This document shows, piece by piece, positions 1 through 63,842 of a stretch of 63,842 nucleotides of DNA. The stretch is taken from the NCBI GenBank assembly GCA_022072125.1, contig JAJVIH010000017.1:1-63842 (forward strand). The letters run 5' to 3'. The stretch comes from Myxococcota bacterium. Its GTDB lineage: Bacteria > Myxococcota > JAJVIH01. The translations under genes and the position numbers were made by a program. Position 1 is the first letter of the stretch. Each line of letters opens with the position of its first letter. Below the pieces are notes generated by a model. The model saw nothing but the letters and a program-made list of their open reading frames with translations, ran no database searches and was not told where the DNA came from.

Positions 1-1810
1 CCTCGCGCAGCACCTCCAGCCAGCTTTTTGCGGCGTCTCCCCAGCGTTCCGACTGGAGCGCCAACCGGGCCATGAGCATGCGCAGGCGGTTACGCTGGGC
101 GGCGGTCCATTTTTCCTCGCCGGCTTTGCGCAGTTGCGATTCCGCCAGCGTCAGCGCGTTCTGGATGCGTCCGGAGCGCGCCAGCAATTCCACTTGGCTG
201 GTCACCAGACCGGCCTTGGGACCAGCAAGCCGGATGGCCTTGTGAAGATATTCCCCCGCCGCGGCGAAGCGGCCGGCCTCCAGTTCGCGGCTGGCGCAAC
301 TCTGAAACCAGGCCACCTCATGGGGACAAGGCCGCGCGAAAATGCCGGGGATTCCAAAGCGATCCTCGGCCAGGCGGGCGGCGCGCGGCGGGATTTCGAT
401 GTCATTGAGAAAGGTTTTCCATTCGTTTTCGAGTTCCGCCAGCGTCCTGCCATACGCGCCCTCCAGATCTCCAGAGCGGTAAGCGGCGCGGAGTTTCGCC
501 ACTCCATAACGATCCCCCAGATAACGCAGGAAGGAACCCGCAAGCGTGTAGGCGCGGGGCCCGGCTTCGCTCCAGAACCCCACCGGACTGATCAATTCTC
601 CGATGGAAGGCGCCAACTTGAGGCGGATCATCGCGGCGGCGAATTCATGGATTGTCAGGTCGTGGGAGTCCCAGGCCGCGGCGACCGCCATGCCCTCCAG
701 CATGGCCGCATTGGGGATCAATCCCAGCCAGCGGGCGGGCAATCCCATCGGAGGCGAGCCGTCCGGGGCCGCCAGCACATGGGCCAGTTCGTGCGCCAGG
801 GTGGGAACCGGAAATTCCCGGTATGAGATGTAGATCTCCCGCGCCCAAGGGCGGGCCACCTGCACCAGGCCCGCTCCCATCCAGCGTTTTTTTTCATCGT
901 CGCTGGAGAAAACAAAGCTGCGGATTTTCTCGCGCGGGGGCTCGATTGCAAACCAGCGCGCCAGTTGGGAAAGCCGGAACTCATGTTCGGCGGCGATGAG
1001 GCGGGCGTCCTCTTTCAGAGTCCGGGTGTTGGAGAGATGGATCACAAAATGCGGCGTCTCGATGAAGGCCATCGCATTGATCATGTCCTGGCGGCTGATG
1101 CTGATCCGCAGCCGGACCCCATTTGCAAAAACACCCGCGGCGACGGCCACGCCCAGCCATCCGGCCAGTGCGGCGGACCAGCCCAGCCGTTCTCCGGAGC
1201 GCCACGCCTGAATCGCCGCCGCCAGGGTCAGCAACACAACGGCCACGCCGCTGGTTTGCAGGCGATACCAGTACAGGGAGGCCGGGACGGTGATGGATTC
1301 GTCGTATATCGCGCCTGGATACCAGCCGAAGATGGCGTTGAAGGCGAAGATGGGCGGGTGCGAGTACAGCCGCCACAGGCCATGGGCGATGACAAGCGTT
1401 CCGGCGATGAAATAAACCAGACGAACCTTCCAGGCTTTTCCGGGAAAAATGGCGTGCGCAACCGCCAGCATTCCCAGATGAACCAGCACTCCGCCGCCAG
1501 CCATCAGAAGGTAGAAAACCAGACCGGTGAACGGGTCGCAGTTGCGAATCCACAGCGCCCCCACGGCGGAGACCAGCAAGGGCGAAGCAAAGAGGATGGC
1601 GAGGGGGGCGAGGAAACCCCGGGAAGCGGCGGGGGATGGCGCCCATATTCCCATGGCGAGCCAAATCACCGCCGCGGCGGCAAGGGAAAATTCGTATCCC
1701 AGGTGGCCAAACAGGGGAATGAACAGACAGGCGCCCGAAGCGGCCAATACGGTCAGCAACGCCAGCAGCCAGGGCGTTGGTGGGCGGCCAGTGTGTTGAA
1801 TCAGGTTCAT
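1..1810 (-). CDS. Membrane-anchored gluzincin metallopeptidase with TPR-like tail (partial, C-terminus off the left edge)
   Basis: The reading frame opens at an ATG at 1810 and stays open to the window edge, so about 603 codons are visible and the stop is missing. Roughly the first 235 residues hold about seven hydrophobic segments, consistent with a multi-pass inner-membrane domain. A hydrophilic domain follows with the zinc-peptidase motif HELAH (about residues 340-344) and a downstream LEGMA (Glu about 372), which fits the third zinc ligand of gluzincins of the peptidase MA type. The visible C-terminal part is helical and Ala/Leu-rich, resembling TPR repeats. Substrate is unknown. It is divergent from the lipoprotein cluster to its right. 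Another MA-type peptidase lies at 47483-48406. The metallopeptidase call is solid; cellular role is not. Confidence 0.75.
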   Translation of the reverse strand, partial: MNLIQHTGRPPTPWLLALLTVLAASGACLFIPLFGHLGYEFSLAAAAVIWLAMGIWAPSPAASRGFLAPLAILFASPLLVSAVGALWIRNCDPFTGLVFYLLMAGGGVLVHLGMLAVAHAIFPGKAWKVRLVYFIAGTLVIAHGLWRLYSHPPIFAFNAIFGWYPGAIYDESITVPASLYWYRLQTSGVAVVLLTLAAAIQAWRSGERLGWSAALAGWLGVAVAAGVFANGVRLRISISRQDMINAMAFIETPHFVIHLSNTRTLKEDARLIAAEHEFRLSQLARWFAIEPPREKIRSFVFSSDDEKKRWMGAGLVQVARPWAREIYISYREFPVPTLAHELAHVLAAPDGSPPMGLPARWLGLIPNAAMLEGMAVAAAWDSHDLTIHEFAAAMIRLKLAPSIGELISPVGFWSEAGPRAYTLAGSFLRYLGDRYGVAKLRAAYRSGDLEGAYGRTLAELENEWKTFLNDIEIPPRAARLAEDRFGIPGIFARPCPHEVAWFQSCASRELEAGRFAAAGEYLHKAIRLAGPKAGLVTSQVELLARSGRIQNALTLAESQLRKAGEEKWTAAQRNRLRMLMARLALQSERWGDAAKSWLEVLRE

Positions 1811-1964
1811 GTCTAAAAACGCGATCTGTCCATGGTGTGTCGCCTGTCACAGAGCCGGGCATCCGGCACATGGATGATGGCGTCCAGTTGCAATAGGAGG
1901 TAGATTGTCACGGCCGGGAGCGAACGAAAAGGGTGCGTGTTTGGGCCTGGTCCGTGGAGTTCAA

Positions 1965-1994
1965 TTGACACCTTTGCAAAACCGCCGCTAAATA
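1965..1994 (+). promoter_or_regulatory. Sigma70-type promoter of the Cys-rich lipoprotein cluster
   Basis: A perfect -35 box TTGACA at 1965-1970 is followed after 18 bp by TAAATA at 1989-1994. Transcription would start near 2001. That places the upstream GTG at 2001 at the very 5' end of the RNA and favours the ATG at 2037 as the start of the first lipoprotein. Confidence 0.6.
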
Positions 1995-2036
1995 ACCCCG
2001 GTGGCGCCCGGAACCTCTGTATCAAACGGACATTCC

Positions 2037-3437
2037 ATGACACTTATTCGTAATTGTTCCAGCCAGATCGCGTTTGCCCTGACGTTCGCCAGCCTGATCA
2101 TTCTGACTGGATGCGGCGCCGACACGCCCATTCCAGGGCGCAAACTGAGCGCGGCCTGCGCAGCGGAAGGCAAATCCTGCCTGAGCAACGACAATTGCTG
2201 CGAGGGGCTCACCTGCGAAGGCGGAGTCTGCACCATGGCGGCCAGGGCCTGCGCCACCGATGAGGATTGCGGATTCGCCGCCACCTGCAACCCTAGCACC
2301 AATATCTGCGAGACTTTTGACAACACCAATCCGGATCCCGGCTCGGTGGGCTCCGACGCGGGCGCCAGCCCGGGCGACGCCCAGGCTCCGGAAAGCGACG
2401 CAAGCACGCCGGAGTGTACCTCCAGCAAGGATTGTCAGGGCGGCAAGGCTTGCGTAAAGAGCAAATGCGCCGAACCCACGACCTGCAAGGACAATTCCGA
2501 ATGTCCCGAGGGATGGACCTGCAACGGCTTCCAGAACAAATGCATCCAGTCCAGCGAATGCGTGGCGGATAGCGATTGCGTTTCCAAGGCGCCCAAAACC
2601 AAATGTGATGCGGGCAAATGCGTCGAGCCTGCGGCTGGGGAGACCTGCAAATCCGATACGGACTGCGATCCGGTGAACACCGACAAAATCTGCCAGGCCG
2701 GGAAATGCGAGCCGGCCCTGACCTGCCGCACCAACGCCAGTCTGTGCGTCACCGGTGAGGAATGTGATCGCCAGACCGGCAAATGCGTTCCCAAGCCGGG
2801 CGGCGGCGGCGGTTGCTCCAGCGACGCCGACTGCGCCAGCAGCGCGTCCGGCTCCCGTTGCAACCCCGCCGCGAAGCAGTGTGTGGAATGCCTGGGCAAC
2901 AGCGATTGCAGCGGCGGAAAGACCTGCAACCTGACCTTGTACCGTTGCGAAACCAGCGGCGGCGGCGGTGGTGGAGGCTCCTGCAAGAAGGACAGCGAAT
3001 GTTCCGCGCCAACTCCCAAGTGCAATTTCACGACCTCCACCTGCGTCGAGTGTATGGGCAACAGCGATTGCCCCGGCTCTTCCTGTGACCTCACCGCTTT
3101 CACCTGCAAATCCGGCGGAGGAGGAGGTGGAGGCGGCGGTGGTTGCCAGACCAATGCGGATTGCCCCAACGGTGGTTTTTGCATCGGCGGCAACTGCATT
3201 GGCGGAGGCGGCGGAGGAGGAGGTGGAGGAGGCGGCGGTTCCGGGGCCAAAGGCGACCCCTGCCAGGCGGATCAGGATTGCCAAAACGGATTGAGTTGCG
3301 CCAGTGGCATCTTGTTTGGCAAATTCGGCGGGAAGGTCTGCGCGGTGAAATGCAGCCTGCTCAAACCTTGCACCGACCCCGCTGAAACCTGCAATGCAGG
3401 TTTGTTTTCCGGGGATAAGGTGTGTATTCCCAAATAA
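2037..3437 (+). CDS. Cys-rich, Gly-rich lipoprotein A (Dickkopf-like repeats)
   Basis: 466 aa. The ATG at 2037 gives a clean lipoprotein signal peptide (basic start, hydrophobic core, lipobox LTGC with Cys near residue 24); an in-frame GTG at 2001 would add 12 residues before it and lies at the predicted transcript start. After an Asp/Ala/Pro linker come about ten short Cys modules of the form C-x4-DC-x4-5-C-x4-6-C, resembling the Dickkopf N-terminal Cys-rich repeats common in myxobacterial surface proteins. Modules are joined by pure glycine linkers, the longest 13 Gly. One block, DCDPVNTDKICQAGKC, recurs in the proteins at 4593 and 6011. Presumably a lipid-anchored surface or periplasmic protein; no enzymatic domain is visible. 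First gene of a cluster ending in a radical SAM enzyme. Confidence 0.75.
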   Translation: MTLIRNCSSQIAFALTFASLIILTGCGADTPIPGRKLSAACAAEGKSCLSNDNCCEGLTCEGGVCTMAARACATDEDCGFAATCNPSTNICETFDNTNPDPGSVGSDAGASPGDAQAPESDASTPECTSSKDCQGGKACVKSKCAEPTTCKDNSECPEGWTCNGFQNKCIQSSECVADSDCVSKAPKTKCDAGKCVEPAAGETCKSDTDCDPVNTDKICQAGKCEPALTCRTNASLCVTGEECDRQTGKCVPKPGGGGGCSSDADCASSASGSRCNPAAKQCVECLGNSDCSGGKTCNLTLYRCETSGGGGGGGSCKKDSECSAPTPKCNFTTSTCVECMGNSDCPGSSCDLTAFTCKSGGGGGGGGGGCQTNADCPNGGFCIGGNCIGGGGGGGGGGGGGSGAKGDPCQADQDCQNGLSCASGILFGKFGGKVCAVKCSLLKPCTDPAETCNAGLFSGDKVCIPK

Positions 3438-3484
3438 CCGGTTGACCGCCAACCCCTCAACCAAACCAACTCAAAAACTCGCAC

Positions 3485-4579
3485 ATGAACAAGAATCTTC
3501 TGGTCCTGTTGGCCTTGGGCGGCGTCCTCGCATGCGCCGCCTGTTCTGGCGGCGATGGCGGCACGGATGCCGGCACCAGGCGGCCCGATGCAACGACTTC
3601 AACCTGCCAGTCGGACAACAACTGTCAGGCGGGGGAAACCTGCTCGGGCGGCATTTGTGTCCGCAAATGCGCCAGCGACACCGATTGCACCGCCTTGGGG
3701 CCGGGGTTCAAGTGCAGCACCATCAACAACACCTGCTTCCAGGAAACCCCGGCTGACGCCGACGGCGGATCGGCCACGCCATCCGATGGCGCGGTGGTCA
3801 ACCCCGGTTCCTGCATCTCGAATGAGGAATGCAAGCCGGACCGGATCTGCGTCGCCGGAAAATGTGACGCGCCTTCCACCTGCAACGCCACCAACGCCGA
3901 TACCGCCTGCCCGGTGGGATGGGAGTGCAACACCCTCTCTCAGCAGTGCAAAAAGACCCAGACCGGTTGCACGGCGGACAGTGACTGCACCAGCCAGGCT
4001 CCGAAGACCAAATGCAACACCGCCACCGGGCAGTGTGAGGAGCCGCCCAAAACCTGCAGTCCCCCCTGCCTCACCACTGAGCGTTGCAACCCCACCACCC
4101 TGACCTGCGAACCGGGTGGTCCGGCTGGTTGCACCTCGGACGCCATGTGCCCGCCGGGCCAGAAGTGCAATACCGCCATTGGCCAGTGCGAATCCCCGCC
4201 TGACGGCGGAACCACCGACGGCGGTGGTCCGACCACGCCGTGCAGTTCCAATATTGATTGCCTGGCTTCGGGCATTCCGGGCGCCAAATGCATCAACAAC
4301 CTGTGCCAGGCCCCGCCGCCGCCCAAAACCTGCACCACCGACACCGATTGCGACACCGCGGCGGGCGAAAAATGCAACAGCGGTTCCTGCGGAACCCCGC
4401 CCGGCAGTGGCGGCCCCTGCGCCATCTGCGCCCAGGATGGCGACTGCGACGCAACCAAGGGCCTGACCTGCGGACGCCTCAGCAAGAAATGCATTGTCAA
4501 ATGCCAGGCGGACACGGATTGCGCGGCGTTCCCCAATCCGGTGTGCGGCCAGCCCTTCGGATTCTGTTCCTGTCAGTAG
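3485..4579 (+). CDS. Cys-rich lipoprotein B (Dickkopf-like repeats)
   Basis: 364 aa, starting 47 bp after the previous stop with no strong Shine-Dalgarno. The signal peptide ends in ACAAC followed by Ser-Gly-Gly, a lipobox. The mature protein has an Asp/Gly linker and about nine Cys modules (examples SDNNCQAGETC and TADSDCTSQAPKTKC). Unlike its neighbours it has Pro-rich and Asp-Gly-rich linkers instead of long Gly runs. It ends in GFCSCQ directly before the stop, a tail shared in form by the proteins ending at 5918 and 7870. Paralogue of the other three lipoproteins of this cluster; likely lipid-anchored. Function unknown. Confidence 0.75.
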   Translation: MNKNLLVLLALGGVLACAACSGGDGGTDAGTRRPDATTSTCQSDNNCQAGETCSGGICVRKCASDTDCTALGPGFKCSTINNTCFQETPADADGGSATPSDGAVVNPGSCISNEECKPDRICVAGKCDAPSTCNATNADTACPVGWECNTLSQQCKKTQTGCTADSDCTSQAPKTKCNTATGQCEEPPKTCSPPCLTTERCNPTTLTCEPGGPAGCTSDAMCPPGQKCNTAIGQCESPPDGGTTDGGGPTTPCSSNIDCLASGIPGAKCINNLCQAPPPPKTCTTDTDCDTAAGEKCNSGSCGTPPGSGGPCAICAQDGDCDATKGLTCGRLSKKCIVKCQADTDCAAFPNPVCGQPFGFCSCQ

Positions 4580-4592
4580 CAGGGGAATCGTC

Positions 4593-5918
4593 ATGACAGC
4601 CTCGCGGCGATATGCGTTCCTGATGCTGCTGGCAGGGGGCGCCGCCGCCGTGGGATGTTTTCCCGAAACCTCGCTGCCAGCCAGCGGCTTTGCTTGCGTG
4701 AGCCAGGCGGATTGCCCGGCGGGACAAAGCTGCCTGGATGGACGCTGCGTATCCCCATCCGGTGACAACGACGGCGGTTCCCCTCCGCCTTGCCGCCTCA
4801 ATTCCGATTGTCCGGAAGAAGAGCATTGCGTGGAAAACCAGTGCCAACCCCTGGCCGGCGCGGGGGATGGCGGTGGAACCGGATCCACCGGTCCAAACCC
4901 GGGGGCCGATGGCTCCGTCGCGCCCCCGCGCGATGGCGGTGCGCCCGCGGACGGCGGATCAACGGATGGCGGAACCGGTTCCGATGCGGGGCCGCCCCCT
5001 GTCTGCCGCGCGGATCGCGACTGCATCACTCCCGAATTGCCGCGCTGCAATCCCCAGGGAAGCGTTTGCGTCCAGTGTATGGGCAATGCGGATTGCCAGG
5101 CGCCCGCATCCTGTGATCTGACCAGCCTGCGTTGCGTGAAACCTCCCGGCAAATGCGCCAGTGACGCCGATTGCGCCGCGCCGCAGGCCCGCTGCAATCC
5201 GGCGGGGTTTGTCTGCGTGGGTTGTTACGACAACGCGCACTGCCCTGGCGGCGTATGCAACCTGGGGTCCTTCGCCTGCCAGCAGGATTCGACCTGCCGC
5301 ACCAACGCCGACTGCGACCCGGTCAACACGGATCGCGAGTGCAAGTCGGGCCGTTGCGTGGCCGCCAATACCTGCAGATCCAACCCGGCCCTTTGCGGCG
5401 CGGGGCAGACCTGCGATCGCGCCGCCGGAACCTGCAAGAACACCGGCGGTGGCGGCGGCGGAACAGGCCCGGATTGTCCCACCGCCCAGGGTTGCATCGA
5501 GAAAAACTGCCTCCAATCCGGAGACATCAACTGTTTCAATTCCTGCTTCAGCGCCGATGGTCCGGCCTGCACCGCCTGCGCCCAGAATCTGGCTTCTTGC
5601 GGCGTCTCCACGGGCTGCATTGGAAGCGGCGGGCTGGATATTCCCTGTTTGACGAGCAAATGCCCCGGAGAGTTCAATCAGTGTTTTGTCAGCGGCGGCT
5701 CCGGCGGTGGAGGAGGAGGGGGTGGGGGAGGAGGAGGCGGTTCCGGCAAGGGCGTTCATTGCAGCCCATGCTCCCAGGACAGCGACTGCGACAAATCGCT
5801 CAACCTGACCTGCAGCCGCATCCAGAAAAAATGCACGCGCGGCTGCTTCAACAGCGGCCAGTGCCAGGATTTCGCCGCCAAGCGCTGTGCGTTTGTGGGT
5901 TCGTGCGACTGCAACTGA
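4593..5918 (+). CDS. Cys-rich, Gly-rich lipoprotein C (Dickkopf-like repeats)
   Basis: 441 aa. The ATG at 4593 is preceded by AGGGGAA, a good ribosome-binding site, and starts a signal peptide with lipobox AAVGC. Upstream in-frame codons overlap the previous gene and are not needed. It carries Cys modules, an Asp/Gly/Pro linker around residues 90-135, a copy of the DCDPVNTDRECKSGRC block, a stretch of differently spaced Cys (about residues 295-355) and a 12-Gly linker. It ends in SCDCN before the stop. Only 13 bp separate it from lipoprotein B, so the two are probably cotranscribed. Likely a cell-surface lipoprotein of unknown function. Confidence 0.75.
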   Translation: MTASRRYAFLMLLAGGAAAVGCFPETSLPASGFACVSQADCPAGQSCLDGRCVSPSGDNDGGSPPPCRLNSDCPEEEHCVENQCQPLAGAGDGGGTGSTGPNPGADGSVAPPRDGGAPADGGSTDGGTGSDAGPPPVCRADRDCITPELPRCNPQGSVCVQCMGNADCQAPASCDLTSLRCVKPPGKCASDADCAAPQARCNPAGFVCVGCYDNAHCPGGVCNLGSFACQQDSTCRTNADCDPVNTDRECKSGRCVAANTCRSNPALCGAGQTCDRAAGTCKNTGGGGGGTGPDCPTAQGCIEKNCLQSGDINCFNSCFSADGPACTACAQNLASCGVSTGCIGSGGLDIPCLTSKCPGEFNQCFVSGGSGGGGGGGGGGGGGSGKGVHCSPCSQDSDCDKSLNLTCSRIQKKCTRGCFNSGQCQDFAAKRCAFVGSCDCN

Positions 5919-6010
5919 AGACGCGCACCGGGCGCCGCCGCGGAGCGGGGAGCAAGGCTTGCGCTGTGACCGCGAATTGATGATGATTCAGTTTCCCGGT
6001 GCATGATTTC

Positions 6011-7870
6011 ATGTTCCATTCCAGTTCATACCGGCCCCTTCTGAAACTGCTCTTCGCCGCGGGCGCGGCGGCGCTGGCGCTGACCGGCTGCTTTCCGGAA
6101 TCGGAAGTCGCCGGCTCCTACCGTTGCGACGAGGGCGGAACCTGTCCAACGGGACTCTCGTGTTTCCGGGGGAGGTGCCTGGAAAAAAGCGAACTCCGCG
6201 ACCTGGGCTTGTGCTCCGAGGACAGTGACTGCCCCACCGGGCGGGTCTGCCGTTTCCTGCAATGCGTGAATCCGGATGAGATCCCGCCGGCGGACGCGGG
6301 GTCGTCCCCATTACCGGGTTCCGACGCGGGTCAGTCCGGTCAGCCCGACGCGAAGGAAGAAGGCTGCCAGTCCCACCGCGACTGCGGCATTGACCGTGTA
6401 TGCCGCGAGCGCCAGTGCCTGCGCCCGGGCGATTGCAAGGGCAACAATGATTGTCCGGTCAACTGGGCGTGCCAGGCCGATTCGCTGCAATGCGTTCGCG
6501 TGGTCGAGTGCGGCGAGGATCTGGATTGTCAACCCTATGCGCCGCGCACCAAATGCACCGCCGAGGGACGGTGTATTGATCCCAATCCGCCGCCGCCGGA
6601 ATGTACGTCCAACGAGAACTGCGACCCGGTCAACACCGATCGCAAATGCGCTTCGGGAAAATGCGTTCCGGCGCAGACCTGCCGCACCATCCCCAGTATT
6701 TGCGCGGCGGGGGAAATCTGTGATCGCACGCAGGGCCGCTGCGCCGCGAACGCCCGCTGTTCCGCCAATGCGGATTGCGCCGCCGATCCCAGACTGGCGG
6801 TGTGCAATCCCGCCTCCGGAAAATGCGTCGAATGCCTCGCCAATGCGGAATGCGGTTTTGGCCGGCAATGCAACCTGACTTCGCTGACCTGCGAAGATTC
6901 GCCTGTCATCAAATGCAAGCAGGACCGCGATTGCCCCTCCACCGGCAAGAAGAAATGCCATCCCAACCTGCTGGAATGCGTGGAATGCCTGTCCAGCCCG
7001 GATTGCCCGGTGGGAGTGTGCAACCTGGTCTCGCTGGCCTGCGATGGCGTGGACAAGGGCGATGATCTCTGCCTGCTGGAATGCCAGAACCCCACCACGG
7101 ATCCGAACAACCCGCAGCGTTGTCCCAACAGTTCCAAGATATGCATTCCGTTTCTGCAGGGGCGGGGGACGGCTCCCGGCGCCTGCATACCCGCCAGTTA
7201 CCGGCCCGGGACCAATCCCCCCGGCCAACCCGGTCAACTGGATGGCCGCTGTGGCGCGGTGACCCCATGCAGCCAGGGCGTCTGCGTGACGGTCATCGCC
7301 ACGGTCGCCTGCCGCGCCGATCGGGATTGCGCGCAAACCGCCAACACCAAAAAATGCCTGACCGCCGAACAGCGCTGCGTGCAATGCCTGTCCAACGGCG
7401 ATTGTCCGTCTGGCAAATGCGATACCGGCCGCAATATCTGCCTGGCTGGCTCCGGCTGCTCCGCCGACGCCGATTGTCCCGCTGGCCAGCGCTGCAATGC
7501 TTCCCGGCAATGTGAAACGCCGATCACCCCTCCGGGTTGCCGCAACGATTCGGAGTGCGCCAGCTTGGGGCCCGGATACAAATGCATTTCCGGCGGATGC
7601 AAGCCGCCCGCCAATCCGGGAACCTGCGCCACCAACACCGATTGCACGCCGCCCGAGGTGTGTGATCCGGTATCGAAAACCTGCACCACCACTCCGCAGA
7701 AGGGCGGGCCCTGCACCCCATGCACGCAGAACGCCGAATGTGATTCCGCGCAGGGGCTGATATGCGGACGCCTGTCCAAAAACTGCGTGCGGCGCTGTTC
7801 CAGCGCGGCGGACTGCGCGGGCTTCAGCTCCAACAGTTGTTCCTCGCTCGGGTTCTGCTCCTGCCGGTGA
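6011..7870 (+). CDS. Cys-rich lipoprotein D (Dickkopf-like repeats)
   Basis: 619 aa from the ATG at 6011; a GTG at 5999 would add four residues and neither has a clear Shine-Dalgarno. The signal peptide ends in lipobox LTGC. It is the largest of the four paralogues, with more than a dozen Cys modules, the shared DCDPVNTDRKCASGKC-type block and several repeats of 'C(V/L)ECL(S/A)...DCP'. Gly runs are absent. A less Cys-dense segment lies around residues 350-420. It ends in GFCSCR before the stop, like lipoprotein B. Twelve bases separate it from the radical SAM gene, which argues for a functional link. Confidence 0.75.
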   Translation: MFHSSSYRPLLKLLFAAGAAALALTGCFPESEVAGSYRCDEGGTCPTGLSCFRGRCLEKSELRDLGLCSEDSDCPTGRVCRFLQCVNPDEIPPADAGSSPLPGSDAGQSGQPDAKEEGCQSHRDCGIDRVCRERQCLRPGDCKGNNDCPVNWACQADSLQCVRVVECGEDLDCQPYAPRTKCTAEGRCIDPNPPPPECTSNENCDPVNTDRKCASGKCVPAQTCRTIPSICAAGEICDRTQGRCAANARCSANADCAADPRLAVCNPASGKCVECLANAECGFGRQCNLTSLTCEDSPVIKCKQDRDCPSTGKKKCHPNLLECVECLSSPDCPVGVCNLVSLACDGVDKGDDLCLLECQNPTTDPNNPQRCPNSSKICIPFLQGRGTAPGACIPASYRPGTNPPGQPGQLDGRCGAVTPCSQGVCVTVIATVACRADRDCAQTANTKKCLTAEQRCVQCLSNGDCPSGKCDTGRNICLAGSGCSADADCPAGQRCNASRQCETPITPPGCRNDSECASLGPGYKCISGGCKPPANPGTCATNTDCTPPEVCDPVSKTCTTTPQKGGPCTPCTQNAECDSAQGLICGRLSKNCVRRCSSAADCAGFSSNSCSSLGFCSCR

Positions 7871-7882
7871 CGGAGGAGATTC

Positions 7883-9208
7883 ATGCCGTTCACCGCCCCC
7901 GATGACAGCCTGTGCGCCCCCTGGGATGAGTCCCCGGAGGTGCTCGAAAACGGTGATGGCCTGCCGGGAAAACATATCTACGCCATCTTTGTCGCCGGGT
8001 TCTGCAACCTGAATTGTCACTACTGCTACCTGCCGGATCGCAAAGGTCCGGGCATGAGCCGGGACATGGCCGAAGCCACGCTCCAGTTCATCGCCAGCCG
8101 CCCGGCCCGGCGGCGCGATGTGGGTTTTTTCGGTGTGGAGCCGATGACCGAATGGGAACTCATCCAGTGGATGATCGCCCGGGCGCTGGAAGTGGTTCCC
8201 GGCGTGGAGTTTTCCCTCAACACCAACGGAACGCTGTTCACCCCGGATCGGTTGGATTTCCTGGCCTCGCATGGCTGCAAGATCGCCATCAGTATTGACG
8301 GCGCGCCGGAAACCCATGATCGCAACCGTCCCACCCTGGGCGGCAAGGGTTCGTGGAAACTGCTGGCGAGGCATATCCCGGATCTGGTGAAGTATCCGCA
8401 CAAGGTCTACACGCGCATCACGGTGGCCCCGGATCGCGCGCATTGCTTCGATGCGGATGTCGCCGCCATTTTTGGTCTGGGCCTGCCGCGCGTCAGCTTT
8501 TCCATGGACTTGACGGCGGACTGGAGCGATGCCCAACTGGACTCCCTGGAGGCTTCCTGTGAACGGCTGGCGGATTGGTATATCCGCCAACTGGAGTCCG
8601 GCGCCATTCCGGAAATCGCCAGTTGGGACTCCATTGGCAAGGGCCGGAGCGTACCCAAGGCGGGTCTGTTTTGCGGTGCCGGCGATATCCTGCTCTCCAT
8701 CGCGCTGGATGGAACCATTTATCCGTGCTGGCGTTACGCCGGGGACAAATTGCATCCCATTGGGCATGTGAAAACCGGCATGGATCGGGAAAAGCAGGCC
8801 CCCTTCGCCGGATTCGACACCCTTGGCCAGATGAAGGGATGTTCCACCTGCGCCAACAACCGCACCTGCGGCCGCTGCGCCTGGGTCAGCGAAAAATACG
8901 CCGGCGCCATGGATCGGGTGACTCACGCCCAATGCCGCGGCTCCGCGATTTTTATCGCAGCGGGACAGCGGGTTTCCCGGGAATTGCTGGCCAGGCAGAA
9001 CCCCATTTACCTGTCGCGCCTGCTGGGCAGGGCGTTGCGCACGGTGGGCGAACCGGGCGCGCCGGCGCCAGAAGCCATGGGCGAATCAACCGGAGATGTC
9101 GTGTTGCTGCGCGGCGCCGGCGGGCGTTTCTACGCCGTTCCCCGATCAGAACTGGCCGCCCTGCAAGCCCTGGCGCCGGATCGCGCCGGCGCTGGAGCCG
9201 CCACATGA
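7883..9208 (+). CDS. Radical SAM / SPASM domain enzyme
   Basis: 441 aa, preceded by GGAGGA. The 4Fe-4S cluster motif CX3CX2C is CNLNCHYC (C41, C45, C48), followed by FFGVEP in place of the usual GGEP SAM-binding motif. The C-terminal half has a SPASM-type Cys cluster pattern (LFCGAGD, IYPCWRYAG, CSTCANNRTCGRCAW and a final Cys). Radical SAM/SPASM enzymes mainly modify peptides or proteins (sulfatase maturation, RiPP crosslinks). The last 40 residues after the cluster include GGRFYAVPRSELAAL, an extra segment. Position directly after four Cys-rich lipoproteins suggests, but does not prove, that they are its substrates. The stop overlaps the next small ORF by ATGA. Confidence 0.88.
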   Translation: MPFTAPDDSLCAPWDESPEVLENGDGLPGKHIYAIFVAGFCNLNCHYCYLPDRKGPGMSRDMAEATLQFIASRPARRRDVGFFGVEPMTEWELIQWMIARALEVVPGVEFSLNTNGTLFTPDRLDFLASHGCKIAISIDGAPETHDRNRPTLGGKGSWKLLARHIPDLVKYPHKVYTRITVAPDRAHCFDADVAAIFGLGLPRVSFSMDLTADWSDAQLDSLEASCERLADWYIRQLESGAIPEIASWDSIGKGRSVPKAGLFCGAGDILLSIALDGTIYPCWRYAGDKLHPIGHVKTGMDREKQAPFAGFDTLGQMKGCSTCANNRTCGRCAWVSEKYAGAMDRVTHAQCRGSAIFIAAGQRVSRELLARQNPIYLSRLLGRALRTVGEPGAPAPEAMGESTGDVVLLRGAGGRFYAVPRSELAALQALAPDRAGAGAAT

Positions 9209-9438
9209 TCCACCCCGCCCCGGCGCTTTGGGCGCCGCGCGTGGAATCATATGAAATGGAATCGTCCGGCGCCCAGTCCGCGAAATGCATGGGTTATCCG
9301 TTCACGCCGATCACACCCGCCGCCCATTCCGGGACGCCAGCCCGTCAATTCGCCATCCAGCGACAATCCGGCAAACGGGCGAAATCCCCACGGGAGCCGG
9401 TGGAATATGGCCGCCGCCTGGCGCCGCCCGTCATTTGA
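9205..9438 (+). CDS. Small ORF translationally coupled to the radical SAM gene (77 aa)
   Basis: The ATG at 9205 overlaps the stop of the radical SAM gene (ATGA), with GGAG upstream. The product is Pro/Ser/Arg-rich, has a single Cys (in AKCMGYPF), no signal peptide and no membrane segment. Codon third positions are GC-rich as in true genes of the window. It matches no family I recognise. A short peptide coupled to a radical SAM/SPASM enzyme could be a modified precursor, but chance overlap is possible. Confidence 0.35.
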   Translation: MIHPAPALWAPRVESYEMESSGAQSAKCMGYPFTPITPAAHSGTPARQFAIQRQSGKRAKSPREPVEYGRRLAPPVI

Positions 9439-9546
9439 AACGGGAAAACCGCTTGTTTCCGCTTGAGCTGGAAGTTCGTGTCGTGGTAACATTTATTGAC
9501 AAACGTTGGCTGAATATGGACCTATTTTTCAGTCACAGGGGAACCC

Positions 9547-9912
9547 ATGGCAAAGTTGTTGATTGTGGATGATGATCCCGGGTTTCTGGAGTATGTCAGG
9601 CTGGCTTCGCAACGGCTTGGCCTGGAGATGCAAGGATTCACCCGGCCGGAAGATTTTTTATCCTTTGTGGATGGCGGAGTGGCGGATATCGCCATCATTG
9701 ATGGTTTGTTGCCGAAAATGGATGGCATGAAACTTCTGTCCCAGTTGAAGGGGCATCCCAACCGCCCGCGCCGGATCATTTTCCTGTCGCATTTTTTCAA
9801 GGACCTGAAATCGCACCAGCAAATCCAGCAGCTTGGGGCGGATGTCATCCTGCACAAGCCGATTACTTTCGACCGCCTCTGTTCGGAACTGGAAAACCTG
9901 GTGAGGAAATAG
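9547..9912 (+). CDS. Single-domain response regulator (receiver only)
   Basis: 121 aa, the length of a lone CheY-like receiver. Acidic pocket DDD at residues 8-10, phosphoacceptor Asp about residue 52 (IIDGLLPKMDG), Ser 81 in the Thr/Ser switch position (FLSHFF) and conserved Lys 104 (HKPI). It has no output domain, so it would act by protein-protein contact or as a phosphorelay intermediate. No histidine kinase is adjacent. The preceding noncoding stretch holds a TTGACA at 9496-9501 but no well-spaced -10 box. Confidence 0.88.
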   Translation: MAKLLIVDDDPGFLEYVRLASQRLGLEMQGFTRPEDFLSFVDGGVADIAIIDGLLPKMDGMKLLSQLKGHPNRPRRIIFLSHFFKDLKSHQQIQQLGADVILHKPITFDRLCSELENLVRK

Positions 9913-9976
9913 CGTCCAGGTTCGCGGTTTCATGGTTTCCCGCCGCCGGCAGGCCGCCCGGCGCCCGCGCCCCGCC

Positions 9977-10003
9977 TTGACTTCAGGGGTCAAACGCCAT
10001 AAT
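9977..10003 (+). promoter_or_regulatory. Possible promoter/operator of nuoEF
   Basis: TTGACT (9977-9982) and CATAAT (9998-10003) are separated by 15 bp, short for sigma70. TTGAC (9977-9981) and GTCAA (9989-9993) form a small inverted repeat overlapping the -35 region, so this could be a regulated promoter. Weak evidence. Confidence 0.3.
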
Positions 10004-10113
10004 GACTTCGCGCCCAGTTGACTGGTTTTTACGCGCACCGGCGGGGATGGAAAGGTCCATCGGCGCCGCCTGAAACGCGCGCCGGAATGCCGGCCCATCC
10101 ACCCCGGATTGCA

Positions 10114-10611
10114 ATGGCTCTTCAGTTCTCTCCCAGTACGGAAGCGAAATTCCAGGACCTCCTGAAGCGCTATCCCACCCGCGCGGGCGCGCTGATTCCC
10201 ACCCTGCACCTGGCGCAGGATGAATTTGGCGGCTGGATTTCCCCGGAAACCGAACAGTATGTGGCCCAGAAACTGAATCTCCCGCTCACCCACGTGCGTG
10301 AAGTGGTCAGCTTCTACACCATGTTCAACCGGGAGAAGACCGGCAAATACCACCTGCAGCTTTGCACCAACCTGAGCTGCACCCTGGTGGGCTCCGATGT
10401 CATCCTGCAGAAGATCAGGGAACACCTGGGAATTGGCCCCGGTGAAACCACGAAGGATGGCCTGTTCACCCTGACCGAAGTGCAGTGCCTTGCATCCTGC
10501 GGCACCGGCCCGGTGATGCAGGTGAACAAGGACTATCACGAGTGCCTGAATCCGGAGCGCCTGACGGCGCTGCTCGACAAACTTGCGGCGGACGGGAAGA
10601 AAAACGCCTGA
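10114..10611 (+). CDS. nuoE: NADH-quinone oxidoreductase subunit E (2Fe-2S, thioredoxin-like)
   Basis: 165 aa from the ATG at 10114; the frame extends upstream but that part has no family similarity. The 2Fe-2S ligands are visible as CTNLSC and CLASCG, the CX4C...CX3C pattern of the 24-kDa subunit. It transfers electrons beside the FMN/NADH subunit, encoded 17 bp downstream. No other nuo genes are in the window, so the pair could serve complex I encoded elsewhere or another NAD-linked complex (hydrogenase, formate dehydrogenase). Confidence 0.9.
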   Translation: MALQFSPSTEAKFQDLLKRYPTRAGALIPTLHLAQDEFGGWISPETEQYVAQKLNLPLTHVREVVSFYTMFNREKTGKYHLQLCTNLSCTLVGSDVILQKIREHLGIGPGETTKDGLFTLTEVQCLASCGTGPVMQVNKDYHECLNPERLTALLDKLAADGKKNA

Positions 10612-10628
10612 GCGGATGAGAGGATTCC

Positions 10629-11945
10629 ATGTCCGGACAGAAACTTTACTTCAGCAAGAACTGGAACCTGAAAGAATACAATATCAAGGCCTATATGGCT
10701 TCGGGCGGATATGAAGGCCTGCGCATGGCCCTCAAGATGGATCCGAAGGACATCATCGAGACCTTGAAAAAGGCCAACCTGCGCGGCCGCGGCGGCGCGG
10801 GCTTTCCCACCGGCGTCAAGTGGAGCTTCATGAACCGGAACTCCGGGAAGCAGCAGTACCTGGTGGTCAACTCCGACGAGGGAGAGCCGGGCACCTTCAA
10901 GGATCGCTACATCATGGAGCGCGATCCCCACCAGTTGGTGGAAGGGATGATCATCGCCGGTTACACGCTGGGCTGCACGGTGGGGTACAACTACATCCGC
11001 GGCGAACTGGTCCAGGCCATTGCGTGCATGGACCGGGCGGTGCAGGAGGCGCGCGAGGCGGGTTTCCTGGGCAGGAATATCCTGGGGTCGGGTTTTGATT
11101 TTGAAATTTACAACCACCCGGGCGCGGGGGCCTATATCTGCGGCGAGGAAACCGCGCTGATCGAATCCATCGAGGGCAAGAAGGGCCAGCCGCGCATGAA
11201 GCCGCCATTTCCGGCGGCGTTTGGCGTGTTCGGCATGCCCACCACCGTGAACAACACCGAAACGGTTTCCGCCGTGCCCCATATCATCCGCGAGGGCGTG
11301 GATGAATGGAACAAATACGGCTCGCCCAAGGCCGGCGGAACCAAGCTATACTGCATTTCCGGGCATGTGAAGCGCCCGGGCGTGTACGAACTGAACCACA
11401 ACATCACGTTGAAGGAAATCATCCATGACGTCTGCGGAGGCATCCGCGACGGCAAGCAGCTCAAGGCGGTGATTCCCGGCGGCGCCTCGGTGCCGGTGGT
11501 GCGCGCCAATGAACTGGATTTCATGATGGACTTCGATGATCCCAAGCGGATGGGCACCATGCTGGGCACCGGCGCGGTCATGGTCATGGACGAAACCGTG
11601 TGTATGGTGCGTTCGCTGCTCAACCTGCTGCGTTTCTACCACCACGAGTCATGCGGACAATGCACGCCCTGCCGCGAAGGAACCGGCTGGCTGGAAAAAG
11701 TGGTGCGCCGCATCGAGGAAGGCAACGCCACCAGGGAAGACGTGGACATGTTGTGGGGGGTCGCCAACAACATCGAGGGCAACACCATCTGCGCCCTGGG
11801 CGATGCGGCGGCTTGGCCCACCAAGGCGTTTGTCACCAAGTTCAAGGAAGAATTTTACGACCATGTGGAGAAGGGCCGGTGTCCCTTTGATCCCATCTAC
11901 AGGCGCGAACCCGCCCGCACCCAGCCGGGTCCGTATTTCGCCTGA
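10629..11945 (+). CDS. nuoF: NADH-quinone oxidoreductase subunit F (FMN, NADH-binding)
   Basis: 438 aa, normal length. The FMN/NADH site is represented by GRGGAGFPTGVKW (about residues 53-65), NSDEGEPGTFKDR and GAGAYICGEETALIESIEG. An SLBB-type region follows, and the N3 4Fe-4S cluster ligands are in ESCGQCTPCREGTGW (about residue 340) with the fourth Cys in GNTICALGD. It accepts hydride from NADH and passes electrons to its clusters and NuoE. Start ATG has GAGAGGAT nearby upstream. Followed by a hairpin terminator that lies inside the 3' end of the convergent gene. Confidence 0.93.
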   Translation: MSGQKLYFSKNWNLKEYNIKAYMASGGYEGLRMALKMDPKDIIETLKKANLRGRGGAGFPTGVKWSFMNRNSGKQQYLVVNSDEGEPGTFKDRYIMERDPHQLVEGMIIAGYTLGCTVGYNYIRGELVQAIACMDRAVQEAREAGFLGRNILGSGFDFEIYNHPGAGAYICGEETALIESIEGKKGQPRMKPPFPAAFGVFGMPTTVNNTETVSAVPHIIREGVDEWNKYGSPKAGGTKLYCISGHVKRPGVYELNHNITLKEIIHDVCGGIRDGKQLKAVIPGGASVPVVRANELDFMMDFDDPKRMGTMLGTGAVMVMDETVCMVRSLLNLLRFYHHESCGQCTPCREGTGWLEKVVRRIEEGNATREDVDMLWGVANNIEGNTICALGDAAAWPTKAFVTKFKEEFYDHVEKGRCPFDPIYRREPARTQPGPYFA

Positions 11946-11961
11946 GTCCAGGCTGATGGAG

Positions 11962-12876
11962 TCAATCCGCGCGGGCGGCCTGTTGGCCGCCCGTTTCCGT
12001 TGGCGCCGCCGGCTGTTCGGTCACGTGCAACCACACCCCCGTCCCGAAGGCGGCGATGGCTGCCCACCCCCATGGACCGGGAAGGATCCGGTCCATCGTC
12101 CACGCGGCCGCGGCGCCCACAAACGGGGCCAGGGAAAATACCGATCCCGTGCGGGCGGCCCCTGCATGCCGCAAGGCGAGAATGAAACAGGCGAGACTGA
12201 CGCCGACCCCCAGAAATCCATATAACACCAGCAATCCGGCGGCGGCCGCGGGCGGGAAACCTTGCCGCAGGCCCAGCGCAATCCCCAGGCTGAGCAGCGC
12301 GCCCATGGCGGCCTTGCCCGCCACCACTTCCAGCGGATTCAGCCGCGACAGCGGTTGCGTGAGGATATTGTCCAGCGCCCAGAAAAACGCCGCACCCAGC
12401 ACCGCCGTCGATCCCGCCAGCTTCCACTCGCCGGGCCCGCCGGATTCCAGCGCCATGGCGGCTCCGCCCCCCAGCATGCAGGCGATGGCCAGCCCAACCC
12501 GTTTGCTCAGCGGTTCCTTCAGGATGATCGCCGCCAGCAACAGGGTGAAGATCGGCTCGAAATTCTGCAGCAGGGAAGCGGTGGCCCCATCCAGCATTTG
12601 CAGGCCCGCCGCCAGCAGGATGGGGGCGGCCACGGCGCCCGACAGCGCCACGAAAATGAGCCGCACCCCATGCCTGGCCAACAGGGTGCGCGGCGAGCCT
12701 TCCACGGCCTTGCCCAGCAGGGCGCCAGCGGCGGCGCCGAAATAGAGCAGGGCCGCCGTCATGGCGGGGCCGGTTTTCGCGCCGGCCTGCTTGATCAGGG
12801 GAATGGACAATCCATAAAGCACCGCCGCCGCCGCCGCGAAGAGAACTCCAGTGCGGATGCGGAGCGGTTGATTCAT
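11962..12876 (-). CDS. DMT-family (EamA) transporter
   Basis: 304 aa with about ten hydrophobic helices arranged as two EamA repeats of five, the usual architecture of drug/metabolite transporters. Typical features are LYGLSIPLIKQAG in the first helix and LLQNFEPIFTLLLAAIILKEPL at the end of the first repeat. Probably an inner-membrane exporter of small metabolites or amino acids; substrate cannot be inferred. Convergent with nuoF, 16 bp apart. The C-terminal tail is hydrophilic. Confidence 0.85.
   Translation of the reverse strand: MNQPLRIRTGVLFAAAAAVLYGLSIPLIKQAGAKTGPAMTAALLYFGAAAGALLGKAVEGSPRTLLARHGVRLIFVALSGAVAAPILLAAGLQMLDGATASLLQNFEPIFTLLLAAIILKEPLSKRVGLAIACMLGGGAAMALESGGPGEWKLAGSTAVLGAAFFWALDNILTQPLSRLNPLEVVAGKAAMGALLSLGIALGLRQGFPPAAAAGLLVLYGFLGVGVSLACFILALRHAGAARTGSVFSLAPFVGAAAAWTMDRILPGPWGWAAIAAFGTGVWLHVTEQPAAPTETGGQQAARAD
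11972..11996 (+). terminator. Rho-independent-like terminator after nuoEF
   Basis: CGGGCGGCC (11972-11980), loop TGTT, GGCCGCCCG (11985-11993), then TTT. The 9-bp stem is perfect but the T tract is short. It lies within the last codons of the convergent DMT transporter gene. Confidence 0.5.
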
Positions 12877-12962
12877 GCCGTCATCGCCGGTGAAAGGTGG
12901 CGGGAAAGTCTGCTTCCCTTTCAGACTGTTTCAGAACAGGCGAAATCCACCAGACAGAGAAG

Positions 12963-12988
12963 CCCCAAATGGAAGCAAACATTTGGGG
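12963..12988. other. Hairpin between the hydroxylase and the DMT transporter genes
   Basis: CCCCAAAT (12963-12970) and ATTTGGGG (12981-12988) form a perfect 8-bp stem with a 10-nt loop. It lies after the hydroxylase stop on the minus strand. No long T run follows, so it may be a weak terminator or an RNA processing signal. Confidence 0.35.
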
Positions 12989-13039
12989 GCGAGGGCTCTC
13001 CGGGCTGCCGCTGAAGCAGCCTGGCCCCGGTCCGGCCAG

Positions 13040-13669
13040 TCAACCAGCCGAATCGTCCCGGATCGAACGATTGCCCGCGGTGCCGAACACAAAATCCCAC
13101 CATGGGCAACTCACGCCGTAGCGGGTTCCCTCTTCCTTGAAGTGATGGATCATATGTTCGCGCCGCAGGTATTTGAGATATCCGGACCGCGGCCGGCCCG
13201 CATGGGTGTACCAGTGGGTGGTGTCGTAGATGACGTATCCGATCGCAAACCCCGCGAAAACCGGATACATGGCATGCTGGCCGAACAGGCCCCAGAACAA
13301 CAGGTAGAACGCCGTGGCTCCAATCAGTCCCGGAACCAGCGGCATGACCAGCCGGTAGTGATCCCATGGGTAATCGTGGTGGACGCCGTGCAGGATGAAT
13401 TGCAGCCGCTGGGTGAATGGTCCGGTTGGTTTGAGATGAAAAACCAGGCGGTGCAGCCAGTACTCGGACAAGGTCCAGACAAAATAACCGAGAAAACACA
13501 AACCGGCGATTTCCAGCGCGCCCTGCTGGTGACGGGAGGATGCGTACCACAAACTGGCGGCCGCGACCGGCAGGTAGACCACCGCTGGGGTGGCTGGATG
13601 GACTTTCGAGAAAAACTCAATGAAGTCGGATTCAAACATGCGGGCGATGCCGCGATGGTGCTTGCTCAA
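13040..13669 (-). CDS. Fatty acid hydroxylase / sterol desaturase superfamily protein
   Basis: 209 aa. I chose the TTG at 13669 because AGGAGAAGG sits seven bases before it; an in-frame ATG at 13639 would give 199 aa with a poorer ribosome-binding site. The eight-His di-iron signature is intact: HRLVFH, HGVHH, HWYTH and HMIHHF. Four to five membrane helices surround it. The arrangement and the N-terminal 'FSKVHP' segment are closest to fatty acid 2-hydroxylases (FA2H-like), so the likely reaction is O2-dependent hydroxylation of an acyl chain in the membrane. Divergent from coaBC. Confidence 0.85.
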   Translation of the reverse strand: MSKHHRGIARMFESDFIEFFSKVHPATPAVVYLPVAAASLWYASSRHQQGALEIAGLCFLGYFVWTLSEYWLHRLVFHLKPTGPFTQRLQFILHGVHHDYPWDHYRLVMPLVPGLIGATAFYLLFWGLFGQHAMYPVFAGFAIGYVIYDTTHWYTHAGRPRSGYLKYLRREHMIHHFKEEGTRYGVSCPWWDFVFGTAGNRSIRDDSAG

Positions 13670-13912
13670 GGACCTTCTCCTGACAAAGGTATCATGCGGA
13701 ATCCGGACGCGGGACCGGCTATAACCATGCCCCCGCCCGGTGTCAAATGGTTCTTTGCGAACCAGGCGCGAAACAGCGGGGCGCCTCCTCCGCCACGCCA
13801 GGAACTGGAATGGATACTCAAATGGCCCCCGCGGGACCGTTCCGTCTCCTGGCCGGGGTGATAAATTCCCACGGGGGACCGATGCGGTGTAGATTGATCC
13901 CGCGGAGGCGCC

Positions 13913-15130
13913 ATGGATGTCCTGAACGGAAAAAAAGTCGTGCTGGGCGTGGGCGGAGGAATCGCCGCCTACAAAAGCTGCCAGTTGGTGCGCGACCTCA
14001 AGGCGCGGGGCGCGGATGTGCGGGTGGTCATGACCCCCGCCGCGACGGAATTTGTCCAGCCGCTGACCTTTCAGGCGTTGTCCGGACACCCCGTGCATAC
14101 AAGTCTGTTCAGCGCCGAACAGGAACACGCCATGGGGCATATTGATCTGGCGCGTTGGGCCGATGTTTTTCTGGTGGCCCCGGCGACGGCGGATTTGATC
14201 GCGCGGCTGGCGGCGGGAATGGGCGACGATCTGGTCGCGACCACGGCCCTGGCCACCCGCGCCCCCATCGTGCTGTCTCCCGCCATGAACACCGTGATGT
14301 GGGAAAACCCGGTGGTGCAGGACAACCTGCGGCGGTTCAGCGGCTATCCCGGGCGTTTGATTATCCCCCCCAGCGAGGGCGAACTGGCCTGCGGCGAAGT
14401 GGGGCCGGGCCGCATGCCGGACAGCGCGATCCTGATGGAATGGACGGCGAAAGCCCTGAGCCCGCAGGATTGGCGCGGCCGCAAGGTGCTGATCACCGCC
14501 GGTCCCACGCGGGAGGAATTTGATCCGGTCCGGTTCATTTCCAATTATTCCTCCGGCAAGATGGGCGCGGCCATCGCCAGCGCGGCTTGGCGGCGCGGCG
14601 CGGAGGTGACGCTGGTGCTGGGACCCAGCCAGGTCCAGCCTCCCCCTGGGGCGCGGGTGATCCGCGTGCAGACCGCGCGGGAAATGTATGACGGAGTGAT
14701 GAACCAGATCAGCGGCGCGGACGCCGCCATCTTCGCGGCGGCGGTGGCGGATTTCCGTCCCGCCAACCGGGCGGCTCACAAGATCAAGAAGATGGGGGAG
14801 GAGCGGGTGACCATCGAACTGGAGCGCAATCCGGATATCCTGGCCGCGGCGGCGGCCTTGATGGAGCGGCCGGTGATCGTGGGCTTCGCGGCGGAGACCG
14901 ATAACCTGGAGGAAAACGCCCGCCGCAAACTTCAATCCAAGCAGGCCGACCTGATCGCGGCCAATCTGGTGTCGGAAGAAGGGATTGGCTTCAACACCGA
15001 CGACAACCGCATGACCCTGTATTTCTCCAGCGGCGACAAGGAAGAACTGCCGCGCGCGCCCAAAACCGCCATCGCCGATCACCTGCTGGATCGCGTCAGA
15101 CGCCTGGTGGAAACCCGCCGGGGAAGATAG
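13913..15130 (+). CDS. coaBC: Bifunctional phosphopantothenoylcysteine decarboxylase / phosphopantothenate-cysteine ligase
   Basis: 405 aa, standard length for CoaBC in coenzyme A synthesis. The N-terminal flavoprotein domain (about 1-175) has GIAAYKSCQLVR, HIDLARWAD with the catalytic His, PAMNTVMW and ACGEVGPGRM. The C-terminal CoaB domain (about 180-400) starts with VLITAGPTREEFDPVRFISN and contains KIKK in the ligase active-site region. Starts at ATG 13913 with GGAGG upstream. Convergent with the copper-monooxygenase-like lipoprotein gene 12 bp away. Confidence 0.95.
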   Translation: MDVLNGKKVVLGVGGGIAAYKSCQLVRDLKARGADVRVVMTPAATEFVQPLTFQALSGHPVHTSLFSAEQEHAMGHIDLARWADVFLVAPATADLIARLAAGMGDDLVATTALATRAPIVLSPAMNTVMWENPVVQDNLRRFSGYPGRLIIPPSEGELACGEVGPGRMPDSAILMEWTAKALSPQDWRGRKVLITAGPTREEFDPVRFISNYSSGKMGAAIASAAWRRGAEVTLVLGPSQVQPPPGARVIRVQTAREMYDGVMNQISGADAAIFAAAVADFRPANRAAHKIKKMGEERVTIELERNPDILAAAAALMERPVIVGFAAETDNLEENARRKLQSKQADLIAANLVSEEGIGFNTDDNRMTLYFSSGDKEELPRAPKTAIADHLLDRVRRLVETRRGR

Positions 15131-15142
15131 GCCCGGCCATTC

Positions 15143-16846
15143 CTACTTGCACAGGTTGGGCACGCAGGCGCTGCCCGCGGACTGCTTTTCACAGAAGGCG
15201 TTTTCACCGCAGTCGCTGTCCTGCTTGCAGCCGAACAGGCTGCAGAAACGGGCGCGGGCGTCAAACGTGGCCAGGCAGAGCGTCGCCTTGCCGTTGCCTT
15301 CGCATTCCTTGCCGCCCTTCTTGCAGGATTTGCCCACCCCCAGCGAGTTTCCGGGCGTCCCTTCGGGCGGGCAGAATCCGCCGCCGTTGTCCTGGCCGAT
15401 GACCTTGGGTTTGCCGTCTCCCGGCTCGCATTTCAGAAAACCCCGTCCCGGGGAATAGTAGACCAGTCCCACGCACATTTCCTCCGGCCAGATCAGTTCA
15501 TGGTCCGTGGGATTTTTCCAGACGCAGGTGATCTGCACCTTGTCTCCTTTTTTCCACTGCAGGGGCTTGTCGCCATGGGCTTTGATATCGGGGCTGTTGC
15601 GCAACAGACGCCCATCGGTTCCCTGGTAGAGCAGTTCGGGCGTTCCGCCGCCCGCTGGAATGCGGCTGTAGCTGAACAGCCTCGCGTATTCGTGCATATG
15701 TCCCAGCATGATGTGGATATTCATGTCCGTGTCGAGTTCGCAGGTGGTTTCCACGCGGTGGCTGTCCGCTCCGCTGGGGATTTTGAAATCGCCATTGAGC
15801 ATGGCGAAGGCGTCCGCCATGACGGACTGGGCTCCCTTGTCCGAAGGGATGAGATCAATCGCATCCATCACGGTCACTTCCTTGTCCTGCACATTGATAT
15901 AATGGGCCTGAATCAGGAATTGCGACCCCTTGTCCACCTTGACGGCGTGCCCTGCCGCGAGACCGGTGTTTCCGGCGTCGCCAAAGCTGGCCATGACGAA
16001 CCGGATATTGGGCATCTGATCATCCTTGCACAGCACCGGCGTGGGATCATCGCTGGGAACCAGCGCCAGGAAAGCCGCGGTGTGGTGCCCGCCGCGCATC
16101 TGGTAGCCCCGGATATCCTGCACATAAAGGTCGTCCGCCAGCCGATCGGGGATATAAGCGCAGATGGTGACGTCCGACTTCGGCGGAATTTTCATGGGTT
16201 TGGTGAAAATCCGCAGCGCCTGGGGGTGGCTCTTTTCAGGGAAACACTTCCGCAGTCCTTCTTCATCGGTGGCCGTGCAGTTGATGTATTCGTTGCCCTT
16301 GCCCGCGGACAGCTTGTCCTGCTCGATATCGAAATGGATGGCGTCGCCCTTGAGCGGCGCTCCCGCCTCGATCCACTTCACGATGGCTTCGCGCAGTTTG
16401 GGGCCCGGTTTGGGCAAACTGCCGAACGGCATGGGAGAGCCGTATCCTTTCTCCACCAGGTCCTGGGTGGAGGTGGCGAGTTTCCAATACAGAAGGGATT
16501 TTTCCGGGTCGCGGGGGGTGACCAGCTTGAGACCATCGGCGGCGGCCTGGGGATGCCGCACATCGCCCAGGATCAGGCGCTGGTAGGATTTTTCCAGGTT
16601 GTCGAAGGAAAGCCCGGCCACGCCTTCGCCGCTGTGGCAACCCTGAACGCCGCAACCGCCCGCCTTGAGGACATACTGGTTGTAGAGCGCTTCGTAACCG
16701 ATGACGCCGGTCGCGCTGGCGCTCGATCCATCGGCCGCCGGCGCCGCGCCGCCGCCATCCATCCGGACGGACGATTCAGAACATCCGGTCATGAAAGCCA
16801 GCCAGGCGGACAACAGGATCGCCCCGGAAAAATAAAGTTTCTTCAT
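15143..16846 (-). CDS. Lipoprotein with cytochrome-c-like and copper monooxygenase (PHM-like) domains
   Basis: 567 aa. Signal peptide with lipobox MTGC (Cys about 22). Residues about 50-165 resemble the small cytochrome-c-like domains of myxobacterial and planctomycete secreted proteins, but the motif is CX4CH (C65, C70, H71), not CXXCH, so heme attachment is uncertain. Residues about 205-470 carry the ligand set of ascorbate-dependent type II copper monooxygenases: GGHH (254-255), AHY (H315), LGHMH (H383, H385) and EEMC (M457). The C-terminal 60 residues are a Cys-rich tail like those of the lipoproteins at 2037-7870. Likely an exported or surface oxidoreductase; substrate unknown. SD AGAGGAGC precedes the start. 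Confidence 0.75.
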   Translation of the reverse strand: MKKLYFSGAILLSAWLAFMTGCSESSVRMDGGGAAPAADGSSASATGVIGYEALYNQYVLKAGGCGVQGCHSGEGVAGLSFDNLEKSYQRLILGDVRHPQAAADGLKLVTPRDPEKSLLYWKLATSTQDLVEKGYGSPMPFGSLPKPGPKLREAIVKWIEAGAPLKGDAIHFDIEQDKLSAGKGNEYINCTATDEEGLRKCFPEKSHPQALRIFTKPMKIPPKSDVTICAYIPDRLADDLYVQDIRGYQMRGGHHTAAFLALVPSDDPTPVLCKDDQMPNIRFVMASFGDAGNTGLAAGHAVKVDKGSQFLIQAHYINVQDKEVTVMDAIDLIPSDKGAQSVMADAFAMLNGDFKIPSGADSHRVETTCELDTDMNIHIMLGHMHEYARLFSYSRIPAGGGTPELLYQGTDGRLLRNSPDIKAHGDKPLQWKKGDKVQITCVWKNPTDHELIWPEEMCVGLVYYSPGRGFLKCEPGDGKPKVIGQDNGGGFCPPEGTPGNSLGVGKSCKKGGKECEGNGKATLCLATFDARARFCSLFGCKQDSDCGENAFCEKQSAGSACVPNLCK

Positions 16847-16905
16847 GCTCGCGCTCCTCTTGCGGCGGGGTTGGCTCTGTTTGTCTGGACAATTCCCGTG
16901 GTGGA

Positions 16906-16934
16906 ATTATTGGCCGGGATCAGCAACCGGTCAA
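16906..16934 (-). promoter_or_regulatory. Sigma70 promoter of the copper-monooxygenase-like lipoprotein gene
   Basis: On the minus strand TTGACC (16934-16929), 17-bp spacer, AATAAT (16911-16906): five of six matches at both boxes. Predicted transcript start is near 16899, about 53 nt before the ATG at 16846. Confidence 0.55.
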
Positions 16935-16957
16935 GCCCTGAAGTGACTGATGTTCAA

Positions 16958-16982
16958 TAAAAAAACGGCTCGATCGAAACCG
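16958..16982 (-). terminator. Terminator of the xerC-K+ channel transcript
   Basis: Read on the minus strand, CGG...CCG with G-U and T-A pairs between (16982-16966) is followed by seven T (16965-16959). It lies just past the channel gene's stop. Confidence 0.6.
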
Positions 16983-17003
16983 CGAGGGGCGGGGGCCTAT
17001 CCC

Positions 17004-17902
17004 CTAACCGGCCGCCGGAGCCGGTTTGGCGGAAACTGGTTCGATGAGGTGAAACTTCGCGTATTCCAGCACCCGGCGTCCATCCGCGCCGGTCTGGAGC
17101 ATGTCGGCAAAGCGATATCCCCAGCGGATTTCATCAGCGGTATAGCCATGGCGTGAGTGAATGGATTGGGCGAAGGTGTCATCCACCCCCGTCACCACGG
17201 CGATGATTTCGGCGTTGCTTCGCCGCAAGTCCTCCGGCGTGGCGCCGTGCAGGGGGCTTTCCTCCGTGATGGGGTGCATCACCGTCCATGTCAGGGAGAA
17301 CACCGGCGAGGAGTTGCGCACCAGTTTGAGGTCGTGGATGCGGCGGAAACTTTCGCCTTCGAGGGTGGTTTCGTTGCGGATGAACACCACGGTGACATGG
17401 GCTTCCACCACCTGGTTGCGCCGTTCATTGGCCAACCGGAACATCAGCGTTGGCGCGCCGTCGCGCTGGTGGATCACCGCCGCATCGCTGAACATGATGC
17501 GCGCGGTGGGGCGGGAAAACTTGGCGAACATCAGCGCCCCCCAGGTGGAGACGCCAAACAGGCCGATAAACGCCTCGATGGTCACCAGGATGTTGGCGTA
17601 GGGGGTTCGGGGATACATGGCGCCATAGCCGATGGTCGCCATGGTCTGCACGCTAAAAAAAATGCGTCGGCGAATGAGCCGGCCCGCGCGTTGGCGATGA
17701 CATCTCCCCCCATGACATACAGTCCGGCGAACGCCAGATTGACCAGCAGATAACCCGAGATCATCAGCCCGATGAAACGCGGCCAGGTCAGCTTGAGCAG
17801 GAAATGATACACATCCGCGAACCGGATTCCGGGGGCGCCGCGCATTTCAATCCGCAAGGCGCCGTCGCGGGGCGCCAGGCGGGGCTGGGGCGGCGGCTTC
17901 AT
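17004..17902 (-). CDS. Inward-rectifier (KirBac-type) potassium channel, interrupted by a frameshift
   Basis: Two frames together make one channel. The first part (17902 to about 17655) encodes an N-terminal slide helix and TM1; the second encodes the pore with selectivity filter TIGYG, TM2 and the cytoplasmic immunoglobulin-like Kir domain to 17004. They are out of register at a run of eight T on the coding strand (17662-17655). One extra T, or a -1 slip on the run, joins them as DAFFFSVQTMATIGYG, a normal Kir pore sequence. As read, translation ends after 106 residues. The T run forms U-UUU-UUA in the zero frame with a 7-bp stem-loop 10 nt downstream. Start ATG overlaps the xerC stop (ATGA). 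Confidence 0.75.
17616..17662 (-). other. Candidate -1 frameshift element in the K+ channel gene
   Basis: Slippery heptamer T-TTT-TTA at 17660-17654 in the phase of the upstream frame, a 10-nt spacer, then CATGGCG (17643-17637) pairing with CGCCATG (17622-17616) around a 14-nt loop. A -1 shift restores the complete channel. A one-base deletion or sequencing error in the homopolymer explains it equally well. Confidence 0.4.
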
Positions 17903-18849
17903 GCGGGATTGTCCGGCTTGCGGCGCGCGCGCGGGTGTGCGGCGTCGTAAACCGCCATCATGCGGTCAAGCTGGATATGCGTATACCGCTGGGTGGTCGA
18001 AAGGTTGGAGTGCCCGAGCAGTTCCTGAATGCCCCGCAAATCCGCGCCCGCGTCCAGCAAATGGGTGGCGAAGCTGTGGCGCAGTTTGTGGGGGCTGATC
18101 TTCTTGCGCACGCCCGCGGCGGCGCAACGCTCATCCACCAGCCGCTGGATGGCGCGGGTGTTGAAGCGGCGTCCGCGGATGGAGAGAAACAACGCGGTTT
18201 CTCCGGGGCTTCCTGCCATGAGCAGGTCCTGGCGGCGCGAAAGCCAGGCGCGGAGCGCTTCTTCCGCCTTGCCGCCGAAGGGGACCAGGCGCTCTTTCCG
18301 CCCCTTGCCGAATACGCGGACCGTCCGCTCATCCAGGTTGATGCTGTTCAGGTTCAACCCCGCCAGTTCCGACACGCGCAGACCGCAACCATACGCCAGT
18401 TCCAGCACGGCGTTGTCGCGGAGCAGGACCGCGCCGCCTTCCTCGCTGGTTTGAGGACTCCGTTCTTCCAGAATGGCGAAGGTTTCGTCCACGGTCAGGA
18501 AGCGCGGCAGCGAGGCGGGAACCTTCACGGGGCTTAACAGCGCGGCCGGGTTGCCGGTGATTTGACCGCGTTCGTGGAGGGAGCGGAACAGCGAGCGGAT
18601 GGATGCAAGCTTTCTCGCGCGGGTGGCGGGCGCCAGATCGGCCGGCAGTCCGGCGAGAAAGGCGCGCAGCGCCAGTTTGCCGACCGCGCCGAAACCATCG
18701 TCCGCCCGGATGGCTGGAAATTTCCGGGTCAGGAATGCGTCAAGCTGTTTCAGGTCGCGGGAATATGCGCTCAGGGTATGGGGAGATGCGCGTCTTCCCG
18801 CCCGCATCTCGCCAATGAATTCCATGATTTCCACCGTCCGCGATGGCAT
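17899..18849 (-). CDS. xerC: Tyrosine recombinase XerC-like
   Basis: 316 aa, the usual size of XerC/XerD. N-terminal SAM-like core-binding domain (about 1-100), then the catalytic domain with Arg in GCGLRVSEL, Lys in GKGRKER, HKLRHSF with His and Arg, LGHSNLSTTQRYTH with the last His and the nucleophilic Tyr. All catalytic residues are present. Likely resolves chromosome dimers at dif with a partner. No genomic-island features surround it, so a housekeeping role is more likely than an integrase. Weak TTGAAC/TAAGAT boxes upstream would put the transcript start at the ATG itself. Confidence 0.88.
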   Translation of the reverse strand: MPSRTVEIMEFIGEMRAGRRASPHTLSAYSRDLKQLDAFLTRKFPAIRADDGFGAVGKLALRAFLAGLPADLAPATRARKLASIRSLFRSLHERGQITGNPAALLSPVKVPASLPRFLTVDETFAILEERSPQTSEEGGAVLLRDNAVLELAYGCGLRVSELAGLNLNSINLDERTVRVFGKGRKERLVPFGGKAEEALRAWLSRRQDLLMAGSPGETALFLSIRGRRFNTRAIQRLVDERCAAAGVRKKISPHKLRHSFATHLLDAGADLRGIQELLGHSNLSTTQRYTHIQLDRMMAVYDAAHPRARRKPDNPA

Positions 18850-19051
18850 GAGGGCATCTTATCCCCGGGAATGGCCGGTTCAAAAATAATGTGGATTCAA
18901 ATCAATCCGCCGCTCCGCGCGGCTGAAAGAATGCACACGCTGTTTCCGGACGGCGAACCGGAGGTCCTTGCCGGCGGATTTCACGCGGCGCGCCGCCAAG
19001 CCGCTTCGGACAGATGGCGCCCTGGAGATTTCAACCACGCCGCGCATCCCG

Positions 19052-20221
19052 TCATGAGCCTTCGCGCTCCGCGTTGACGCGGCGGATGCGTTCAATCACC
19101 TGGCCGAGAATATCCAGCGCCCGGGTGATTTCCTCCTCCGTGGTGGAAGGTCCGATGGAAAGCCGCAAGGCGGTGCGCGCTTCCTCCGGGGAGTATCCCA
19201 TGGCCAGCAGGACATGGCTGGGTTCCAGCGATCCGGCGGAACATGCGGAGCCGCTGGATGCGGCCACGCCTTCCAGGTCCAGCGCCTGGAGCATGGCCTC
19301 CGACGAACAGCCTTCCACCAGCCATTGTGTGGTGTTGCAGATGCGGGGCGCGGATTCCCCCGCGATGCGCACGCCTGGAATGGCGCGGGCGAAGGCGTCC
19401 ATCCGCTCCCGCAGCCGGGACACCCGGGACTGGTGTTCATCCAGATGGGTCAGCGCGGTTTCCGCCGCTGCTCCCATGCCCACAATCGCCGCCACGTTTT
19501 CGGTGCCCGCCCGCAGTCCCCGTTCCTGCGGGCCGCCATGCTCCCATGCCTGCAGAACGCCCCGGTTGCGTGCGAAGACAACCCCGGCCCCCACCGGTCC
19601 GCCCAGCTTGTGCGAGGCGGCGAACAGGACATCGGCCCCGTCCAGCCATGGCATGAGAGGAGTCTTTCCAGCGGCGGCGGCGGCGTCGCATGCCAGCAGA
19701 GCGCCGTGCTGGTGGGCGATCCGCGCCAGTTCCGGAATGGGGGACAACACCCCGGTCTCGTTGTTGACCGCCATGGCGGCCAACAGGGCGGTGCGGTTGT
19801 CCATCATCGCCGCGGCGGCTTCCAGGCTGGGCTGACCCGCGCGGGTCAAGGGGACCAGTTCGACCGCCGCGCCAAACTCCGTCAAAAACCTGGCCGATTC
19901 CAGGACGCATTCGTGTTCGCCGGCGGAGACCAGAATGCGGTTCCGTCCCTGCGCCCGCGCCGCCAGCCAAACGCCCTTGATGGCCAGATTGGCCGCGCTG
20001 GAGCCCCCAGCGGTCAGAATGGCCGCGTATTCGCCATTGCACAGGGCTTCAATCCGCCGCCGCGCCTGGTCAATCGCCGCGCGGGCCGCGCGCCCGGTTT
20101 GGTGAACGCTGCCGGGATTGCCGGTCAAAGGCCCCAGCCAGGGCTCCATCGCTTCCCGTACGCCGGGCGCCAGCGGCGCGGCGGCATTGTGGTCCAGGTA
20201 AATCAGCGGCGGGCGTGGCAT
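19052..20221 (-). CDS. Cysteine desulfurase (NifS/IscS-type, class V aminotransferase fold)
   Basis: 389 aa from the ATG at 20221; the frame continues upstream but MPRPPLIYLDHNAAAP is the normal family start. PLP-binding Lys is in ASHKLGGP, and the catalytic Cys is in SSGSACSAGS, the short-loop arrangement of group I NifS/IscS enzymes. It releases sulfur from L-cysteine as enzyme-bound persulfide for Fe-S clusters or thio-modified tRNA. No iscU or scaffold gene is adjacent, so the acceptor is not known. Divergent from the Fic-like gene. Confidence 0.9.
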   Translation of the reverse strand: MPRPPLIYLDHNAAAPLAPGVREAMEPWLGPLTGNPGSVHQTGRAARAAIDQARRRIEALCNGEYAAILTAGGSSAANLAIKGVWLAARAQGRNRILVSAGEHECVLESARFLTEFGAAVELVPLTRAGQPSLEAAAAMMDNRTALLAAMAVNNETGVLSPIPELARIAHQHGALLACDAAAAAGKTPLMPWLDGADVLFAASHKLGGPVGAGVVFARNRGVLQAWEHGGPQERGLRAGTENVAAIVGMGAAAETALTHLDEHQSRVSRLRERMDAFARAIPGVRIAGESAPRICNTTQWLVEGCSSEAMLQALDLEGVAASSGSACSAGSLEPSHVLLAMGYSPEEARTALRLSIGPSTTEEEITRALDILGQVIERIRRVNAEREGS

Positions 20222-20462
20222 GGCGGTTGATGCTCCAATTCCTGACCGGTTCTGTACCCCCTGCCGCGAAGTGATGCAAAGCGGGCGCACGGGCCATCGC
20301 GGCGGGATTCCTGGGGAATCCGGACAGAAATACTATCCAAATAATCAGTTGAAGACCGGAAAATTTGGATGCCTTCCCCGCGCCGGTTATATTCCTGCGT
20401 TGTTTCAGATGACCCAGCGGCCCATTCCTTTGAAGGACCGCAAGCCAAGGCCCGGGGGTGGC

Positions 20463-21236
20463 ATGAACGTCTCCGATCTGTATCGCCTGGAAGAGCGCAT
20501 CGGCAAATTGAATGAGTTGATCAACGCCACTGGCGTGGACATGGATCCCTTCTATGACCGCCTGAACGTGGGCTGGATTTACCACGACTGCGCCATGGAA
20601 GGCATTGTATTGCCTTTTGAAGAGTTGACCCAGATTCTTTCAGGCGATGCGGCGTCAAGCAACCTCGCCACCGCCCAACTCTATCAGGAAGTCCGGAACC
20701 TCCGCTCCGTTGTGGAGTTTGTTCACCAGCAGGCCCATGTGCCCAAGCTCAAGATCAATACCCCATACATGAAACGCATCCACATGATGCTGGGCGAGCA
20801 TACTCCCTTCACTGCAGGTGAATACCGCATCGAAATTCCCCTGCACCGCAATTATTTTCACCCGATTGCAACGCCGGATCAGATTGCCCCGCAGATGGAA
20901 AAACTCTCCGATTTCCTTTGCGAAGACACCAATTGGGAGATGCATCCCGTTGATTTGGCGGCGGAAGCCCATCACCGCTTCATGGCGATCTTTCCCTTTA
21001 CCGAACATTCGGGACGGGCGGCCCGGGTGATTTCCAACCTGATTCTGATGCACGAGGGTTTTCAGCCCGCGATTGTTCACGCCGCTGATCGCCAGCGTTA
21101 TTTCGACAGCCTGAAGGAGCCGGTGGTCAGCCTGAAAAACCTGATGATCGAGGCCATCTTCAACGCCGTGGAAGCGGCCTTTCAGTTCGTGGAAAAAGAA
21201 CGCCGCGCGGCCCCCACGCCCGCGAAGAAAAAATAG
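20463..21236 (+). CDS. Fic-fold protein with degenerate catalytic motif
   Basis: 257 aa from the ATG at 20463, which follows a G-rich ribosome-binding site; an ATG at 20409 would add 18 residues. The N-terminal half contains CAMEGIVLPFEELTQIL, matching the inhibitory-helix region of class II Fic proteins. The core motif is HHRFMAIFPFTEHSGRAAR (about residues 170-190), where the active HPFx(D/E)GNGRxxR would be expected: the catalytic His is Phe, and Gly-Asn is His-Ser. The following HAADRQRYFDSLK is typical of Fic C-termini. AMPylation by the usual mechanism is unlikely; it may bind nucleotide or protein without transfer. Confidence 0.7.
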   Translation: MNVSDLYRLEERIGKLNELINATGVDMDPFYDRLNVGWIYHDCAMEGIVLPFEELTQILSGDAASSNLATAQLYQEVRNLRSVVEFVHQQAHVPKLKINTPYMKRIHMMLGEHTPFTAGEYRIEIPLHRNYFHPIATPDQIAPQMEKLSDFLCEDTNWEMHPVDLAAEAHHRFMAIFPFTEHSGRAARVISNLILMHEGFQPAIVHAADRQRYFDSLKEPVVSLKNLMIEAIFNAVEAAFQFVEKERRAAPTPAKKK

Positions 21237-21313
21237 GCCCCTTCTCTCTCCGCTTCTCTTCCAAGATACGGATTCGCCGCCGCCGGGAGCCGTTTGCACC
21301 GGTCAAATTCCGG

Positions 21314-23212
21314 TTAATTCTTCCCGTCCATCCAGCGGCGGGCCCATAGTTCAAACATGAGGATCATCCACAGCGGGCGGGAGTGGTCGGCCGCGCCGGA
21401 CAGGTGTTCCTCCAGCAGCCGCAGGGCAGGCTGGGGCAGGAATACCCCGCGTTCCCGGAAGCGGGCGTCATGCAGAATGTCCTGCGCGAGAGGCGCCAGC
21501 GGTCCGCGCAGCCACTGATCCAGCGGCACATCAAAGCCGCGTTTGCGCCGCAACAGCACGCGCCGGGGGACCAGATCGCGGATCGCCAGCTTGAACAGCC
21601 ATTTGTGGAGCGGTCCCGCCACCTTGCGGCTGGAAGGAAGCTGGTGACAGTAGCGGACCAGTTCCATGTCCAGCAGCGGAACGCGCGCTTCCAGACCGGC
21701 CGCCATGGTGGCGCGATCCACCTTGTCGAGCAGCCCGTTGCCCAGCCAGATTTCCTGATCGGCGGCCATCATGCGATTGGCTGGAGAGCGCCCGGCGTGC
21801 CGCTTCCAGGCGTCCTGGTACAGTGTTTCGCCGGTCCACGCACCTTGGTATCGCCATTCCGGATGCAAAAGAGCCCGCCGCGCGGCGATATCCAGGCCAT
21901 GGCGGTTCCACAGCGCCATACGCTCGCCGCCTTCGCGATCCGAAAGCAAACCGGCGGCGCGGCCGCTTCGCCGGTCGCCGCGCATCCAGTGGCGGGCCGC
22001 CTCTCCGAGCCCTGGAATCCGTCCCGCGGCGGCGGCGAGCGGATCCAGGGCGTATTTGCGATAGCCGCCGAACAGTTCGTCTCCGCCTTCTCCGGAAAGA
22101 ACGACTTTCACGTCCCGGCGGGCCAGCCGCGAGAGCAGCAGCGTGGGAATCCCCGCCAGATCGGCGAAGGGTTCGTCATAGGCCCCGGTCAGCGCCGGGA
22201 TATTCTCCGCCAGCATGGCTTCGGTGACTTCCAGTTCGTGGTGGCGGGTTCCCAGTTCGCGGGCGGTTTCGCGGGCGAAGGCCGCCTCGTTGAAGCCCCA
22301 CCGCGCCGGATATCCCACCGTATAGGTATTGACCGGATCGGAAGACACCTGTTGCATCACGGCGGCCACGGCAGCTGAATCCACCCCGCCGGAGAGGAAC
22401 GCCCCGACCGGAACATCCGCAACCATCTGCCGCTCGATCGCGGCGAAGACCAGCGCGCGCAAACGCTTCGCCTGATCAATCACGGGTTCATGGGCCATAT
22501 CCGGCGATTCGGCGGGCGGAGAATAATAGCGGCGCAAATCCATCCCGGCGGCGGTGACGCGCAGACAATGCCCCGGTTGCAGCTTCTGGATGGACGCGAA
22601 GATGGTCCATGGCGCGATGGTGTGGCCATAGCCCAGGTAGATATCCAGCGAGGCCGGGTCAATCGCGCGGGACAATTCCTTGTCCGCCAGCAACGCCTTG
22701 GGCTCCGAGGCGAAACTGAACCGGTGCTTGCCCTGGGTGAAATAGAGCGGTTTGACGCCCATGGGATCGCGGGCCAAAAACAATTCGCGCTTCTCCCGGT
22801 CCCAGAGTCCGAAGGCGAAGATGCCGTTGAGTTCGAGCAGCCAGTCCGTTCCGAACAGACAGAGTCCCGCCAGCAGCGCCTCGGTGTCGCCCGCCGTGCG
22901 GAAATTCCAGCCCCTGGCGGCGCAACGGTCCCGCAATTCCCGGTAGTTGTAAATCTCGCCGTTGTAGGTCAGTGTCCAGCGTCCGCCGGGGCTGCTCATG
23001 GGCTGCGGGCTGCCCGCCAGGTCAATAATGGCGAGTCTGCGGTGCCCCAGCGCCGCCGGACCATCAAACCGGAACCCTTCGCCATCGGGTCCGCGATGAT
23101 GGAGTGTTGTGGTGGCGGCGCGCACCCGTTGCTCATCGGGAGCGGCGGGCGCTTCTCCTTTCCAGGCATGGCTGTCCGCGTGGAAACAGACCTCTCCATA
23201 GATGCCGCACAT
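21314..23212 (-). CDS. asnB: Asparagine synthetase (glutamine-hydrolysing)
   Basis: 632 aa. N-terminal glutaminase begins MCGIYGEV with the nucleophile Cys2, followed by LHHRGPDGEG, HRRLAIIDL and YNGEIYNY. The synthetase domain has the ATP pyrophosphatase motif LSGGVDSAAVAA and SGEGGDELFGGY. It makes asparagine from aspartate, glutamine and ATP. AsnB paralogues of this length also occur in exopolysaccharide clusters, but none is seen here. Convergent with the Fic-like gene and divergent from kup. Confidence 0.92.
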   Translation of the reverse strand: MCGIYGEVCFHADSHAWKGEAPAAPDEQRVRAATTTLHHRGPDGEGFRFDGPAALGHRRLAIIDLAGSPQPMSSPGGRWTLTYNGEIYNYRELRDRCAARGWNFRTAGDTEALLAGLCLFGTDWLLELNGIFAFGLWDREKRELFLARDPMGVKPLYFTQGKHRFSFASEPKALLADKELSRAIDPASLDIYLGYGHTIAPWTIFASIQKLQPGHCLRVTAAGMDLRRYYSPPAESPDMAHEPVIDQAKRLRALVFAAIERQMVADVPVGAFLSGGVDSAAVAAVMQQVSSDPVNTYTVGYPARWGFNEAAFARETARELGTRHHELEVTEAMLAENIPALTGAYDEPFADLAGIPTLLLSRLARRDVKVVLSGEGGDELFGGYRKYALDPLAAAAGRIPGLGEAARHWMRGDRRSGRAAGLLSDREGGERMALWNRHGLDIAARRALLHPEWRYQGAWTGETLYQDAWKRHAGRSPANRMMAADQEIWLGNGLLDKVDRATMAAGLEARVPLLDMELVRYCHQLPSSRKVAGPLHKWLFKLAIRDLVPRRVLLRRKRGFDVPLDQWLRGPLAPLAQDILHDARFRERGVFLPQPALRLLEEHLSGAADHSRPLWMILMFELWARRWMDGKN

Positions 23213-23253
23213 CGGATGTGAAACTAGCGGCCTTGAAGGGCGATCCGCAACGG

Positions 23254-23281
23254 TTGCGGCCCGGAGTTCTTTCTGTATGAT
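23254..23281 (+). promoter_or_regulatory. Possible sigma70 promoter of the kup operon
   Basis: TTGCGG (23254-23259), 16-bp spacer and TATGAT (23276-23281), with a good -10 and a weak -35, 24 bp before the kup start. Confidence 0.3.
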
Positions 23282-23304
23282 GCGGCTCCGTTTTACCCAG
23301 AAAG

Positions 23305-25305
23305 ATGATGTCTGAGCCGTCGTTTCAACATCAAGGGGAGTTGCCCGGCTTCGAGAGCAGCGCCCCCAAGGAGAGGCCGGTCACCCAGGTTCATCATGTG
23401 CCGGAACCTTCCAGCCTGAAGGAACTGTCCTGGCTGGGGCTGGGCGCGCTTGGCGTGGTCTATGGCGATATCGGCACCTCGCCGTTGTACGCCATCCGCG
23501 AATGCTTTCTGACGGAACATACCCATATCCACGCCACCCAGGGGAATATCCTCGGGATTCTGTCCTTGGTTTTCTGGTCGCTGATGGTGGTCGTGGTGGC
23601 GAAGTATCTGACCTTTGTCCTGCGCGCCGACAACCGGGGCGAGGGCGGCGTGCTGGCGTTGCTGGCCCTGGTCGCCAAAAAAATCCCCCGCTCGGATGAC
23701 CCTTTCCGCGCCCCCATGCTGCTCTCGCTGGCGCTGTTTGGCACGGCGCTGTTGATCGCGGATGGAATGATCACGCCCTCGATTTCGGTTCTGTCGGCTG
23801 TCGAGGGCGTGGAAATCGCCTTTCCCCAGCTTCATCACCTGGTGATTCCCATCACCATTGGCATCCTGGGCGGTCTGTTCCTGATGCAAAGCCGCGGCAC
23901 CGCAAAGGTCGCCAACATTTTTGGCCCGGCCATGGTGGTATGGTTTCTGTTTATCGGATTGTTGGGGTTGCCCGAAATCGTCAGAAATCCTTCCATCCTC
24001 TGGGCGGTGTCGCCTCATCATGCGATCAACTTTTTTCTCCAGAACGGCAAGGCCGCCTTTTTTGTTCTGGGATCGGTGGTGTTGTGCATCACCGGTACGG
24101 AAGCCCTTTACGCGGATATGGGGCATTTTGGCCGGAAACCCATCAAATTCGCCTGGTATGCGCTGGTCATGCCGGGCCTGCTCATCAATTATTTTGGTCA
24201 GGGGGCCCTGCTGCTGTCGAAATCGGGCGACCCGTCGCAACTGAAAGCGGTGCTGGAGCACCCTTTTTACGCCCTGGCCGGCGGATGGCTGCTCTATCCC
24301 ACCATCGCGGTGGCGACCCTGGCCACCATCATCGCTTCCCAGGCCCTGATCTCGGGGATGTTTTCGTTATCCCAGCAGGCGGTCCAGCTTGGTTACCTGC
24401 CCCGCCTGACCATCATCCACACTTCCCGGGAAATGCGCGGACAGATTTATATTCCCGAGGTCAACTGGTTCCTGATGGCGGCCTGTTTCGCTCTGGTATT
24501 GATGTTCAAATCCTCTTCCAATCTCGCCGCCGCCTACGGCATTTCCGTCGTCGGCGCCATGTCCATCACCTCGGTATTGATGTATGTGCTGGCCCGCAAG
24601 AACTGGGGATGGACCCGCGCCAAGGCCGGCTGGTTGTTTGGCGCCTTCCTGGCCGTGGACCTGATCTATCTCGCCGCCAACACCCCCAAGCTGGGGTCTG
24701 GCGGCTTGTTCCCGCTGGTGGTTGGAGCATTCGCCTTTTTCGCCATGACCACCTGGAAGATGGGGCAGGCGGTGATCGCCGACAAAATGCGGGACTCCGC
24801 CAAGCCGCTCGAAGACTTCATGGAGCAGATTCGCCACGAGGAGCCGCCCCGCGTCAAAGGCTATGCGGTGTTCATGACTTCCCAACTCGACATGGCTCCG
24901 CCGGTTCTGCTGCACCATTACAAACACAACAAGGTGCTGCACAAATCGGTCATTCTGCTCAAGGTGCAAACGGAAAATGTCCCGGTGGTGGATCTGGATG
25001 ATCGCATCACCTTCAAGGACGACGGCCTGGGATTCCATCAGGTGACCGCCAAATACGGATTCATGGAGACGCCCGACGTGCGCGAGATTCTGGTCTCCTG
25101 CAACGCGGTGGGGCTGCCCGTCTCGTTGCTGGACACCAGTTTTTACGTGGGACGGATGACCGTGCTGGCGACCGGAGAGTCGCGTCTGCCCCGCTGGCGC
25201 AAATGGATATACGCGGTGCTGTCGCGCAACGCCCGGCCCGCCACCGGTTTTTTCAATATTCCTCCGGACATGGTGATCGAAGTGGGCATGGAGATCGAAG
25301 TCTGA
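23305..25305 (+). CDS. kup: Low-affinity potassium transporter Kup
   Basis: 666 aa. The signature GVVYGDIGTSPLYAIRECF occurs near residue 50, followed by about twelve membrane helices and a hydrophilic C-terminal domain from about residue 500. It is a K+/H+ symporter of the KUP/HAK family in the inner membrane. Two consecutive ATG codons (23305, 23308) could start translation. Six bases separate it from the GH3-type gene, so it heads a four-gene operon. A second K+ protein, the Kir-type channel, lies at 17004-17902. Confidence 0.93.
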   Translation: MMSEPSFQHQGELPGFESSAPKERPVTQVHHVPEPSSLKELSWLGLGALGVVYGDIGTSPLYAIRECFLTEHTHIHATQGNILGILSLVFWSLMVVVVAKYLTFVLRADNRGEGGVLALLALVAKKIPRSDDPFRAPMLLSLALFGTALLIADGMITPSISVLSAVEGVEIAFPQLHHLVIPITIGILGGLFLMQSRGTAKVANIFGPAMVVWFLFIGLLGLPEIVRNPSILWAVSPHHAINFFLQNGKAAFFVLGSVVLCITGTEALYADMGHFGRKPIKFAWYALVMPGLLINYFGQGALLLSKSGDPSQLKAVLEHPFYALAGGWLLYPTIAVATLATIIASQALISGMFSLSQQAVQLGYLPRLTIIHTSREMRGQIYIPEVNWFLMAACFALVLMFKSSSNLAAAYGISVVGAMSITSVLMYVLARKNWGWTRAKAGWLFGAFLAVDLIYLAANTPKLGSGGLFPLVVGAFAFFAMTTWKMGQAVIADKMRDSAKPLEDFMEQIRHEEPPRVKGYAVFMTSQLDMAPPVLLHHYKHNKVLHKSVILLKVQTENVPVVDLDDRITFKDDGLGFHQVTAKYGFMETPDVREILVSCNAVGLPVSLLDTSFYVGRMTVLATGESRLPRWRKWIYAVLSRNARPATGFFNIPPDMVIEVGMEIEV

Positions 25306-25311
25306 GGCGGC

Positions 25312-27042
25312 ATGGATATCCGGGTCATCATCGGCAAGATTGTTTTCTTCATCACCACGTATCTGCTGCCCATTCCGGTGTTCGCGGCGATCTGGCGAAG
25401 GCTCACCCGCAAACTCGTGGACTCTTTTCACGAGGCGGCCGCCCGCCCCAACGAAGTTCAGACGGAGAAGCTGCTGGATATTCTCAAGCGCAATTCATCC
25501 TCCACTTACGGGATGAAATACGATTTCCGCTCGATCAAATCCGTGGACGATTACCGCGCGAAAGTCCCCGTGGTCCGTTACGAGGACATCCAGCCTTACG
25601 TGGATCGCATGTGCAAGGGAGAAAGCGGCGTGCTGGTCTCCGAACCGGTGAATTATTTCGCCTGCTCCAGCGGCACCACCGGCAGATCGAAGTTCATTCC
25701 CATCACCGCCAGCTTCGTCGAGGAGTACAAGAACCACCAGAAACTCTGGTTCGCGGTTTTCGGCCGCAGTTTTCCCGGCCTGATCCGCGGCAACTGGCTC
25801 ACCATCGTCTCCAACAAGATTGAAGGTTACACGGAAGGCGGCGCGCCCTATGGCTCCATCAGCAGGGTGTTGACGGTCCGCGAATCGGAGATCGCCGACA
25901 AGCTGGCGACCTTTCCGCGCGGCTGTTTTCTGATTGATGATTTCGATTCCAAATACTACGCCATCCTGCGCATCGCCTTGAGCAACCGGGTGTCGGTATT
26001 CTCCGCCGTGAACCCGAGCACCCTGATCATGTTCTGCAAGAAACTGAACCAGTTCCGTGACGAACTGATTCAGGACGTGGAACGGGGGACGCTCGCCTCT
26101 TGGCTGAAGATTGACGCGCCGCTGCGCCGCCGCATCGAAAGCAAACTCAAACCCGATCCCCGCCGCGCCCGCCGCCTGCGCCAACTGGTGGAGAAGAACG
26201 GCGAATTGCGCCCAAAGGATGTCTGGCCCGAACTGTGCGGTCTCGCCTGTTGGAAGGGCGGCAGCGCCGGGTTTTACCTGCGCCAATTCCCGCGCTGGTT
26301 CGGCGATTTGCCGCAGCTTGAATTTGGTTTCCTGGCCACCGAGGGCGCCTTTTCGACTCCGCTTTCCACGGAAGGCGCCAAGGGGGTGGTCGCCATCCGG
26401 TCGCATTTTTACGAATTTGTTCCGGCGGATATCCGCGACGCCAACCCCGGCGATCCCCATCCGCCCACCCTGCTGGCCGGCGATCTGGAAACCGGCAAGG
26501 AGTATTACGTCATCCTTACCGCGTCGAACGGGCTGTACCGCTACGACATCAACGACATCGTGCGTGTCGTGGGTGAATGCGGGGCCACTCCCGAGATCGA
26601 ATTTGTCCACAAGGGCGGCAACATGCTGTCCATCACGGGGGAGAAGGTCGGGGAGTCCCATGTGGTGCGCGCGGTGACGGCGGCGGCCGAATCGGCTGGC
26701 GTCAGGCTGCATGGTTTCTCGGTGTCCATCCGCCTGGATGAAATTCCGCGCTATGTCTTCGCGGTGGAGCCGGACGGCGCTCCATCCAGGGAATTGCTGG
26801 AGAAACTGTTGCGCGGGTGCGACCTCCAGCTCAAGCAGGTCAACATGGAATACGAAACCAAGCGGGACTCGGGCCGCCTGGGCGAACCGCTGCTGTTGAC
26901 GCTGGAGCAACACGCCTTTGAGGCGCACCGCAAGCGCCGCGTGGCCGCTGGCGCTCCGGACGCGCATATCAAGCACCCCTATCTGTTCCGCGAGGAAAAG
27001 CTCCTGCGCGAGGCCCTGGCCGTCACCGGAGAGGTTCCGTAA
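25312..27042 (+). CDS. GH3 family acyl-adenylating enzyme
   Basis: 576 aa. Motif SSGTTGRSKFIPIT (about residues 120-133) is the AMP-binding loop, and the rest follows the GH3 auxin-responsive layout (FLATEGAFSTP, YYVILTASNGLYRYDINDIVRV, ISITGEKV-type motif as LSITGEKVGE). Plant GH3 enzymes conjugate amino acids to jasmonate or auxin; bacterial members are uncharacterised. An N-terminal hydrophobic stretch (about residues 5-25) may bind it to the membrane. Within the kup-GH3-HAD-sirtuin operon; the HAD gene follows directly. Confidence 0.85.
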   Translation: MDIRVIIGKIVFFITTYLLPIPVFAAIWRRLTRKLVDSFHEAAARPNEVQTEKLLDILKRNSSSTYGMKYDFRSIKSVDDYRAKVPVVRYEDIQPYVDRMCKGESGVLVSEPVNYFACSSGTTGRSKFIPITASFVEEYKNHQKLWFAVFGRSFPGLIRGNWLTIVSNKIEGYTEGGAPYGSISRVLTVRESEIADKLATFPRGCFLIDDFDSKYYAILRIALSNRVSVFSAVNPSTLIMFCKKLNQFRDELIQDVERGTLASWLKIDAPLRRRIESKLKPDPRRARRLRQLVEKNGELRPKDVWPELCGLACWKGGSAGFYLRQFPRWFGDLPQLEFGFLATEGAFSTPLSTEGAKGVVAIRSHFYEFVPADIRDANPGDPHPPTLLAGDLETGKEYYVILTASNGLYRYDINDIVRVVGECGATPEIEFVHKGGNMLSITGEKVGESHVVRAVTAAAESAGVRLHGFSVSIRLDEIPRYVFAVEPDGAPSRELLEKLLRGCDLQLKQVNMEYETKRDSGRLGEPLLLTLEQHAFEAHRKRRVAAGAPDAHIKHPYLFREEKLLREALAVTGEVP

Positions 27043-27708
27043 ATGCCCCCGTTTCCCTACAAGGCGGCGGCGTTTGACGTGGATGGCACCCTGTACAATG
27101 AAAAACGGGCGATTGTGCGCTTCCTGATCCGGCGGCTGTTTTCCATCCATTTTTTGCGGCAGATGATGCTGGTGCGCAACCAGCTCCGGGCGGCGGGAGT
27201 GGTCGAAAACCTGATGGATCGCCAGGCGCGCATCCTCGCCCACGAACGCGGCGAACCGGTGGAGGATGTGGCCCGCCGCATCGAGTTTCTGATGGGACAG
27301 CAGTATCCGCTCGCCACCGGCCGTGTGGGGCCGTGGCCCCAGCTCCGCGAGGTGCTGGACTGGCTGGTCGAGCGGAAGATCACCCTCGCCATCTTCAGCG
27401 AATATCGCGCGGAGGCGAAACTCAGGGCCCTGGGGCTGGCGGATTACCCGTGGAAGGTGCTGGTCGCCGGAGAGGAGATCGGTTCGCTCAAGCCGCAAAT
27501 CCACGGGTTTGAGATCTTGCGGGATCGCCTGGGCGTCGCCCCGGAGGAAATTTTCTACGTGGGCGACCGGGAGGATCGCGATATCCTGCCCGCGCGGCGG
27601 CTGGGCATGACCGCGGTGATGCTGCACCGCAAAAAAACCTCCGCGCAGGCCAGCCACAACTTCCCCGATTATGCATCCATGATGGCCTGGCTCCAGCGGT
27701 TTGACTGA
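27043..27708 (+). CDS. HAD-superfamily hydrolase (phosphoglycolate phosphatase-like)
   Basis: 221 aa. HAD motif I is AAFDVDGTLYNE (Asp 12 and Asp 14 approximately), motif II the Ser in AIFSEY, motif III the Lys in SLKP, motif IV GDREDRDILPARRLG. A helical cap sits between I and II. Likely a small-molecule phosphatase; substrate unknown. The gene starts at the codon after the GH3 stop, and its TGA overlaps the sirtuin ATG (TGATG), so translation is coupled. Confidence 0.85.
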   Translation: MPPFPYKAAAFDVDGTLYNEKRAIVRFLIRRLFSIHFLRQMMLVRNQLRAAGVVENLMDRQARILAHERGEPVEDVARRIEFLMGQQYPLATGRVGPWPQLREVLDWLVERKITLAIFSEYRAEAKLRALGLADYPWKVLVAGEEIGSLKPQIHGFEILRDRLGVAPEEIFYVGDREDRDILPARRLGMTAVMLHRKKTSAQASHNFPDYASMMAWLQRFD

Positions 27709-28505
27709 TGGCCTTCTGGCGCAAAACTCCCGCGTTCGACCGGAAATCCATCCACGATGGAGCGGCGCTGCTTGCACAGTCCCGCAGGGCCGTCGCCATC
27801 ACCGGCGCGGGGATATCCACCGCCTCGGGCATTCCTGATTTTCGCAGCGGCGGCGGGATATGGGACAAATACGATCCCGCCGAATACGCCACCATCTACG
27901 CTTTCGAGGCCAACCCCGGGAAAGTTTGGGGGCTGTTCCGGGAGTTGCACCGGGCCACCCTGGACGTCCGGCCGAATGCGGGGCATCGCGCGCTCGCGAA
28001 CCTGGAGCGCCAGGGCTTGCTGGGGTTGATCATCACCCAGAATGTGGACGGTTTGCACCAGGCCGCCGGTTCGCAGCGCGTCGCGGAGTTTCATGGCTCC
28101 GGGCGCGAGTTGCACTGCATCCGCTGTGGCCACCGGGAGCCGTCGGATCCCTGGAAGGATCGCGTGAGCCAGGGGGAAATCCCTTCATGCCGTGAATGCG
28201 GCTTCACCCTCAAACCGGCGTTCGTGCTCTTCGGCGAGGACATTCCCGCGGACGCCCTGGATCAGGCGGAGTCCGCGGTGCGCGAGGCCGATCTGGTCAT
28301 GCTCATCGGCACCAGCGCCCAGGTGGCGCCCGTCAGCAATTATCCATGGCTGGCGTACCGCCGCGGGGCCAGGATCATGGAGATGAACCTGGAGAAAACC
28401 TCCCTGACCGACACCATCAGCCATGTCTTTATCAGGGGAGATGTCAGCCTGACCCTGCCCGCCCTCGCCGCGGAAGCCATCCGTTGCAAAACCGCCGGCG
28501 CCTGA
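27708..28505 (+). CDS. Sirtuin, NAD-dependent protein deacylase
   Basis: 265 aa. NAD-binding motifs GAGISTASGIPDFRS and TQNVDGLH, catalytic His in EFHGS, four zinc Cys as CIRC and CREC, and the C-terminal GTSAQVAP. It should remove acyl groups from protein lysines using NAD+. Cotranscribed with an acyl-adenylating GH3 enzyme, an association worth noting since acyl-AMP chemistry can reverse or create the marks a sirtuin removes. No Ala-Tyr-x-x-Arg sequence of the SIRT5 desuccinylase type was noted. Confidence 0.9.
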   Translation: MAFWRKTPAFDRKSIHDGAALLAQSRRAVAITGAGISTASGIPDFRSGGGIWDKYDPAEYATIYAFEANPGKVWGLFRELHRATLDVRPNAGHRALANLERQGLLGLIITQNVDGLHQAAGSQRVAEFHGSGRELHCIRCGHREPSDPWKDRVSQGEIPSCRECGFTLKPAFVLFGEDIPADALDQAESAVREADLVMLIGTSAQVAPVSNYPWLAYRRGARIMEMNLEKTSLTDTISHVFIRGDVSLTLPALAAEAIRCKTAGA

Positions 28506-28664
28506 TTGTGGTTGAAGGGCGGACCTCGCACGCCGGCGCCTTCCGCCTGAAACCGCCGCGATCCCGATCATCATCCACAGGGATCTCACACCGGCAATCT
28601 CCTAAAAACAGGACGGTCATCGCGCTTGAAATGTGCTATGGTAAGGGCCCTGTTGAGGTTCGCC

Positions 28665-31600
28665 ATGGCTGAATTCGCCCACCTGCACCTGCACACCCAA
28701 TATTCCATGCTCGAAGGCGCCATCCGCGTGGATGATTTGTTCCAGCGCGTGAAGGAACTTGGCATGACCCACGTGGCGATGACCGATCATGGCAATATGT
28801 TCGGTGTCATTCATTTCCACCAGAAGGCGAAGGAGCATGGGATCACGCCGATCTTTGGATGCGGCATGTGGATCGCCGGTCCCAAGGGCATGGAGGATCG
28901 TACGAGCACCATCGCATGGCAGCTCAACATGCTCGCCGCCACCAGCGAGGGCTACCGCAACCTGACGTATATCAACTCGATGTCGTGGCTGAAAGGCAAT
29001 TACAAGGTCCCGCGCGTCGACAAGGCCTTTCTCGCCGGACGCACGGACGGGATCATCGCCACCAGCGGTTGCCTGCGCGGAGAGATTCCGCGCCATATCC
29101 TGAATGGCGATATGGACAAGGCGCGCGCCGCCGCCCGGGAATACCAGGCGCTGTTTGCGCCCGGCTGCTTCTACCTGGAGGTGCAGGCCAATGGCCTCGA
29201 TGATCAGGAGCGGGTGAACGACGCCCTCTGCGAACTCGCGGAGGAACTGGGCCTGCCGCTGGCGGCCACCAACAACTGCCTGTACCTCAATCAGGAAGAC
29301 GCCCCCGCGCACGAGGTCTTCCGGGCCATCGGCGAGGGAAAAATCCTGGATGAAGGTCCCATCACACCCGAGACCGATGCGTTTTTCCTGCGCAGCCCTG
29401 ATGAAATGGAACGCGCGCTCGCCCATCTGCCCTCCTCCGCGTTTCATAACGCCATGGAGATCGCCTCCCGCTGCACGGTGAATTTATCGCTGGACAAAAC
29501 CCTGCTGCCGCGGTTCCAGGTTCCGGAAGGATACGACATCAACAGCTACCTGCGGGAAAAGGCCCGCGAAGGGCTTGAAGCGCGTCTGGCCGCTGTCAAC
29601 CCGCTCCTGATGGACCGGGAAAAATACCTGGCCCGGCTGGAGATGGAGCTGGATGTCATCATCAATATGGGGTTCGCCGGATATTTTCTGATCGTGTGGG
29701 ACTTCATCGCCGCGTCGAAACGCAAGGGGATTCCCGTGGGTCCCGGGCGCGGCTCCGGCGCCGGTTCCATGGCGGCCTACGCCCTTGGCATCACGGATAT
29801 TGATCCGATTCCCCATGATCTGCTGTTCGAACGCTTCCTGAACCCGGAGCGCGTCAGCATGCCCGACTTTGATATTGATTTTTGCCAGGACCGCCGCAAC
29901 GAAGTCATTGAATATGTGACGGAACGGTACGGCAACGACAACGTCGGCCAGATCATCACCTATTCCCAGCTCAAGGCGAAGTCAGTGGTGCGCGACGTGG
30001 GGCGCGTGCTCGGGGTTCCCTACCAGGAAATGAATGCGATCGCCAAGCTGATTCCCGAAGACCCCAAAATGACGATTCCCCTGGCGCTGGAAGCGGAGAA
30101 CGGGCTCCGGGATCTGATAAAAGATGATCCGCGCCTCAAACGGGTGATTGAAATCGCCGAACGTCTCGAAGGCCTGAACCGCCAGTCCGGAATACATGCC
30201 GCGGGCATTGTGATTGGCGATCAGCCCCTGTGGAACTACGTCCCGGTTTGCACCGGCAACAACGGCGAATTGGTCACGCAGTTCGCCAAGGACGAAGTGG
30301 AGAAGGCCGGCCTCGTCAAATTCGACTTTCTTGGCCTGAAAACGCTGACCGTCATCGAGATGGCGTTGCAGTACATTGAAAAATCCCAGCCGGACAAGGG
30401 GAGAATCAACCTGTCCGCGATTCCGCTCGACGACGCCGGCGTGTACCGCATGATTTCGCGGGGAGAAACCGCCGGCGTGTTCCAGCTTGAGTCCCAGGGC
30501 ATGACCAGGATGCTGACGAAACTCCGTCCCGACTGTTTTGAAGACCTGATCGCGGCGGTGGCGCTGTACCGGCCGGGCCCCCTCGGTTCGGGCATGGTGG
30601 ATGCGTATATTGACGTCAAGCACAGGCGCAAGCCTTCCGTTTCCATCCACCCCATGATTGACGATCTGCTCGCCGCCACCAATGGCGTGATCGTGTACCA
30701 GGAACAGGTCATGCGCATCGTGCAGGTGTTGGGCGGATTTTCCCTTGGCGGAGCGGATTTGATCCGCCGCGCCATGGGAAAAAAGAAGAAGGAGATCATG
30801 GAGCAGGAGAAGGAGAAGTTCATCGCCGGCTGCGTGCGGAATGGCGTCTCCAGGGAGAAGGGCGGGGAAGTCTTCAATCTGATCCAGAAATTCGCTGAGT
30901 ATGGCTTCAACAAGTCGCATTCCGCCGCCTACGCCCTGATCACCTACCAGACCGCCTGGCTCAAGAAGCATTTTCCGGTGGAGTTCATGACCGCTCTTCT
31001 CACCAGCGAGAAAAGCGACACCAGCAAAATCGCCTTCCACGTGGCGACCATCCGGGAGATGGGCATTCAGGTGAAACCGCCGGATGTCAACCGGTCGGAG
31101 GAAAATTTCTCCATCGAGGGCGGCGCCATCCGCTTTGGCCTGGGCGCCATCAAGGGAGTGGGAGAGTCGGCCATCACCGAAATCCTCTCCCGCAGGCGGG
31201 AAGGCGGTGATTTTCTGGGGCTGTACGATTTCTGCGAACGGGTGGATGGCCGCAAGGTCAACAAGCGCGTGGTGGAGGCGCTATGCGCCAGCGGAGCCTT
31301 CGATTTCACCAAACGCCCGCGGCAGGCGTTGTTCGAGGCGGCGGGCAAAGCCATCGCGCGCGGACAGAAGCTGCTCAAGGAAAAAAACTCCAGCCAGTCA
31401 TCCATGTTTGAATTGTCGCCGGATGGGCCGGGGGGGACCCGGGACGCGGATATTGACGACGTGTCGAAGGACGAGGAATGGCTGGAGAGGGAACGGCTGG
31501 AACATGAATTCCAGTCGCTGGGCTTTTATCTCACGGGGCATCCGCTGGATCGTTATCAGGATCAGATATCCCGTGTCGCCACCCACCGGCTGGGTGAACT

Positions 31601-32147
31601 GGGCGATAACGCGGTGAATGGCGAAAGCTTCGTCGCCGTCGTGTCACGGGTCGAGGTGCGCGAGAAAGCCGCCAAGGACAAGACAGGCAAATGGGCCACC
31701 GTCGAGGTGTCGGATCAGACAGGTTTGGGCGAGATCGTCTTCTACAAAAAGGCGTGGGCCAAGTTTGAATCCGTGGTCCGGCAACATCAACTCCTGGTCG
31801 TGCGCGGCCGCATCAACGTCGAGAGCAATGATGAAGGCCATGTGGTGGCGATACGGATGAGCGCGGATGACGCCGACCCGCTGGAACAGGCGCTGGGCGC
31901 TGTGATCAGGAATGTCCAGATTACGATTCAGGCCAGGGAAATCACGCCGGCCACGCTGCAATCCCTCAAAAATCTGCTGGATGAATTTCCCGGAGTGGCG
32001 GCGTCGGTAATCTTCATTGAAATGGACAACGGCGCCAGACTGAATATCGCCGGTCCTTTCATCAAATTCGAGGATGAACTGTTGTTCCGGAAGCTGGAGC
32101 GGATATTGCCCGGCTTGAAGGGAAAAGACCGGTATTCGCTGAATTGA
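28665..32147 (+). CDS. dnaE: DNA polymerase III alpha subunit
   Basis: 1160 aa from the ATG at 28665 (GAGGTT upstream, and MAEFAHLHLHTQYSMLEGA is the standard DnaE1 start). PHP domain at the N-terminus with HLHLHTQYS, polymerase catalytic Asp pair in MPDFDIDFCQDRR (about residue 400), then the finger region, tandem HhH and OB-fold near residues 980-1070. Length and motif order are those of the replicative alpha subunit. Stands alone between the sirtuin gene and a convergent kinase gene. Confidence 0.95.
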   Translation: MAEFAHLHLHTQYSMLEGAIRVDDLFQRVKELGMTHVAMTDHGNMFGVIHFHQKAKEHGITPIFGCGMWIAGPKGMEDRTSTIAWQLNMLAATSEGYRNLTYINSMSWLKGNYKVPRVDKAFLAGRTDGIIATSGCLRGEIPRHILNGDMDKARAAAREYQALFAPGCFYLEVQANGLDDQERVNDALCELAEELGLPLAATNNCLYLNQEDAPAHEVFRAIGEGKILDEGPITPETDAFFLRSPDEMERALAHLPSSAFHNAMEIASRCTVNLSLDKTLLPRFQVPEGYDINSYLREKAREGLEARLAAVNPLLMDREKYLARLEMELDVIINMGFAGYFLIVWDFIAASKRKGIPVGPGRGSGAGSMAAYALGITDIDPIPHDLLFERFLNPERVSMPDFDIDFCQDRRNEVIEYVTERYGNDNVGQIITYSQLKAKSVVRDVGRVLGVPYQEMNAIAKLIPEDPKMTIPLALEAENGLRDLIKDDPRLKRVIEIAERLEGLNRQSGIHAAGIVIGDQPLWNYVPVCTGNNGELVTQFAKDEVEKAGLVKFDFLGLKTLTVIEMALQYIEKSQPDKGRINLSAIPLDDAGVYRMISRGETAGVFQLESQGMTRMLTKLRPDCFEDLIAAVALYRPGPLGSGMVDAYIDVKHRRKPSVSIHPMIDDLLAATNGVIVYQEQVMRIVQVLGGFSLGGADLIRRAMGKKKKEIMEQEKEKFIAGCVRNGVSREKGGEVFNLIQKFAEYGFNKSHSAAYALITYQTAWLKKHFPVEFMTALLTSEKSDTSKIAFHVATIREMGIQVKPPDVNRSEENFSIEGGAIRFGLGAIKGVGESAITEILSRRREGGDFLGLYDFCERVDGRKVNKRVVEALCASGAFDFTKRPRQALFEAAGKAIARGQKLLKEKNSSQSSMFELSPDGPGGTRDADIDDVSKDEEWLERERLEHEFQSLGFYLTGHPLDRYQDQISRVATHRLGELGDNAVNGESFVAVVSRVEVREKAAKDKTGKWATVEVSDQTGLGEIVFYKKAWAKFESVVRQHQLLVVRGRINVESNDEGHVVAIRMSADDADPLEQALGAVIRNVQITIQAREITPATLQSLKNLLDEFPGVAASVIFIEMDNGARLNIAGPFIKFEDELLFRKLERILPGLKGKDRYSLN

Positions 32148-32159
32148 GGACCCGGTCCC

Positions 32160-32184
32160 CCGGAATACTCCCTTGGGAATCCGG
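32160..32184. terminator. Possible hairpin terminator between dnaE and the kinase gene
   Basis: CCGGA...TCCGG with an inner TCCC-TT-GGGA stem lies 13 bp after the dnaE stop. No clear T run follows. The rest of this 175-bp convergent spacer shows nothing else. Confidence 0.28.
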
Positions 32185-32322
32185 TTCCAGGGGCGGCCGC
32201 CGGAATATTCACGATTCAGCGCGTTCCGCCGGACAAGCACCCTGGAGGCCGCGCTGCTTTTTTCCGGATCGCGGGTGAAGACGCAAGCGCGGGATGCGAA
32301 CGCCCGCCTGTTTTACCGGGAG

Positions 32323-33756
32323 TCAGTTTCCGCCGTTGGAGAGCATGTAAATGGCGATGATGCCGGCAATGGCCGCGGCCGCCGCGCCGCCGATGCGGAA
32401 CATCATCTGCTTGCGGCGTTTGTGCTTCTGTGCTTCGAGGAAGCGATCCTGCTCCTGCGGGACGGGGTAACCCGGTTCAATGCTGTTCTGCATGGAACCG
32501 TCGTACGCCTGTGTTCCTCCGGTGGGAGTGGGGGGAGGGGTGCGCGGCGAGGGAAAGGTCACCGGCCTGCCCTGCGCGGCCGGCGGCGCGGAACTGGAGA
32601 ATACAGCCGCGGCGGCCTGCAGGCTCGCCATGGGGAGCGGCGAGGGGATGGCCGGCGCCGGTTGCGGCGGCGCCGGCGGACCGGCTTCCGCGGTCACCGC
32701 GGGCGAACTGGGGGGAACTGCGTTGATGCGGCGCGATGGCTCGGTCATGGGGCGCTCGCCATCCGTGAAGACCGCGAAGACCCCGCGCAAATCATCTTCC
32801 TGGGCGGGGGCGCGCACCGCCGCTTCCAGCAGGGCCTTGAATTCCTGGGCGGTCGAAGGCCGTTCCTCCTTGCGCTTGGAGAGAGCCTTCATGATCACGG
32901 CCTGCAGTTCTTCCGGAATCGCGTAGTGCGGCGAACGCTCGTTGGGCGGAATGGGCTGCTCCGTCAGGTGCTTGACCGCGGTCTCCATGGCGGTCTGCCC
33001 TTCAAAGGGCAGATACCCGCAGGCGAGTTGGTACAGCACCACGCCCAGTGAATAGATGTCCGAGCGGGCGTCCAGTTCCAGACCCTGCGCCTGTTCGGGC
33101 GACATGAACTCGGGCGTGCCGCAGACCAGTCCCTCGCGGGTGACGGGGGTTTCGCCGGGCTGGTATTCCAGCCGGGCGATGCCGAAATCCAGCACCTTCG
33201 CCACATCGTGGCGGTCGCTGCGATCCAGCAGCATGACGTTTTCCGGTTTGATGTCGCGATGGATGATGTGCTTGGCGTGGGCTTCCGTCAGCGCGTCGCA
33301 AATCTGTCCGCCGATATCCACGATGCGGCGCGGAGTGAAGGGAAAATCCTCGTTGATCACCTTCACCAGGTCGCGGCCCTGCACGTACTCCATGACGATG
33401 AACACGGAGCCGTCGCCGTTCTGGCCGAAGTCGAAGACCGAGACGATATTGGGGTGATTGAGTTGGGACGCCGCCAGCGCCTCGCGGTGAAAGCGCTTCA
33501 CCTGAATGGCGTCCGACAGGTAGTTGGGGCTCAGGACCTTGAGGCAGACATCCTTGCCGAGGGAAAGCTGATGCGCCCGGTACACGCGCCCCATTCCGCC
33601 CACGCCCACCAGTTTGTCCACGCGGTATTTGTTGACGAACATCTGCCCCACCAAAGGGTCTGGCAGGGTCAGCGGGTCAACCACCTGGGTGCCGCAGGAA
33701 GGGCAAAAAACAATCCCTTCTGCGACCTGCGTTTTACATGCGGGGCATTCAATCAT
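32323..33756 (-). CDS. Zinc-ribbon Ser/Thr protein kinase, membrane anchored
   Basis: 477 aa. N-terminal zinc ribbon (C4, C7, C18, C21), then a Hanks-type kinase domain about residues 43-305 with GVGGMGRVY glycine loop, VCLKVL (VAIK-like Lys), HRDIKPENV catalytic loop, DFG and a GTPEFMSPEQ activation segment. A Pro/Ala linker of about 110 residues leads to one transmembrane helix ending a few residues before the C-terminus, preceded by a KHKRRK basic anchor. The kinase therefore faces the cytoplasm as a C-terminally anchored protein. Active-site residues look intact. Confidence 0.9.
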   Translation of the reverse strand: MIECPACKTQVAEGIVFCPSCGTQVVDPLTLPDPLVGQMFVNKYRVDKLVGVGGMGRVYRAHQLSLGKDVCLKVLSPNYLSDAIQVKRFHREALAASQLNHPNIVSVFDFGQNGDGSVFIVMEYVQGRDLVKVINEDFPFTPRRIVDIGGQICDALTEAHAKHIIHRDIKPENVMLLDRSDRHDVAKVLDFGIARLEYQPGETPVTREGLVCGTPEFMSPEQAQGLELDARSDIYSLGVVLYQLACGYLPFEGQTAMETAVKHLTEQPIPPNERSPHYAIPEELQAVIMKALSKRKEERPSTAQEFKALLEAAVRAPAQEDDLRGVFAVFTDGERPMTEPSRRINAVPPSSPAVTAEAGPPAPPQPAPAIPSPLPMASLQAAAAVFSSSAPPAAQGRPVTFPSPRTPPPTPTGGTQAYDGSMQNSIEPGYPVPQEQDRFLEAQKHKRRKQMMFRIGGAAAAAIAGIIAIYMLSNGGN

Positions 33757-33794
33757 GGAATGGAACCACAGGAGCCCGATGCTCCAGAATTATT

Positions 33795-33823
33795 ATCGTA
33801 GCCCGAAGGTGGGGAGGATTCAA
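33795..33823 (-). promoter_or_regulatory. Possible sigma70 promoter of the kinase gene
   Basis: Minus strand TTGAAT (33823-33818), 17-bp spacer, TACGAT (33800-33795), four of six matches at each box, 39 bp before the start codon. Confidence 0.33.
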
Positions 33824-33878
33824 CCCTCCACGTCAACCTGACGGATATCCGGTTCAGGGTGGTGGGGCCGGAAGCGGG

Positions 33879-34694
33879 TCAATCCGCTTTTTTCCATCGC
33901 AGGCTGAACACCCCCGATTTCCAGCCGGTGATTTCAAAGACCGTGACCTCGCCAGTCAGTCCGTTGTGCAGGAAGTAGATATCGCCCGGAATGGGCGAGA
34001 CCCCATGCTGACCCGAGTAGTCATACCAGGACGCCGTCTGGGGCGAACTGTTCTGCTTGAGCCGGTTCACGGCGGTGACCGGCGCGCCAAGAGGATCCAG
34101 GAATGGCCGGCATTGATCGTCCAGCGAGTTGTCGTCCGCAAACTCGTCAGGCGCCGGAACAGCGGGGGCCTTGTCCAGACGGCCGCCCTCGGTCACCGCC
34201 AGCTTGCGCCGCCCCGGTCCCGAGTCTCCGCCGTTGACGCGGATGGCCGTGCGGCGGAAGGCGATATCCCAGCCGTTGTCCGCGAGGCTCTGAAAATCCG
34301 TGATTGCAGCCTTGGCGCCGGTGGAGAAGTTCAAATAGGTGAACGGATTGTTCCGCGCGCCTTCCATGCCGCCCGCTGAAGCGTCCACGGTGGTGATGCG
34401 GAACCCGCCTTCCTCCCGGGTGGTCACCTCGCCGGACGATATTTTGTCTGTCAGCGGCCAGGCCGCTTTGAGGGCGGCGGCGCGATCACAGCCGGAGGCG
34501 GGCCCGGAATCAACAGGGAATTGGGGAATCCCGGCGCCGCCATCGGGCGCCGCCGCGGCGTCAGGAACGGCGGAGGCGTCCACGGCGGGTGAAGCGCCAT
34601 CCGCGTTGCTGGAAGCGGTGTCCGCGCCGCCGCCGCCGCCGCAGGCGGCCGTCGTGATCAGGAAACCAACCAGCAACAGCCATTGATTTTTCAT
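33879..34694 (-). CDS. HmuY-like lipoprotein
   Basis: 271 aa. Signal peptide with lipobox TTAAC followed by five Gly, then an Asp/Ala/Pro linker to about residue 65. The rest matches the HmuY-type fold by its landmarks: NPFTYLNFSTG, DNGWDIAFRRTAIRVNGGDSGPG and FEITGWKSGVFSLRW near the end. HmuY of Porphyromonas binds heme; in other bacteria the family is broader and heme ligands cannot be assigned here. Outer-membrane or surface lipoprotein is likely. No TonB receptor is adjacent. Confidence 0.7.
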   Translation of the reverse strand: MKNQWLLLVGFLITTAACGGGGGADTASSNADGASPAVDASAVPDAAAAPDGGAGIPQFPVDSGPASGCDRAAALKAAWPLTDKISSGEVTTREEGGFRITTVDASAGGMEGARNNPFTYLNFSTGAKAAITDFQSLADNGWDIAFRRTAIRVNGGDSGPGRRKLAVTEGGRLDKAPAVPAPDEFADDNSLDDQCRPFLDPLGAPVTAVNRLKQNSSPQTASWYDYSGQHGVSPIPGDIYFLHNGLTGEVTVFEITGWKSGVFSLRWKKAD

Positions 34695-34785
34695 CGTGGT
34701 TCAAACCAGGGATAGCAATGGAGGGAACGGAAACAGAGTGGGGCGCCATCCGCAACGCCGGCTCCGGCAGGCGTTGATGCGGAGG

Positions 34786-37236
34786 CTATTTCCCTTTTTT
34801 CCTGGGAGGGGTGTTCGGAGGCGTATTTTTTGCGGCGGGGGTGGCGGAGGCTGGCGCAGGCGGCGTTTCCCTGGGCGCCGCCTGGGATGAGGCCGTCGCC
34901 GGGGCGGCCGCCTGGGGAGGATTGAGGAAAGCCGCGACCGAAAATTTGTCCTTGCCTTCCAGCGGATATCCTCTCAAGGACAGTTCATCGGCATCGCTCC
35001 AGGTCTTGCCCTGCCATATTACCGCCATGAATTGCGCCTTGCCGCTTCCCGCGATGGAAGCCTGATAGTTCGGGGCGGAGACCTTTTCCGCGTACTTCTG
35101 GGCGAGTTCCTTGTCCGTGGTGAGTTCGGCCAGTTCGTATTCGTCAAATATTGCGTTGACGGGATAACGGTGCCTGACATTGGCCAGGGGCTTGCCATTC
35201 ACCATGACGCCGATTTCCGCGGCCTGGATGGGGGTATTCTTTTTGTTCTGCGCCTCGCCGGTGATGACCAGCAATTCCATGCCCGACAGCGTCTGGAAGG
35301 GAATGACTTTCTGGATGGAAGCGTCGAGATCGCCCGCGCCGAGGACAATATCGCGCGGCTGAATCCGGCTGAAACTGAATACCTTGACGATTGACTCGCC
35401 CGATACCTCGTCCAGGCTGCCTTCGTATTCCAGGGCCAGTTTCATGGTCATGGCGATGATCGCCGCGGTGACGATGCCCGCGGTGGTCAGCGCCTTGGGC
35501 CAGCGCACTTCCGGCGCTTCTCCCGCCAGTTTGTCGAGAAAGTCCAGATTGGCCGGCGCGGTCTCGCTGACCATCTGACTTTTCTGCACCTCCACACCCG
35601 GAGTGGAAGCGACAGGGGCGCTGGGCGCCCTTGCTTCCGCCGGCTTGACGCCCTTGTCGCCCCACAGATCGCCGGTTTCAATCCCGGCGTTTTTCGCCAT
35701 GTTCTGCAGGTGAATCAGCGATTGGGAAGTGCTGGGAGACGGGGGTTGCGCGGGGGTGACCGGCGCCGGGGCCATGTCAAAGTTGAATGAAAATCCGGCG
35801 CCCGGTCCGGCGGCGGCTGGGGCCGCGGCGGACATCTGGGTGGATTTTTTCGGCGCGGCCGCGCCCGGCATGGGCAGCGTGGACGCTCCCAACCCCACGG
35901 GCGCCGCCGCTGGTTGTTTCAACCCAAGGTTCCGGAAATCATCCTTGCTGGCTTCTGGTTCGCCGCTTCCCATCTCCAGGCCAAATTCCAGATCCATCAT
36001 CGGGCGGGGAGGAGGCAGGGACGGGAGTTTTTTGCCGTCCTGGGGCGTGACAGGGTCCAGATCGTCTCCGAACAGGCTGTCGAAAGACATATCCGGCTTG
36101 GATACCTGTTTCAGGCTGACCGCGGCCAGTGCGGTGTTTGCAGGTTGCGCGGCCTTGGGAGTGGCGGTGGGCGGCAAGGTGCTCGCCGACGGACCTTTGG
36201 ATGGCGGCAGGGTGGAGCCGCCGCTCATGGGGTTGCGGTTCGGTGGAAGGGTGGTGGTTTCCTCCACCGAATTGAACAGGCCGGTCAGGGGGTCATCCGC
36301 TCCGCTGCTTTCGGGAAGTGGTTTGAACGTCCCCGTCTGCGAGCGCGCCTGCGACTGGTTCAGGTTGCTGAACAGGTTGTCCAGCATGGCCTTGCCTTCG
36401 GCGGCCAATTGGGTCTTGGGGCGCTGCCCGGCGAGTTTGGAGAGGGGGCTGTCTCCCAGCGTTCCGGTCTTGGGCCGGACTGGCGGACCTTGGTCCGCCT
36501 GCACGGGAGGTTGCCAGCCCGATTGCATGGCGTGGGCCATCGCGCGCGGATTGGTGGCGATGGTCATATCGTCCTGGCCGGGTTTGGCGGCCGGTTTTTT
36601 GGGCGCGGCGCCTTCTGTTTCAAAGCCGGCGAAGAGTTCGTCCAGATTCATCACCACGCTTTTGGCGGCGGGGCGATCATCGTCAACCTGGGGTCCGCGC
36701 TTGACCGGCTGATTGGCCGCCGGCACCGGCTGGCGGTAGCTGACCACTCTCGTTTGATCATCGAATGGACTCGGATCCGCCAGATCTTGCCGGGTGGTCA
36801 GGCTGCTGAGTTCTCCCAGGAGATCATCCAGGCTTTCGCGGGCGGCGGCGGGCGGCGCCTTGGATGGCATCGGCGCGCGCGCGGGCGGCGGCGCCTGAAT
36901 GGCGGGTGAAGCCTTGGCCTTGGGCGGCGGCCAGGCGGGCGGCAGGTCGCCGGATTTCATGACCTGCGTCGCGTCATTCATCAAATCGTTCCCGCCGCCA
37001 AAGCCGCCCATGAGATCATCATCAAAGGTCGGCATTTTGGTTTTGGGGCGCACCGGCGCCGAGTTGGGAACCGAGGCGGAAGGGGTGGCCTTGGGAATGC
37101 TGGTCTGGCCAGCCGCCTTTCTGCGGACCATGAACAAATGGCTGCAGCGCGAGCACTTGACCTTGGTGCCCTGTTCCGTGATCCGGTCGTCAGGAATCAC
37201 GAATTGGGTGCTGCAACTGGGACACTTGATGTTCAT
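34786..37236 (-). CDS. MJ0042-type zinc-ribbon protein with DUF3426-like C-terminus
   Basis: 816 aa. Zinc ribbon at the N-terminus (C5, C8, C28, C31) of the MJ0042/zinc_ribbon_4 kind, then about 540 residues of low-complexity Pro/Ala/Lys sequence with repeated short motifs (for example TLPP and FDSLFGDDL), one transmembrane helix (TAGIVTAAIIAMTMKLAL) and a periplasmic domain of about 170 residues resembling DUF3426. Large proteins of this build occur in myxobacteria, some tied to motility or the envelope; no such link can be shown here. The C-terminus is Pro/Ala/Thr-rich. Confidence 0.72.
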   Translation of the reverse strand: MNIKCPSCSTQFVIPDDRITEQGTKVKCSRCSHLFMVRRKAAGQTSIPKATPSASVPNSAPVRPKTKMPTFDDDLMGGFGGGNDLMNDATQVMKSGDLPPAWPPPKAKASPAIQAPPPARAPMPSKAPPAAARESLDDLLGELSSLTTRQDLADPSPFDDQTRVVSYRQPVPAANQPVKRGPQVDDDRPAAKSVVMNLDELFAGFETEGAAPKKPAAKPGQDDMTIATNPRAMAHAMQSGWQPPVQADQGPPVRPKTGTLGDSPLSKLAGQRPKTQLAAEGKAMLDNLFSNLNQSQARSQTGTFKPLPESSGADDPLTGLFNSVEETTTLPPNRNPMSGGSTLPPSKGPSASTLPPTATPKAAQPANTALAAVSLKQVSKPDMSFDSLFGDDLDPVTPQDGKKLPSLPPPRPMMDLEFGLEMGSGEPEASKDDFRNLGLKQPAAAPVGLGASTLPMPGAAAPKKSTQMSAAAPAAAGPGAGFSFNFDMAPAPVTPAQPPSPSTSQSLIHLQNMAKNAGIETGDLWGDKGVKPAEARAPSAPVASTPGVEVQKSQMVSETAPANLDFLDKLAGEAPEVRWPKALTTAGIVTAAIIAMTMKLALEYEGSLDEVSGESIVKVFSFSRIQPRDIVLGAGDLDASIQKVIPFQTLSGMELLVITGEAQNKKNTPIQAAEIGVMVNGKPLANVRHRYPVNAIFDEYELAELTTDKELAQKYAEKVSAPNYQASIAGSGKAQFMAVIWQGKTWSDADELSLRGYPLEGKDKFSVAAFLNPPQAAAPATASSQAAPRETPPAPASATPAAKNTPPNTPPRKKGK

Positions 37237-37538
37237 GCGTGGAACAAATCCAACCTGATGATCCTATCATTTGTACCATAGGCCCCGGGGGCTTTCCAGT
37301 TCCCGCGACCCTGGCGATGATCTTCTTTGGGAATTAGCGGAGGCCGCCCTGGCGATGACATTGTACGGAATTTGCGCGGAGCAGGAAGGGATATCTGCTT
37401 CCCGCCGCCAGAGGGATGGATCACGAAACCGGGCGTCCGCCCCTGCGAGAAGGGTATCCAGAAGGCGCGGGAAAGAAGAGCCGCGAGGAGTTGTGCAAGC
37501 ATGAGGCGGGCCAAGCCATCAACCCCATCACGGTGGGA
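37237..37538. other. 302-bp stretch without a convincing gene; 12-bp direct repeat
   Basis: A direct repeat CCCTGGCGATGA occurs at 37309-37320 and 37347-37358 (38-bp period). A small hairpin-forming palindrome (GGAAG...CTTCC) lies near 37383-37402. An open frame on the minus strand (37233-37514) has a hydrophobic start but no ribosome-binding site and overlaps the zinc-ribbon gene start; I do not support it as a gene. Confidence 0.4.
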
Positions 37539-37700
37539 TCAGCGCGCCGGGACCTTGCGGACGTAGAGCACCACCAAGGGACGATGATTCGACAGACGCT
37601 CCATGCTGTGAATGACAACTTTTGTCACTCCAGCGAACCAGCGATGCCCGATCAGGGTCAGCGGCGTCACATTCACGACAGTTGAACTGGATGTTTTCAT
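37539..37700 (-). CDS. Small ORF downstream of a sigma54-type promoter and hairpin (53 aa)
   Basis: The ATG at 37700 is preceded by AGGGGGAA at ideal spacing, the strongest ribosome-binding site in this intergenic region. The product starts MKTSSSTVVNVTPLTLIGHR and is basic (several Arg, Lys and His), with a mildly hydrophobic middle and no signal peptide. No family recognised. Codons are less GC-rich than the neighbours. The reading order on the minus strand is sigma54 promoter, large hairpin, 49 nt, ribosome-binding site and ORF, which suggests a regulated small protein or a leader peptide. Confidence 0.5.
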   Translation of the reverse strand: MKTSSSTVVNVTPLTLIGHRWFAGVTKVVIHSMERLSNHRPLVVLYVRKVPAR

Positions 37701-37749
37701 GGCAATTCCCCCTTGCCTTCGCAGGGACCGGTGCATTCTGTTTTCCACC

Positions 37750-37805
37750 GGTTCGAAGGCCGGGAAGCACAGCCGGTTGGGCCCATGCTTCCCGGGATTC
37801 GAACC
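37750..37805. other. Large inverted repeat / RNA hairpin upstream of the 53-aa ORF
   Basis: Two 20-nt arms, GGTTCGAAGGCCGGGAAGCA (37750-37769) and its partner at 37786-37805, pair at 18 of 20 positions around a 16-nt loop. In the minus-strand transcript from the sigma54 promoter it would be a very stable hairpin about 50 nt before the small ORF. No T run follows on either strand, so it is not a standard terminator. Confidence 0.6.
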
Positions 37806-37892
37806 TCCCCCCAATCCTTCACCACCTGATTGGCGGCGCCTGCTCCCCCACAGTGGCGCACTGGTTACCCCGCGCTTCCTGCATTCTGATAA

Positions 37893-37908
37893 TGCAAATG
37901 CCATGCCT
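37893..37908 (-). promoter_or_regulatory. Sigma54 (RpoN) -24/-12 promoter
   Basis: Minus strand AGGCATG-GCAT-TTGCA: GG and GC are exactly 10 nt apart, and 10 of the 11 bases of the consensus core positions GGCA...TTGCA plus flanks agree apart from T to A and C to T. Transcription would start near 37883 and run into the hairpin and 53-aa ORF. The gene on the other side encodes a sigma54 activator. Confidence 0.5.
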
Positions 37909-37930
37909 GATTGATCTCCCGGGTTCGTTC

Positions 37931-37957
37931 TTTGATAAGTGGTTGATTTTTATCAAA
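37931..37957. promoter_or_regulatory. Inverted repeat, candidate binding site of the sigma54 activator
   Basis: TTTGATAA (37931-37938) and TTATCAAA (37950-37957) are perfect inverted arms spaced 11 bp apart (19 bp centre to centre, about two turns). It lies upstream of the sigma54 promoter and overlaps the activator gene's own promoter, as expected for an autoregulated enhancer site. Confidence 0.45.
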
Positions 37958-37971
37958 TAATAATTTATATC
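37943..37971 (+). promoter_or_regulatory. Possible sigma70 promoter of the sigma54-activator operon
   Basis: TTGATT (37943-37948), 17-bp spacer, TATATC (37966-37971), in the only AT-rich patch of the region, 53 bp before the ATG at 38025. Confidence 0.35.
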
Positions 37972-38024
37972 GCCGGAGCGGCCCATCAAGCGGATTGACC
38001 AGGGCGCCCAAAATTGTCACCCGG

Positions 38025-40046
38025 ATGCCGGAAACTGACATGGATGTTGCATCAACGCTCTGGCGGTGGTCCCAGCAGGCCGTCGCCGCGCCAGATTTGC
38101 CGGCGCTGTATCACCTCACCCTGGATTGGCTGACGGACGCCACCGGCGCGGACGAGGGATTCATCGCCACGGCGGATGGCGACGCGGGTGAACTCAAGGT
38201 GGAAGTAAAAACGGGCGCGCCCTTCCGCGACCGTGAAGGCCTGATGAATCTCAACGGACGCATGGTCCAATCCATTCTTGGCGCGACCGGGGCGTTTTTT
38301 TATCAACCGGAAGAGGAATCCTCCCGGTTTTTCTTCAACCGCTCGACATCCATGATGGCCTGCCGTTTCGCCCTGGCCCGGGAGCGGCGCGGGGTTGTGG
38401 TCCTCGAATCCGGCCGGCGCGTCCATTTCAGCCCCGATCTTGGGCGGCTCCTGGAGCAATGCGCCGGAATGCTGGGAAAACTTGTGGAGATGCGCCAGGC
38501 CGCCATCACCTCCGGCAAGGAAAACGCCCTGTTGTGGAACGTCAAGCGTGGCCTGACCGACCCCCTCAGCGACGCCCTGGTCAATCTGGATGAAAGCGAA
38601 ATGTCCAAACTGCTGGGCAATATCCTGGAAATCGCCCTGGCGCGCACTCATGCGCCCTGCGGCGTCATCCTCATGGTGGATGAAAAAACCGGAGACCTGG
38701 TCTTTGAACAGCAGGCCATTCAGGGGGAACTGATTGTCTCCGCCGCGCCCAAGCGGCTGATCCGGAAAAAAGACGGTCCGTCGGGCATCGCCTTTCAGGT
38801 GCTGGACAGCAACAAGCCCTATCTCGCCAATGACATTGGCCGGGACCCCAACTACATCCCCTTCTTTCGCGACGTGATGAGCACGCTGGCGGCGCCCATC
38901 TCCTTCCAGAACCGGTGCATCGGCGTGATTGTGGTGGAGTCGCCGCGCCGCAACGGGTTCACCCAGGAAGACCTGGATGTGTTACAGTCGCTGGCCCGCT
39001 CCGTCAGCATCATGGTGCGCCGCGCCCAGCTCTACCAGAAAACCCAGTCGGAGGAGGGCGGCGCGGGCATCATGATCAAGGGCCTGTCGCCGGAATGGGA
39101 GGAAGTGGAGCGGCGCATCGAAAAAGCGTCCGCCACCAACGCCACCGTGATCATCCGCGGCGAGAGCGGCACCGGCAAGGAACTGGTGGCGCGGTCCATT
39201 CATTTCAACTCGTTGCGGGCGCGGGAGCCCCTGGTGGTGGTCAACTGCGCGGCCATTCCTTCGGAACTGCTGGAAAGCGAGTTGTTCGGCCACGTGAAGG
39301 GCGCCTTCACGGGCGCCTCGTACGACAAGCTGGGCGAGTTCGAAAAGGCCCATCACGGGACCATCTTTCTGGATGAAATCGGCGATCTATCCCTGCCGCT
39401 GCAGGTCAAGCTGTTGCGCGTGCTGCAAACCGGCGATGTGCAGAAACTGGGCGCCAACACGCCGCCGCGCAAGGTGGATGTCCGCGTGCTGGCCGCGACC
39501 AACCGCAACCTGGAAGAGATGATGAAAGCCGGGCAGTTCCGCGAGGACCTGTATTACCGGCTGATGGTGGTGCCGATTTTCCTGCCGCCGCTGCGCGCCT
39601 ACCGGCAATCGGTTCCCGCCATGGTGCGCGCCTTTATTGACGACGCCGCCCGCCGCTACAACAAGCCGGTCACCGGCCTGACGCCAGAGGCGCTGGAGTG
39701 GCTGATGAATTATGACTTCCCCGGCAACGTGCGCGAACTCCGCAACCTGATTGAGCGGGCGGTCATTCTCTCCGAGCGGGAATTGCTGGACGCCAGTGAT
39801 GTCATGCCCGCCCAGGCTGGCGAACCGGCGTTGACGGAGCCGGTCCAGGGCGGTTATCACGCACGCCGCACCGCCGTATTGTCCCGCTTCGAGGAGAACT
39901 ATCTGCGCGAACTGATGACCCGCACGGGCGGGAATATCTCCCAGGCGGCCGCCATCGCGGGGGTGCACCGGGTCAATCTCCATCAACTGCTCAAAAAGCG
40001 CGGGGTCAATCCCAGCCAGTTCCGTCACCGCACTGGTCCGACATGA
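38025..40046 (+). CDS. GAF-domain sigma54-dependent transcriptional activator
   Basis: 673 aa from the ATG at 38025 (38040 is possible too). Two GAF-like sensor domains occupy about residues 10-165 and 190-345. The AAA+ domain follows with Walker [16 protein letters not shown], the sigma54-contacting loop GAFTGA, Walker [10 protein letters not shown] and the arginine-finger segment [13 protein letters not shown]. The C-terminal Fis-type helix-turn-helix is [26 protein letters not shown]. It resembles NorR/FhlA-type activators controlled by a small ligand. Its stop overlaps psd (ATGA), so it is expressed with envelope genes, and a sigma54 promoter lies divergently upstream. Confidence 0.92.
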
Positions 40047-40882
40047 ACCGATTCCAGTTCCAGCTTGTCAATCTCCTGCCCAAAAACGAGTTGAGCCAAC
40101 TGGTGGGCTGGGCGGCCCGCAACCAGGCCCCCGCGCCGGTGGTGCATTACGCCATCCGGCAGATGATCAAGCGCTTCCAGATTGACACCTCCGAATTTGA
40201 CGCCCCCATCGAGTCCTTCGCCTCGATCAATGATTTTTTTGTCCGCGAACTCAGGCCGGGCGCCCGCCCGGTGGACGCCGCTCCGGATTCCGTGGTGTCG
40301 CCGGTGGATGCGCGCCTCACCGAACGCGGGGAAATCCGCTCGGGCGCGGCGGTGCAGACCAAGGGCCGGGAGTATTCCATCGCCGATCTGCTGGATGACG
40401 CCCAGGAGGCCGCGTTGTTCGAGGGCGGGACTTTTCTGACCTTTTACCTGGCCCCGCCGGATTACCACCGCATCCACATGCCTCTGGAGGGCCGGGTCAC
40501 CGCCTTCCGCCATGTCCATGGCGCGCTGTATCCCGTCAACGAGATCTCGGTGGAAAGCGTGGATCGCCTGTTCGCCGTCAACGAACGGCTGATCACATGG
40601 CTCGACACCCCCGCTGGAAAAGCCGCGCTGGTGATGATCGGCGCCACCTGCGTGGGACGCATCCGGGTGGTGTACAATGAACTCGCCACCAATTCGGGAG
40701 CGGGTCCGGTTGGACTTCAGCCGGTCCGCGATTACCCTCCACTGGCGAAGGGGGCGGAACTGGGCCGCTTTGAACTGGGCTCCAGCGTGGTGCTGCTCTT
40801 CCAGAAAGGCCGTTTTGAACTGGATCAACTTCCTCCGCGCGCCCGGGTGCGCATGGGACAGAAAATCGGCGTCTTCCTCTGA
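40043..40882 (+). CDS. psd: Phosphatidylserine decarboxylase proenzyme
   Basis: 279 aa. Starts in the stop codon of the regulator gene. Catalytic landmarks: SPVDARL, the [11 protein letters not shown] segment with the catalytic His, VNEISVESV-type region (VNxx), and [11 protein letters not shown] near the C-terminus, where the self-cleavage site is LGSS (LGST in E. coli); the Ser after Gly becomes the pyruvoyl group. It makes phosphatidylethanolamine from phosphatidylserine at the inner membrane. Length agrees with the family. Confidence 0.93.
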
Positions 40883-40939
40883 GGCGCTTCGCACCGGCGG
40901 AGTCATGTCATTCCCATTCCTTTTCAGGAGAATTGAATC

Positions 40940-42658
40940 GTGCTGGGCTGGTTGATCGTTGCGCCGTTGCGGCTGGCCATCAACCTGTTCCGCCTGGCAT
41001 GGTATGCCGTGCGGCGGTTTTTCTGGGGGCTGGGATCGCGAAAACGTCCGCGGGTGGTGGTGTTCCGCCTGGGCGGGGACCTTCTCTGGCGTCCGCCGCC
41101 CCGCGCATGGATCCGTTTCCGCCGCGACCCCCCGTCGCTGGAGGACATCCGCAACGAACTGGAACGCATTGAAATGGACGGCGGCGTCCATCTGGTGATT
41201 TTTCATTTCGACGGCCTCACCTGTTCGCTGACCCGGTTGCTGGCGTTGGCGGACATGATCGAGAAGTTCCGGGAACGCGGCATGAACATGGCCGGTTACC
41301 TGATCGGCGGCGGGTTGAAGGATTACCTGGCGGCCGCTTCCACGGGATCGGTATGGGCCTATCCCGTGGGCTCCTTGCACCTGCCCGGGATTTCCGCCGG
41401 GCAAATGTACCTGCGCCACCTGCTGGATCGCCTCGGCGTCGGCGTGGATGTCGTCACCGCGGGGGAATACAAATCGGCCTTTGAGTTTTTGTCCCGCGCA
41501 GGCATGAGCCAGCCCGCCCGGCAGGCCCTGCAGGAACTGGTGGATGGCCTGGCGGAGGAAGTCACGCAGCGGATAGCCCGCTACCGCGGCCTGTCCCAGG
41601 AAGAAGCCCGCGCACTGGTGTCGGCGGGCCCCACCCCGATGACCGTGGCGCTGGAGAAGAAATGGATTGACAGCCTCGCCCGCGAGGACGGCATCCGCGC
41701 CGCGCTGGACAAGGACAAACCCGATCAGGTGGCGATGATTCCCGCTGGCGCGCGCTGCGGCCTGAAGCCGGTATTCGACTGGATTCCGCTGGTCAATCCG
41801 CGATCCTTCATCGCCTACTGCAAATTTGAAGGAAATATCTGGCGCGCGGGAGCGGGATTCCGCGGCCCCGCCACCGGCGGCGAGTCGGGCCGCTACTGCG
41901 CCATCTTCCGGGCCATGGCGGAGGCGGATTCCGTCAAGGCCGCCTGCATTCATATCGAGTCCCCGGGCGGCGACGTGGTGGCCTCGGACCTGCTGTGGGC
42001 GGAACTGGCCGGGCTGGCGAGGAAAAAACCGGTCGTTGTCTACATGGGTCATGTGGCGGCTTCCGGCGGCTATTACATGGCGTGCCCTGCCCATGTGATT
42101 GTCGCCAGCCCCGCCTGCATCACCGGTTCCATCGGCGTCATTTCAGGCCGCGCCGATCTCTCCGCCGTGCTGGATAAACTGGGCGTGAATTACGAAACCG
42201 TGGACGCCGCCGGGCAGAGCGATCCGGAAAATCCCTGGAAGCCCATGAGCGGGGAGCAGCGCGCCCGGTTGCGCAAGGATATTCAGGATATTTACAGCCA
42301 GTTTCTCGACCGTGTGGCCGAAGGCCGCAAGATGGACAAGGCCCGCGCGGACGAACTGGGCCGCGGCCGGGTGTGGCTGGGCAAGCAGGCGAAGGAGTTG
42401 GGGCTGGTGGATTTCCTGGGCTCTCTCGACGACGCCCTGGAACTGACGCACGAAAAGGGCGGCGTACCCAAATCCCCCTGGCGGATGCTGGATTTCACGC
42501 CGCGCGAGCCGGCCAATTTCCAGCGCATGCTGTTGCGCGGCGGCGGGAACATGGGCGGGCCGCCCGGCGGCGAACTGGGGCTGTTGAGGCGGCTGGTCCG
42601 CGGCGAGGCCTTGCTGTGGAGTCCGTTTGACGTGGATATTCCCGGTGGCAGGCGATGA
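40940..42658 (+). CDS. sppA: Signal peptide peptidase SppA (protease IV-like, two-domain form)
   Basis: 572 aa with a GTG start at 40940 preceded by AGGAGA. N-terminal amphipathic/hydrophobic segment (about residues 3-30). The tandem clp-like domains provide a split Ser/Lys dyad: Lys about 178 in AGEYKSAFEFLSRAG and Ser about 374 in GHVAASGGYYMA. The size is that of 67-kDa E. coli SppA rather than the short form. It degrades cleaved signal peptides and lipoprotein fragments in the inner membrane, which fits a genome rich in lipoproteins. ATGA overlap with the next gene. Confidence 0.9.
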   Translation: MLGWLIVAPLRLAINLFRLAWYAVRRFFWGLGSRKRPRVVVFRLGGDLLWRPPPRAWIRFRRDPPSLEDIRNELERIEMDGGVHLVIFHFDGLTCSLTRLLALADMIEKFRERGMNMAGYLIGGGLKDYLAAASTGSVWAYPVGSLHLPGISAGQMYLRHLLDRLGVGVDVVTAGEYKSAFEFLSRAGMSQPARQALQELVDGLAEEVTQRIARYRGLSQEEARALVSAGPTPMTVALEKKWIDSLAREDGIRAALDKDKPDQVAMIPAGARCGLKPVFDWIPLVNPRSFIAYCKFEGNIWRAGAGFRGPATGGESGRYCAIFRAMAEADSVKAACIHIESPGGDVVASDLLWAELAGLARKKPVVVYMGHVAASGGYYMACPAHVIVASPACITGSIGVISGRADLSAVLDKLGVNYETVDAAGQSDPENPWKPMSGEQRARLRKDIQDIYSQFLDRVAEGRKMDKARADELGRGRVWLGKQAKELGLVDFLGSLDDALELTHEKGGVPKSPWRMLDFTPREPANFQRMLLRGGGNMGGPPGGELGLLRRLVRGEALLWSPFDVDIPGGRR

Positions 42659-43704
42659 TACAGGTGGTCGAACAGGTCATTGAGTCGGACTGGCGCGGCG
42701 TCTTCGACAAGGAAGTCCACGAGGTGACTTCGCCGATCGGCGACCGCGTGGCCATGGTGCGCAAGCGCGAGCATGGGCGTTCCGGAATATTGCCCTGCGT
42801 GTTGTGCATCCATGGCTTCGCGCAGAACCGCTATTCCTGGCATACCTCCCGCCGCAGCTTCACCAGCTACCTGGCGGCGCACGGCTACGATGTATTCAAC
42901 GTGGACCTGCGGGGACAGGGCCGTTCCCGCGTGGTCGGGCGGATTCCTTACGGATTCGATGATTTCATCGCCCATGACATTCCCGCCTGCGTCAGTCATA
43001 TCCGGGAGTTGAATGGCGGCCGCAAGGTGTTTCTCGCCGGCCACTCGATGGGCGGCGCCATTTCCTGCGGCGTGGCGGGTGAAATCCCGGAACAGATCGC
43101 GGGGGTGATCCTGATCGCTCCGCTTTACCGTTTTCCGCGCGGCGCCCCGATGATTCGCATGCTGACCGGACTGGTGCGCATGTTTGACAATGTGGCGCCG
43201 GTGGAAGCGCCCAACGCGCCCTTGCCGCTGGATATTTTGGGGTGGTGGCTGGCCCGCCGCATGGACATCATGGATCACCGCCGCAACCGGTTTCAGATGA
43301 TGCCCTGGCAGATGGGTTCGACGGATCGCTCCCTGCTCGCCGAGCGTGTTTCCAAGGGATTCGAGCGCCAAAGCGCGCATGTGCTGTTCGCCATCGCCCG
43401 TTTCGCCGGCAAGGAAACCGTGTACAGCGAATCGCGCGCGATTGATTACCTCGAACGCTTCGCCCACCTGAACCTGCCGCTGTTTGTCATGTCCGGCGAC
43501 AAGGATTTTCTCGCTCCCACCAGCAATTGCCGCCCCGCGCACGATGAAAGCCTGAGCCAGGACAAGATGTTCATCGAATACGGCGCCGGGAACGCCGGGG
43601 CCCATTTCGGCCACCTGGACCTGATTGTTGGCGACATGGCCCCAAAAACGGTATGGGTGGACATTCTGGCGTGGATGGATCAACGGCGCGAACATGGGGG
43701 GTAA
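42655..43704 (+). CDS. Alpha/beta hydrolase
   Basis: 349 aa. Oxyanion region HGFAQNRYSW, nucleophile elbow GHSMGGA (Ser about 125), acid near SGDKDFLAP and His in AHFGHLDLI. The lid region contains LDILGWWLARRMDIMDHRRNR. Similar proteins are lipases, esterases or PHA-type hydrolases; the operon with psd and sppA suggests a lipid or acyl substrate at the membrane. Start overlaps sppA stop. Confidence 0.85.
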   Translation: MIQVVEQVIESDWRGVFDKEVHEVTSPIGDRVAMVRKREHGRSGILPCVLCIHGFAQNRYSWHTSRRSFTSYLAAHGYDVFNVDLRGQGRSRVVGRIPYGFDDFIAHDIPACVSHIRELNGGRKVFLAGHSMGGAISCGVAGEIPEQIAGVILIAPLYRFPRGAPMIRMLTGLVRMFDNVAPVEAPNAPLPLDILGWWLARRMDIMDHRRNRFQMMPWQMGSTDRSLLAERVSKGFERQSAHVLFAIARFAGKETVYSESRAIDYLERFAHLNLPLFVMSGDKDFLAPTSNCRPAHDESLSQDKMFIEYGAGNAGAHFGHLDLIVGDMAPKTVWVDILAWMDQRREHGG

Positions 43705-43709
43705 ACACC

Positions 43710-44105
43710 GTGCCTCAAATTCCATCGGCCGAGCGGCTGCGCATGCTGGCCCGCTCGTTGCGTGAAGTGAGGTATGTCCGCCCGGAAGACGGCGGACTCA
43801 AGCGCAAATGGTGGTCCGGATCATGGGGAACCGATGTCATCATCTGGGAAGATGACAGGGGAACCCTGTCGGGCTTTCAGATTAGCTGCGCGGGGCATTT
43901 TGTCGCCTGGCGGAGAAAGGGCAGGGTGGAGACCGGCGAAGTGGTTGAACGCCCCTACGGCTACGCCAAATCCAACCTGAAGATGGACATGATCCCATCG
44001 CAGGAGCGTGTCGGCGCCGTGCTGGAACTGTTGGCCTTATCCCCGCTGCCGCAACTGGAGCGCGCCCGGCTCTCCGGTTTCCTGAAGGGGTTCGCCAACC
44101 ACTAG
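43710..44105 (+). CDS. Hypothetical protein (131 aa)
   Basis: GTG start at 43710, five bases after the hydrolase stop, with a GGGGGG ribosome-binding run. The protein is Arg/Trp-rich with KRKWWSGSWGTDVIIWEDD and ends in a helical ERARLSGFLKGFANH. No signal peptide or membrane segment and no family recognised. Conserved position at the end of the operon supports a real gene. The frame extends into the previous gene but without coding character. Confidence 0.6.
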   Translation: MPQIPSAERLRMLARSLREVRYVRPEDGGLKRKWWSGSWGTDVIIWEDDRGTLSGFQISCAGHFVAWRRKGRVETGEVVERPYGYAKSNLKMDMIPSQERVGAVLELLALSPLPQLERARLSGFLKGFANH

Positions 44106-44177
44106 GACGGCTTCGCATGAAAGGCGGACCTTCGCGTCAAGCCCGCGCCATGCGGAGTCCCGGGCGCGATCTCCCGC

Positions 44178-46010
44178 TTATTCCACGGTGACGCTCTTGG
44201 CCAGGTTGCGCGGCTGATCCACGTCGGTGCCCTTGAGATCGGCCACGTGGTAGGCCAGCAACTGCATGGGCAGTGAAGTCAGCAGGGGCTCCAGCAGCGG
44301 ATCAATCGCGGGGATTTCAAAATAGTCGCTCGCCATGGAGATTACATCCTGATCCCCGCGCGTGACGATGGCGATGACCTTGCCGCCGCGCGATCGCACT
44401 TCCTGGATATTCGACAGCATCTTCTCGTACGACTCGTTGCGGGTGGCCAGCACCACCACGGGCATCTTGTCGTCAATCAGCGCGATGGGACCGTGTTTCA
44501 TCTCGCCGGCGGGATACCCCTCCGCGTGGATGTAGGAAATTTCCTTGAGCTTCAGCGCGCCTTCCAGGGCGACCGGGTAATTGATGCCGCGGCCCAGGTA
44601 CAGGAAATCCCGCGCGTTCATGTACTTCTGGGCGATGTCCTTGACCTTGCCGGCGTGCTTGAGCACGTCCTCCATCATCCCAGGCAGCATCAGGAGCTGG
44701 TTGGTCAGGTGGAAATAACGGTCGCTGGAGATGGTGTCGCGCAACTCCGCCAGCCGCAGGCCCACCAGGGCCAGCGCCACGATCTGCGTGGTGAACGCCT
44801 TGGTGGAGGCCACGCTGATCTCCGGTCCGGCGTGGGTGTACAGCACATCGTCGGAGTCGCGGGCGATGGAGCTGTCCACCACGTTGCAGACAGACATGAC
44901 GCGGGCGCCCAGCTTGCGCGATTCACGCAGGGCCGCATGGGTGTCCGCCGTTTCGCCGGACTGGGATATCGCCAGGAAGAGCATGTCCCGGTCCACGATG
45001 GGCCTGCGGTAGCGGTATTCGCTGGCCACGTCCACCTCCACGGGGAGGCGGGCCAGTTCCTCGATGATGAATTTTCCGATCAGGCCGGCGTGGTAGGATG
45101 TGCCGCACGCCACGATCACCGCGCGGCGCACGCGCTCGGCGGTCTGCTGGTCCATGCGCACGTCGTCCAGGTAAATGCGCGGCCCGGCGGGGTCCAGGCG
45201 CCCGCGCAGGGTGTCAATGACAGCGCGCGGCTGTTCATGGATTTCCTTGATCATGAAGTGCTTGTGACCGGCCTTTTCCGCCTGGTTGACCGACCACTGA
45301 TGAATATGTTTGGCGCGGCGGTTCACGGTCTCGCCCGACAGGGTGAACAGTTCGACCTTTTCCCGGGTGATGCGCGCCATTTCGCCTTCCTCCAGGAAGA
45401 TGATGTCGCGGGTGTAGGGAAGCAGGGCCGGGATATCGCTGGCCACGTAATTTTCTCCCTCGCCCACGCCAATCACCAGCGGAGAGGCGTTTTTCGCCAC
45501 CACCAGTTCATCGGGGTGCTTGCGGGACAACACGCAGATGGCGTAGGCGCCCCGCACCTTCTCCAGCGCGCGCCGGGTGGAGTCGAGCAGGCCGTGTCCC
45601 TGCTGGATTTCCCGGTTGACCAGGTGCGCCACGATTTCGGTGTCGGTTTCGCTGGAAAATTCCGCGCCCTGGGCCAGCGCCTCGCGCTTCAGTTCCAAGT
45701 GGTTTTCGATGATGCCGTTGTGGACCACCACCACGTCTCCGATGCGGTGCGGATGCGCGTTGCGCTCCGAGGGAGCGCCGTGGGTAGCCCAGCGGGTATG
45801 GCCGACGCCGGTCTGCCCCTCGGCGGGAGAATCGTTGAGCAACTTATCCAGGTTGTTCAGTTTTCCCTGCGCGCGGCGGATCTGGAAATCCCCATCCTGG
45901 AAGACCGCCACCCCCGCCGAGTCATAGCCGCGATACTCCAGGCGGCGGAGACCATCCAGCAGCGCGCTGGTGACCTTGGGACGTCCGACCATTCCAACTA
46001 TTCCACACAT
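44178..46010 (-). CDS. glmS: Glutamine-fructose-6-phosphate aminotransferase
   Basis: 610 aa, exact family size. Starts MCGIVGMVG with the catalytic Cys2, then the glutaminase domain (about 1-240) and two SIS domains (about 280-600), including CGTSYHAG, SQSGETADT and the C-terminal DQPRNLAKSVTVE. Makes glucosamine-6-phosphate for peptidoglycan and lipopolysaccharide. Follows glmU by 39 bp in the same operon. No glmS ribozyme is seen upstream, as expected outside Firmicutes. Confidence 0.96.
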   Translation of the reverse strand: MCGIVGMVGRPKVTSALLDGLRRLEYRGYDSAGVAVFQDGDFQIRRAQGKLNNLDKLLNDSPAEGQTGVGHTRWATHGAPSERNAHPHRIGDVVVVHNGIIENHLELKREALAQGAEFSSETDTEIVAHLVNREIQQGHGLLDSTRRALEKVRGAYAICVLSRKHPDELVVAKNASPLVIGVGEGENYVASDIPALLPYTRDIIFLEEGEMARITREKVELFTLSGETVNRRAKHIHQWSVNQAEKAGHKHFMIKEIHEQPRAVIDTLRGRLDPAGPRIYLDDVRMDQQTAERVRRAVIVACGTSYHAGLIGKFIIEELARLPVEVDVASEYRYRRPIVDRDMLFLAISQSGETADTHAALRESRKLGARVMSVCNVVDSSIARDSDDVLYTHAGPEISVASTKAFTTQIVALALVGLRLAELRDTISSDRYFHLTNQLLMLPGMMEDVLKHAGKVKDIAQKYMNARDFLYLGRGINYPVALEGALKLKEISYIHAEGYPAGEMKHGPIALIDDKMPVVVLATRNESYEKMLSNIQEVRSRGGKVIAIVTRGDQDVISMASDYFEIPAIDPLLEPLLTSLPMQLLAYHVADLKGTDVDQPRNLAKSVTVE

Positions 46011-46049
46011 GATTGCACTCCTTGATGCGCCGTGATGCTGAAGGGGATT

Positions 46050-47486
46050 TCAGGTTTTCTTTTCCGCGGTTTTCAGGGCGTCGCGTTCGGCCTTTTTCCG
46101 CACCCAGCCTTCCTTCACGGTCTGCGGGGCGCGGGTGAAGGCCAGGGCGCCGGCCGGGACATCTTCCGTGATGGTCGAGCCCGCGCCAATATAAGCGCCC
46201 GCCCCAACGCTGACCGGCGCCACGAACTGGGTATCGCTCCCCACGAACACGCCGTCTGCGAGCCGCGTCACATGTTTGTTCTTGCCGTCGTAGTTGCAGG
46301 TGATGGTTCCCGCCCCCACGTTGACGCCCGAGCCAATCTCCGCATCGCCCAGATAGGCGAGATGATTGGCCTTGGAGCCCTTGCCCATGCGCGCCTTTTT
46401 CAGTTCGACGAAGTTGCCGATATGGCAGTCCGCCGACAGTTCGGCGCCTGGACGCAGGCGGGCGTAGGGGCCGATTTTGCATGCGGGGCCCACCACCGCG
46501 TCTTCGAAATGGCACCATGCCTGCACGCGGACTTGCGGCCCCACCTGGCTGTTGATGATCACGCTGCCCGCGCCGATGACCGCTCCCTCGCCGATGGAGG
46601 TTGCGCCGCGCAGATGCGCTCCCGGTTCGATGATGGCGTCATTGCCGATGGTCACATCCCGGTCAATATAGGTGGTGACGGGGTCCTCGATGGTCACTCC
46701 GCCCAGCATATGCCGCCGCAGAATGCGCTGGCGCGCCACCGCCGAAGCCGCCGCCAGTTGCACCCGGTCATTGATGCCGCCCAGGTCCTCCGGAGAGGCG
46801 GGATAAGCCTCCGCGGCGGCGTTTTCCTCCGCCGCGAAGCGGATGAGATCGGTCAGGTAATATTCGCCCTGGGCGTTGTTGGGCTGCAACCGCGGCAACC
46901 ACTGGAGCAACAGCGCGGCGTCAATCAGGTACACGCCGGAATTGACCTCGCGGACCTGGCGTTCGGTTTCCGTTGCGTCCTTGTGTTCGACGATGCGGCG
47001 CACCCGGCCGTCCTCGCCGCGGATGACCCGGCCATAGCCCGTGGGATCATCCAGCACCATGCTGAGCAGCGCCACGCGGAGGCTCGCCGGGGCCTCCAGC
47101 AGGGGCTTCAGGGTCTCCTGCGAGAGCAGGGGCACGTCGCCGGACAGGATCAACACCCGCCCCTCGAAACCCTGCAGCGCGCCGGCGGCCATCATCACGG
47201 CGTGGCCGGTGCCTTTTTGCTCTCTCTGCTCCGCGAACAGAAAGCGTCCCGCGCCATATTTTCCTTCCACATGGGCGCGCACCCGCTCCGCCTGATGGCC
47301 CACCACCGCGACGGCGCGTTCACAGCCAATCTCCAGCGCCAGATCCAGCACCCATTCCAGCATGGGTTTGCCCGCCACGGCGTGCAGCACCTTGGCGGTA
47401 TTGCTTTTCATGCGGGTGCCTTTGCCGGCCGCCATCACCACCGCCGCCAGGGCCGGGGATATCTGTTTTGCCGTTTCGCTCATCAT
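46050..47486 (-). CDS. glmU: Bifunctional UDP-N-acetylglucosamine pyrophosphorylase / glucosamine-1-phosphate acetyltransferase
   Basis: 478 aa. N-terminal uridylyltransferase with VVMAAGKGTRMKS and QKGTGHAV, then a left-handed beta-helix acetyltransferase domain from about residue 260 with IGDNAxIEPGAHLRGAT-type hexads, NFVELKKARMGKGSKANHLAYLGDAEIG and the conserved NYDGKNKH. Gives UDP-GlcNAc. Its ATG overlaps the stop of the peptidase gene upstream (ATGA), and glmS follows. Confidence 0.95.
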   Translation of the reverse strand: MMSETAKQISPALAAVVMAAGKGTRMKSNTAKVLHAVAGKPMLEWVLDLALEIGCERAVAVVGHQAERVRAHVEGKYGAGRFLFAEQREQKGTGHAVMMAAGALQGFEGRVLILSGDVPLLSQETLKPLLEAPASLRVALLSMVLDDPTGYGRVIRGEDGRVRRIVEHKDATETERQVREVNSGVYLIDAALLLQWLPRLQPNNAQGEYYLTDLIRFAAEENAAAEAYPASPEDLGGINDRVQLAAASAVARQRILRRHMLGGVTIEDPVTTYIDRDVTIGNDAIIEPGAHLRGATSIGEGAVIGAGSVIINSQVGPQVRVQAWCHFEDAVVGPACKIGPYARLRPGAELSADCHIGNFVELKKARMGKGSKANHLAYLGDAEIGSGVNVGAGTITCNYDGKNKHVTRLADGVFVGSDTQFVAPVSVGAGAYIGAGSTITEDVPAGALAFTRAPQTVKEGWVRKKAERDALKTAEKKT

Positions 47487-48406
47487 TCAGGTCCAGACTC
47501 GCCGGGCGGATTCTCCCGGAAATGGTTTTGCCGCCAGCGCCGGAAATCCCATTCCAGCGTCTGGTGATTGGCGCCTTGCCGCTTCAGCCAAGGCTCCCGT
47601 TCCCGGGTATAACCCGGAATCATCTCGCGCATCCACGGCCAGCCCCGCTTTTCCAGCAGGAAGCGGATCATCATGGCGGACTGGGCGTAGGCCAGGTTGG
47701 CCAGACCGGGCTCCAGCGCCGCAAAGGACCCCATCAGCGCATCGAGCGGAAGGTAGGCGTTCTGGCGATGGGCGGCGGCCAGCAGGTCCAGGTGGCGGCT
47801 GGTCAATTCCTGCGAGAGGTAGACCGCGAGCCCTTCGTCCAGCCAGGCGGGGATGGCGTCATGCCCGCAGAGGGCGCGCACCGCCATGTGGACATACTCA
47901 TGCATGATCAACACGTAGAGATACTGCGGCTCCGGTTGGGTCTCCCGGTCCAGGGCGGCGCGGATGCGTCCGTCGAAGACGCCGGCGGCCCAGCCGCTGG
48001 CCACGCTGTCCGGCGCGCGATTCTTCAGCTCCTCGCGGGTGTTGTAGATCTCCAGTTCGACGGGCAGGGGGGCCACGCCAAACCATTCGTTCCCCTTGCT
48101 CTGGGCGCGGCGCACGCAACGGTAGACATCCTCCAGCACCAGCGAACGGTTGCGGATATGAAAGCGGATGGTCACGTCATCCTTGGCGAGGGTGACAAAA
48201 TCATCGCCGCCGATATACGAGCGCACGCGCGAACTGGCGGGATCGGCGGCCGCGTATACCCGCAGTTTTTCGAGCAGTTGCAGCCTGTGGGATTCCGTGC
48301 CGGGAATCATGGCCAGCAGTTTGATGGCGTCTTCGTAGTTGCCGGCGGATTCCAGGCTGGCGATGACTTCCCGCAGCGGGCCGGTGATGTCCATACCCGG
48401 ACTCAT
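47483..48406 (-). CDS. Peptidase MA-like gluzincin metallopeptidase
   Basis: 307 aa from the ATG at 48406 (an in-frame ATG at 48394 is also possible). The motif HEYVHM with the downstream WLDEGLAVYLS (third ligand Glu) is the peptidase MA-like zinc signature; a TPR-like helical start and a basic C-terminus surround it. No signal peptide is clear, so it may be cytoplasmic. Second MA-like enzyme of the window; the one at 1-1810 is membrane-bound. Part of the glmU/glmS operon. Confidence 0.78.
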   Translation of the reverse strand: MSPGMDITGPLREVIASLESAGNYEDAIKLLAMIPGTESHRLQLLEKLRVYAAADPASSRVRSYIGGDDFVTLAKDDVTIRFHIRNRSLVLEDVYRCVRRAQSKGNEWFGVAPLPVELEIYNTREELKNRAPDSVASGWAAGVFDGRIRAALDRETQPEPQYLYVLIMHEYVHMAVRALCGHDAIPAWLDEGLAVYLSQELTSRHLDLLAAAHRQNAYLPLDALMGSFAALEPGLANLAYAQSAMMIRFLLEKRGWPWMREMIPGYTREREPWLKRQGANHQTLEWDFRRWRQNHFRENPPGESGPE

Positions 48407-48462
48407 CCGGGAGTGATACGGTCGGGCGCCGGATGTGTCAACCGGATGAAGGCCGGGCCTGT

Positions 48463-49140
48463 TCATACGAACATTTCCACCGGCCACCCCGCCTGTTTGG
48501 CGTAGGAGTTCAGCTGCGGGTCCGGGTTGACCACGCGGGGAAAGCCCACCGCCTTGAGCATGGGCAGATCGCTGTAGCTGTCGGTGTAGAAATAACAGGC
48601 GTCCAGGTCCACATTGTGTTTTTCGGCCCAGATTTTCGCCCAATGAACCTTGCCCGGTCCGTAACATAGGGGGCGGTTGTACACGCCGGTGAACTTGCCC
48701 TGCTCCACCTGGACCGTCGTGCAGATGAAGTCGTCCATTTTCAGGTAGCGCACCAGCGGAATCACCACATAGGGCGTGGAGGCGGAGAGCACCACCACCC
48801 GGTGGCCCTGCACCTTGTGGTCTTCCACCCGCTGCTGGGCGCGGGTGGAGATATATTTCTTCACCACTTCCTCGAACCAGCGTTCGCAGAAGCGGATGGT
48901 GTCCTCCTCCTCCTGGCCTTTCATCTGCGACAGGATGCGCTCGCTCATGGCGTCCATGTCAATCACGTTGAATTTGTTCTGCGCCACCCAGATCAGCCCC
49001 CGGGTCATGTCCCAGAAACTCGCCCGGCCCTTTTTGAACACATATTTCGCGAACAGCTCCCCGGTGTTTTTCCGGACCAGCGTATGGTCCAGGTCAAAAA
49101 ACGCGGCGATTTGACGGCCCTTGGGAGAAGACGGGCTCAC
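48463..49140 (-). CDS. HAD-superfamily hydrolase, SerB-like (subfamily IB)
   Basis: 225 aa, GTG start at 49140 overlapping the preceding stop (GTGA). Motif I FFDLDHTLVRKNTG, motif II Ser in VVLSAS, motif III Lys of GKVHWAK, motif IV YTDSYSDLPML. HAD-IB proteins with FDLDxT include phosphoserine phosphatases and acyl-chain or lipid phosphatases; the substrate is not known. Within the operon running from the lipoproteins to glmS. Confidence 0.85.
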   Translation of the reverse strand: MSPSSPKGRQIAAFFDLDHTLVRKNTGELFAKYVFKKGRASFWDMTRGLIWVAQNKFNVIDMDAMSERILSQMKGQEEEDTIRFCERWFEEVVKKYISTRAQQRVEDHKVQGHRVVVLSASTPYVVIPLVRYLKMDDFICTTVQVEQGKFTGVYNRPLCYGPGKVHWAKIWAEKHNVDLDACYFYTDSYSDLPMLKAVGFPRVVNPDPQLNSYAKQAGWPVEMFV

Positions 49141-49793
49141 TCGCCTTCCCCTCCGCCGCCCAACGGTTCGGTGATGAACGTCGAGCGGATGGTCACCAGG
49201 ATGCGCACCCCGCCCTTGGGACGCTCATTGTTCCGCAGCGTGTCGAGCTGGGTGCGTCCGCGCGACAGGATGGCGAAGTCGAGGCCCCTGAGATATCCGC
49301 GCACGGCGTCGCGGTTTTCCGCCGCGAATTCCAGGCCGCCGGAGATCAGCGCCCCCGCCGGAATCCGCGGAATCACCGTCACCAGCCTGGCCCTGCCGTC
49401 ATCCACCTGGTCCGCGCCCGGCGGCGCCATGAACAACTCCAGTTGGGTCAGGTCCTGGGACAGGGTGTTTTCCAATACCTCGAACTCCAGGCGGTCCAGC
49501 CGGATTTCCCGGATCTTGTCGCGGTTGGACTGAATATCCGGTTTATCCGACAGGCGGATTTCCTTGCTGACCACCACGCTGACGCTGCGGTCGAGCGGAG
49601 GATACGTGCTGTTGTTGGGGTAGGGGTCCGGAAAGGGACGGCCCAGTTCGTAACTCAACTGTTGCACGCCGGTGTCAATGGCGAACGCAACCTCGTTCTC
49701 GATCACCACGTCAAGCGGAAAAGGAACTCCGCAGCCCCAGGCGAATACTCCAATTGCAATTGCGGTCCATGGATGAATCGGGCGAGGTTTCAT
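49137..49793 (-). CDS. Putative lipoprotein, unknown function (218 aa)
   Basis: Signal peptide with lipobox-like FAWGC (Cys about 21). The mature part is mixed beta-like with acidic and hydrophobic stretches; no known domain. It ends with GGGGEGE, and its stop overlaps the HAD GTG start. Three bases separate it from the lipoprotein upstream, so the two may act together at the outer membrane. Confidence 0.6.
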   Translation of the reverse strand: MKPRPIHPWTAIAIGVFAWGCGVPFPLDVVIENEVAFAIDTGVQQLSYELGRPFPDPYPNNSTYPPLDRSVSVVVSKEIRLSDKPDIQSNRDKIREIRLDRLEFEVLENTLSQDLTQLELFMAPPGADQVDDGRARLVTVIPRIPAGALISGGLEFAAENRDAVRGYLRGLDFAILSRGRTQLDTLRNNERPKGGVRILVTIRSTFITEPLGGGGEGE

Positions 49794-49796
49794 CCC

Positions 49797-50765
49797 TTAT
49801 GACTTGCACTTGACCGTGCCTTCCGCGGCTTGTTCGTCGCTCAGGATGCCTTCCAGCGGACAGGTCACGAACACCAGGCGCGGCTTGAGTTGAAGCTGCA
49901 GCTTGCCCTGGGGGATTTTTTTCTGATCCTGGACGCCGCCCTTCAGCCGCAGCACCACGATGAGCTGGAAATCCAGTTCGATCAGGATTTTCTCGATCTC
50001 GCGCTGCTTTTCCTCCTGGAACCGGACCTCCAGCGCGTCCGGCGCGGGCACCACGCCGGCCTTGATTTCCGGGAAGGTCACGAATTCCGTGAACAGCCCC
50101 GTGGGGTTGGCCTTTTCCGCCGCCAGCCTGACGTCCACTTCCTTGATCCATTCAAAGGGCTTTTGCGCATTCTCCGGCTTGGACAGGTTGAACACCACCT
50201 CGGCGTCCACCTGAATGATGGCGTCTTTCCGCGCCAGGTAAAATTCGATGGACTGAATGTCGTAGTTCAGGGTGTTTTGCGGCTTGGCCAGTTCCGGGCC
50301 GAACACCAGCGTGAAGCGTTCGAAGCGGGCCTTTTCAATGGTTCCCTTGAAGCGCTTGAACTCCGGCTGGATGGCCGCGAAATCCAGCGCCGGCGCGGGG
50401 ATGGCCAGGGAGATGGAGGTGGCGCCCAGGCCGGGAATCTGCTTCAAGGCGTCATCCACCGCCTTCTGGATATCCGGATCGTTGGGGACGTTGATCGTTC
50501 CATCCGCGGCGATGGTGACGCCCGGCACCTTCTGCAGGCTGAGTTTGGCCGCGGCGAACGCCACATCGGCGTCGAGACCCAGGAAATTGGGCGGATTCTT
50601 GCGTTCCTCGGGCTTGGCCACGCAATCCGACGAGGCGGCGGGATAGGGCAGTTCACATTCAAAAATCAGCGCCTGGCGGACGTCGTCCAGCAGGTCGCAG
50701 GATGACAACACGGCCATTGGCGCCAGGAACACGGCGGCAGTCAGGATACCCGGTTTACGCAACAT
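49797..50765 (-). CDS. Putative lipoprotein, unknown function (322 aa)
   Basis: ATG at 50765 starts a signal peptide with lipobox LSSC (about residue 23); an upstream frame extension has no signal-like character. The mature protein has repeated beta-strand-like segments such as FERFTLVFGPELAKP and IIQVDAEVVFNLSKP, reminiscent of large beta-barrel-associated or lipid-binding lipoproteins, but no family was recognised. First gene of the operon that ends in glmS. Confidence 0.62.
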   Translation of the reverse strand: MLRKPGILTAAVFLAPMAVLSSCDLLDDVRQALIFECELPYPAASSDCVAKPEERKNPPNFLGLDADVAFAAAKLSLQKVPGVTIAADGTINVPNDPDIQKAVDDALKQIPGLGATSISLAIPAPALDFAAIQPEFKRFKGTIEKARFERFTLVFGPELAKPQNTLNYDIQSIEFYLARKDAIIQVDAEVVFNLSKPENAQKPFEWIKEVDVRLAAEKANPTGLFTEFVTFPEIKAGVVPAPDALEVRFQEEKQREIEKILIELDFQLIVVLRLKGGVQDQKKIPQGKLQLQLKPRLVFVTCPLEGILSDEQAAEGTVKCKS

Positions 50766-50953
50766 GGTTTTCGCCCCTCCGGCGCCGGAACTCACTCCCG
50801 TACGCATGAGGTTCAAATACCACGTTGGAAAACCAGCGGGCAAGGAAGAAGATGCCGGGCGCCCGCTTCCGCCCGCCCTTCCGCCGTTTTTCCGTCTGAA
50901 AAAGCGGGCGGCGGACGGAAAGCCGCGCCGCGGGCGCTCACATCAACAATCCG

Positions 50954-50982
50954 TTGACAAGGCCACGCGGCGTCTGTATAAG
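50954..50982 (+). promoter_or_regulatory. Sigma70 promoter of the tRNA operon
   Basis: TTGACA (50954-50959), 17-bp spacer, TATAAG (50977-50982), the best sigma70 promoter in the window, 41 bp before tRNA-Arg. Confidence 0.75.
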
Positions 50983-50990
50983 ACGCCGCG
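50966..50990. promoter_or_regulatory. Perfect inverted repeat covering the tRNA promoter -10 box
   Basis: CGCGGCGTCT (50966-50975) and AGACGCCGCG (50981-50990) are perfect 10-bp arms around GTATA. The repeat is centred on the -10 hexamer and covers the predicted start site, so it would not form a hairpin in the transcript; it looks like an operator. Confidence 0.5.
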
Positions 50991-51023
50991 TTTGGCCGCC
51001 GCGGACCTCTGTTCACGGGATAC

Positions 51024-51100
51024 GCGCCTGTAGCTCAGTTGGATAGAGCAGCGGCCTTCTAAGCCGCGGGCCGGGGGTTCGATTCCCTCCAGGCGCGCCA
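51024..51100 (+). tRNA. tRNA-Arg (anticodon TCT)
   Basis: 77 nt with encoded CCA. Acceptor GCGCCTG pairs with CAGGCGC; anticodon loop CTTCTAA gives TCT for AGA/AGG codons; TTCGATT T-loop. First of three tRNAs in one transcript. Confidence 0.95.
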
Positions 51101-51156
51101 GCTTGGCAGGCGGCAGCATCCGGCAAGGGCGAGGGAAGGCGGCGGACACCCCGAGT

Positions 51157-51234
51157 GGTGGGTGTAGCTCAGTTGGTTAGAGCACCAGGTTGTGACCCTG
51201 GGGGCCGTGGGTTCAAGTCCCATCACTCACCCCA
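51157..51234 (+). tRNA. tRNA-His (anticodon GTG)
   Basis: 78 nt counting the extra 5' G at 51157 that pairs with the discriminator C, the histidine identity element, and encoded CCA. Acceptor GTGGGTG pairs with CACTCAC; anticodon loop TTGTGAC. Confidence 0.95.
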
Positions 51235-51248
51235 AGTTTTGACCGCGT

Positions 51249-51324
<76 letters not shown>

Positions 51325-51336
51325 TTTTCTCCCCGC

Positions 51337-51362
51337 ACCGCCGCTCTCCGCGGCGGTTTTTT
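51337..51362 (+). terminator. Rho-independent terminator of the tRNA operon
   Basis: CCGCCGC (51338-51344), loop TCTCC, GCGGCGG (51350-51356) and six T. It separates the tRNAs from the cas operon, so cas10 needs its own promoter. Confidence 0.78.
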
Positions 51363-51478
51363 ATTTGCCAGCAATGGTGTTCCTGCTTCCGTCTCCTCCG
51401 CGCGCCGTCTCCTCCGGGCCGCGCATGGGGTCATGGTCCGGCGAAGATTCTGGTCCGGAGCCCTGGTGAAAGACTTGT

Positions 51479-51499
51479 GGAAGCGCCGGCGGCGCTTCC
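51479..51499. other. Perfect hairpin in the cas10 upstream region
   Basis: GGAAGCGCC (51479-51487), loop GGC, GGCGCTTCC (51491-51499). No T run follows. Could be an operator or an RNA element in the 5' region of the cas operon; the rest of 51363-51569 shows only a TTGACC at 51546-51551 without a good -10. Confidence 0.4.
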
Positions 51500-51569
51500 A
51501 ACGATGATTGCGGAGCTTCAAGGTTGCTGGGGCGCCGCGATGCGCTTGACCTGGCTTCGCGAAAAGTGT

Positions 51570-51587
51570 GAGCATGTTAACATGCTC
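51570..51587. promoter_or_regulatory. 18-bp perfect palindrome over the cas10 start codon
   Basis: GAGCATGTTAACATGCTC is its own reverse complement; the ATG at 51582 lies inside it. A dimeric repressor bound here could control cas10. Both the palindromic DNA and the sequestered start codon are plausible. Confidence 0.5.
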
Positions 51588-53024
51588 GCAATCGTGGATG
51601 TCTCCGGAATCCAGCAATATGTCTTCGATTTGCCATCGGAGGGCGGCGGTCAGGCGGCGCGGCTGCGCGCGCGTTCCTTCCTGGTTCAAGCCCTGGCGGA
51701 TGCATGCGCCCGCCGTTTTACGGGTATTCTCGGGCTGCCTTGCAAATCCATTGTGCTCAGCGTGGCTGGCAAGGCATATATCCATGCGGAAGACGGGTTT
51801 GACGCGGAACGCCTTGCCGGCGCGGTGGAGCAGGTGGAAGAGGAGGTTCGTCAGGAATTTGGCGCATCGCCACGTGTCATCATTGGCGCCACGCCACTCG
51901 CCGGAAAACCGGGTGTCCTCTTGGCGAAGGCGAACTCCTGCGCTCGCCTCCGCAAGCTCCAGCCCTTCGCACCACCTGGCGGCAAAAACTGGGACCCCAA
52001 ATTGCTTGTTGGCGGAGACTTGCGAGGTAAATGGTCACCGGAGTGTGAAACCGATCTTGGCAATAAGTTACGAACTGTGAAGTCCTTTGGACCCGCGGCT
52101 GGGACTGGTAAAATAAATATCGTTGGTATTCCTTACGATTTGCATGAACATGAAAAGGTTGAACGGGAAGCGATTCCGCTTGCCCAGTACGTTCCTCTCA
52201 AGGGCCAAGACATTCGTGATTTCAATGACTTGGCGACCGGAGCACGCGGAGCCCCATATCTGGCCGTTGTCAAGGTGGATGTGGACAACCTGGGGCTAAG
52301 CATGAAGGCCCGGCTTGACGCCGACCAGTCAGGAGCCCAACTGTTTGAACTGGCGAAGAAATTGCACCAATTCTTCTCCGTGGAGTTGTGCGATTTGATT
52401 GCCCGGGAGAAGGCGTTCAAAGAGACAGTTTACCTTGTGTACGGCGGTGGAGACGACCTGTGCGCTGTCGCGCCCTGGGATGTTGCAATTGAATTTGCCG
52501 GCGGCGTCCACGATGAGTTCACCCGCGTCTTCCAGGCGGAAAAACTGACTCTGAGTTGCGGCATTGCACTGATGAAGCCCGGCTTTCCCTTGCGCAAGGC
52601 GGTTGAGTCAGCCGATGCGGAGTTGACCCGCGCCAAGGAGGCGCCGGCGCGTGGCAAGGTCGGCCCCAAGGACCAGTTGGCCATTCTGAGTGAAACCTGG
52701 AAGTGGGCCGTCCATCGCGAAATCTGGTCATCGGCGATGGCGTGGGCGAAATGGGTTGGTCCTTCTTCACCGGAAGGGAAGGCGAACCGGGGATGGCTCC
52801 AGACGATCAACCGGCTGGCGGACGCCCGCGACAAAGGCGACCCGCTCGCCGACGCCCGGCTCCATTATTATATCGTAAGAAATATCGAAAAAAACGGGAA
52901 ATGGACCAGTGGCGGCGCGCCAGACCCGCGTGAGGATTTTGTCAAAACACCGATTGGAGCGGACTATCTTGGCGTCACGATGCGCCTTGCGTTGCTTGCG
53001 ACCCGGGGCAAGGAGGAATCATGA
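51582..53024 (+). CDS. cas10: Type III CRISPR Cas10 (Csm1-like), without HD domain
   Basis: 480 aa from the ATG at 51582; an ATG at 51540 would add 14 residues. The protein opens almost directly with VDVSGIQQYVFD, which in Csm1/Cas10 marks the start of the first palm domain, so the N-terminal HD nuclease of about 100 residues plus linker is absent. The second palm has VVKVDVDNLG and the GGDD cyclase motif (VYGGGDDLC, about residues 289-292), intact for cyclic oligoadenylate synthesis. The CxxC zinc-binding motif often found between the palms is not seen. Usual Csm1 is 750-850 aa. First gene of a coupled cas operon, with ATGA overlap to csm2. Confidence 0.85.
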   Translation: MLAIVDVSGIQQYVFDLPSEGGGQAARLRARSFLVQALADACARRFTGILGLPCKSIVLSVAGKAYIHAEDGFDAERLAGAVEQVEEEVRQEFGASPRVIIGATPLAGKPGVLLAKANSCARLRKLQPFAPPGGKNWDPKLLVGGDLRGKWSPECETDLGNKLRTVKSFGPAAGTGKINIVGIPYDLHEHEKVEREAIPLAQYVPLKGQDIRDFNDLATGARGAPYLAVVKVDVDNLGLSMKARLDADQSGAQLFELAKKLHQFFSVELCDLIAREKAFKETVYLVYGGGDDLCAVAPWDVAIEFAGGVHDEFTRVFQAEKLTLSCGIALMKPGFPLRKAVESADAELTRAKEAPARGKVGPKDQLAILSETWKWAVHREIWSSAMAWAKWVGPSSPEGKANRGWLQTINRLADARDKGDPLADARLHYYIVRNIEKNGKWTSGGAPDPREDFVKTPIGADYLGVTMRLALLATRGKEES

Positions 53025-53560
53025 GCAATGGAAATCGCAACAAATGGCAGGGCGGCGGTCGTCGCCAGAACGGCGGCCATCAGGCGCAATCGAGAGACCA
53101 ACGGGATGAACTGGAAAGCGTTGACGAAATCTGGTCCAACTACCTTAAGGATGGATACTTCAATGAGAGGGGATTTCCGCGAACCGAGTTCATGGACCGC
53201 GAACATGTGATGCCTCTTGTGGAGGCGCTTGGGTCGCGAGACCGTAATCCGCCGCTTACCAATTCCCAGATTCGCCGGTTCTTCAATCACGCCCGTGGCA
53301 TCGAAACGCGGTTGCGGAATGGATCTGATTGGGGGGAGATTGCGCACGCTTTTCATCAACTCGATTTGGCCGCCGCGGACGCCGCGGGGAAATCCGACAA
53401 GAAGATTCCGCTGCTGTTCCACGATTTCATTCGTGCAAATGTCATGGCGGTCACAAGAGACCCTGATCCCGCGCGTGCGTTCATCAAAGGATTCATGCCG
53501 CATTTCGAGGCCGTCATTGGCTTCGGCAGCGGTAAATTCACGGAAGGCAAAAGATCATGA
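53021..53560 (+). CDS. csm2: Csm2 (Cas11), small subunit of the Csm complex
   Basis: 179 aa, mostly helical. It contains LTNSQIRRFFNHARGIETRL, which matches the 'LTTSQIRKF' region of Csm2, and a C-terminal FIKGFMPHFEAVIGF of the family. The first 40 residues are disordered, Gln/Gly/Arg-rich and specific to this protein. Csm2 forms the belly filament that contacts target RNA and Cas10. ATGA overlaps at both ends. Confidence 0.85.
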   Translation: MSNGNRNKWQGGGRRQNGGHQAQSRDQRDELESVDEIWSNYLKDGYFNERGFPRTEFMDREHVMPLVEALGSRDRNPPLTNSQIRRFFNHARGIETRLRNGSDWGEIAHAFHQLDLAAADAAGKSDKKIPLLFHDFIRANVMAVTRDPDPARAFIKGFMPHFEAVIGFGSGKFTEGKRS

Positions 53561-54288
53561 CCCAGCGTAAACTCACCAAGCTCATCAAACTCACCGGTAA
53601 GATCAAGCTCAAAACCGCCACGCGGGTTGGCGGCAACGATGGCTCGCTTCGAATTGGCGGCGTCGACCTGATGTGCATAAGGGATCCGGTTACGGACTTG
53701 CCCTATATCCCGGGCTCATCGTTGAAAGGGGCCATGCGCGCCGCCATCGAAAAGAAAGAGGGCCGGTGGGGGAGACCGAAGGAGAATCACCGCGGACAAT
53801 TCGAAGACAACCCGAAAGAACCCTGTATGTGCGGAACGTGTGCAATCTGTCGCGTATATGGGGCGCACAAAAACACCCAATCCCGCACCGGCCCGAGCCG
53901 CATCGTCGTTCGCGATGCCCATCTTATCCAGGAAGATCAAAAGATTGGAAAGATGGAGATCAAAACGACAAACACGATTGATCGAAAAACAGGAGCCGCT
54001 GTTCATCCACGGATGGAGGAGCGTGTTCCCGCCGGTTCGATGTTCAAACTTGAAATGGTCTTGTCCGTGTACAACGATGACGCCACTTTCGAGTACGATG
54101 AAAAGCGGGGTGAAGAAGCGCTGTTGGAAGTCATCGGCACAAGCCTGGGCCTGGTTCAGGAGGGCGCGGGTCTTGGATCGAGTGTGAGCCGCGGTTCCGG
54201 GCAGATCGAATTGATCGATCCCGAGATGGAGGAAATTGAAAAGCCCAAGGTTGTCTTCAAGCCCATCTCATCGCACGAAAGCAAATGA
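53557..54288 (+). CDS. csm3: Csm3 (Cas7), backbone RAMP and target RNA endonuclease
   Basis: 243 aa. RAMP fold with the signature LPYIPGSSLKGAMR; catalytic Asp (about D37) in LRIGGVDLMCIRDP, so target RNA cleavage every six nucleotides is predicted to be active. A Cys-rich stretch CMCGTCAICRVYGA probably binds zinc, as in other Csm3. Gly-rich loop GAGLGSSVSRGSGQI near the C-terminus. It is the only cas7 gene in the operon. Confidence 0.9.
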   Translation: MTQRKLTKLIKLTGKIKLKTATRVGGNDGSLRIGGVDLMCIRDPVTDLPYIPGSSLKGAMRAAIEKKEGRWGRPKENHRGQFEDNPKEPCMCGTCAICRVYGAHKNTQSRTGPSRIVVRDAHLIQEDQKIGKMEIKTTNTIDRKTGAAVHPRMEERVPAGSMFKLEMVLSVYNDDATFEYDEKRGEEALLEVIGTSLGLVQEGAGLGSSVSRGSGQIELIDPEMEEIEKPKVVFKPISSHESK

Positions 54289-55238
54289 CCCTCAAAGCCT
54301 TTCGTATCACCATCCGGCCGCATGGGCCGTGGCGCACGCCTTGGCGCGCCGATGTGCTCGCGGGTTCGCTGGTCTCCGCCGTGATACGTGTGGCCGGCGC
54401 CGATGAAGTAGTCCAGAACATTATCAGACCCGCGTTCGAGGGCAGGCATGCCTTCGCTGTTTCGGATGCTACCCCCAAGGGCTGCGTGCCGGCTCCGATG
54501 TCGCTTCAGAATCTGGAATGGCCGTTTGAATATTTAAAGCCCATCAAGCGCATCCGGTTTGTACAGCGGAAAGTGATTGATGACCTGCGTAATGGGCGGT
54601 ATCCCACTATCGAGACGCTCCTCAAATCACAGCCCGTGATGTCAAGGCGCCACGTACTGGTGCGTAACAGCATCAATCGCGAATTTCACACCACCGGATA
54701 CGAAGACGGCGGCGGCCTGTACAACGAAGAAGTGGAATGGCCGGAGGCGCCGCACCTGGACATCGCCGTGCGTTGCGAAGATCAGGCTTTTGACTGGCTG
54801 AAGAGCGCTTTTGAACTGCTGGCCCATGCAGGTTTTGGCGGCGGCCGGAGCGTGGGCCGCGGAGCATTTGATATTGTCGAGCCGCTCGCCCGGGATGAGT
54901 GGTATGACAAACGCCATCCAGACGGAGCCTGGATGGCCCTGGGCTGTTTTCAACCCGCCAGCCGCGATCCCACTGACGGATTGTGGCGTGCGTTTCGCAA
55001 GGATGGCTGGTTCAGCCAGGAACTGGGGGCTCCCCAGGCGGAAAAAGAACCCATGATGCTGCTCGAAGCCGGCGCCTGCTTCAAGGGCATGAATGACGAC
55101 GGCTGTCTGGGCCGCGCCATTGATTGCACCAGAGAATTGGCCGATATGGCGTCCCGTAAGTGGTTTCAGGAACAAGGTTTGGCGGTCGCGCACTTTGCGC
55201 TGGCTCCAGCCATCTGGATTGGCAAGCCATCCTGGTGA
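54285..55238 (+). CDS. csm4: Csm4 (Cas5), crRNA 5'-handle binding RAMP
   Basis: 317 aa. N-terminal GPWRTPWRADVLAGSLVSAVI corresponds to the first RAMP strand/helix of Csm4, and GFGGGRSVGRGAFDIV to the glycine-rich G-loop. Csm4 binds the 8-nt crRNA tag and anchors Cas10. Divergent sequence, but length and gene order support the call. No csm5 gene follows; the next ORF is a CARF protein after 38 bp. Confidence 0.78.
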   Translation: MTLKAFRITIRPHGPWRTPWRADVLAGSLVSAVIRVAGADEVVQNIIRPAFEGRHAFAVSDATPKGCVPAPMSLQNLEWPFEYLKPIKRIRFVQRKVIDDLRNGRYPTIETLLKSQPVMSRRHVLVRNSINREFHTTGYEDGGGLYNEEVEWPEAPHLDIAVRCEDQAFDWLKSAFELLAHAGFGGGRSVGRGAFDIVEPLARDEWYDKRHPDGAWMALGCFQPASRDPTDGLWRAFRKDGWFSQELGAPQAEKEPMMLLEAGACFKGMNDDGCLGRAIDCTRELADMASRKWFQEQGLAVAHFALAPAIWIGKPSW

Positions 55239-55276
55239 CGCCCCGCTGACGAAATTCAGACCCGGAGGAAATCAAA

Positions 55277-56560
55277 ATGGACATGACCAGTCAGGTTCTT
55301 GTGATGACAGTGGGAACTGGCGACCCAGAACAACAGGAAGAGACCTTGTTCAAACCCATGAGAGAGTCCATTAAAAAGGGCGAATGGAAACAGGTCATCC
55401 TGCTTCCGTCAAAAATGACGGAAGCAAATGCCTCTCGTCTGAAAACCTCACTTCCAAACTCGTTCGATATTTTTTCCTTGCCGGGATATGGCGATGAGGA
55501 TGATGTGGACAGGTGTTACCAACACTTCGTGGGAGTGTTGCGCGAACTCGTGAGAAAAAATGGCGCACCGCATATCGTCTGCGACTTTACGCGCGGAACC
55601 AAGGCCATGTCGGCGGCCCTTCTGATGGCCGCGATTCGGTGTGGCGCCGTTCACGCCCGGTATGTCACTGGTGAACGCGAAGGACCAACCGTAAAACCGG
55701 GCGCGGAAATTATTCATGATGTCCGGTTGGCCACGGCGATGGTGGAGTGGGCGCTCTCGGCCGCGGAATCCATGTTGAATGGGAGGGCTCCATCGGCCGC
55801 GATGAAATTGTTGGAGATGCCCGGCATAAAGGATCCGCCCGTGCCTGACGAGACTTCCGGGCGCCGGGCCCTGCTGCTTCATTTCGCTCGAATGCTCACC
55901 GCATGGAACCAGTTTGATTACCGTCGTGCTATTCAACTGGCACGTGAATCGCCAGGGACCACATCGCCGGAATTGCTCAATCATCTTGAAATGTGCCGGG
56001 TTCCGCAAGATTCCGATCAATGGGACAAACTCGATTGCATGGGAAAATCCCAAGTGCTCGAACACCTGATCGCGGACATGATCGAGAACGCGCGGCGATG
56101 TTGTGAGAGCGACGGCTACGAAGACGCCTTGCTGCGCCTTTACCGCGCGACCGAATTGATCGGGCAAGCGAGGTTGTTTCGTGAAGGGCTCGACTCCGGG
56201 AATTTGAACAGCAGTCACCCCGCGGTTCGAGAGTTGATCCAAGACAATAAGAAGCCGCTTCAACCCAATGATAAAGGGGTCTATCAAGCGGCCCGCCTGG
56301 ATGCCGCCCGTCTGCTCACGCGTTGCGACAATCTGGACTCCAGGTATTTGGGCGAGATGCTGAAAAAGGAGGATGATGCCGCGAAGTCCATGCACAAACG
56401 GAACCTGAGCGTGCTCAACCATGGCTATCAAGCGCAGGCGCCGCAAGACCAGCAAGACTGGGAGGCCATGTTTCAACGCATCGAGGGGTTGTTTCGCCAG
56501 CTTTGCGAAGATGCGGACGTGAAGTTGAACACCGCCCGTTTCCCCAATCCGCCGGCATGA
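55277..56560 (+). CDS. CARF-HEPN effector (TIGR02710/Csm6-like), cyclic oligoadenylate-activated RNase
   Basis: 427 aa with GGAGGAAA upstream. The N-terminal Rossmann-like CARF domain has VLVMTVGTG and the ligand loop CDFTRGTKAMS (D103, T105, K109). The middle is helical. The C-terminal domain has RNLSVLNHG (R375, H382), an RX4-6H HEPN RNase motif. This matches the TIGR02710 family of type III accessory proteins. Predicted to be activated by Cas10-made cyclic oligoadenylate and to cleave RNA nonspecifically. Its stop overlaps the cas6 ATG. A CARF-encoded ring nuclease activity cannot be judged from sequence alone. Confidence 0.82.
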   Translation: MDMTSQVLVMTVGTGDPEQQEETLFKPMRESIKKGEWKQVILLPSKMTEANASRLKTSLPNSFDIFSLPGYGDEDDVDRCYQHFVGVLRELVRKNGAPHIVCDFTRGTKAMSAALLMAAIRCGAVHARYVTGEREGPTVKPGAEIIHDVRLATAMVEWALSAAESMLNGRAPSAAMKLLEMPGIKDPPVPDETSGRRALLLHFARMLTAWNQFDYRRAIQLARESPGTTSPELLNHLEMCRVPQDSDQWDKLDCMGKSQVLEHLIADMIENARRCCESDGYEDALLRLYRATELIGQARLFREGLDSGNLNSSHPAVRELIQDNKKPLQPNDKGVYQAARLDAARLLTRCDNLDSRYLGEMLKKEDDAAKSMHKRNLSVLNHGYQAQAPQDQQDWEAMFQRIEGLFRQLCEDADVKLNTARFPNPPA

Positions 56561-57618
56561 CATCACCCGGAAACCATCCCGCCGCCCTGTTGATGCCCGC
56601 CACCTTGCCCGTGGCGCGCCTGACCGCCACCTATGTGGCCCGCGGCGCGCTCGACCTGGGGGTTTTCGCCGGACCCGCGGTGCGGGGCGCGCTGGGGCAA
56701 TCGCTCCGCGAGTCCGCCTGCGTCACCCGGCTCAAGGATTGCGCGCCCTGCCCATTCACGCACGGTTGCGCCTACGCCTTCCTGTTCGAGACGGAGTTGT
56801 TTCCGCGCGCTCGCCACGGCGGCCAGGCGACGGCCGGCTATGCGCTTGGCCCCATCTCGCCCGCTGGCGGAATGCTGGCGCCGGGGGCCGTATTCACCGT
56901 CTCCCTGCACCTGTATGGACCCGCCGTCACCCATGGCGCGCTGTGGGCCAGCGCGCTCTCCCGGCTCGGGGACAGTTCGTTCGCGGGCGGCGCGCTTGCC
57001 TTTCGCCACGTCACGACCTGTTGGCCCGCGGCGGAACGGGAGGAGTCCGGCTGGCGCCCGCCGCCGCCGCCCTCCCTGGCGGCCTGGCTGCACAACCCGC
57101 CGCCGGTGGACATGCCGGCCGATCTGTGGCTGAGCTACGCGGGGCCCGCCCGCCTGCGCCGGAAAGGGGTGGAGTTGACGACCCCGTCGTTTTCCGATGT
57201 GGTTCGCGCGCTGTTGCGCCGTGCATGGGAAGTCGAACATGATCACGGCTCCCCGCTATGGCCTCCGGAGCGGGAGAACGCGGTGCATATGGCTCTCGCG
57301 GCGGCGGACCTGGTCGCCAGCAGTGAATCGCGGTTGTCCCGTTTGATGGTGGAGCGGCGCGACCGGCGCGTCGCCGGGGTCGCTGGCGAACAGGTTTTCC
57401 GGGGCGCGCCGGGATGGCTTGCTCCGGTGGTCATGCTGGCGGCGTGGTTGCAGATAGGCAAGGGCGTGGCGCAGGGGTATGGAGCCACCCGTGTCGCCTG
57501 GCGTGAGTCCGGCGAAAAAAAAGATGAATGTTCAGGAGATGGCGCGGGGATCCAGGGCGTTTTTTCCGGTGATAAAATGGAAAAAGCACTTGATCTTTCA
57601 GATGATTTTCTGGCATAG
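56557..57618 (+). CDS. cas6: Cas6, pre-crRNA processing endoribonuclease
   Basis: 353 aa; the ATG at 56557 overlaps the CARF gene stop. RAMP-type Cas6 of the large 'CRISPR system precrRNA processing' kind, with C-terminal Gly-rich loop GKGVAQGYGATRV and Cys pair CAPCPFTHGC. Composition is much more GC-rich than the preceding five genes. The last 35 residues (from about codon 320) are hydrophilic, AT-richer and unlikely to belong to the fold; they read through the DNA just before the first repeat, which may double as the CRISPR leader. The stop codon's last base is base 1 of repeat 1. Confidence 0.85.
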   Translation: MTSPGNHPAALLMPATLPVARLTATYVARGALDLGVFAGPAVRGALGQSLRESACVTRLKDCAPCPFTHGCAYAFLFETELFPRARHGGQATAGYALGPISPAGGMLAPGAVFTVSLHLYGPAVTHGALWASALSRLGDSSFAGGALAFRHVTTCWPAAEREESGWRPPPPPSLAAWLHNPPPVDMPADLWLSYAGPARLRRKGVELTTPSFSDVVRALLRRAWEVEHDHGSPLWPPERENAVHMALAAADLVASSESRLSRLMVERRDRRVAGVAGEQVFRGAPGWLAPVVMLAAWLQIGKGVAQGYGATRVAWRESGEKKDECSGDGAGIQGVFSGDKMEKALDLSDDFLA

Positions 57619-58312
57619 TTTTACTCACCCCTAATTTGGGAGGGGATTGAAACATGGTGAGTGTCGCGTTAAGCACGCGAAGGGTTTTACTCACCCCTAA
57701 TTTGGGAGGGGATTGAAACCCGGCCTTCGCGCTGGGAGAATTGAAGCGGGTTTTACTCACCCCTAATTTGGGAGGGGATTGAAACCGCGATGCGCGCCGA
57801 TCACGCGGCATCCGCGTTTTACTCACCCCTAATTTGGGAGGGGATTGAAACGAGCCGCCGCGCCACGCCGGGGGTGGTCAGGTTTTACTCACCCCTAATT
57901 TGGGAGGGGATTGAAACCATTGCGCCAGCACGTCTGGCGTGAGCCAGTTTTACTCACCCCTAATTTGGGAGGGGATTGAAACCACTCCGCGAGCGTTTCC
58001 GGCGTGAGTCGGGTTTTACTCACCCCTAATTTGGGAGGGGATTGAAACTCATGGCAAGCTCCTTTCCCCGCGTGCGCGGTTTTACTCACCCCTAATTTGG
58101 GAGGGGATTGAAACTCAGGGCAAGCTCCTTTCCCCGCGTGCGCGGTTTTACTCACCCCTAATTTGGGAGGGGATTGAAACCCAGCACGTCATCCGGGAGG
58201 CGTTCGCGGAGTTTTACTCACCCCTAATTTGGGAGGGGATTGAAACCTGTGAAAGCGCGTAATCAATTGAGCCTTCGTTTTACTCACCCCTAATTTGGGA
58301 GGGGATTGAAAC
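57618..58312 (+). CRISPR. CRISPR array, 11 repeats and 10 spacers
   Basis: Repeat of 36 nt, identical in all 11 copies, starting GTTTTACTCACCCC and ending GGGGATTGAAAC; CCCCT...AGGGG forms the processing stem and ATTGAAAC is the typical 8-nt 5' tag, so transcription runs with the cas operon. Repeats start at 57618, 57684, 57750, 57816, 57882, 57947, 58013, 58079, 58145, 58211 and 58277. Spacers are 30 nt, except spacer 5 with 29 nt, shorter than the 34-40 nt usual for type III. The first repeat begins inside the cas6 stop codon; there is no intergenic leader. The last repeat is not degenerate. Spacers 7 and 8 differ at one base; spacers 4 to 6 share an encoded motif in reverse complement. Confidence 0.98.
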
Positions 58313-58465
58313 CCGGAGTGTATGACGTCCGCCGCTTGGGCCACCGCCGGGTGAGGGACGGCCGCGCGCGGGAAATAAATCCGGTTTGCTTTTCACCACG
58401 CCATGGGTAAGGTGTAAGCACGAGTTGGGGTGCGAATCCGTTCCGACCGCCGCCACAGGTGCTTC

Positions 58466-59866
58466 ATGTCTGGCATCCATTCCTCTGTCGCCCATCCGCG
58501 TGTTCTGGTTGCGCTGGCGCTCTCCGCCTGGATGATCTCCTGCGGCTCGTCTCCCGGCACCGTGGACCTGGACGCGGCGCTGGATTCCCCCGGCTCGCGC
58601 TCCACTGCCGGCGACGCCAAAACCGCCGACCGCAAGGCCCCGCCGCCGGAAGAGGAGTGTTCCTCCGACGACGACTGCGGCGAGAATGAAATCTGCAACA
58701 GCGACAAGAAATGCGAGGAGGCCGGCGAACTCGACGGCTCGGTGATCGATCCGGGGCCGGAGGATTCTGGAACTCCGCCGGAAGACGCCGGAAATCCCCC
58801 GGAGGATTCAGGCCAGCCGCCAAAGGACAGCGGCGTTCAGCCCTCCGACGCGGGCGATCCGGCGGATGTCCCTGTTGTCAAGGATAGCGGTCCCGTGGAC
58901 ACCGGCGGCCCGAAAGACACCGGACCGGCGGATACCGGTCCGCCGCCCGCCGCGGGACAAATCCTGCCCGGCGAGGGGCTGAACCTGAGCCAGGGCGGCG
59001 TGAAGGCCAACCTGCGGCTGGGCGTCACGGCGGGCGAGGCGGGCAAGCTGCTGGGCGGCGACGGCGCCACCATCGCCGAGTTGAACAACACCGAATTTGG
59101 CCGTGGTTACGACGCCCTGGGCGTTGCGCTGCTCTATCTGGACAGCGATGGCAACGACAAATTCACCGCCGGCGACAAACTGCATTTGATCGTCGTGCGC
59201 AAAAGCTCCAACGCGGTGACGAAGGGCAATAACGGCATTGGCAAACCGAAGACCGCCTTCGCGGGCGAGTTCGGTCCGCCGGAAGGTTCGGACAAGCTGG
59301 GCGGCGCCACGCCGATTGATATCTGGTTCACCAAGGGACTGAACATCACCATGGAGGCCAGCGGCGCGGTGCAGAGCATCAGCGTGTTCAAGGCGCAGAA
59401 GCTGGTTCCCAATGCGGCGATTGATCACCGCGGCCTGCGCCTGGATCCGCCCATCGGCCTGCAGGCCGACGTACCGGAGGGGGACAAATTCTCCAAGGCC
59501 TCGGGCATCCTGGGTCCGCCGGATGTCGTCTCGCGCAAGGGCGATCTCATCACGTGGTCGTGGCCCTCGCTGGGCGTCACCCTGGTGAACGGCCAGGGCA
59601 AGGAAAATATCAACGTCATCGCCGTGACCCGGCCCTATCAGGGCAAGCTCAAGGGCACGGCGCTGGAGATCGGCTCCACCCGCGCCCAGGTGGAGCAGGC
59701 GCTGGGCAGGCCCGCCAAGTCGGTGACCGAGGGGGGCCAGCAGCTTTTCCTCTACAAGATGAAGGAAAAGACCATCGTCGTGAAGAAAATTGTCCAGTAC
59801 CTCGCCGTCTACTACAACAGCGACGATCTGGTATCGAGCTATATCGTGGACTACGTGGAACAATAG
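58466..59866 (+). CDS. Lipoprotein with Cys module, Pro/Asp linker and BamE-like repeats
   Basis: 466 aa from the ATG at 58466 (AGGTG upstream). Signal peptide ends in MISCGS. One Dickkopf-like module (CSSDDDCGENEIC) near residue 75 links it to the family at 2037-7870. Residues about 90-165 are a linker of repeated PxDSG/PxDTG motifs. The globular part has three similar segments: LRLGVTAGEAGKLLGG, FSKASGILGPPDVVS and LEIGSTRAQVEQALGRP, each followed by beta strands, like repeats of the SmpA/BamE fold. An acidic loop LDSDGNDKFTAGDKL could bind calcium. Exposed outer-membrane lipoprotein is likely. Confidence 0.7.
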   Translation: MSGIHSSVAHPRVLVALALSAWMISCGSSPGTVDLDAALDSPGSRSTAGDAKTADRKAPPPEEECSSDDDCGENEICNSDKKCEEAGELDGSVIDPGPEDSGTPPEDAGNPPEDSGQPPKDSGVQPSDAGDPADVPVVKDSGPVDTGGPKDTGPADTGPPPAAGQILPGEGLNLSQGGVKANLRLGVTAGEAGKLLGGDGATIAELNNTEFGRGYDALGVALLYLDSDGNDKFTAGDKLHLIVVRKSSNAVTKGNNGIGKPKTAFAGEFGPPEGSDKLGGATPIDIWFTKGLNITMEASGAVQSISVFKAQKLVPNAAIDHRGLRLDPPIGLQADVPEGDKFSKASGILGPPDVVSRKGDLITWSWPSLGVTLVNGQGKENINVIAVTRPYQGKLKGTALEIGSTRAQVEQALGRPAKSVTEGGQQLFLYKMKEKTIVVKKIVQYLAVYYNSDDLVSSYIVDYVEQ

Positions 59867-59874
59867 GAGACCCT

Positions 59875-60345
59875 GTGAGCGAGCAGTCCTACCTGAAACT
59901 CAAGGAGTTCGTGGAGCGTCATCCGGTGGCGGTGCGCAGCGCCCAGCCGCTGAAAACCGGCGTGGAAGTGGGCATCTCCTTCGTGGGAGACAACGAGAAA
60001 TACCATTTCCGCAAGGAGAAGGACGGCGGATACCTGCGGCGCGGACCCGCCTCCGATCCGGATTTCTCCCTCATCGTCCCCGATGCGGCGGTGGAGGAAA
60101 TCGGCGCCATGAACACCGATGACATCGGCGAGTTCGGCATCGCCTTTTTCAAGCTGGTGCTGACCCAGGAGCAGGCGCGCAAGATTCACGTGCGCATCCA
60201 CGCCGGCGTCTTCTCGTTTCTGACCCATGGTTATTTCGGCGTGCTCGCCCTGGGCGGCGGCAAGGTGATGAAATACCTGGGCGGCAAGGGCTTCGGCAGC
60301 CTGGGCGCCATCAAGGACGCCATCACCAAGGCGCGCGGCGCCTGA
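59875..60345 (+). CDS. Hypothetical protein, possibly SCP2-like (156 aa)
   Basis: GTG start at 59875 after TAGGAGA, eight bases past the lipoprotein stop. Soluble, mixed alpha/beta; the segment KYHFRKEKDGGYLRRGPASDPDFSLIVPD recalls sterol-carrier (SCP2) domains. C-terminus is Gly/Lys-rich. Probably in an operon with its upstream neighbour. Family call is a guess from pattern only. Confidence 0.55.
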   Translation: MSEQSYLKLKEFVERHPVAVRSAQPLKTGVEVGISFVGDNEKYHFRKEKDGGYLRRGPASDPDFSLIVPDAAVEEIGAMNTDDIGEFGIAFFKLVLTQEQARKIHVRIHAGVFSFLTHGYFGVLALGGGKVMKYLGGKGFGSLGAIKDAITKARGA

Positions 60346-60385
60346 TGCGGGAACCGGCGTCCGTTTCACCTGTCTTGATCCGGCG

Positions 60386-61042
60386 ATGAGCAACGAATCC
60401 AGACGCGGCGATGAAAGCGTCAGCGAGCGGGTCGCGCGCGCCTTCGAGCAGGACAATCCCCCGCCCGGGTCATCCCCCGATCCGGGCATGGACCTGGAGT
60501 TCGCCCAGCCCCGGCGCCCGTGGGTGTTGCCCGCGCTGTTTCTGGCGGTCACTTTCTGGATGATATGGACCTGGCGCGCGGAACTGGAATACTGGTTTTC
60601 CTCCCCGGAGCCCATTGTTCTCGGCGACGCGCTGGAACGCGATCTGAAAAAGGCGGATCTGCCCCATAACCGCCTCGTGACGGTCAAGGGGATGACGCCC
60701 ATGCTGTCGGTCAGCGCGCGCACCATCACCGGCGACCGGAAGTACGTTGTTCTGCTCAACACGAATATCCTGGTGGAGCGTGCGCCGGAAACCAGGGGGG
60801 GGGGCGAGACGCGGGAATTCACCGGCCGCCTGATGAAGGCGGAGGGGCGCAAATTCACGGCGGTGATTGATGAATACGCCAAATCGAATTTCGAGATTGA
60901 GCCAGCCGCCGCGTGGGTGCTGAGCGAGGGAGAATTTCCGCGTTCGGGCTGGCAGGCTCCGGTGGGAGCCTGTGTGCTGCTCCTGCTCACGGCATGGAAT
61001 CTCTTCCGGCTCGTTCATTCCCTGCGGTCCGGGCGCGGGTGA
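60386..61042 (+). CDS. Hypothetical membrane protein with two transmembrane helices (218 aa)
   Basis: ATG at 60386. Hydrophilic Asp/Arg/Pro N-terminus, helix 1 at about residues 46-63, a soluble loop of about 130 residues, helix 2 at about 192-210. The loop, with ILVERAPETRGGGETREF, is encoded by a run of ten G (60795-60804). Resembles no characterised family. Precedes the AAA+ ATPase gene. Confidence 0.6.
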   Translation: MSNESRRGDESVSERVARAFEQDNPPPGSSPDPGMDLEFAQPRRPWVLPALFLAVTFWMIWTWRAELEYWFSSPEPIVLGDALERDLKKADLPHNRLVTVKGMTPMLSVSARTITGDRKYVVLLNTNILVERAPETRGGGETREFTGRLMKAEGRKFTAVIDEYAKSNFEIEPAAAWVLSEGEFPRSGWQAPVGACVLLLLTAWNLFRLVHSLRSGRG

Positions 61043-61124
61043 AAGGGCGCTGATTTCCCGCCGCCTTCGCCGGATTGTTCAGCCGCCCGCCGGTTTGATA
61101 ACCTGACGGCTCGCGGAGGACATC

Positions 61125-62639
61125 GTGAGCCAGACCAACCACGCAGAGGAAATCCAGCACCAGCTCAACGCCGGCTATCCTTTCCTGTTCATCACCACCT
61201 GGGAGGAGGATCGCGTCGAGCGGCTGGCCGCCGATGTGGCGGCGCGGACCCGCCGTCCCTGGGCCATCTGGTCCAGCACCGTCGGATTTCATGGCCCCGA
61301 ACCCGACACCGAAACCAGCGGCGGCGCGGTGGAAGACATCGAACGCGCGCTGGAGGCGGTTTCCGCGCTCGATGTCGCGGTCGTGTTGATGAAGGACCTG
61401 CACCGGTTCATGCACGAGCGCCGCATCATCCGGAAGATGCGCGACATCGTGCCCCGGCTGATGCAGCACCGCACCATCGTCATCGTCAGCGCGCCGGAGA
61501 TGGACCTGCCGGTCGAACTGGAAAAAGAAGTATCGGTGCTGGACCTGCCGCTGCCCACCCGTCCGCGCCTGCATGATCTGCTGCGGGGCGTCCTGGCGGA
61601 AATGAATATGGAGCTTTCGCCGGAATTCGCGGATCGCATGGTCTATTCGGCGCTGGGCCTGACCGAGCGGGAATGCGCGCGCGTCTTCCGCAAGGCGCTG
61701 CTGCGCGGCGTCAAATCGGCGGATGACCTGACCATTGTCATCGAGGAGAAAAAACGGCTGTTGAAAAAAAGCCAGTCGCTGGATTTCTACGACCTGGACC
61801 TGGAACTCGCCAATGTCGGCGGCCTGGAGGAACTCAAACGCTGGCTGGTGCAGCGCCAGGACGCCTTTTCCGAGCGCGCGGCGCAATTCGGACTGCCGCC
61901 TCCCAAGGGGCTGTTGCTGCTGGGCGTGCAGGGCTGCGGCAAGTCGCTGACCTCCAAGGCGGTTGCGAGCCTGTGGAAATTTCCCCTGCTGCGGCTCGAC
62001 CTGGGAACCACCTTCTCGCCCACCGGCCGCAAGGAGGAATCCCTGCGCTACGCCATCAAGGTCGCCGAAAGCATGGCCCCCGCGGTGTTATGGATAGACG
62101 AAATCGAAAAGGGCTTCGCGGGGGCCGAGGCGGGCCGGGAGAACATGGACATCAATTCCGTGCGCGCCTTTGGATCGTTCATCACCTGGCTGCAGGAAAA
62201 GAAGTCTCCGGTGTTCGTCATCGCCACCGCCAACGACATCAGCGGTCTGCCGCCGGAACTGCTGCGCAAAGGGCGTTTCGATGAAATCTTTTTCGTGGAT
62301 TTGCCCAACGTGCATGAACGGGAGGCGATCTTCCAGGTGCATCTGACCGGCCATGGAAGGAATCCCGGCAACTTCAATCTCAAGCACCTCGCGAAGCTCA
62401 GCGAACATTTCAACGGGGCCGAGATTGAGCAGGTGGTGATCGGCGGCCTGTTCCGCGCCTTCACCGAGAACCGCGAACTGCACCAGCGCGATCTGGAGCG
62501 ATCCATCGAACAGACGGTGCCGCTGTACAATACCTACGAAGAGCGTATCAAGGCCCTGCGCGAATGGGCCCGCCAGCGCGCGCGCTGGGCCAGCCTGGAC
62601 ACCACGCGCCTTGACTTCTTCAGCCAGAAGGAGGCGTGA
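61125..62639 (+). CDS. Ycf46-like AAA+ ATPase
   Basis: 504 aa, GTG start at 61125 with GGAGGA upstream. N-terminal half (about 1-210) is the Ycf46-type domain with [15 protein letters not shown] and a central ERALEAV region. AAA+ core: [11 protein letters not shown], Walker A GVQGCGKS, Walker [10 protein letters not shown], sensor 1 VIATAND, second-region [11 protein letters not shown]. Unlike FtsH it has no membrane segment or protease zinc site. Function of bacterial Ycf46 proteins is poorly known; CO2 response has been reported in cyanobacteria. Stop overlaps the region upstream of mtnA. Confidence 0.85.
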
Positions 62640-62677
62640 TCTTTGTCACACCGCCGGGGATGCCGTATAGTCAGCCC

Positions 62678-63712
62678 ATGGCGATCCATCCGCTCTGGTA
62701 CAGGGACGGCGTATTGTATGTGCTGGATCAGACTTTGCTCCCGCGCAAGGAAGTGGTGCGCGAATATCACCACGTCGAGGGGGTCGCTTACGCCATCCGC
62801 ACCATGATCATCCGCGGCGCGCCGGCGATTGGCGTGGCCACGGCCTACGCCATGGCCCTGGGCGCGCTGGATTTGCACGAGCGGGACAACCGCGAACAGC
62901 GCATGGCTGAATTTCGCGGGCGGCTGGAGTCCACCCGCCCCACCGCCGTCAACCTGCGCTGGGCTCTGGACAGGATGATGAACGCGGCCGCCATCAACTC
63001 GCACCTGCCGCTCAAGGAATGGCAGCAGCAACTGGTGGCGGAGGCCAACCGCATCCGGGAAGAGGACATCGCCATGTGCCGGGCGATTGGCGCCCACGGC
63101 CTGCCGTTGATTCCAGACAAGGCGACCGTGCTGACCTACTGCAACGCGGGGGCGCTGGCCACGGCAGGCTATGGCACCGCGCTGGGGGTTGTGCGGGCGG
63201 CGCACGAGGCGGGCCGGCAGATCCGGGTGTACGCCTGCGAAACCCGTCCGTTTTTGCAGGGCGCGCGCCTGACCAGTTGGGAACTCATGAAGGACGGCGT
63301 TGATGTCACCCTGATCTGCGACAACATGGCGGGGCATTTTCTCTCGCGCGGGGAGATCACCTGCGTGGTGGTGGGGGCGGACCGCATCGCCGCCAATGGA
63401 GATTTCGCCAACAAGATCGGCACCTACGGGGTGGCGCTGGCGGCGCGGGAAAACGGCGTGCCGTTCTACGTGGCGGCCCCCACCTCGACGCTGGACGCTT
63501 CCCTGCCGGATGGCAAGACCATCCCCATCGAGGAGCGCTCCGGCCATGAACTGATTCAGTTCGCCGGCGATCCCATCGCCCCGCAGGACGTGAAAGTGCG
63601 CAATCCGGCGTTTGATGTCACGCCCGCGCGCTACGTCACCGCCATCATCACCGAGACCGGTGTTCATCACCCGCCGTTTGATTTCTCCTCCCGTCGGGGG
63701 GAGGAAGAGTAG
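62678..63712 (+). CDS. mtnA: S-methyl-5-thioribose-1-phosphate isomerase
   Basis: 344 aa from the ATG at 62678, the usual family length; upstream ATG at 62660 and GTG at 62636 are in frame. Family landmarks: [19 protein letters not shown], the catalytic Cys in [19 protein letters not shown], Asp in [12 protein letters not shown], and [12 protein letters not shown]. Part of the methionine salvage pathway, converting MTR-1-P to MTRu-1-P. 26 bp after the Ycf46-like gene, probably the same transcript. No other mtn genes are visible. Confidence 0.93.
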
Positions 63713-63842
63713 CGCGGCCCCATCGCGTCTTCCGCCAGCGGATCAATCCTGGGCCATCTACCCTGCCGTGCTCCGCGAATCTCATCCCGCGGCAGGGCAC
63801 TTCCCCTCCACGCATCGCCATCGTGTTGCGGCGCGAAGGAGT

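Follow-up and report, generated by a model that had tools for sequence, protein, structure and literature searches.

A radical SAM/SPASM enzyme encoded with four Cys-rich repeat lipoproteins in a Myxococcota bacterium, and leader-bearing lipoprotein pairs in related genomes

Among described enzymes, those nearest to the radical SAM/SPASM protein studied here (P0005) are the thioether-forming peptide maturases PapB, QhpD, and SCIFF, with CteB nearest by structure. PapB, of the PapB/PapA ranthipeptide system (NF047865), accepts almost any Cys followed downstream by Asp or Glu (CXnD, n = 0–6; PMC9413430). The pairing of radical SAM/SPASM enzymes with lipoproteins has a named precedent in TIGR04133 (rSAM_w_lipo). 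In the papers searched, lipoproteins are nowhere described as substrates of radical SAM enzymes, and neither signal peptidase nor lipoproteins come up in a review of the proteases that remove RiPP leaders (PMC10885120). The closest described Cys-rich repeats are those of Myxo_Cys_RPT (TIGR04201) and of TraA, which carries MYXO-CTERM (PMC13184517). The parts of the locus analyzed here are of known kinds; their pairing is unusual and was seen in one genome. The new elements are leader-bearing lipoprotein/radical SAM pairs in relatives and a leader-like tail fused to the enzyme.

The window is the whole stretch of DNA analyzed, a contig of 63,842 nucleotides (C23) in a 3.97-Mb assembly; the relatives with which it was compared share only its phylum. 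The features of the locus are collected in Table 1.

Table 1. Features of the lipoprotein/radical SAM locus, with positions counted from the first nucleotide of the window; modules are counted without overlap.
Feature	Position	Strand	Characteristics
Lipoprotein P1 (P0001)	2037..3437	+	Type II signal peptide; 11 four-Cys modules; poly-Gly linkers
Lipoprotein P2 (P0002)	3485..4579	+	9 four-Cys modules; C-terminal module ends CSCQ
Lipoprotein P3 (P0003)	4593..5918	+	12 four-Cys modules and an unlike Cys-rich stretch; ends CDCN
Lipoprotein P4 (P0004)	6011 (or GTG 5999)..7870	+	18 four-Cys modules; ends CSCR
P4–P0005 intergenic gap, 12 bp	7871..7882	+	GGAGG ribosome site; too short for a terminator
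Radical SAM/SPASM enzyme P0005, 441 aa	7883..9208	+	Closest to PapB/QhpD/SCIFF-type peptide maturases
P0005 radical SAM cluster motif CX3CX2C, residues 41–48 (CNLNCHYC)	8003..8026	+	
P0005 C-terminal tail, residues 405–430, DVVLLRGAGGRFYAVPRSELAALQAL	9095..9172	+	Leader-like motif common to homologues

All five genes are open and lie head to tail on one strand between 2037 and 9208, separated, in order, by 47, 13, 80–92, and 12 bp; third-position G+C is 0.72–0.78 in P1–P4 and P0005 alike. Because the genes share a strand and the short gap before P0005 holds a ribosome site and no terminator-like site, co-transcription of P1–P4 and P0005 as one operon is close to certain. No further polypeptide of the operon was evident, and no small precursor-peptide gene was seen between position 9208 and the next gene. 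An open reading frame overlapping the end of P0005 (9205–9438), with one Cys, was considered as a precursor and judged too weak. An Rfam search returned tRNAs only.

P1–P4 are predicted bacterial lipoproteins. A lipobox can be read directly in all four type II signal peptides, at Cys-26 (LTGC) in P1, Cys-20 or Cys-17 in P2, Cys-22 (AVGC) in P3, and Cys-27 (LTGC) in P4, and the N-termini are plain signal peptides with no extra leader. The four are paralogues, P4 being 41% identical to P1 (E = 1e-44) and matching segments of P2 and P3 (E = 2e-19 and 5e-13). Many modules are of the type CxxDxDCpxGxxCxxxxxxC. The proteins contain 60, 48, 55, and 83 Cys in total, and the numbers that follow the lipidated Cys (58, 46, 54, and 82) are all even, so disulfide pairing fits. 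Comparable Cys-rich open reading frames occur at 8 per Mb in a 380-kb sample of the window's genome, and the adjacency of four such genes is therefore not due to chance. The original prediction of four consecutive paralogous Cys-rich lipoproteins, followed after exactly 12 bp by an intact radical SAM/SPASM gene, is in these respects borne out.

In repeat type and envelope location, P1–P4 resemble Myxo_Cys_RPT and TraA, although only P4 passes the TIGR04201 cut-off of 25 bits (41.2 bits, versus 16.8, 16.1, and 21.7 bits for P1, P2, and P3). Pfam gave only weak matches for the four, to extracellular Cys-rich modules, and P3 weakly matched the TraA repeat region. Unlike TraA with its MYXO-CTERM, P1–P4 carry lipoboxes. 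A search of 195 genomes of the phylum at E ≤ 1e-12 returned relatives of P4 from its own genome only. Repeats of the Myxo_Cys_RPT type occur in 75 of the 195 genomes at a strict cut-off, and many lipoproteins of this type in the phylum have no radical SAM gene beside them; the family shows no link to radical SAM genes, and the sampled Cys-rich open reading frames of the window's genome do not lie near its radical SAM genes.

The alignment of P0005 shows the CX3CX2C motif and seven conserved SPASM Cys, as expected of a radical SAM/SPASM enzyme, and PF04055 is matched above its cut-off (59.6 bits). The best NCBIfam match is PapB, across the radical SAM and SPASM regions, at 195 bits (194.5) against a cut-off of 340, followed by QhpD (138/453), nif11 (110/519), and SCIFF (109/425). 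Being below every curated cut-off seen, P0005 is by sequence a peptide-maturase type that falls outside these families proper. Its AlphaFold model (pLDDT 78.7, pTM 0.77) matches CteB best (TM 0.70), then anSME and ChlB. With the CteB/SCIFF maturases (TIGR03974; PDB 5WGG, 5WHY), P0005 thus shares the nearest solved fold and a full SPASM domain; in their models, however, about 100 residues precede the radical SAM motif, compared with 40 in P0005. Those residues hold the RRE. In P0005, the motif begins at residue 41 and residues 1–27 are modeled as disordered, which leaves no room for an N-terminal RRE. A PqqD-like gene was likewise not found in the window's genome (no PF05402 match at E ≤ 0.1), a search that a diverged RRE could escape. 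Thus, the recognition element sought on the strength of the original prediction was found neither in P0005 nor in its genome, and the locus differs from PapB-, SCIFF-, and QhpD-type RiPP systems in having neither a detected RRE, fused or separate, nor an adjacent precursor with leader and core. It also differs from PapB/PapA in having no small leader-bearing precursor; the substrates, if any, would be lipoproteins of 360–620 residues.

The C-terminal tail of P0005 carries a GxxYxxPxxxL motif and is modeled, at low confidence, as a β-hairpin and a helix. An equivalent tail, SLMLSDESGCVYSLPPEELERYRV, ends the two closest homologues (both in genome G013), and in a paralogue from the window's own genome (G000:C75) and in G013:C143, the tail extends to WYE(I/L)GESDC(Y/F). 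This Cys-containing end is missing from P0005 and from the two closest homologues. A tail profile further picks up two radical SAM proteins of another family, in G006 and G020, that end in NFYELGESDCY, as well as the N-terminus of a Tyr/Trp-repeat protein in G095 (GxxYxIPxxxLxKY), the gene of which adjoins P450-like and 2OG-oxygenase genes. The tail is kept in seven enzymes from several deep lineages of the superfamily, whose neighboring genes are not kept. Because the same segment heads a repeat protein in G095 and closes radical SAM enzymes elsewhere, the tail resembles a RiPP leader that is attached to the enzyme. No standalone precursor of the tail type was found in the window's genome or in plasmids; G095 offers one possible case.

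The surroundings of P0005 homologues do not reproduce the locus. A search of the whole collection for close relatives of P0005 found only three loci, all distant, and the clade that contains P0005 has support of 100/99. The two closest homologues, each 40% identical to P0005, adjoin endonuclease V-like genes, one of them also an Rrf2 regulator. No Cys-rich lipoprotein lies next to either, nor next to G000:C75 or G013:C143. Conservation of the cluster, proposed as a check, was not observed: the same arrangement occurs in none of the 195 genomes compared, and the occurrence of the enzyme without the lipoproteins, named beforehand as what would refute a linked system, is what the two G013 homologues show. 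The tail-bearing radical SAM genes of G006 and G020, on the other hand, are flanked by Cys-rich lipoproteins. Since the C-terminal domain of P1–P4 was sought in 1164 open reading frames of the fetched loci with no hit, these are not established as orthologues of P1–P4, and since a G006 sample contains roughly 19 Cys-rich open reading frames per Mb, the adjacency is suggestive rather than proof. An apparent second radical SAM–Cys-rich lipoprotein pair at G013:C85 was discarded, as the radical SAM copy beside the lipoproteins there is a truncated duplicate.

Five related PapB-like radical SAM genes in four genomes (G013:C279, G034:C33, G034:C100, G041:C369, and G189:C7) adjoin lipoproteins that carry a leader before the signal peptide. 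At G013:C279, three tandem leader-lipoproteins of the form M(K/R)IR....Y..PAYP...lipobox lie upstream of the enzyme, and the leader at G034:C100 reads MKPEPLKRYRTPAYP. At the other three loci, the lipoprotein gene lies 11–22 bp downstream of the enzyme gene, and the leader, FQV.P(L/V)..Y.GA.Y(P/H), is followed by Cys-rich repeats. All six leader-lipoproteins that were aligned share M1, Y9, Y14, P15, and the lipobox Cys, and those tested matched no NCBIfam or Pfam family. A leader profile gave eight strong matches in 195 genomes, six of them next to such an enzyme; the other two are on G013:C387, a 15-kb contig with no such enzyme, and the G189 copy was missed by the profile and read by eye. 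In the window's genome the profile found nothing, so that the Y...YP-type leader that precedes the lipobox in these pairs is absent there. The paired enzymes form a supported clade (99/97) separate from that of P0005. One of them (G013:C279) matches TIGR04133, weakly (56/425 bits), and this family is outside the 25 best matches of P0005. The wider idea that lipoproteins are paired with radical SAM maturases before export gains support from these leader-bearing relatives. Radical SAM–lipoprotein pairing as such is not new, TIGR04133 being the earlier precedent; the leader-lipoprotein pairs are.

For the window itself, we tentatively propose that P0005 modifies one or more pre-lipoproteins of its own operon before Sec export, a reading we hold at somewhat below even probability. 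P0005 would act in the cytoplasm as a peptide-type maturase, most likely forming a few Cys-based cross-links from Cys to a nearby Asp or Glu or to a backbone carbon. The modified chain would then leave the cytoplasm through Sec and undergo lipidation and cleavage by signal peptidase II, a route that needs no dedicated protease or transporter, and most of the remaining Cys would form disulfides in the envelope. With P1–P4 leaderless and the search for an RRE negative, recognition would have to proceed via the repeats or via the leader-like tail of P0005. The operon, the enzyme class, the lack of another evident operon mate, and the leader-bearing pairs of relatives argue for this substrate assignment. 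It is opposed by closest homologues that stand alone, by the missing leader and RRE, by an arrangement that is not conserved, and by Cys–acid spacing like that of controls. On that last point, P1–P4 offer what PapB targets, Cys with downstream acidic residues (CxxDxDC), but such residues are equally frequent after Cys in Cys-rich proteins whose genes lie apart from any radical SAM gene; an enrichment of CX3D or other spacings was rejected as a sign of PapB chemistry because these controls have the same profile. The originally predicted modification of a lipidated repeat substrate in the cytoplasm is thus supported only in part.

The balance is near even with a reading that we consider almost as credible, in which P1–P4 are ordinary disulfide-rich Myxo_Cys_RPT surface proteins and P0005 is an operon neighbor with its substrate encoded elsewhere. 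The prevalence of such lipoproteins away from radical SAM genes, the four-Cys modules with even Cys counts, and the lone closest homologues all suit it, as do the plain N-termini of P1–P4 and the failure to find an RRE. Against it, P1–P4 are the sole operon mates of P0005, maturases of this class usually adjoin their substrate, and a VKOR gene was sought and not found. The conservation of the tail where neighboring genes change, and its kinship with the G095 repeat protein, would instead suit a reading in which the tail of these enzymes serves as their own substrate or as a gate, so that a single chain holds both enzyme and target, a design known from borosin precursors. G000:C75, G013:C143, G006, and G020 would combine the leader-like segment with a WYELGESDC(Y/F) target, but P0005 and its two closest homologues keep only the leader-like part and so offer no target there, and the motif could be a lid or docking helix; we regard this as improbable. 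Another radical SAM/SPASM role, be it anSME-like formylglycine formation on an exported protein or QhpD-like cofactor or quinone chemistry, seems more improbable still: anSME is the second-best fold match and QhpD the second-best NCBIfam match, but the anSME family match is weak (57/349 bits), QhpD is far under its cut-off, and neither a sulfatase nor an amine dehydrogenase subunit was recognized near the P0005 gene.

A broader, rather unlikely extension of the substrate assignment would be a Myxococcota radical SAM–lipoprotein family with a RiPP-like recognition segment that is joined in some systems to the substrate, before a signal peptide whose signal peptidase II also removes the leader, and in others, such as that of the window, to the C-terminus of the enzyme as a tail, so that leaderless repeat lipoproteins acquire cross-links in the cytoplasm and are then presented on the cell surface. 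Small peptides are the main known products of RiPP maturases. Cross-linking of large repeat lipoproteins before export, if it occurs, would offer a route to hard-wearing surface proteins, with Sec and signal peptidase II standing in for the dedicated transporter and leader protease that such systems usually have. Related genomes, through their leader-bearing lipoproteins, provide small, well-defined loci that make the idea testable.

In four genomes, PapB-like radical SAM genes adjoin lipoproteins that match no known protein family and carry a conserved leader ahead of the type II signal peptide, in one of two forms, Y..PAYP or FQV.P..Y.GA.YP. Together, these leader-bearing lipoproteins and the adjoining genes look like a distinct system. 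L080 and L216 cover a PapB-like radical SAM gene and its truncated duplicate (89% protein identity), the duplicate lying immediately 5′ of two Cys-rich lipoprotein genes.

The usual FFGGEP motif is replaced by FFGVEP, FFGREP, or FFGLEP in P0005, the radical SAM/SPASM enzyme of the window, and at loci L073, L074, and L075. The window also encodes a further lipoprotein (15143-16846, minus strand; 567 aa, 21 Cys) without a Pfam family, and a Type III-A CRISPR–Cas locus (51357-58312), directly preceded by three tRNA genes and comprising Cas10, Csm2, RAMP proteins, Csm6 HEPN, and Cas6, then 10 CRISPR repeats at 66-bp spacing (57613-58312).

Coordinates of the loci and motif (own coordinates for each locus)
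Feature	Locus	Position
Leader-lipoprotein/radical SAM locus	L082 (G013:C279)	3859-9578
Leader-lipoprotein/radical SAM locus	L079	9431-11162
Leader-lipoprotein/radical SAM locus	L076	9486-11353
Leader-lipoprotein/radical SAM locus	L077	8918-11150
Leader-lipoprotein/radical SAM locus	L111	9224-11150
PapB-like radical SAM gene and truncated duplicate	L080 (G013:C85)	47-1171 and 7822-8217
PapB-like radical SAM gene and truncated duplicate	L216	266-1282
FFGGEP-position motif of P0005	Window	8126-8143 (residues 82-87)
Tail-bearing radical SAM gene	L073	8429-9649
Tail-bearing radical SAM gene	L078	8739-9920
Tail-bearing radical SAM gene	L171	1356-2369
Tail-bearing radical SAM gene	L172	7059-8072
Repeat protein (repeats AYFWD, AYNYASP)	L170 (G095:C1)	7063-7884

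The tail-bearing radical SAM enzymes carry a leader-like stretch at the C-terminus, after which the chain closes with a few residues of the WYELGESDCY type that include Cys; they possibly hold both enzyme and substrate in a single chain. GxxYxIPxxxLxKY, a motif shared with the tails of these enzymes, also starts the repeat protein of G095, whose gene adjoins P450-like and 2OG-Fe(II) oxygenase genes and which could be an uncharacterized RiPP.
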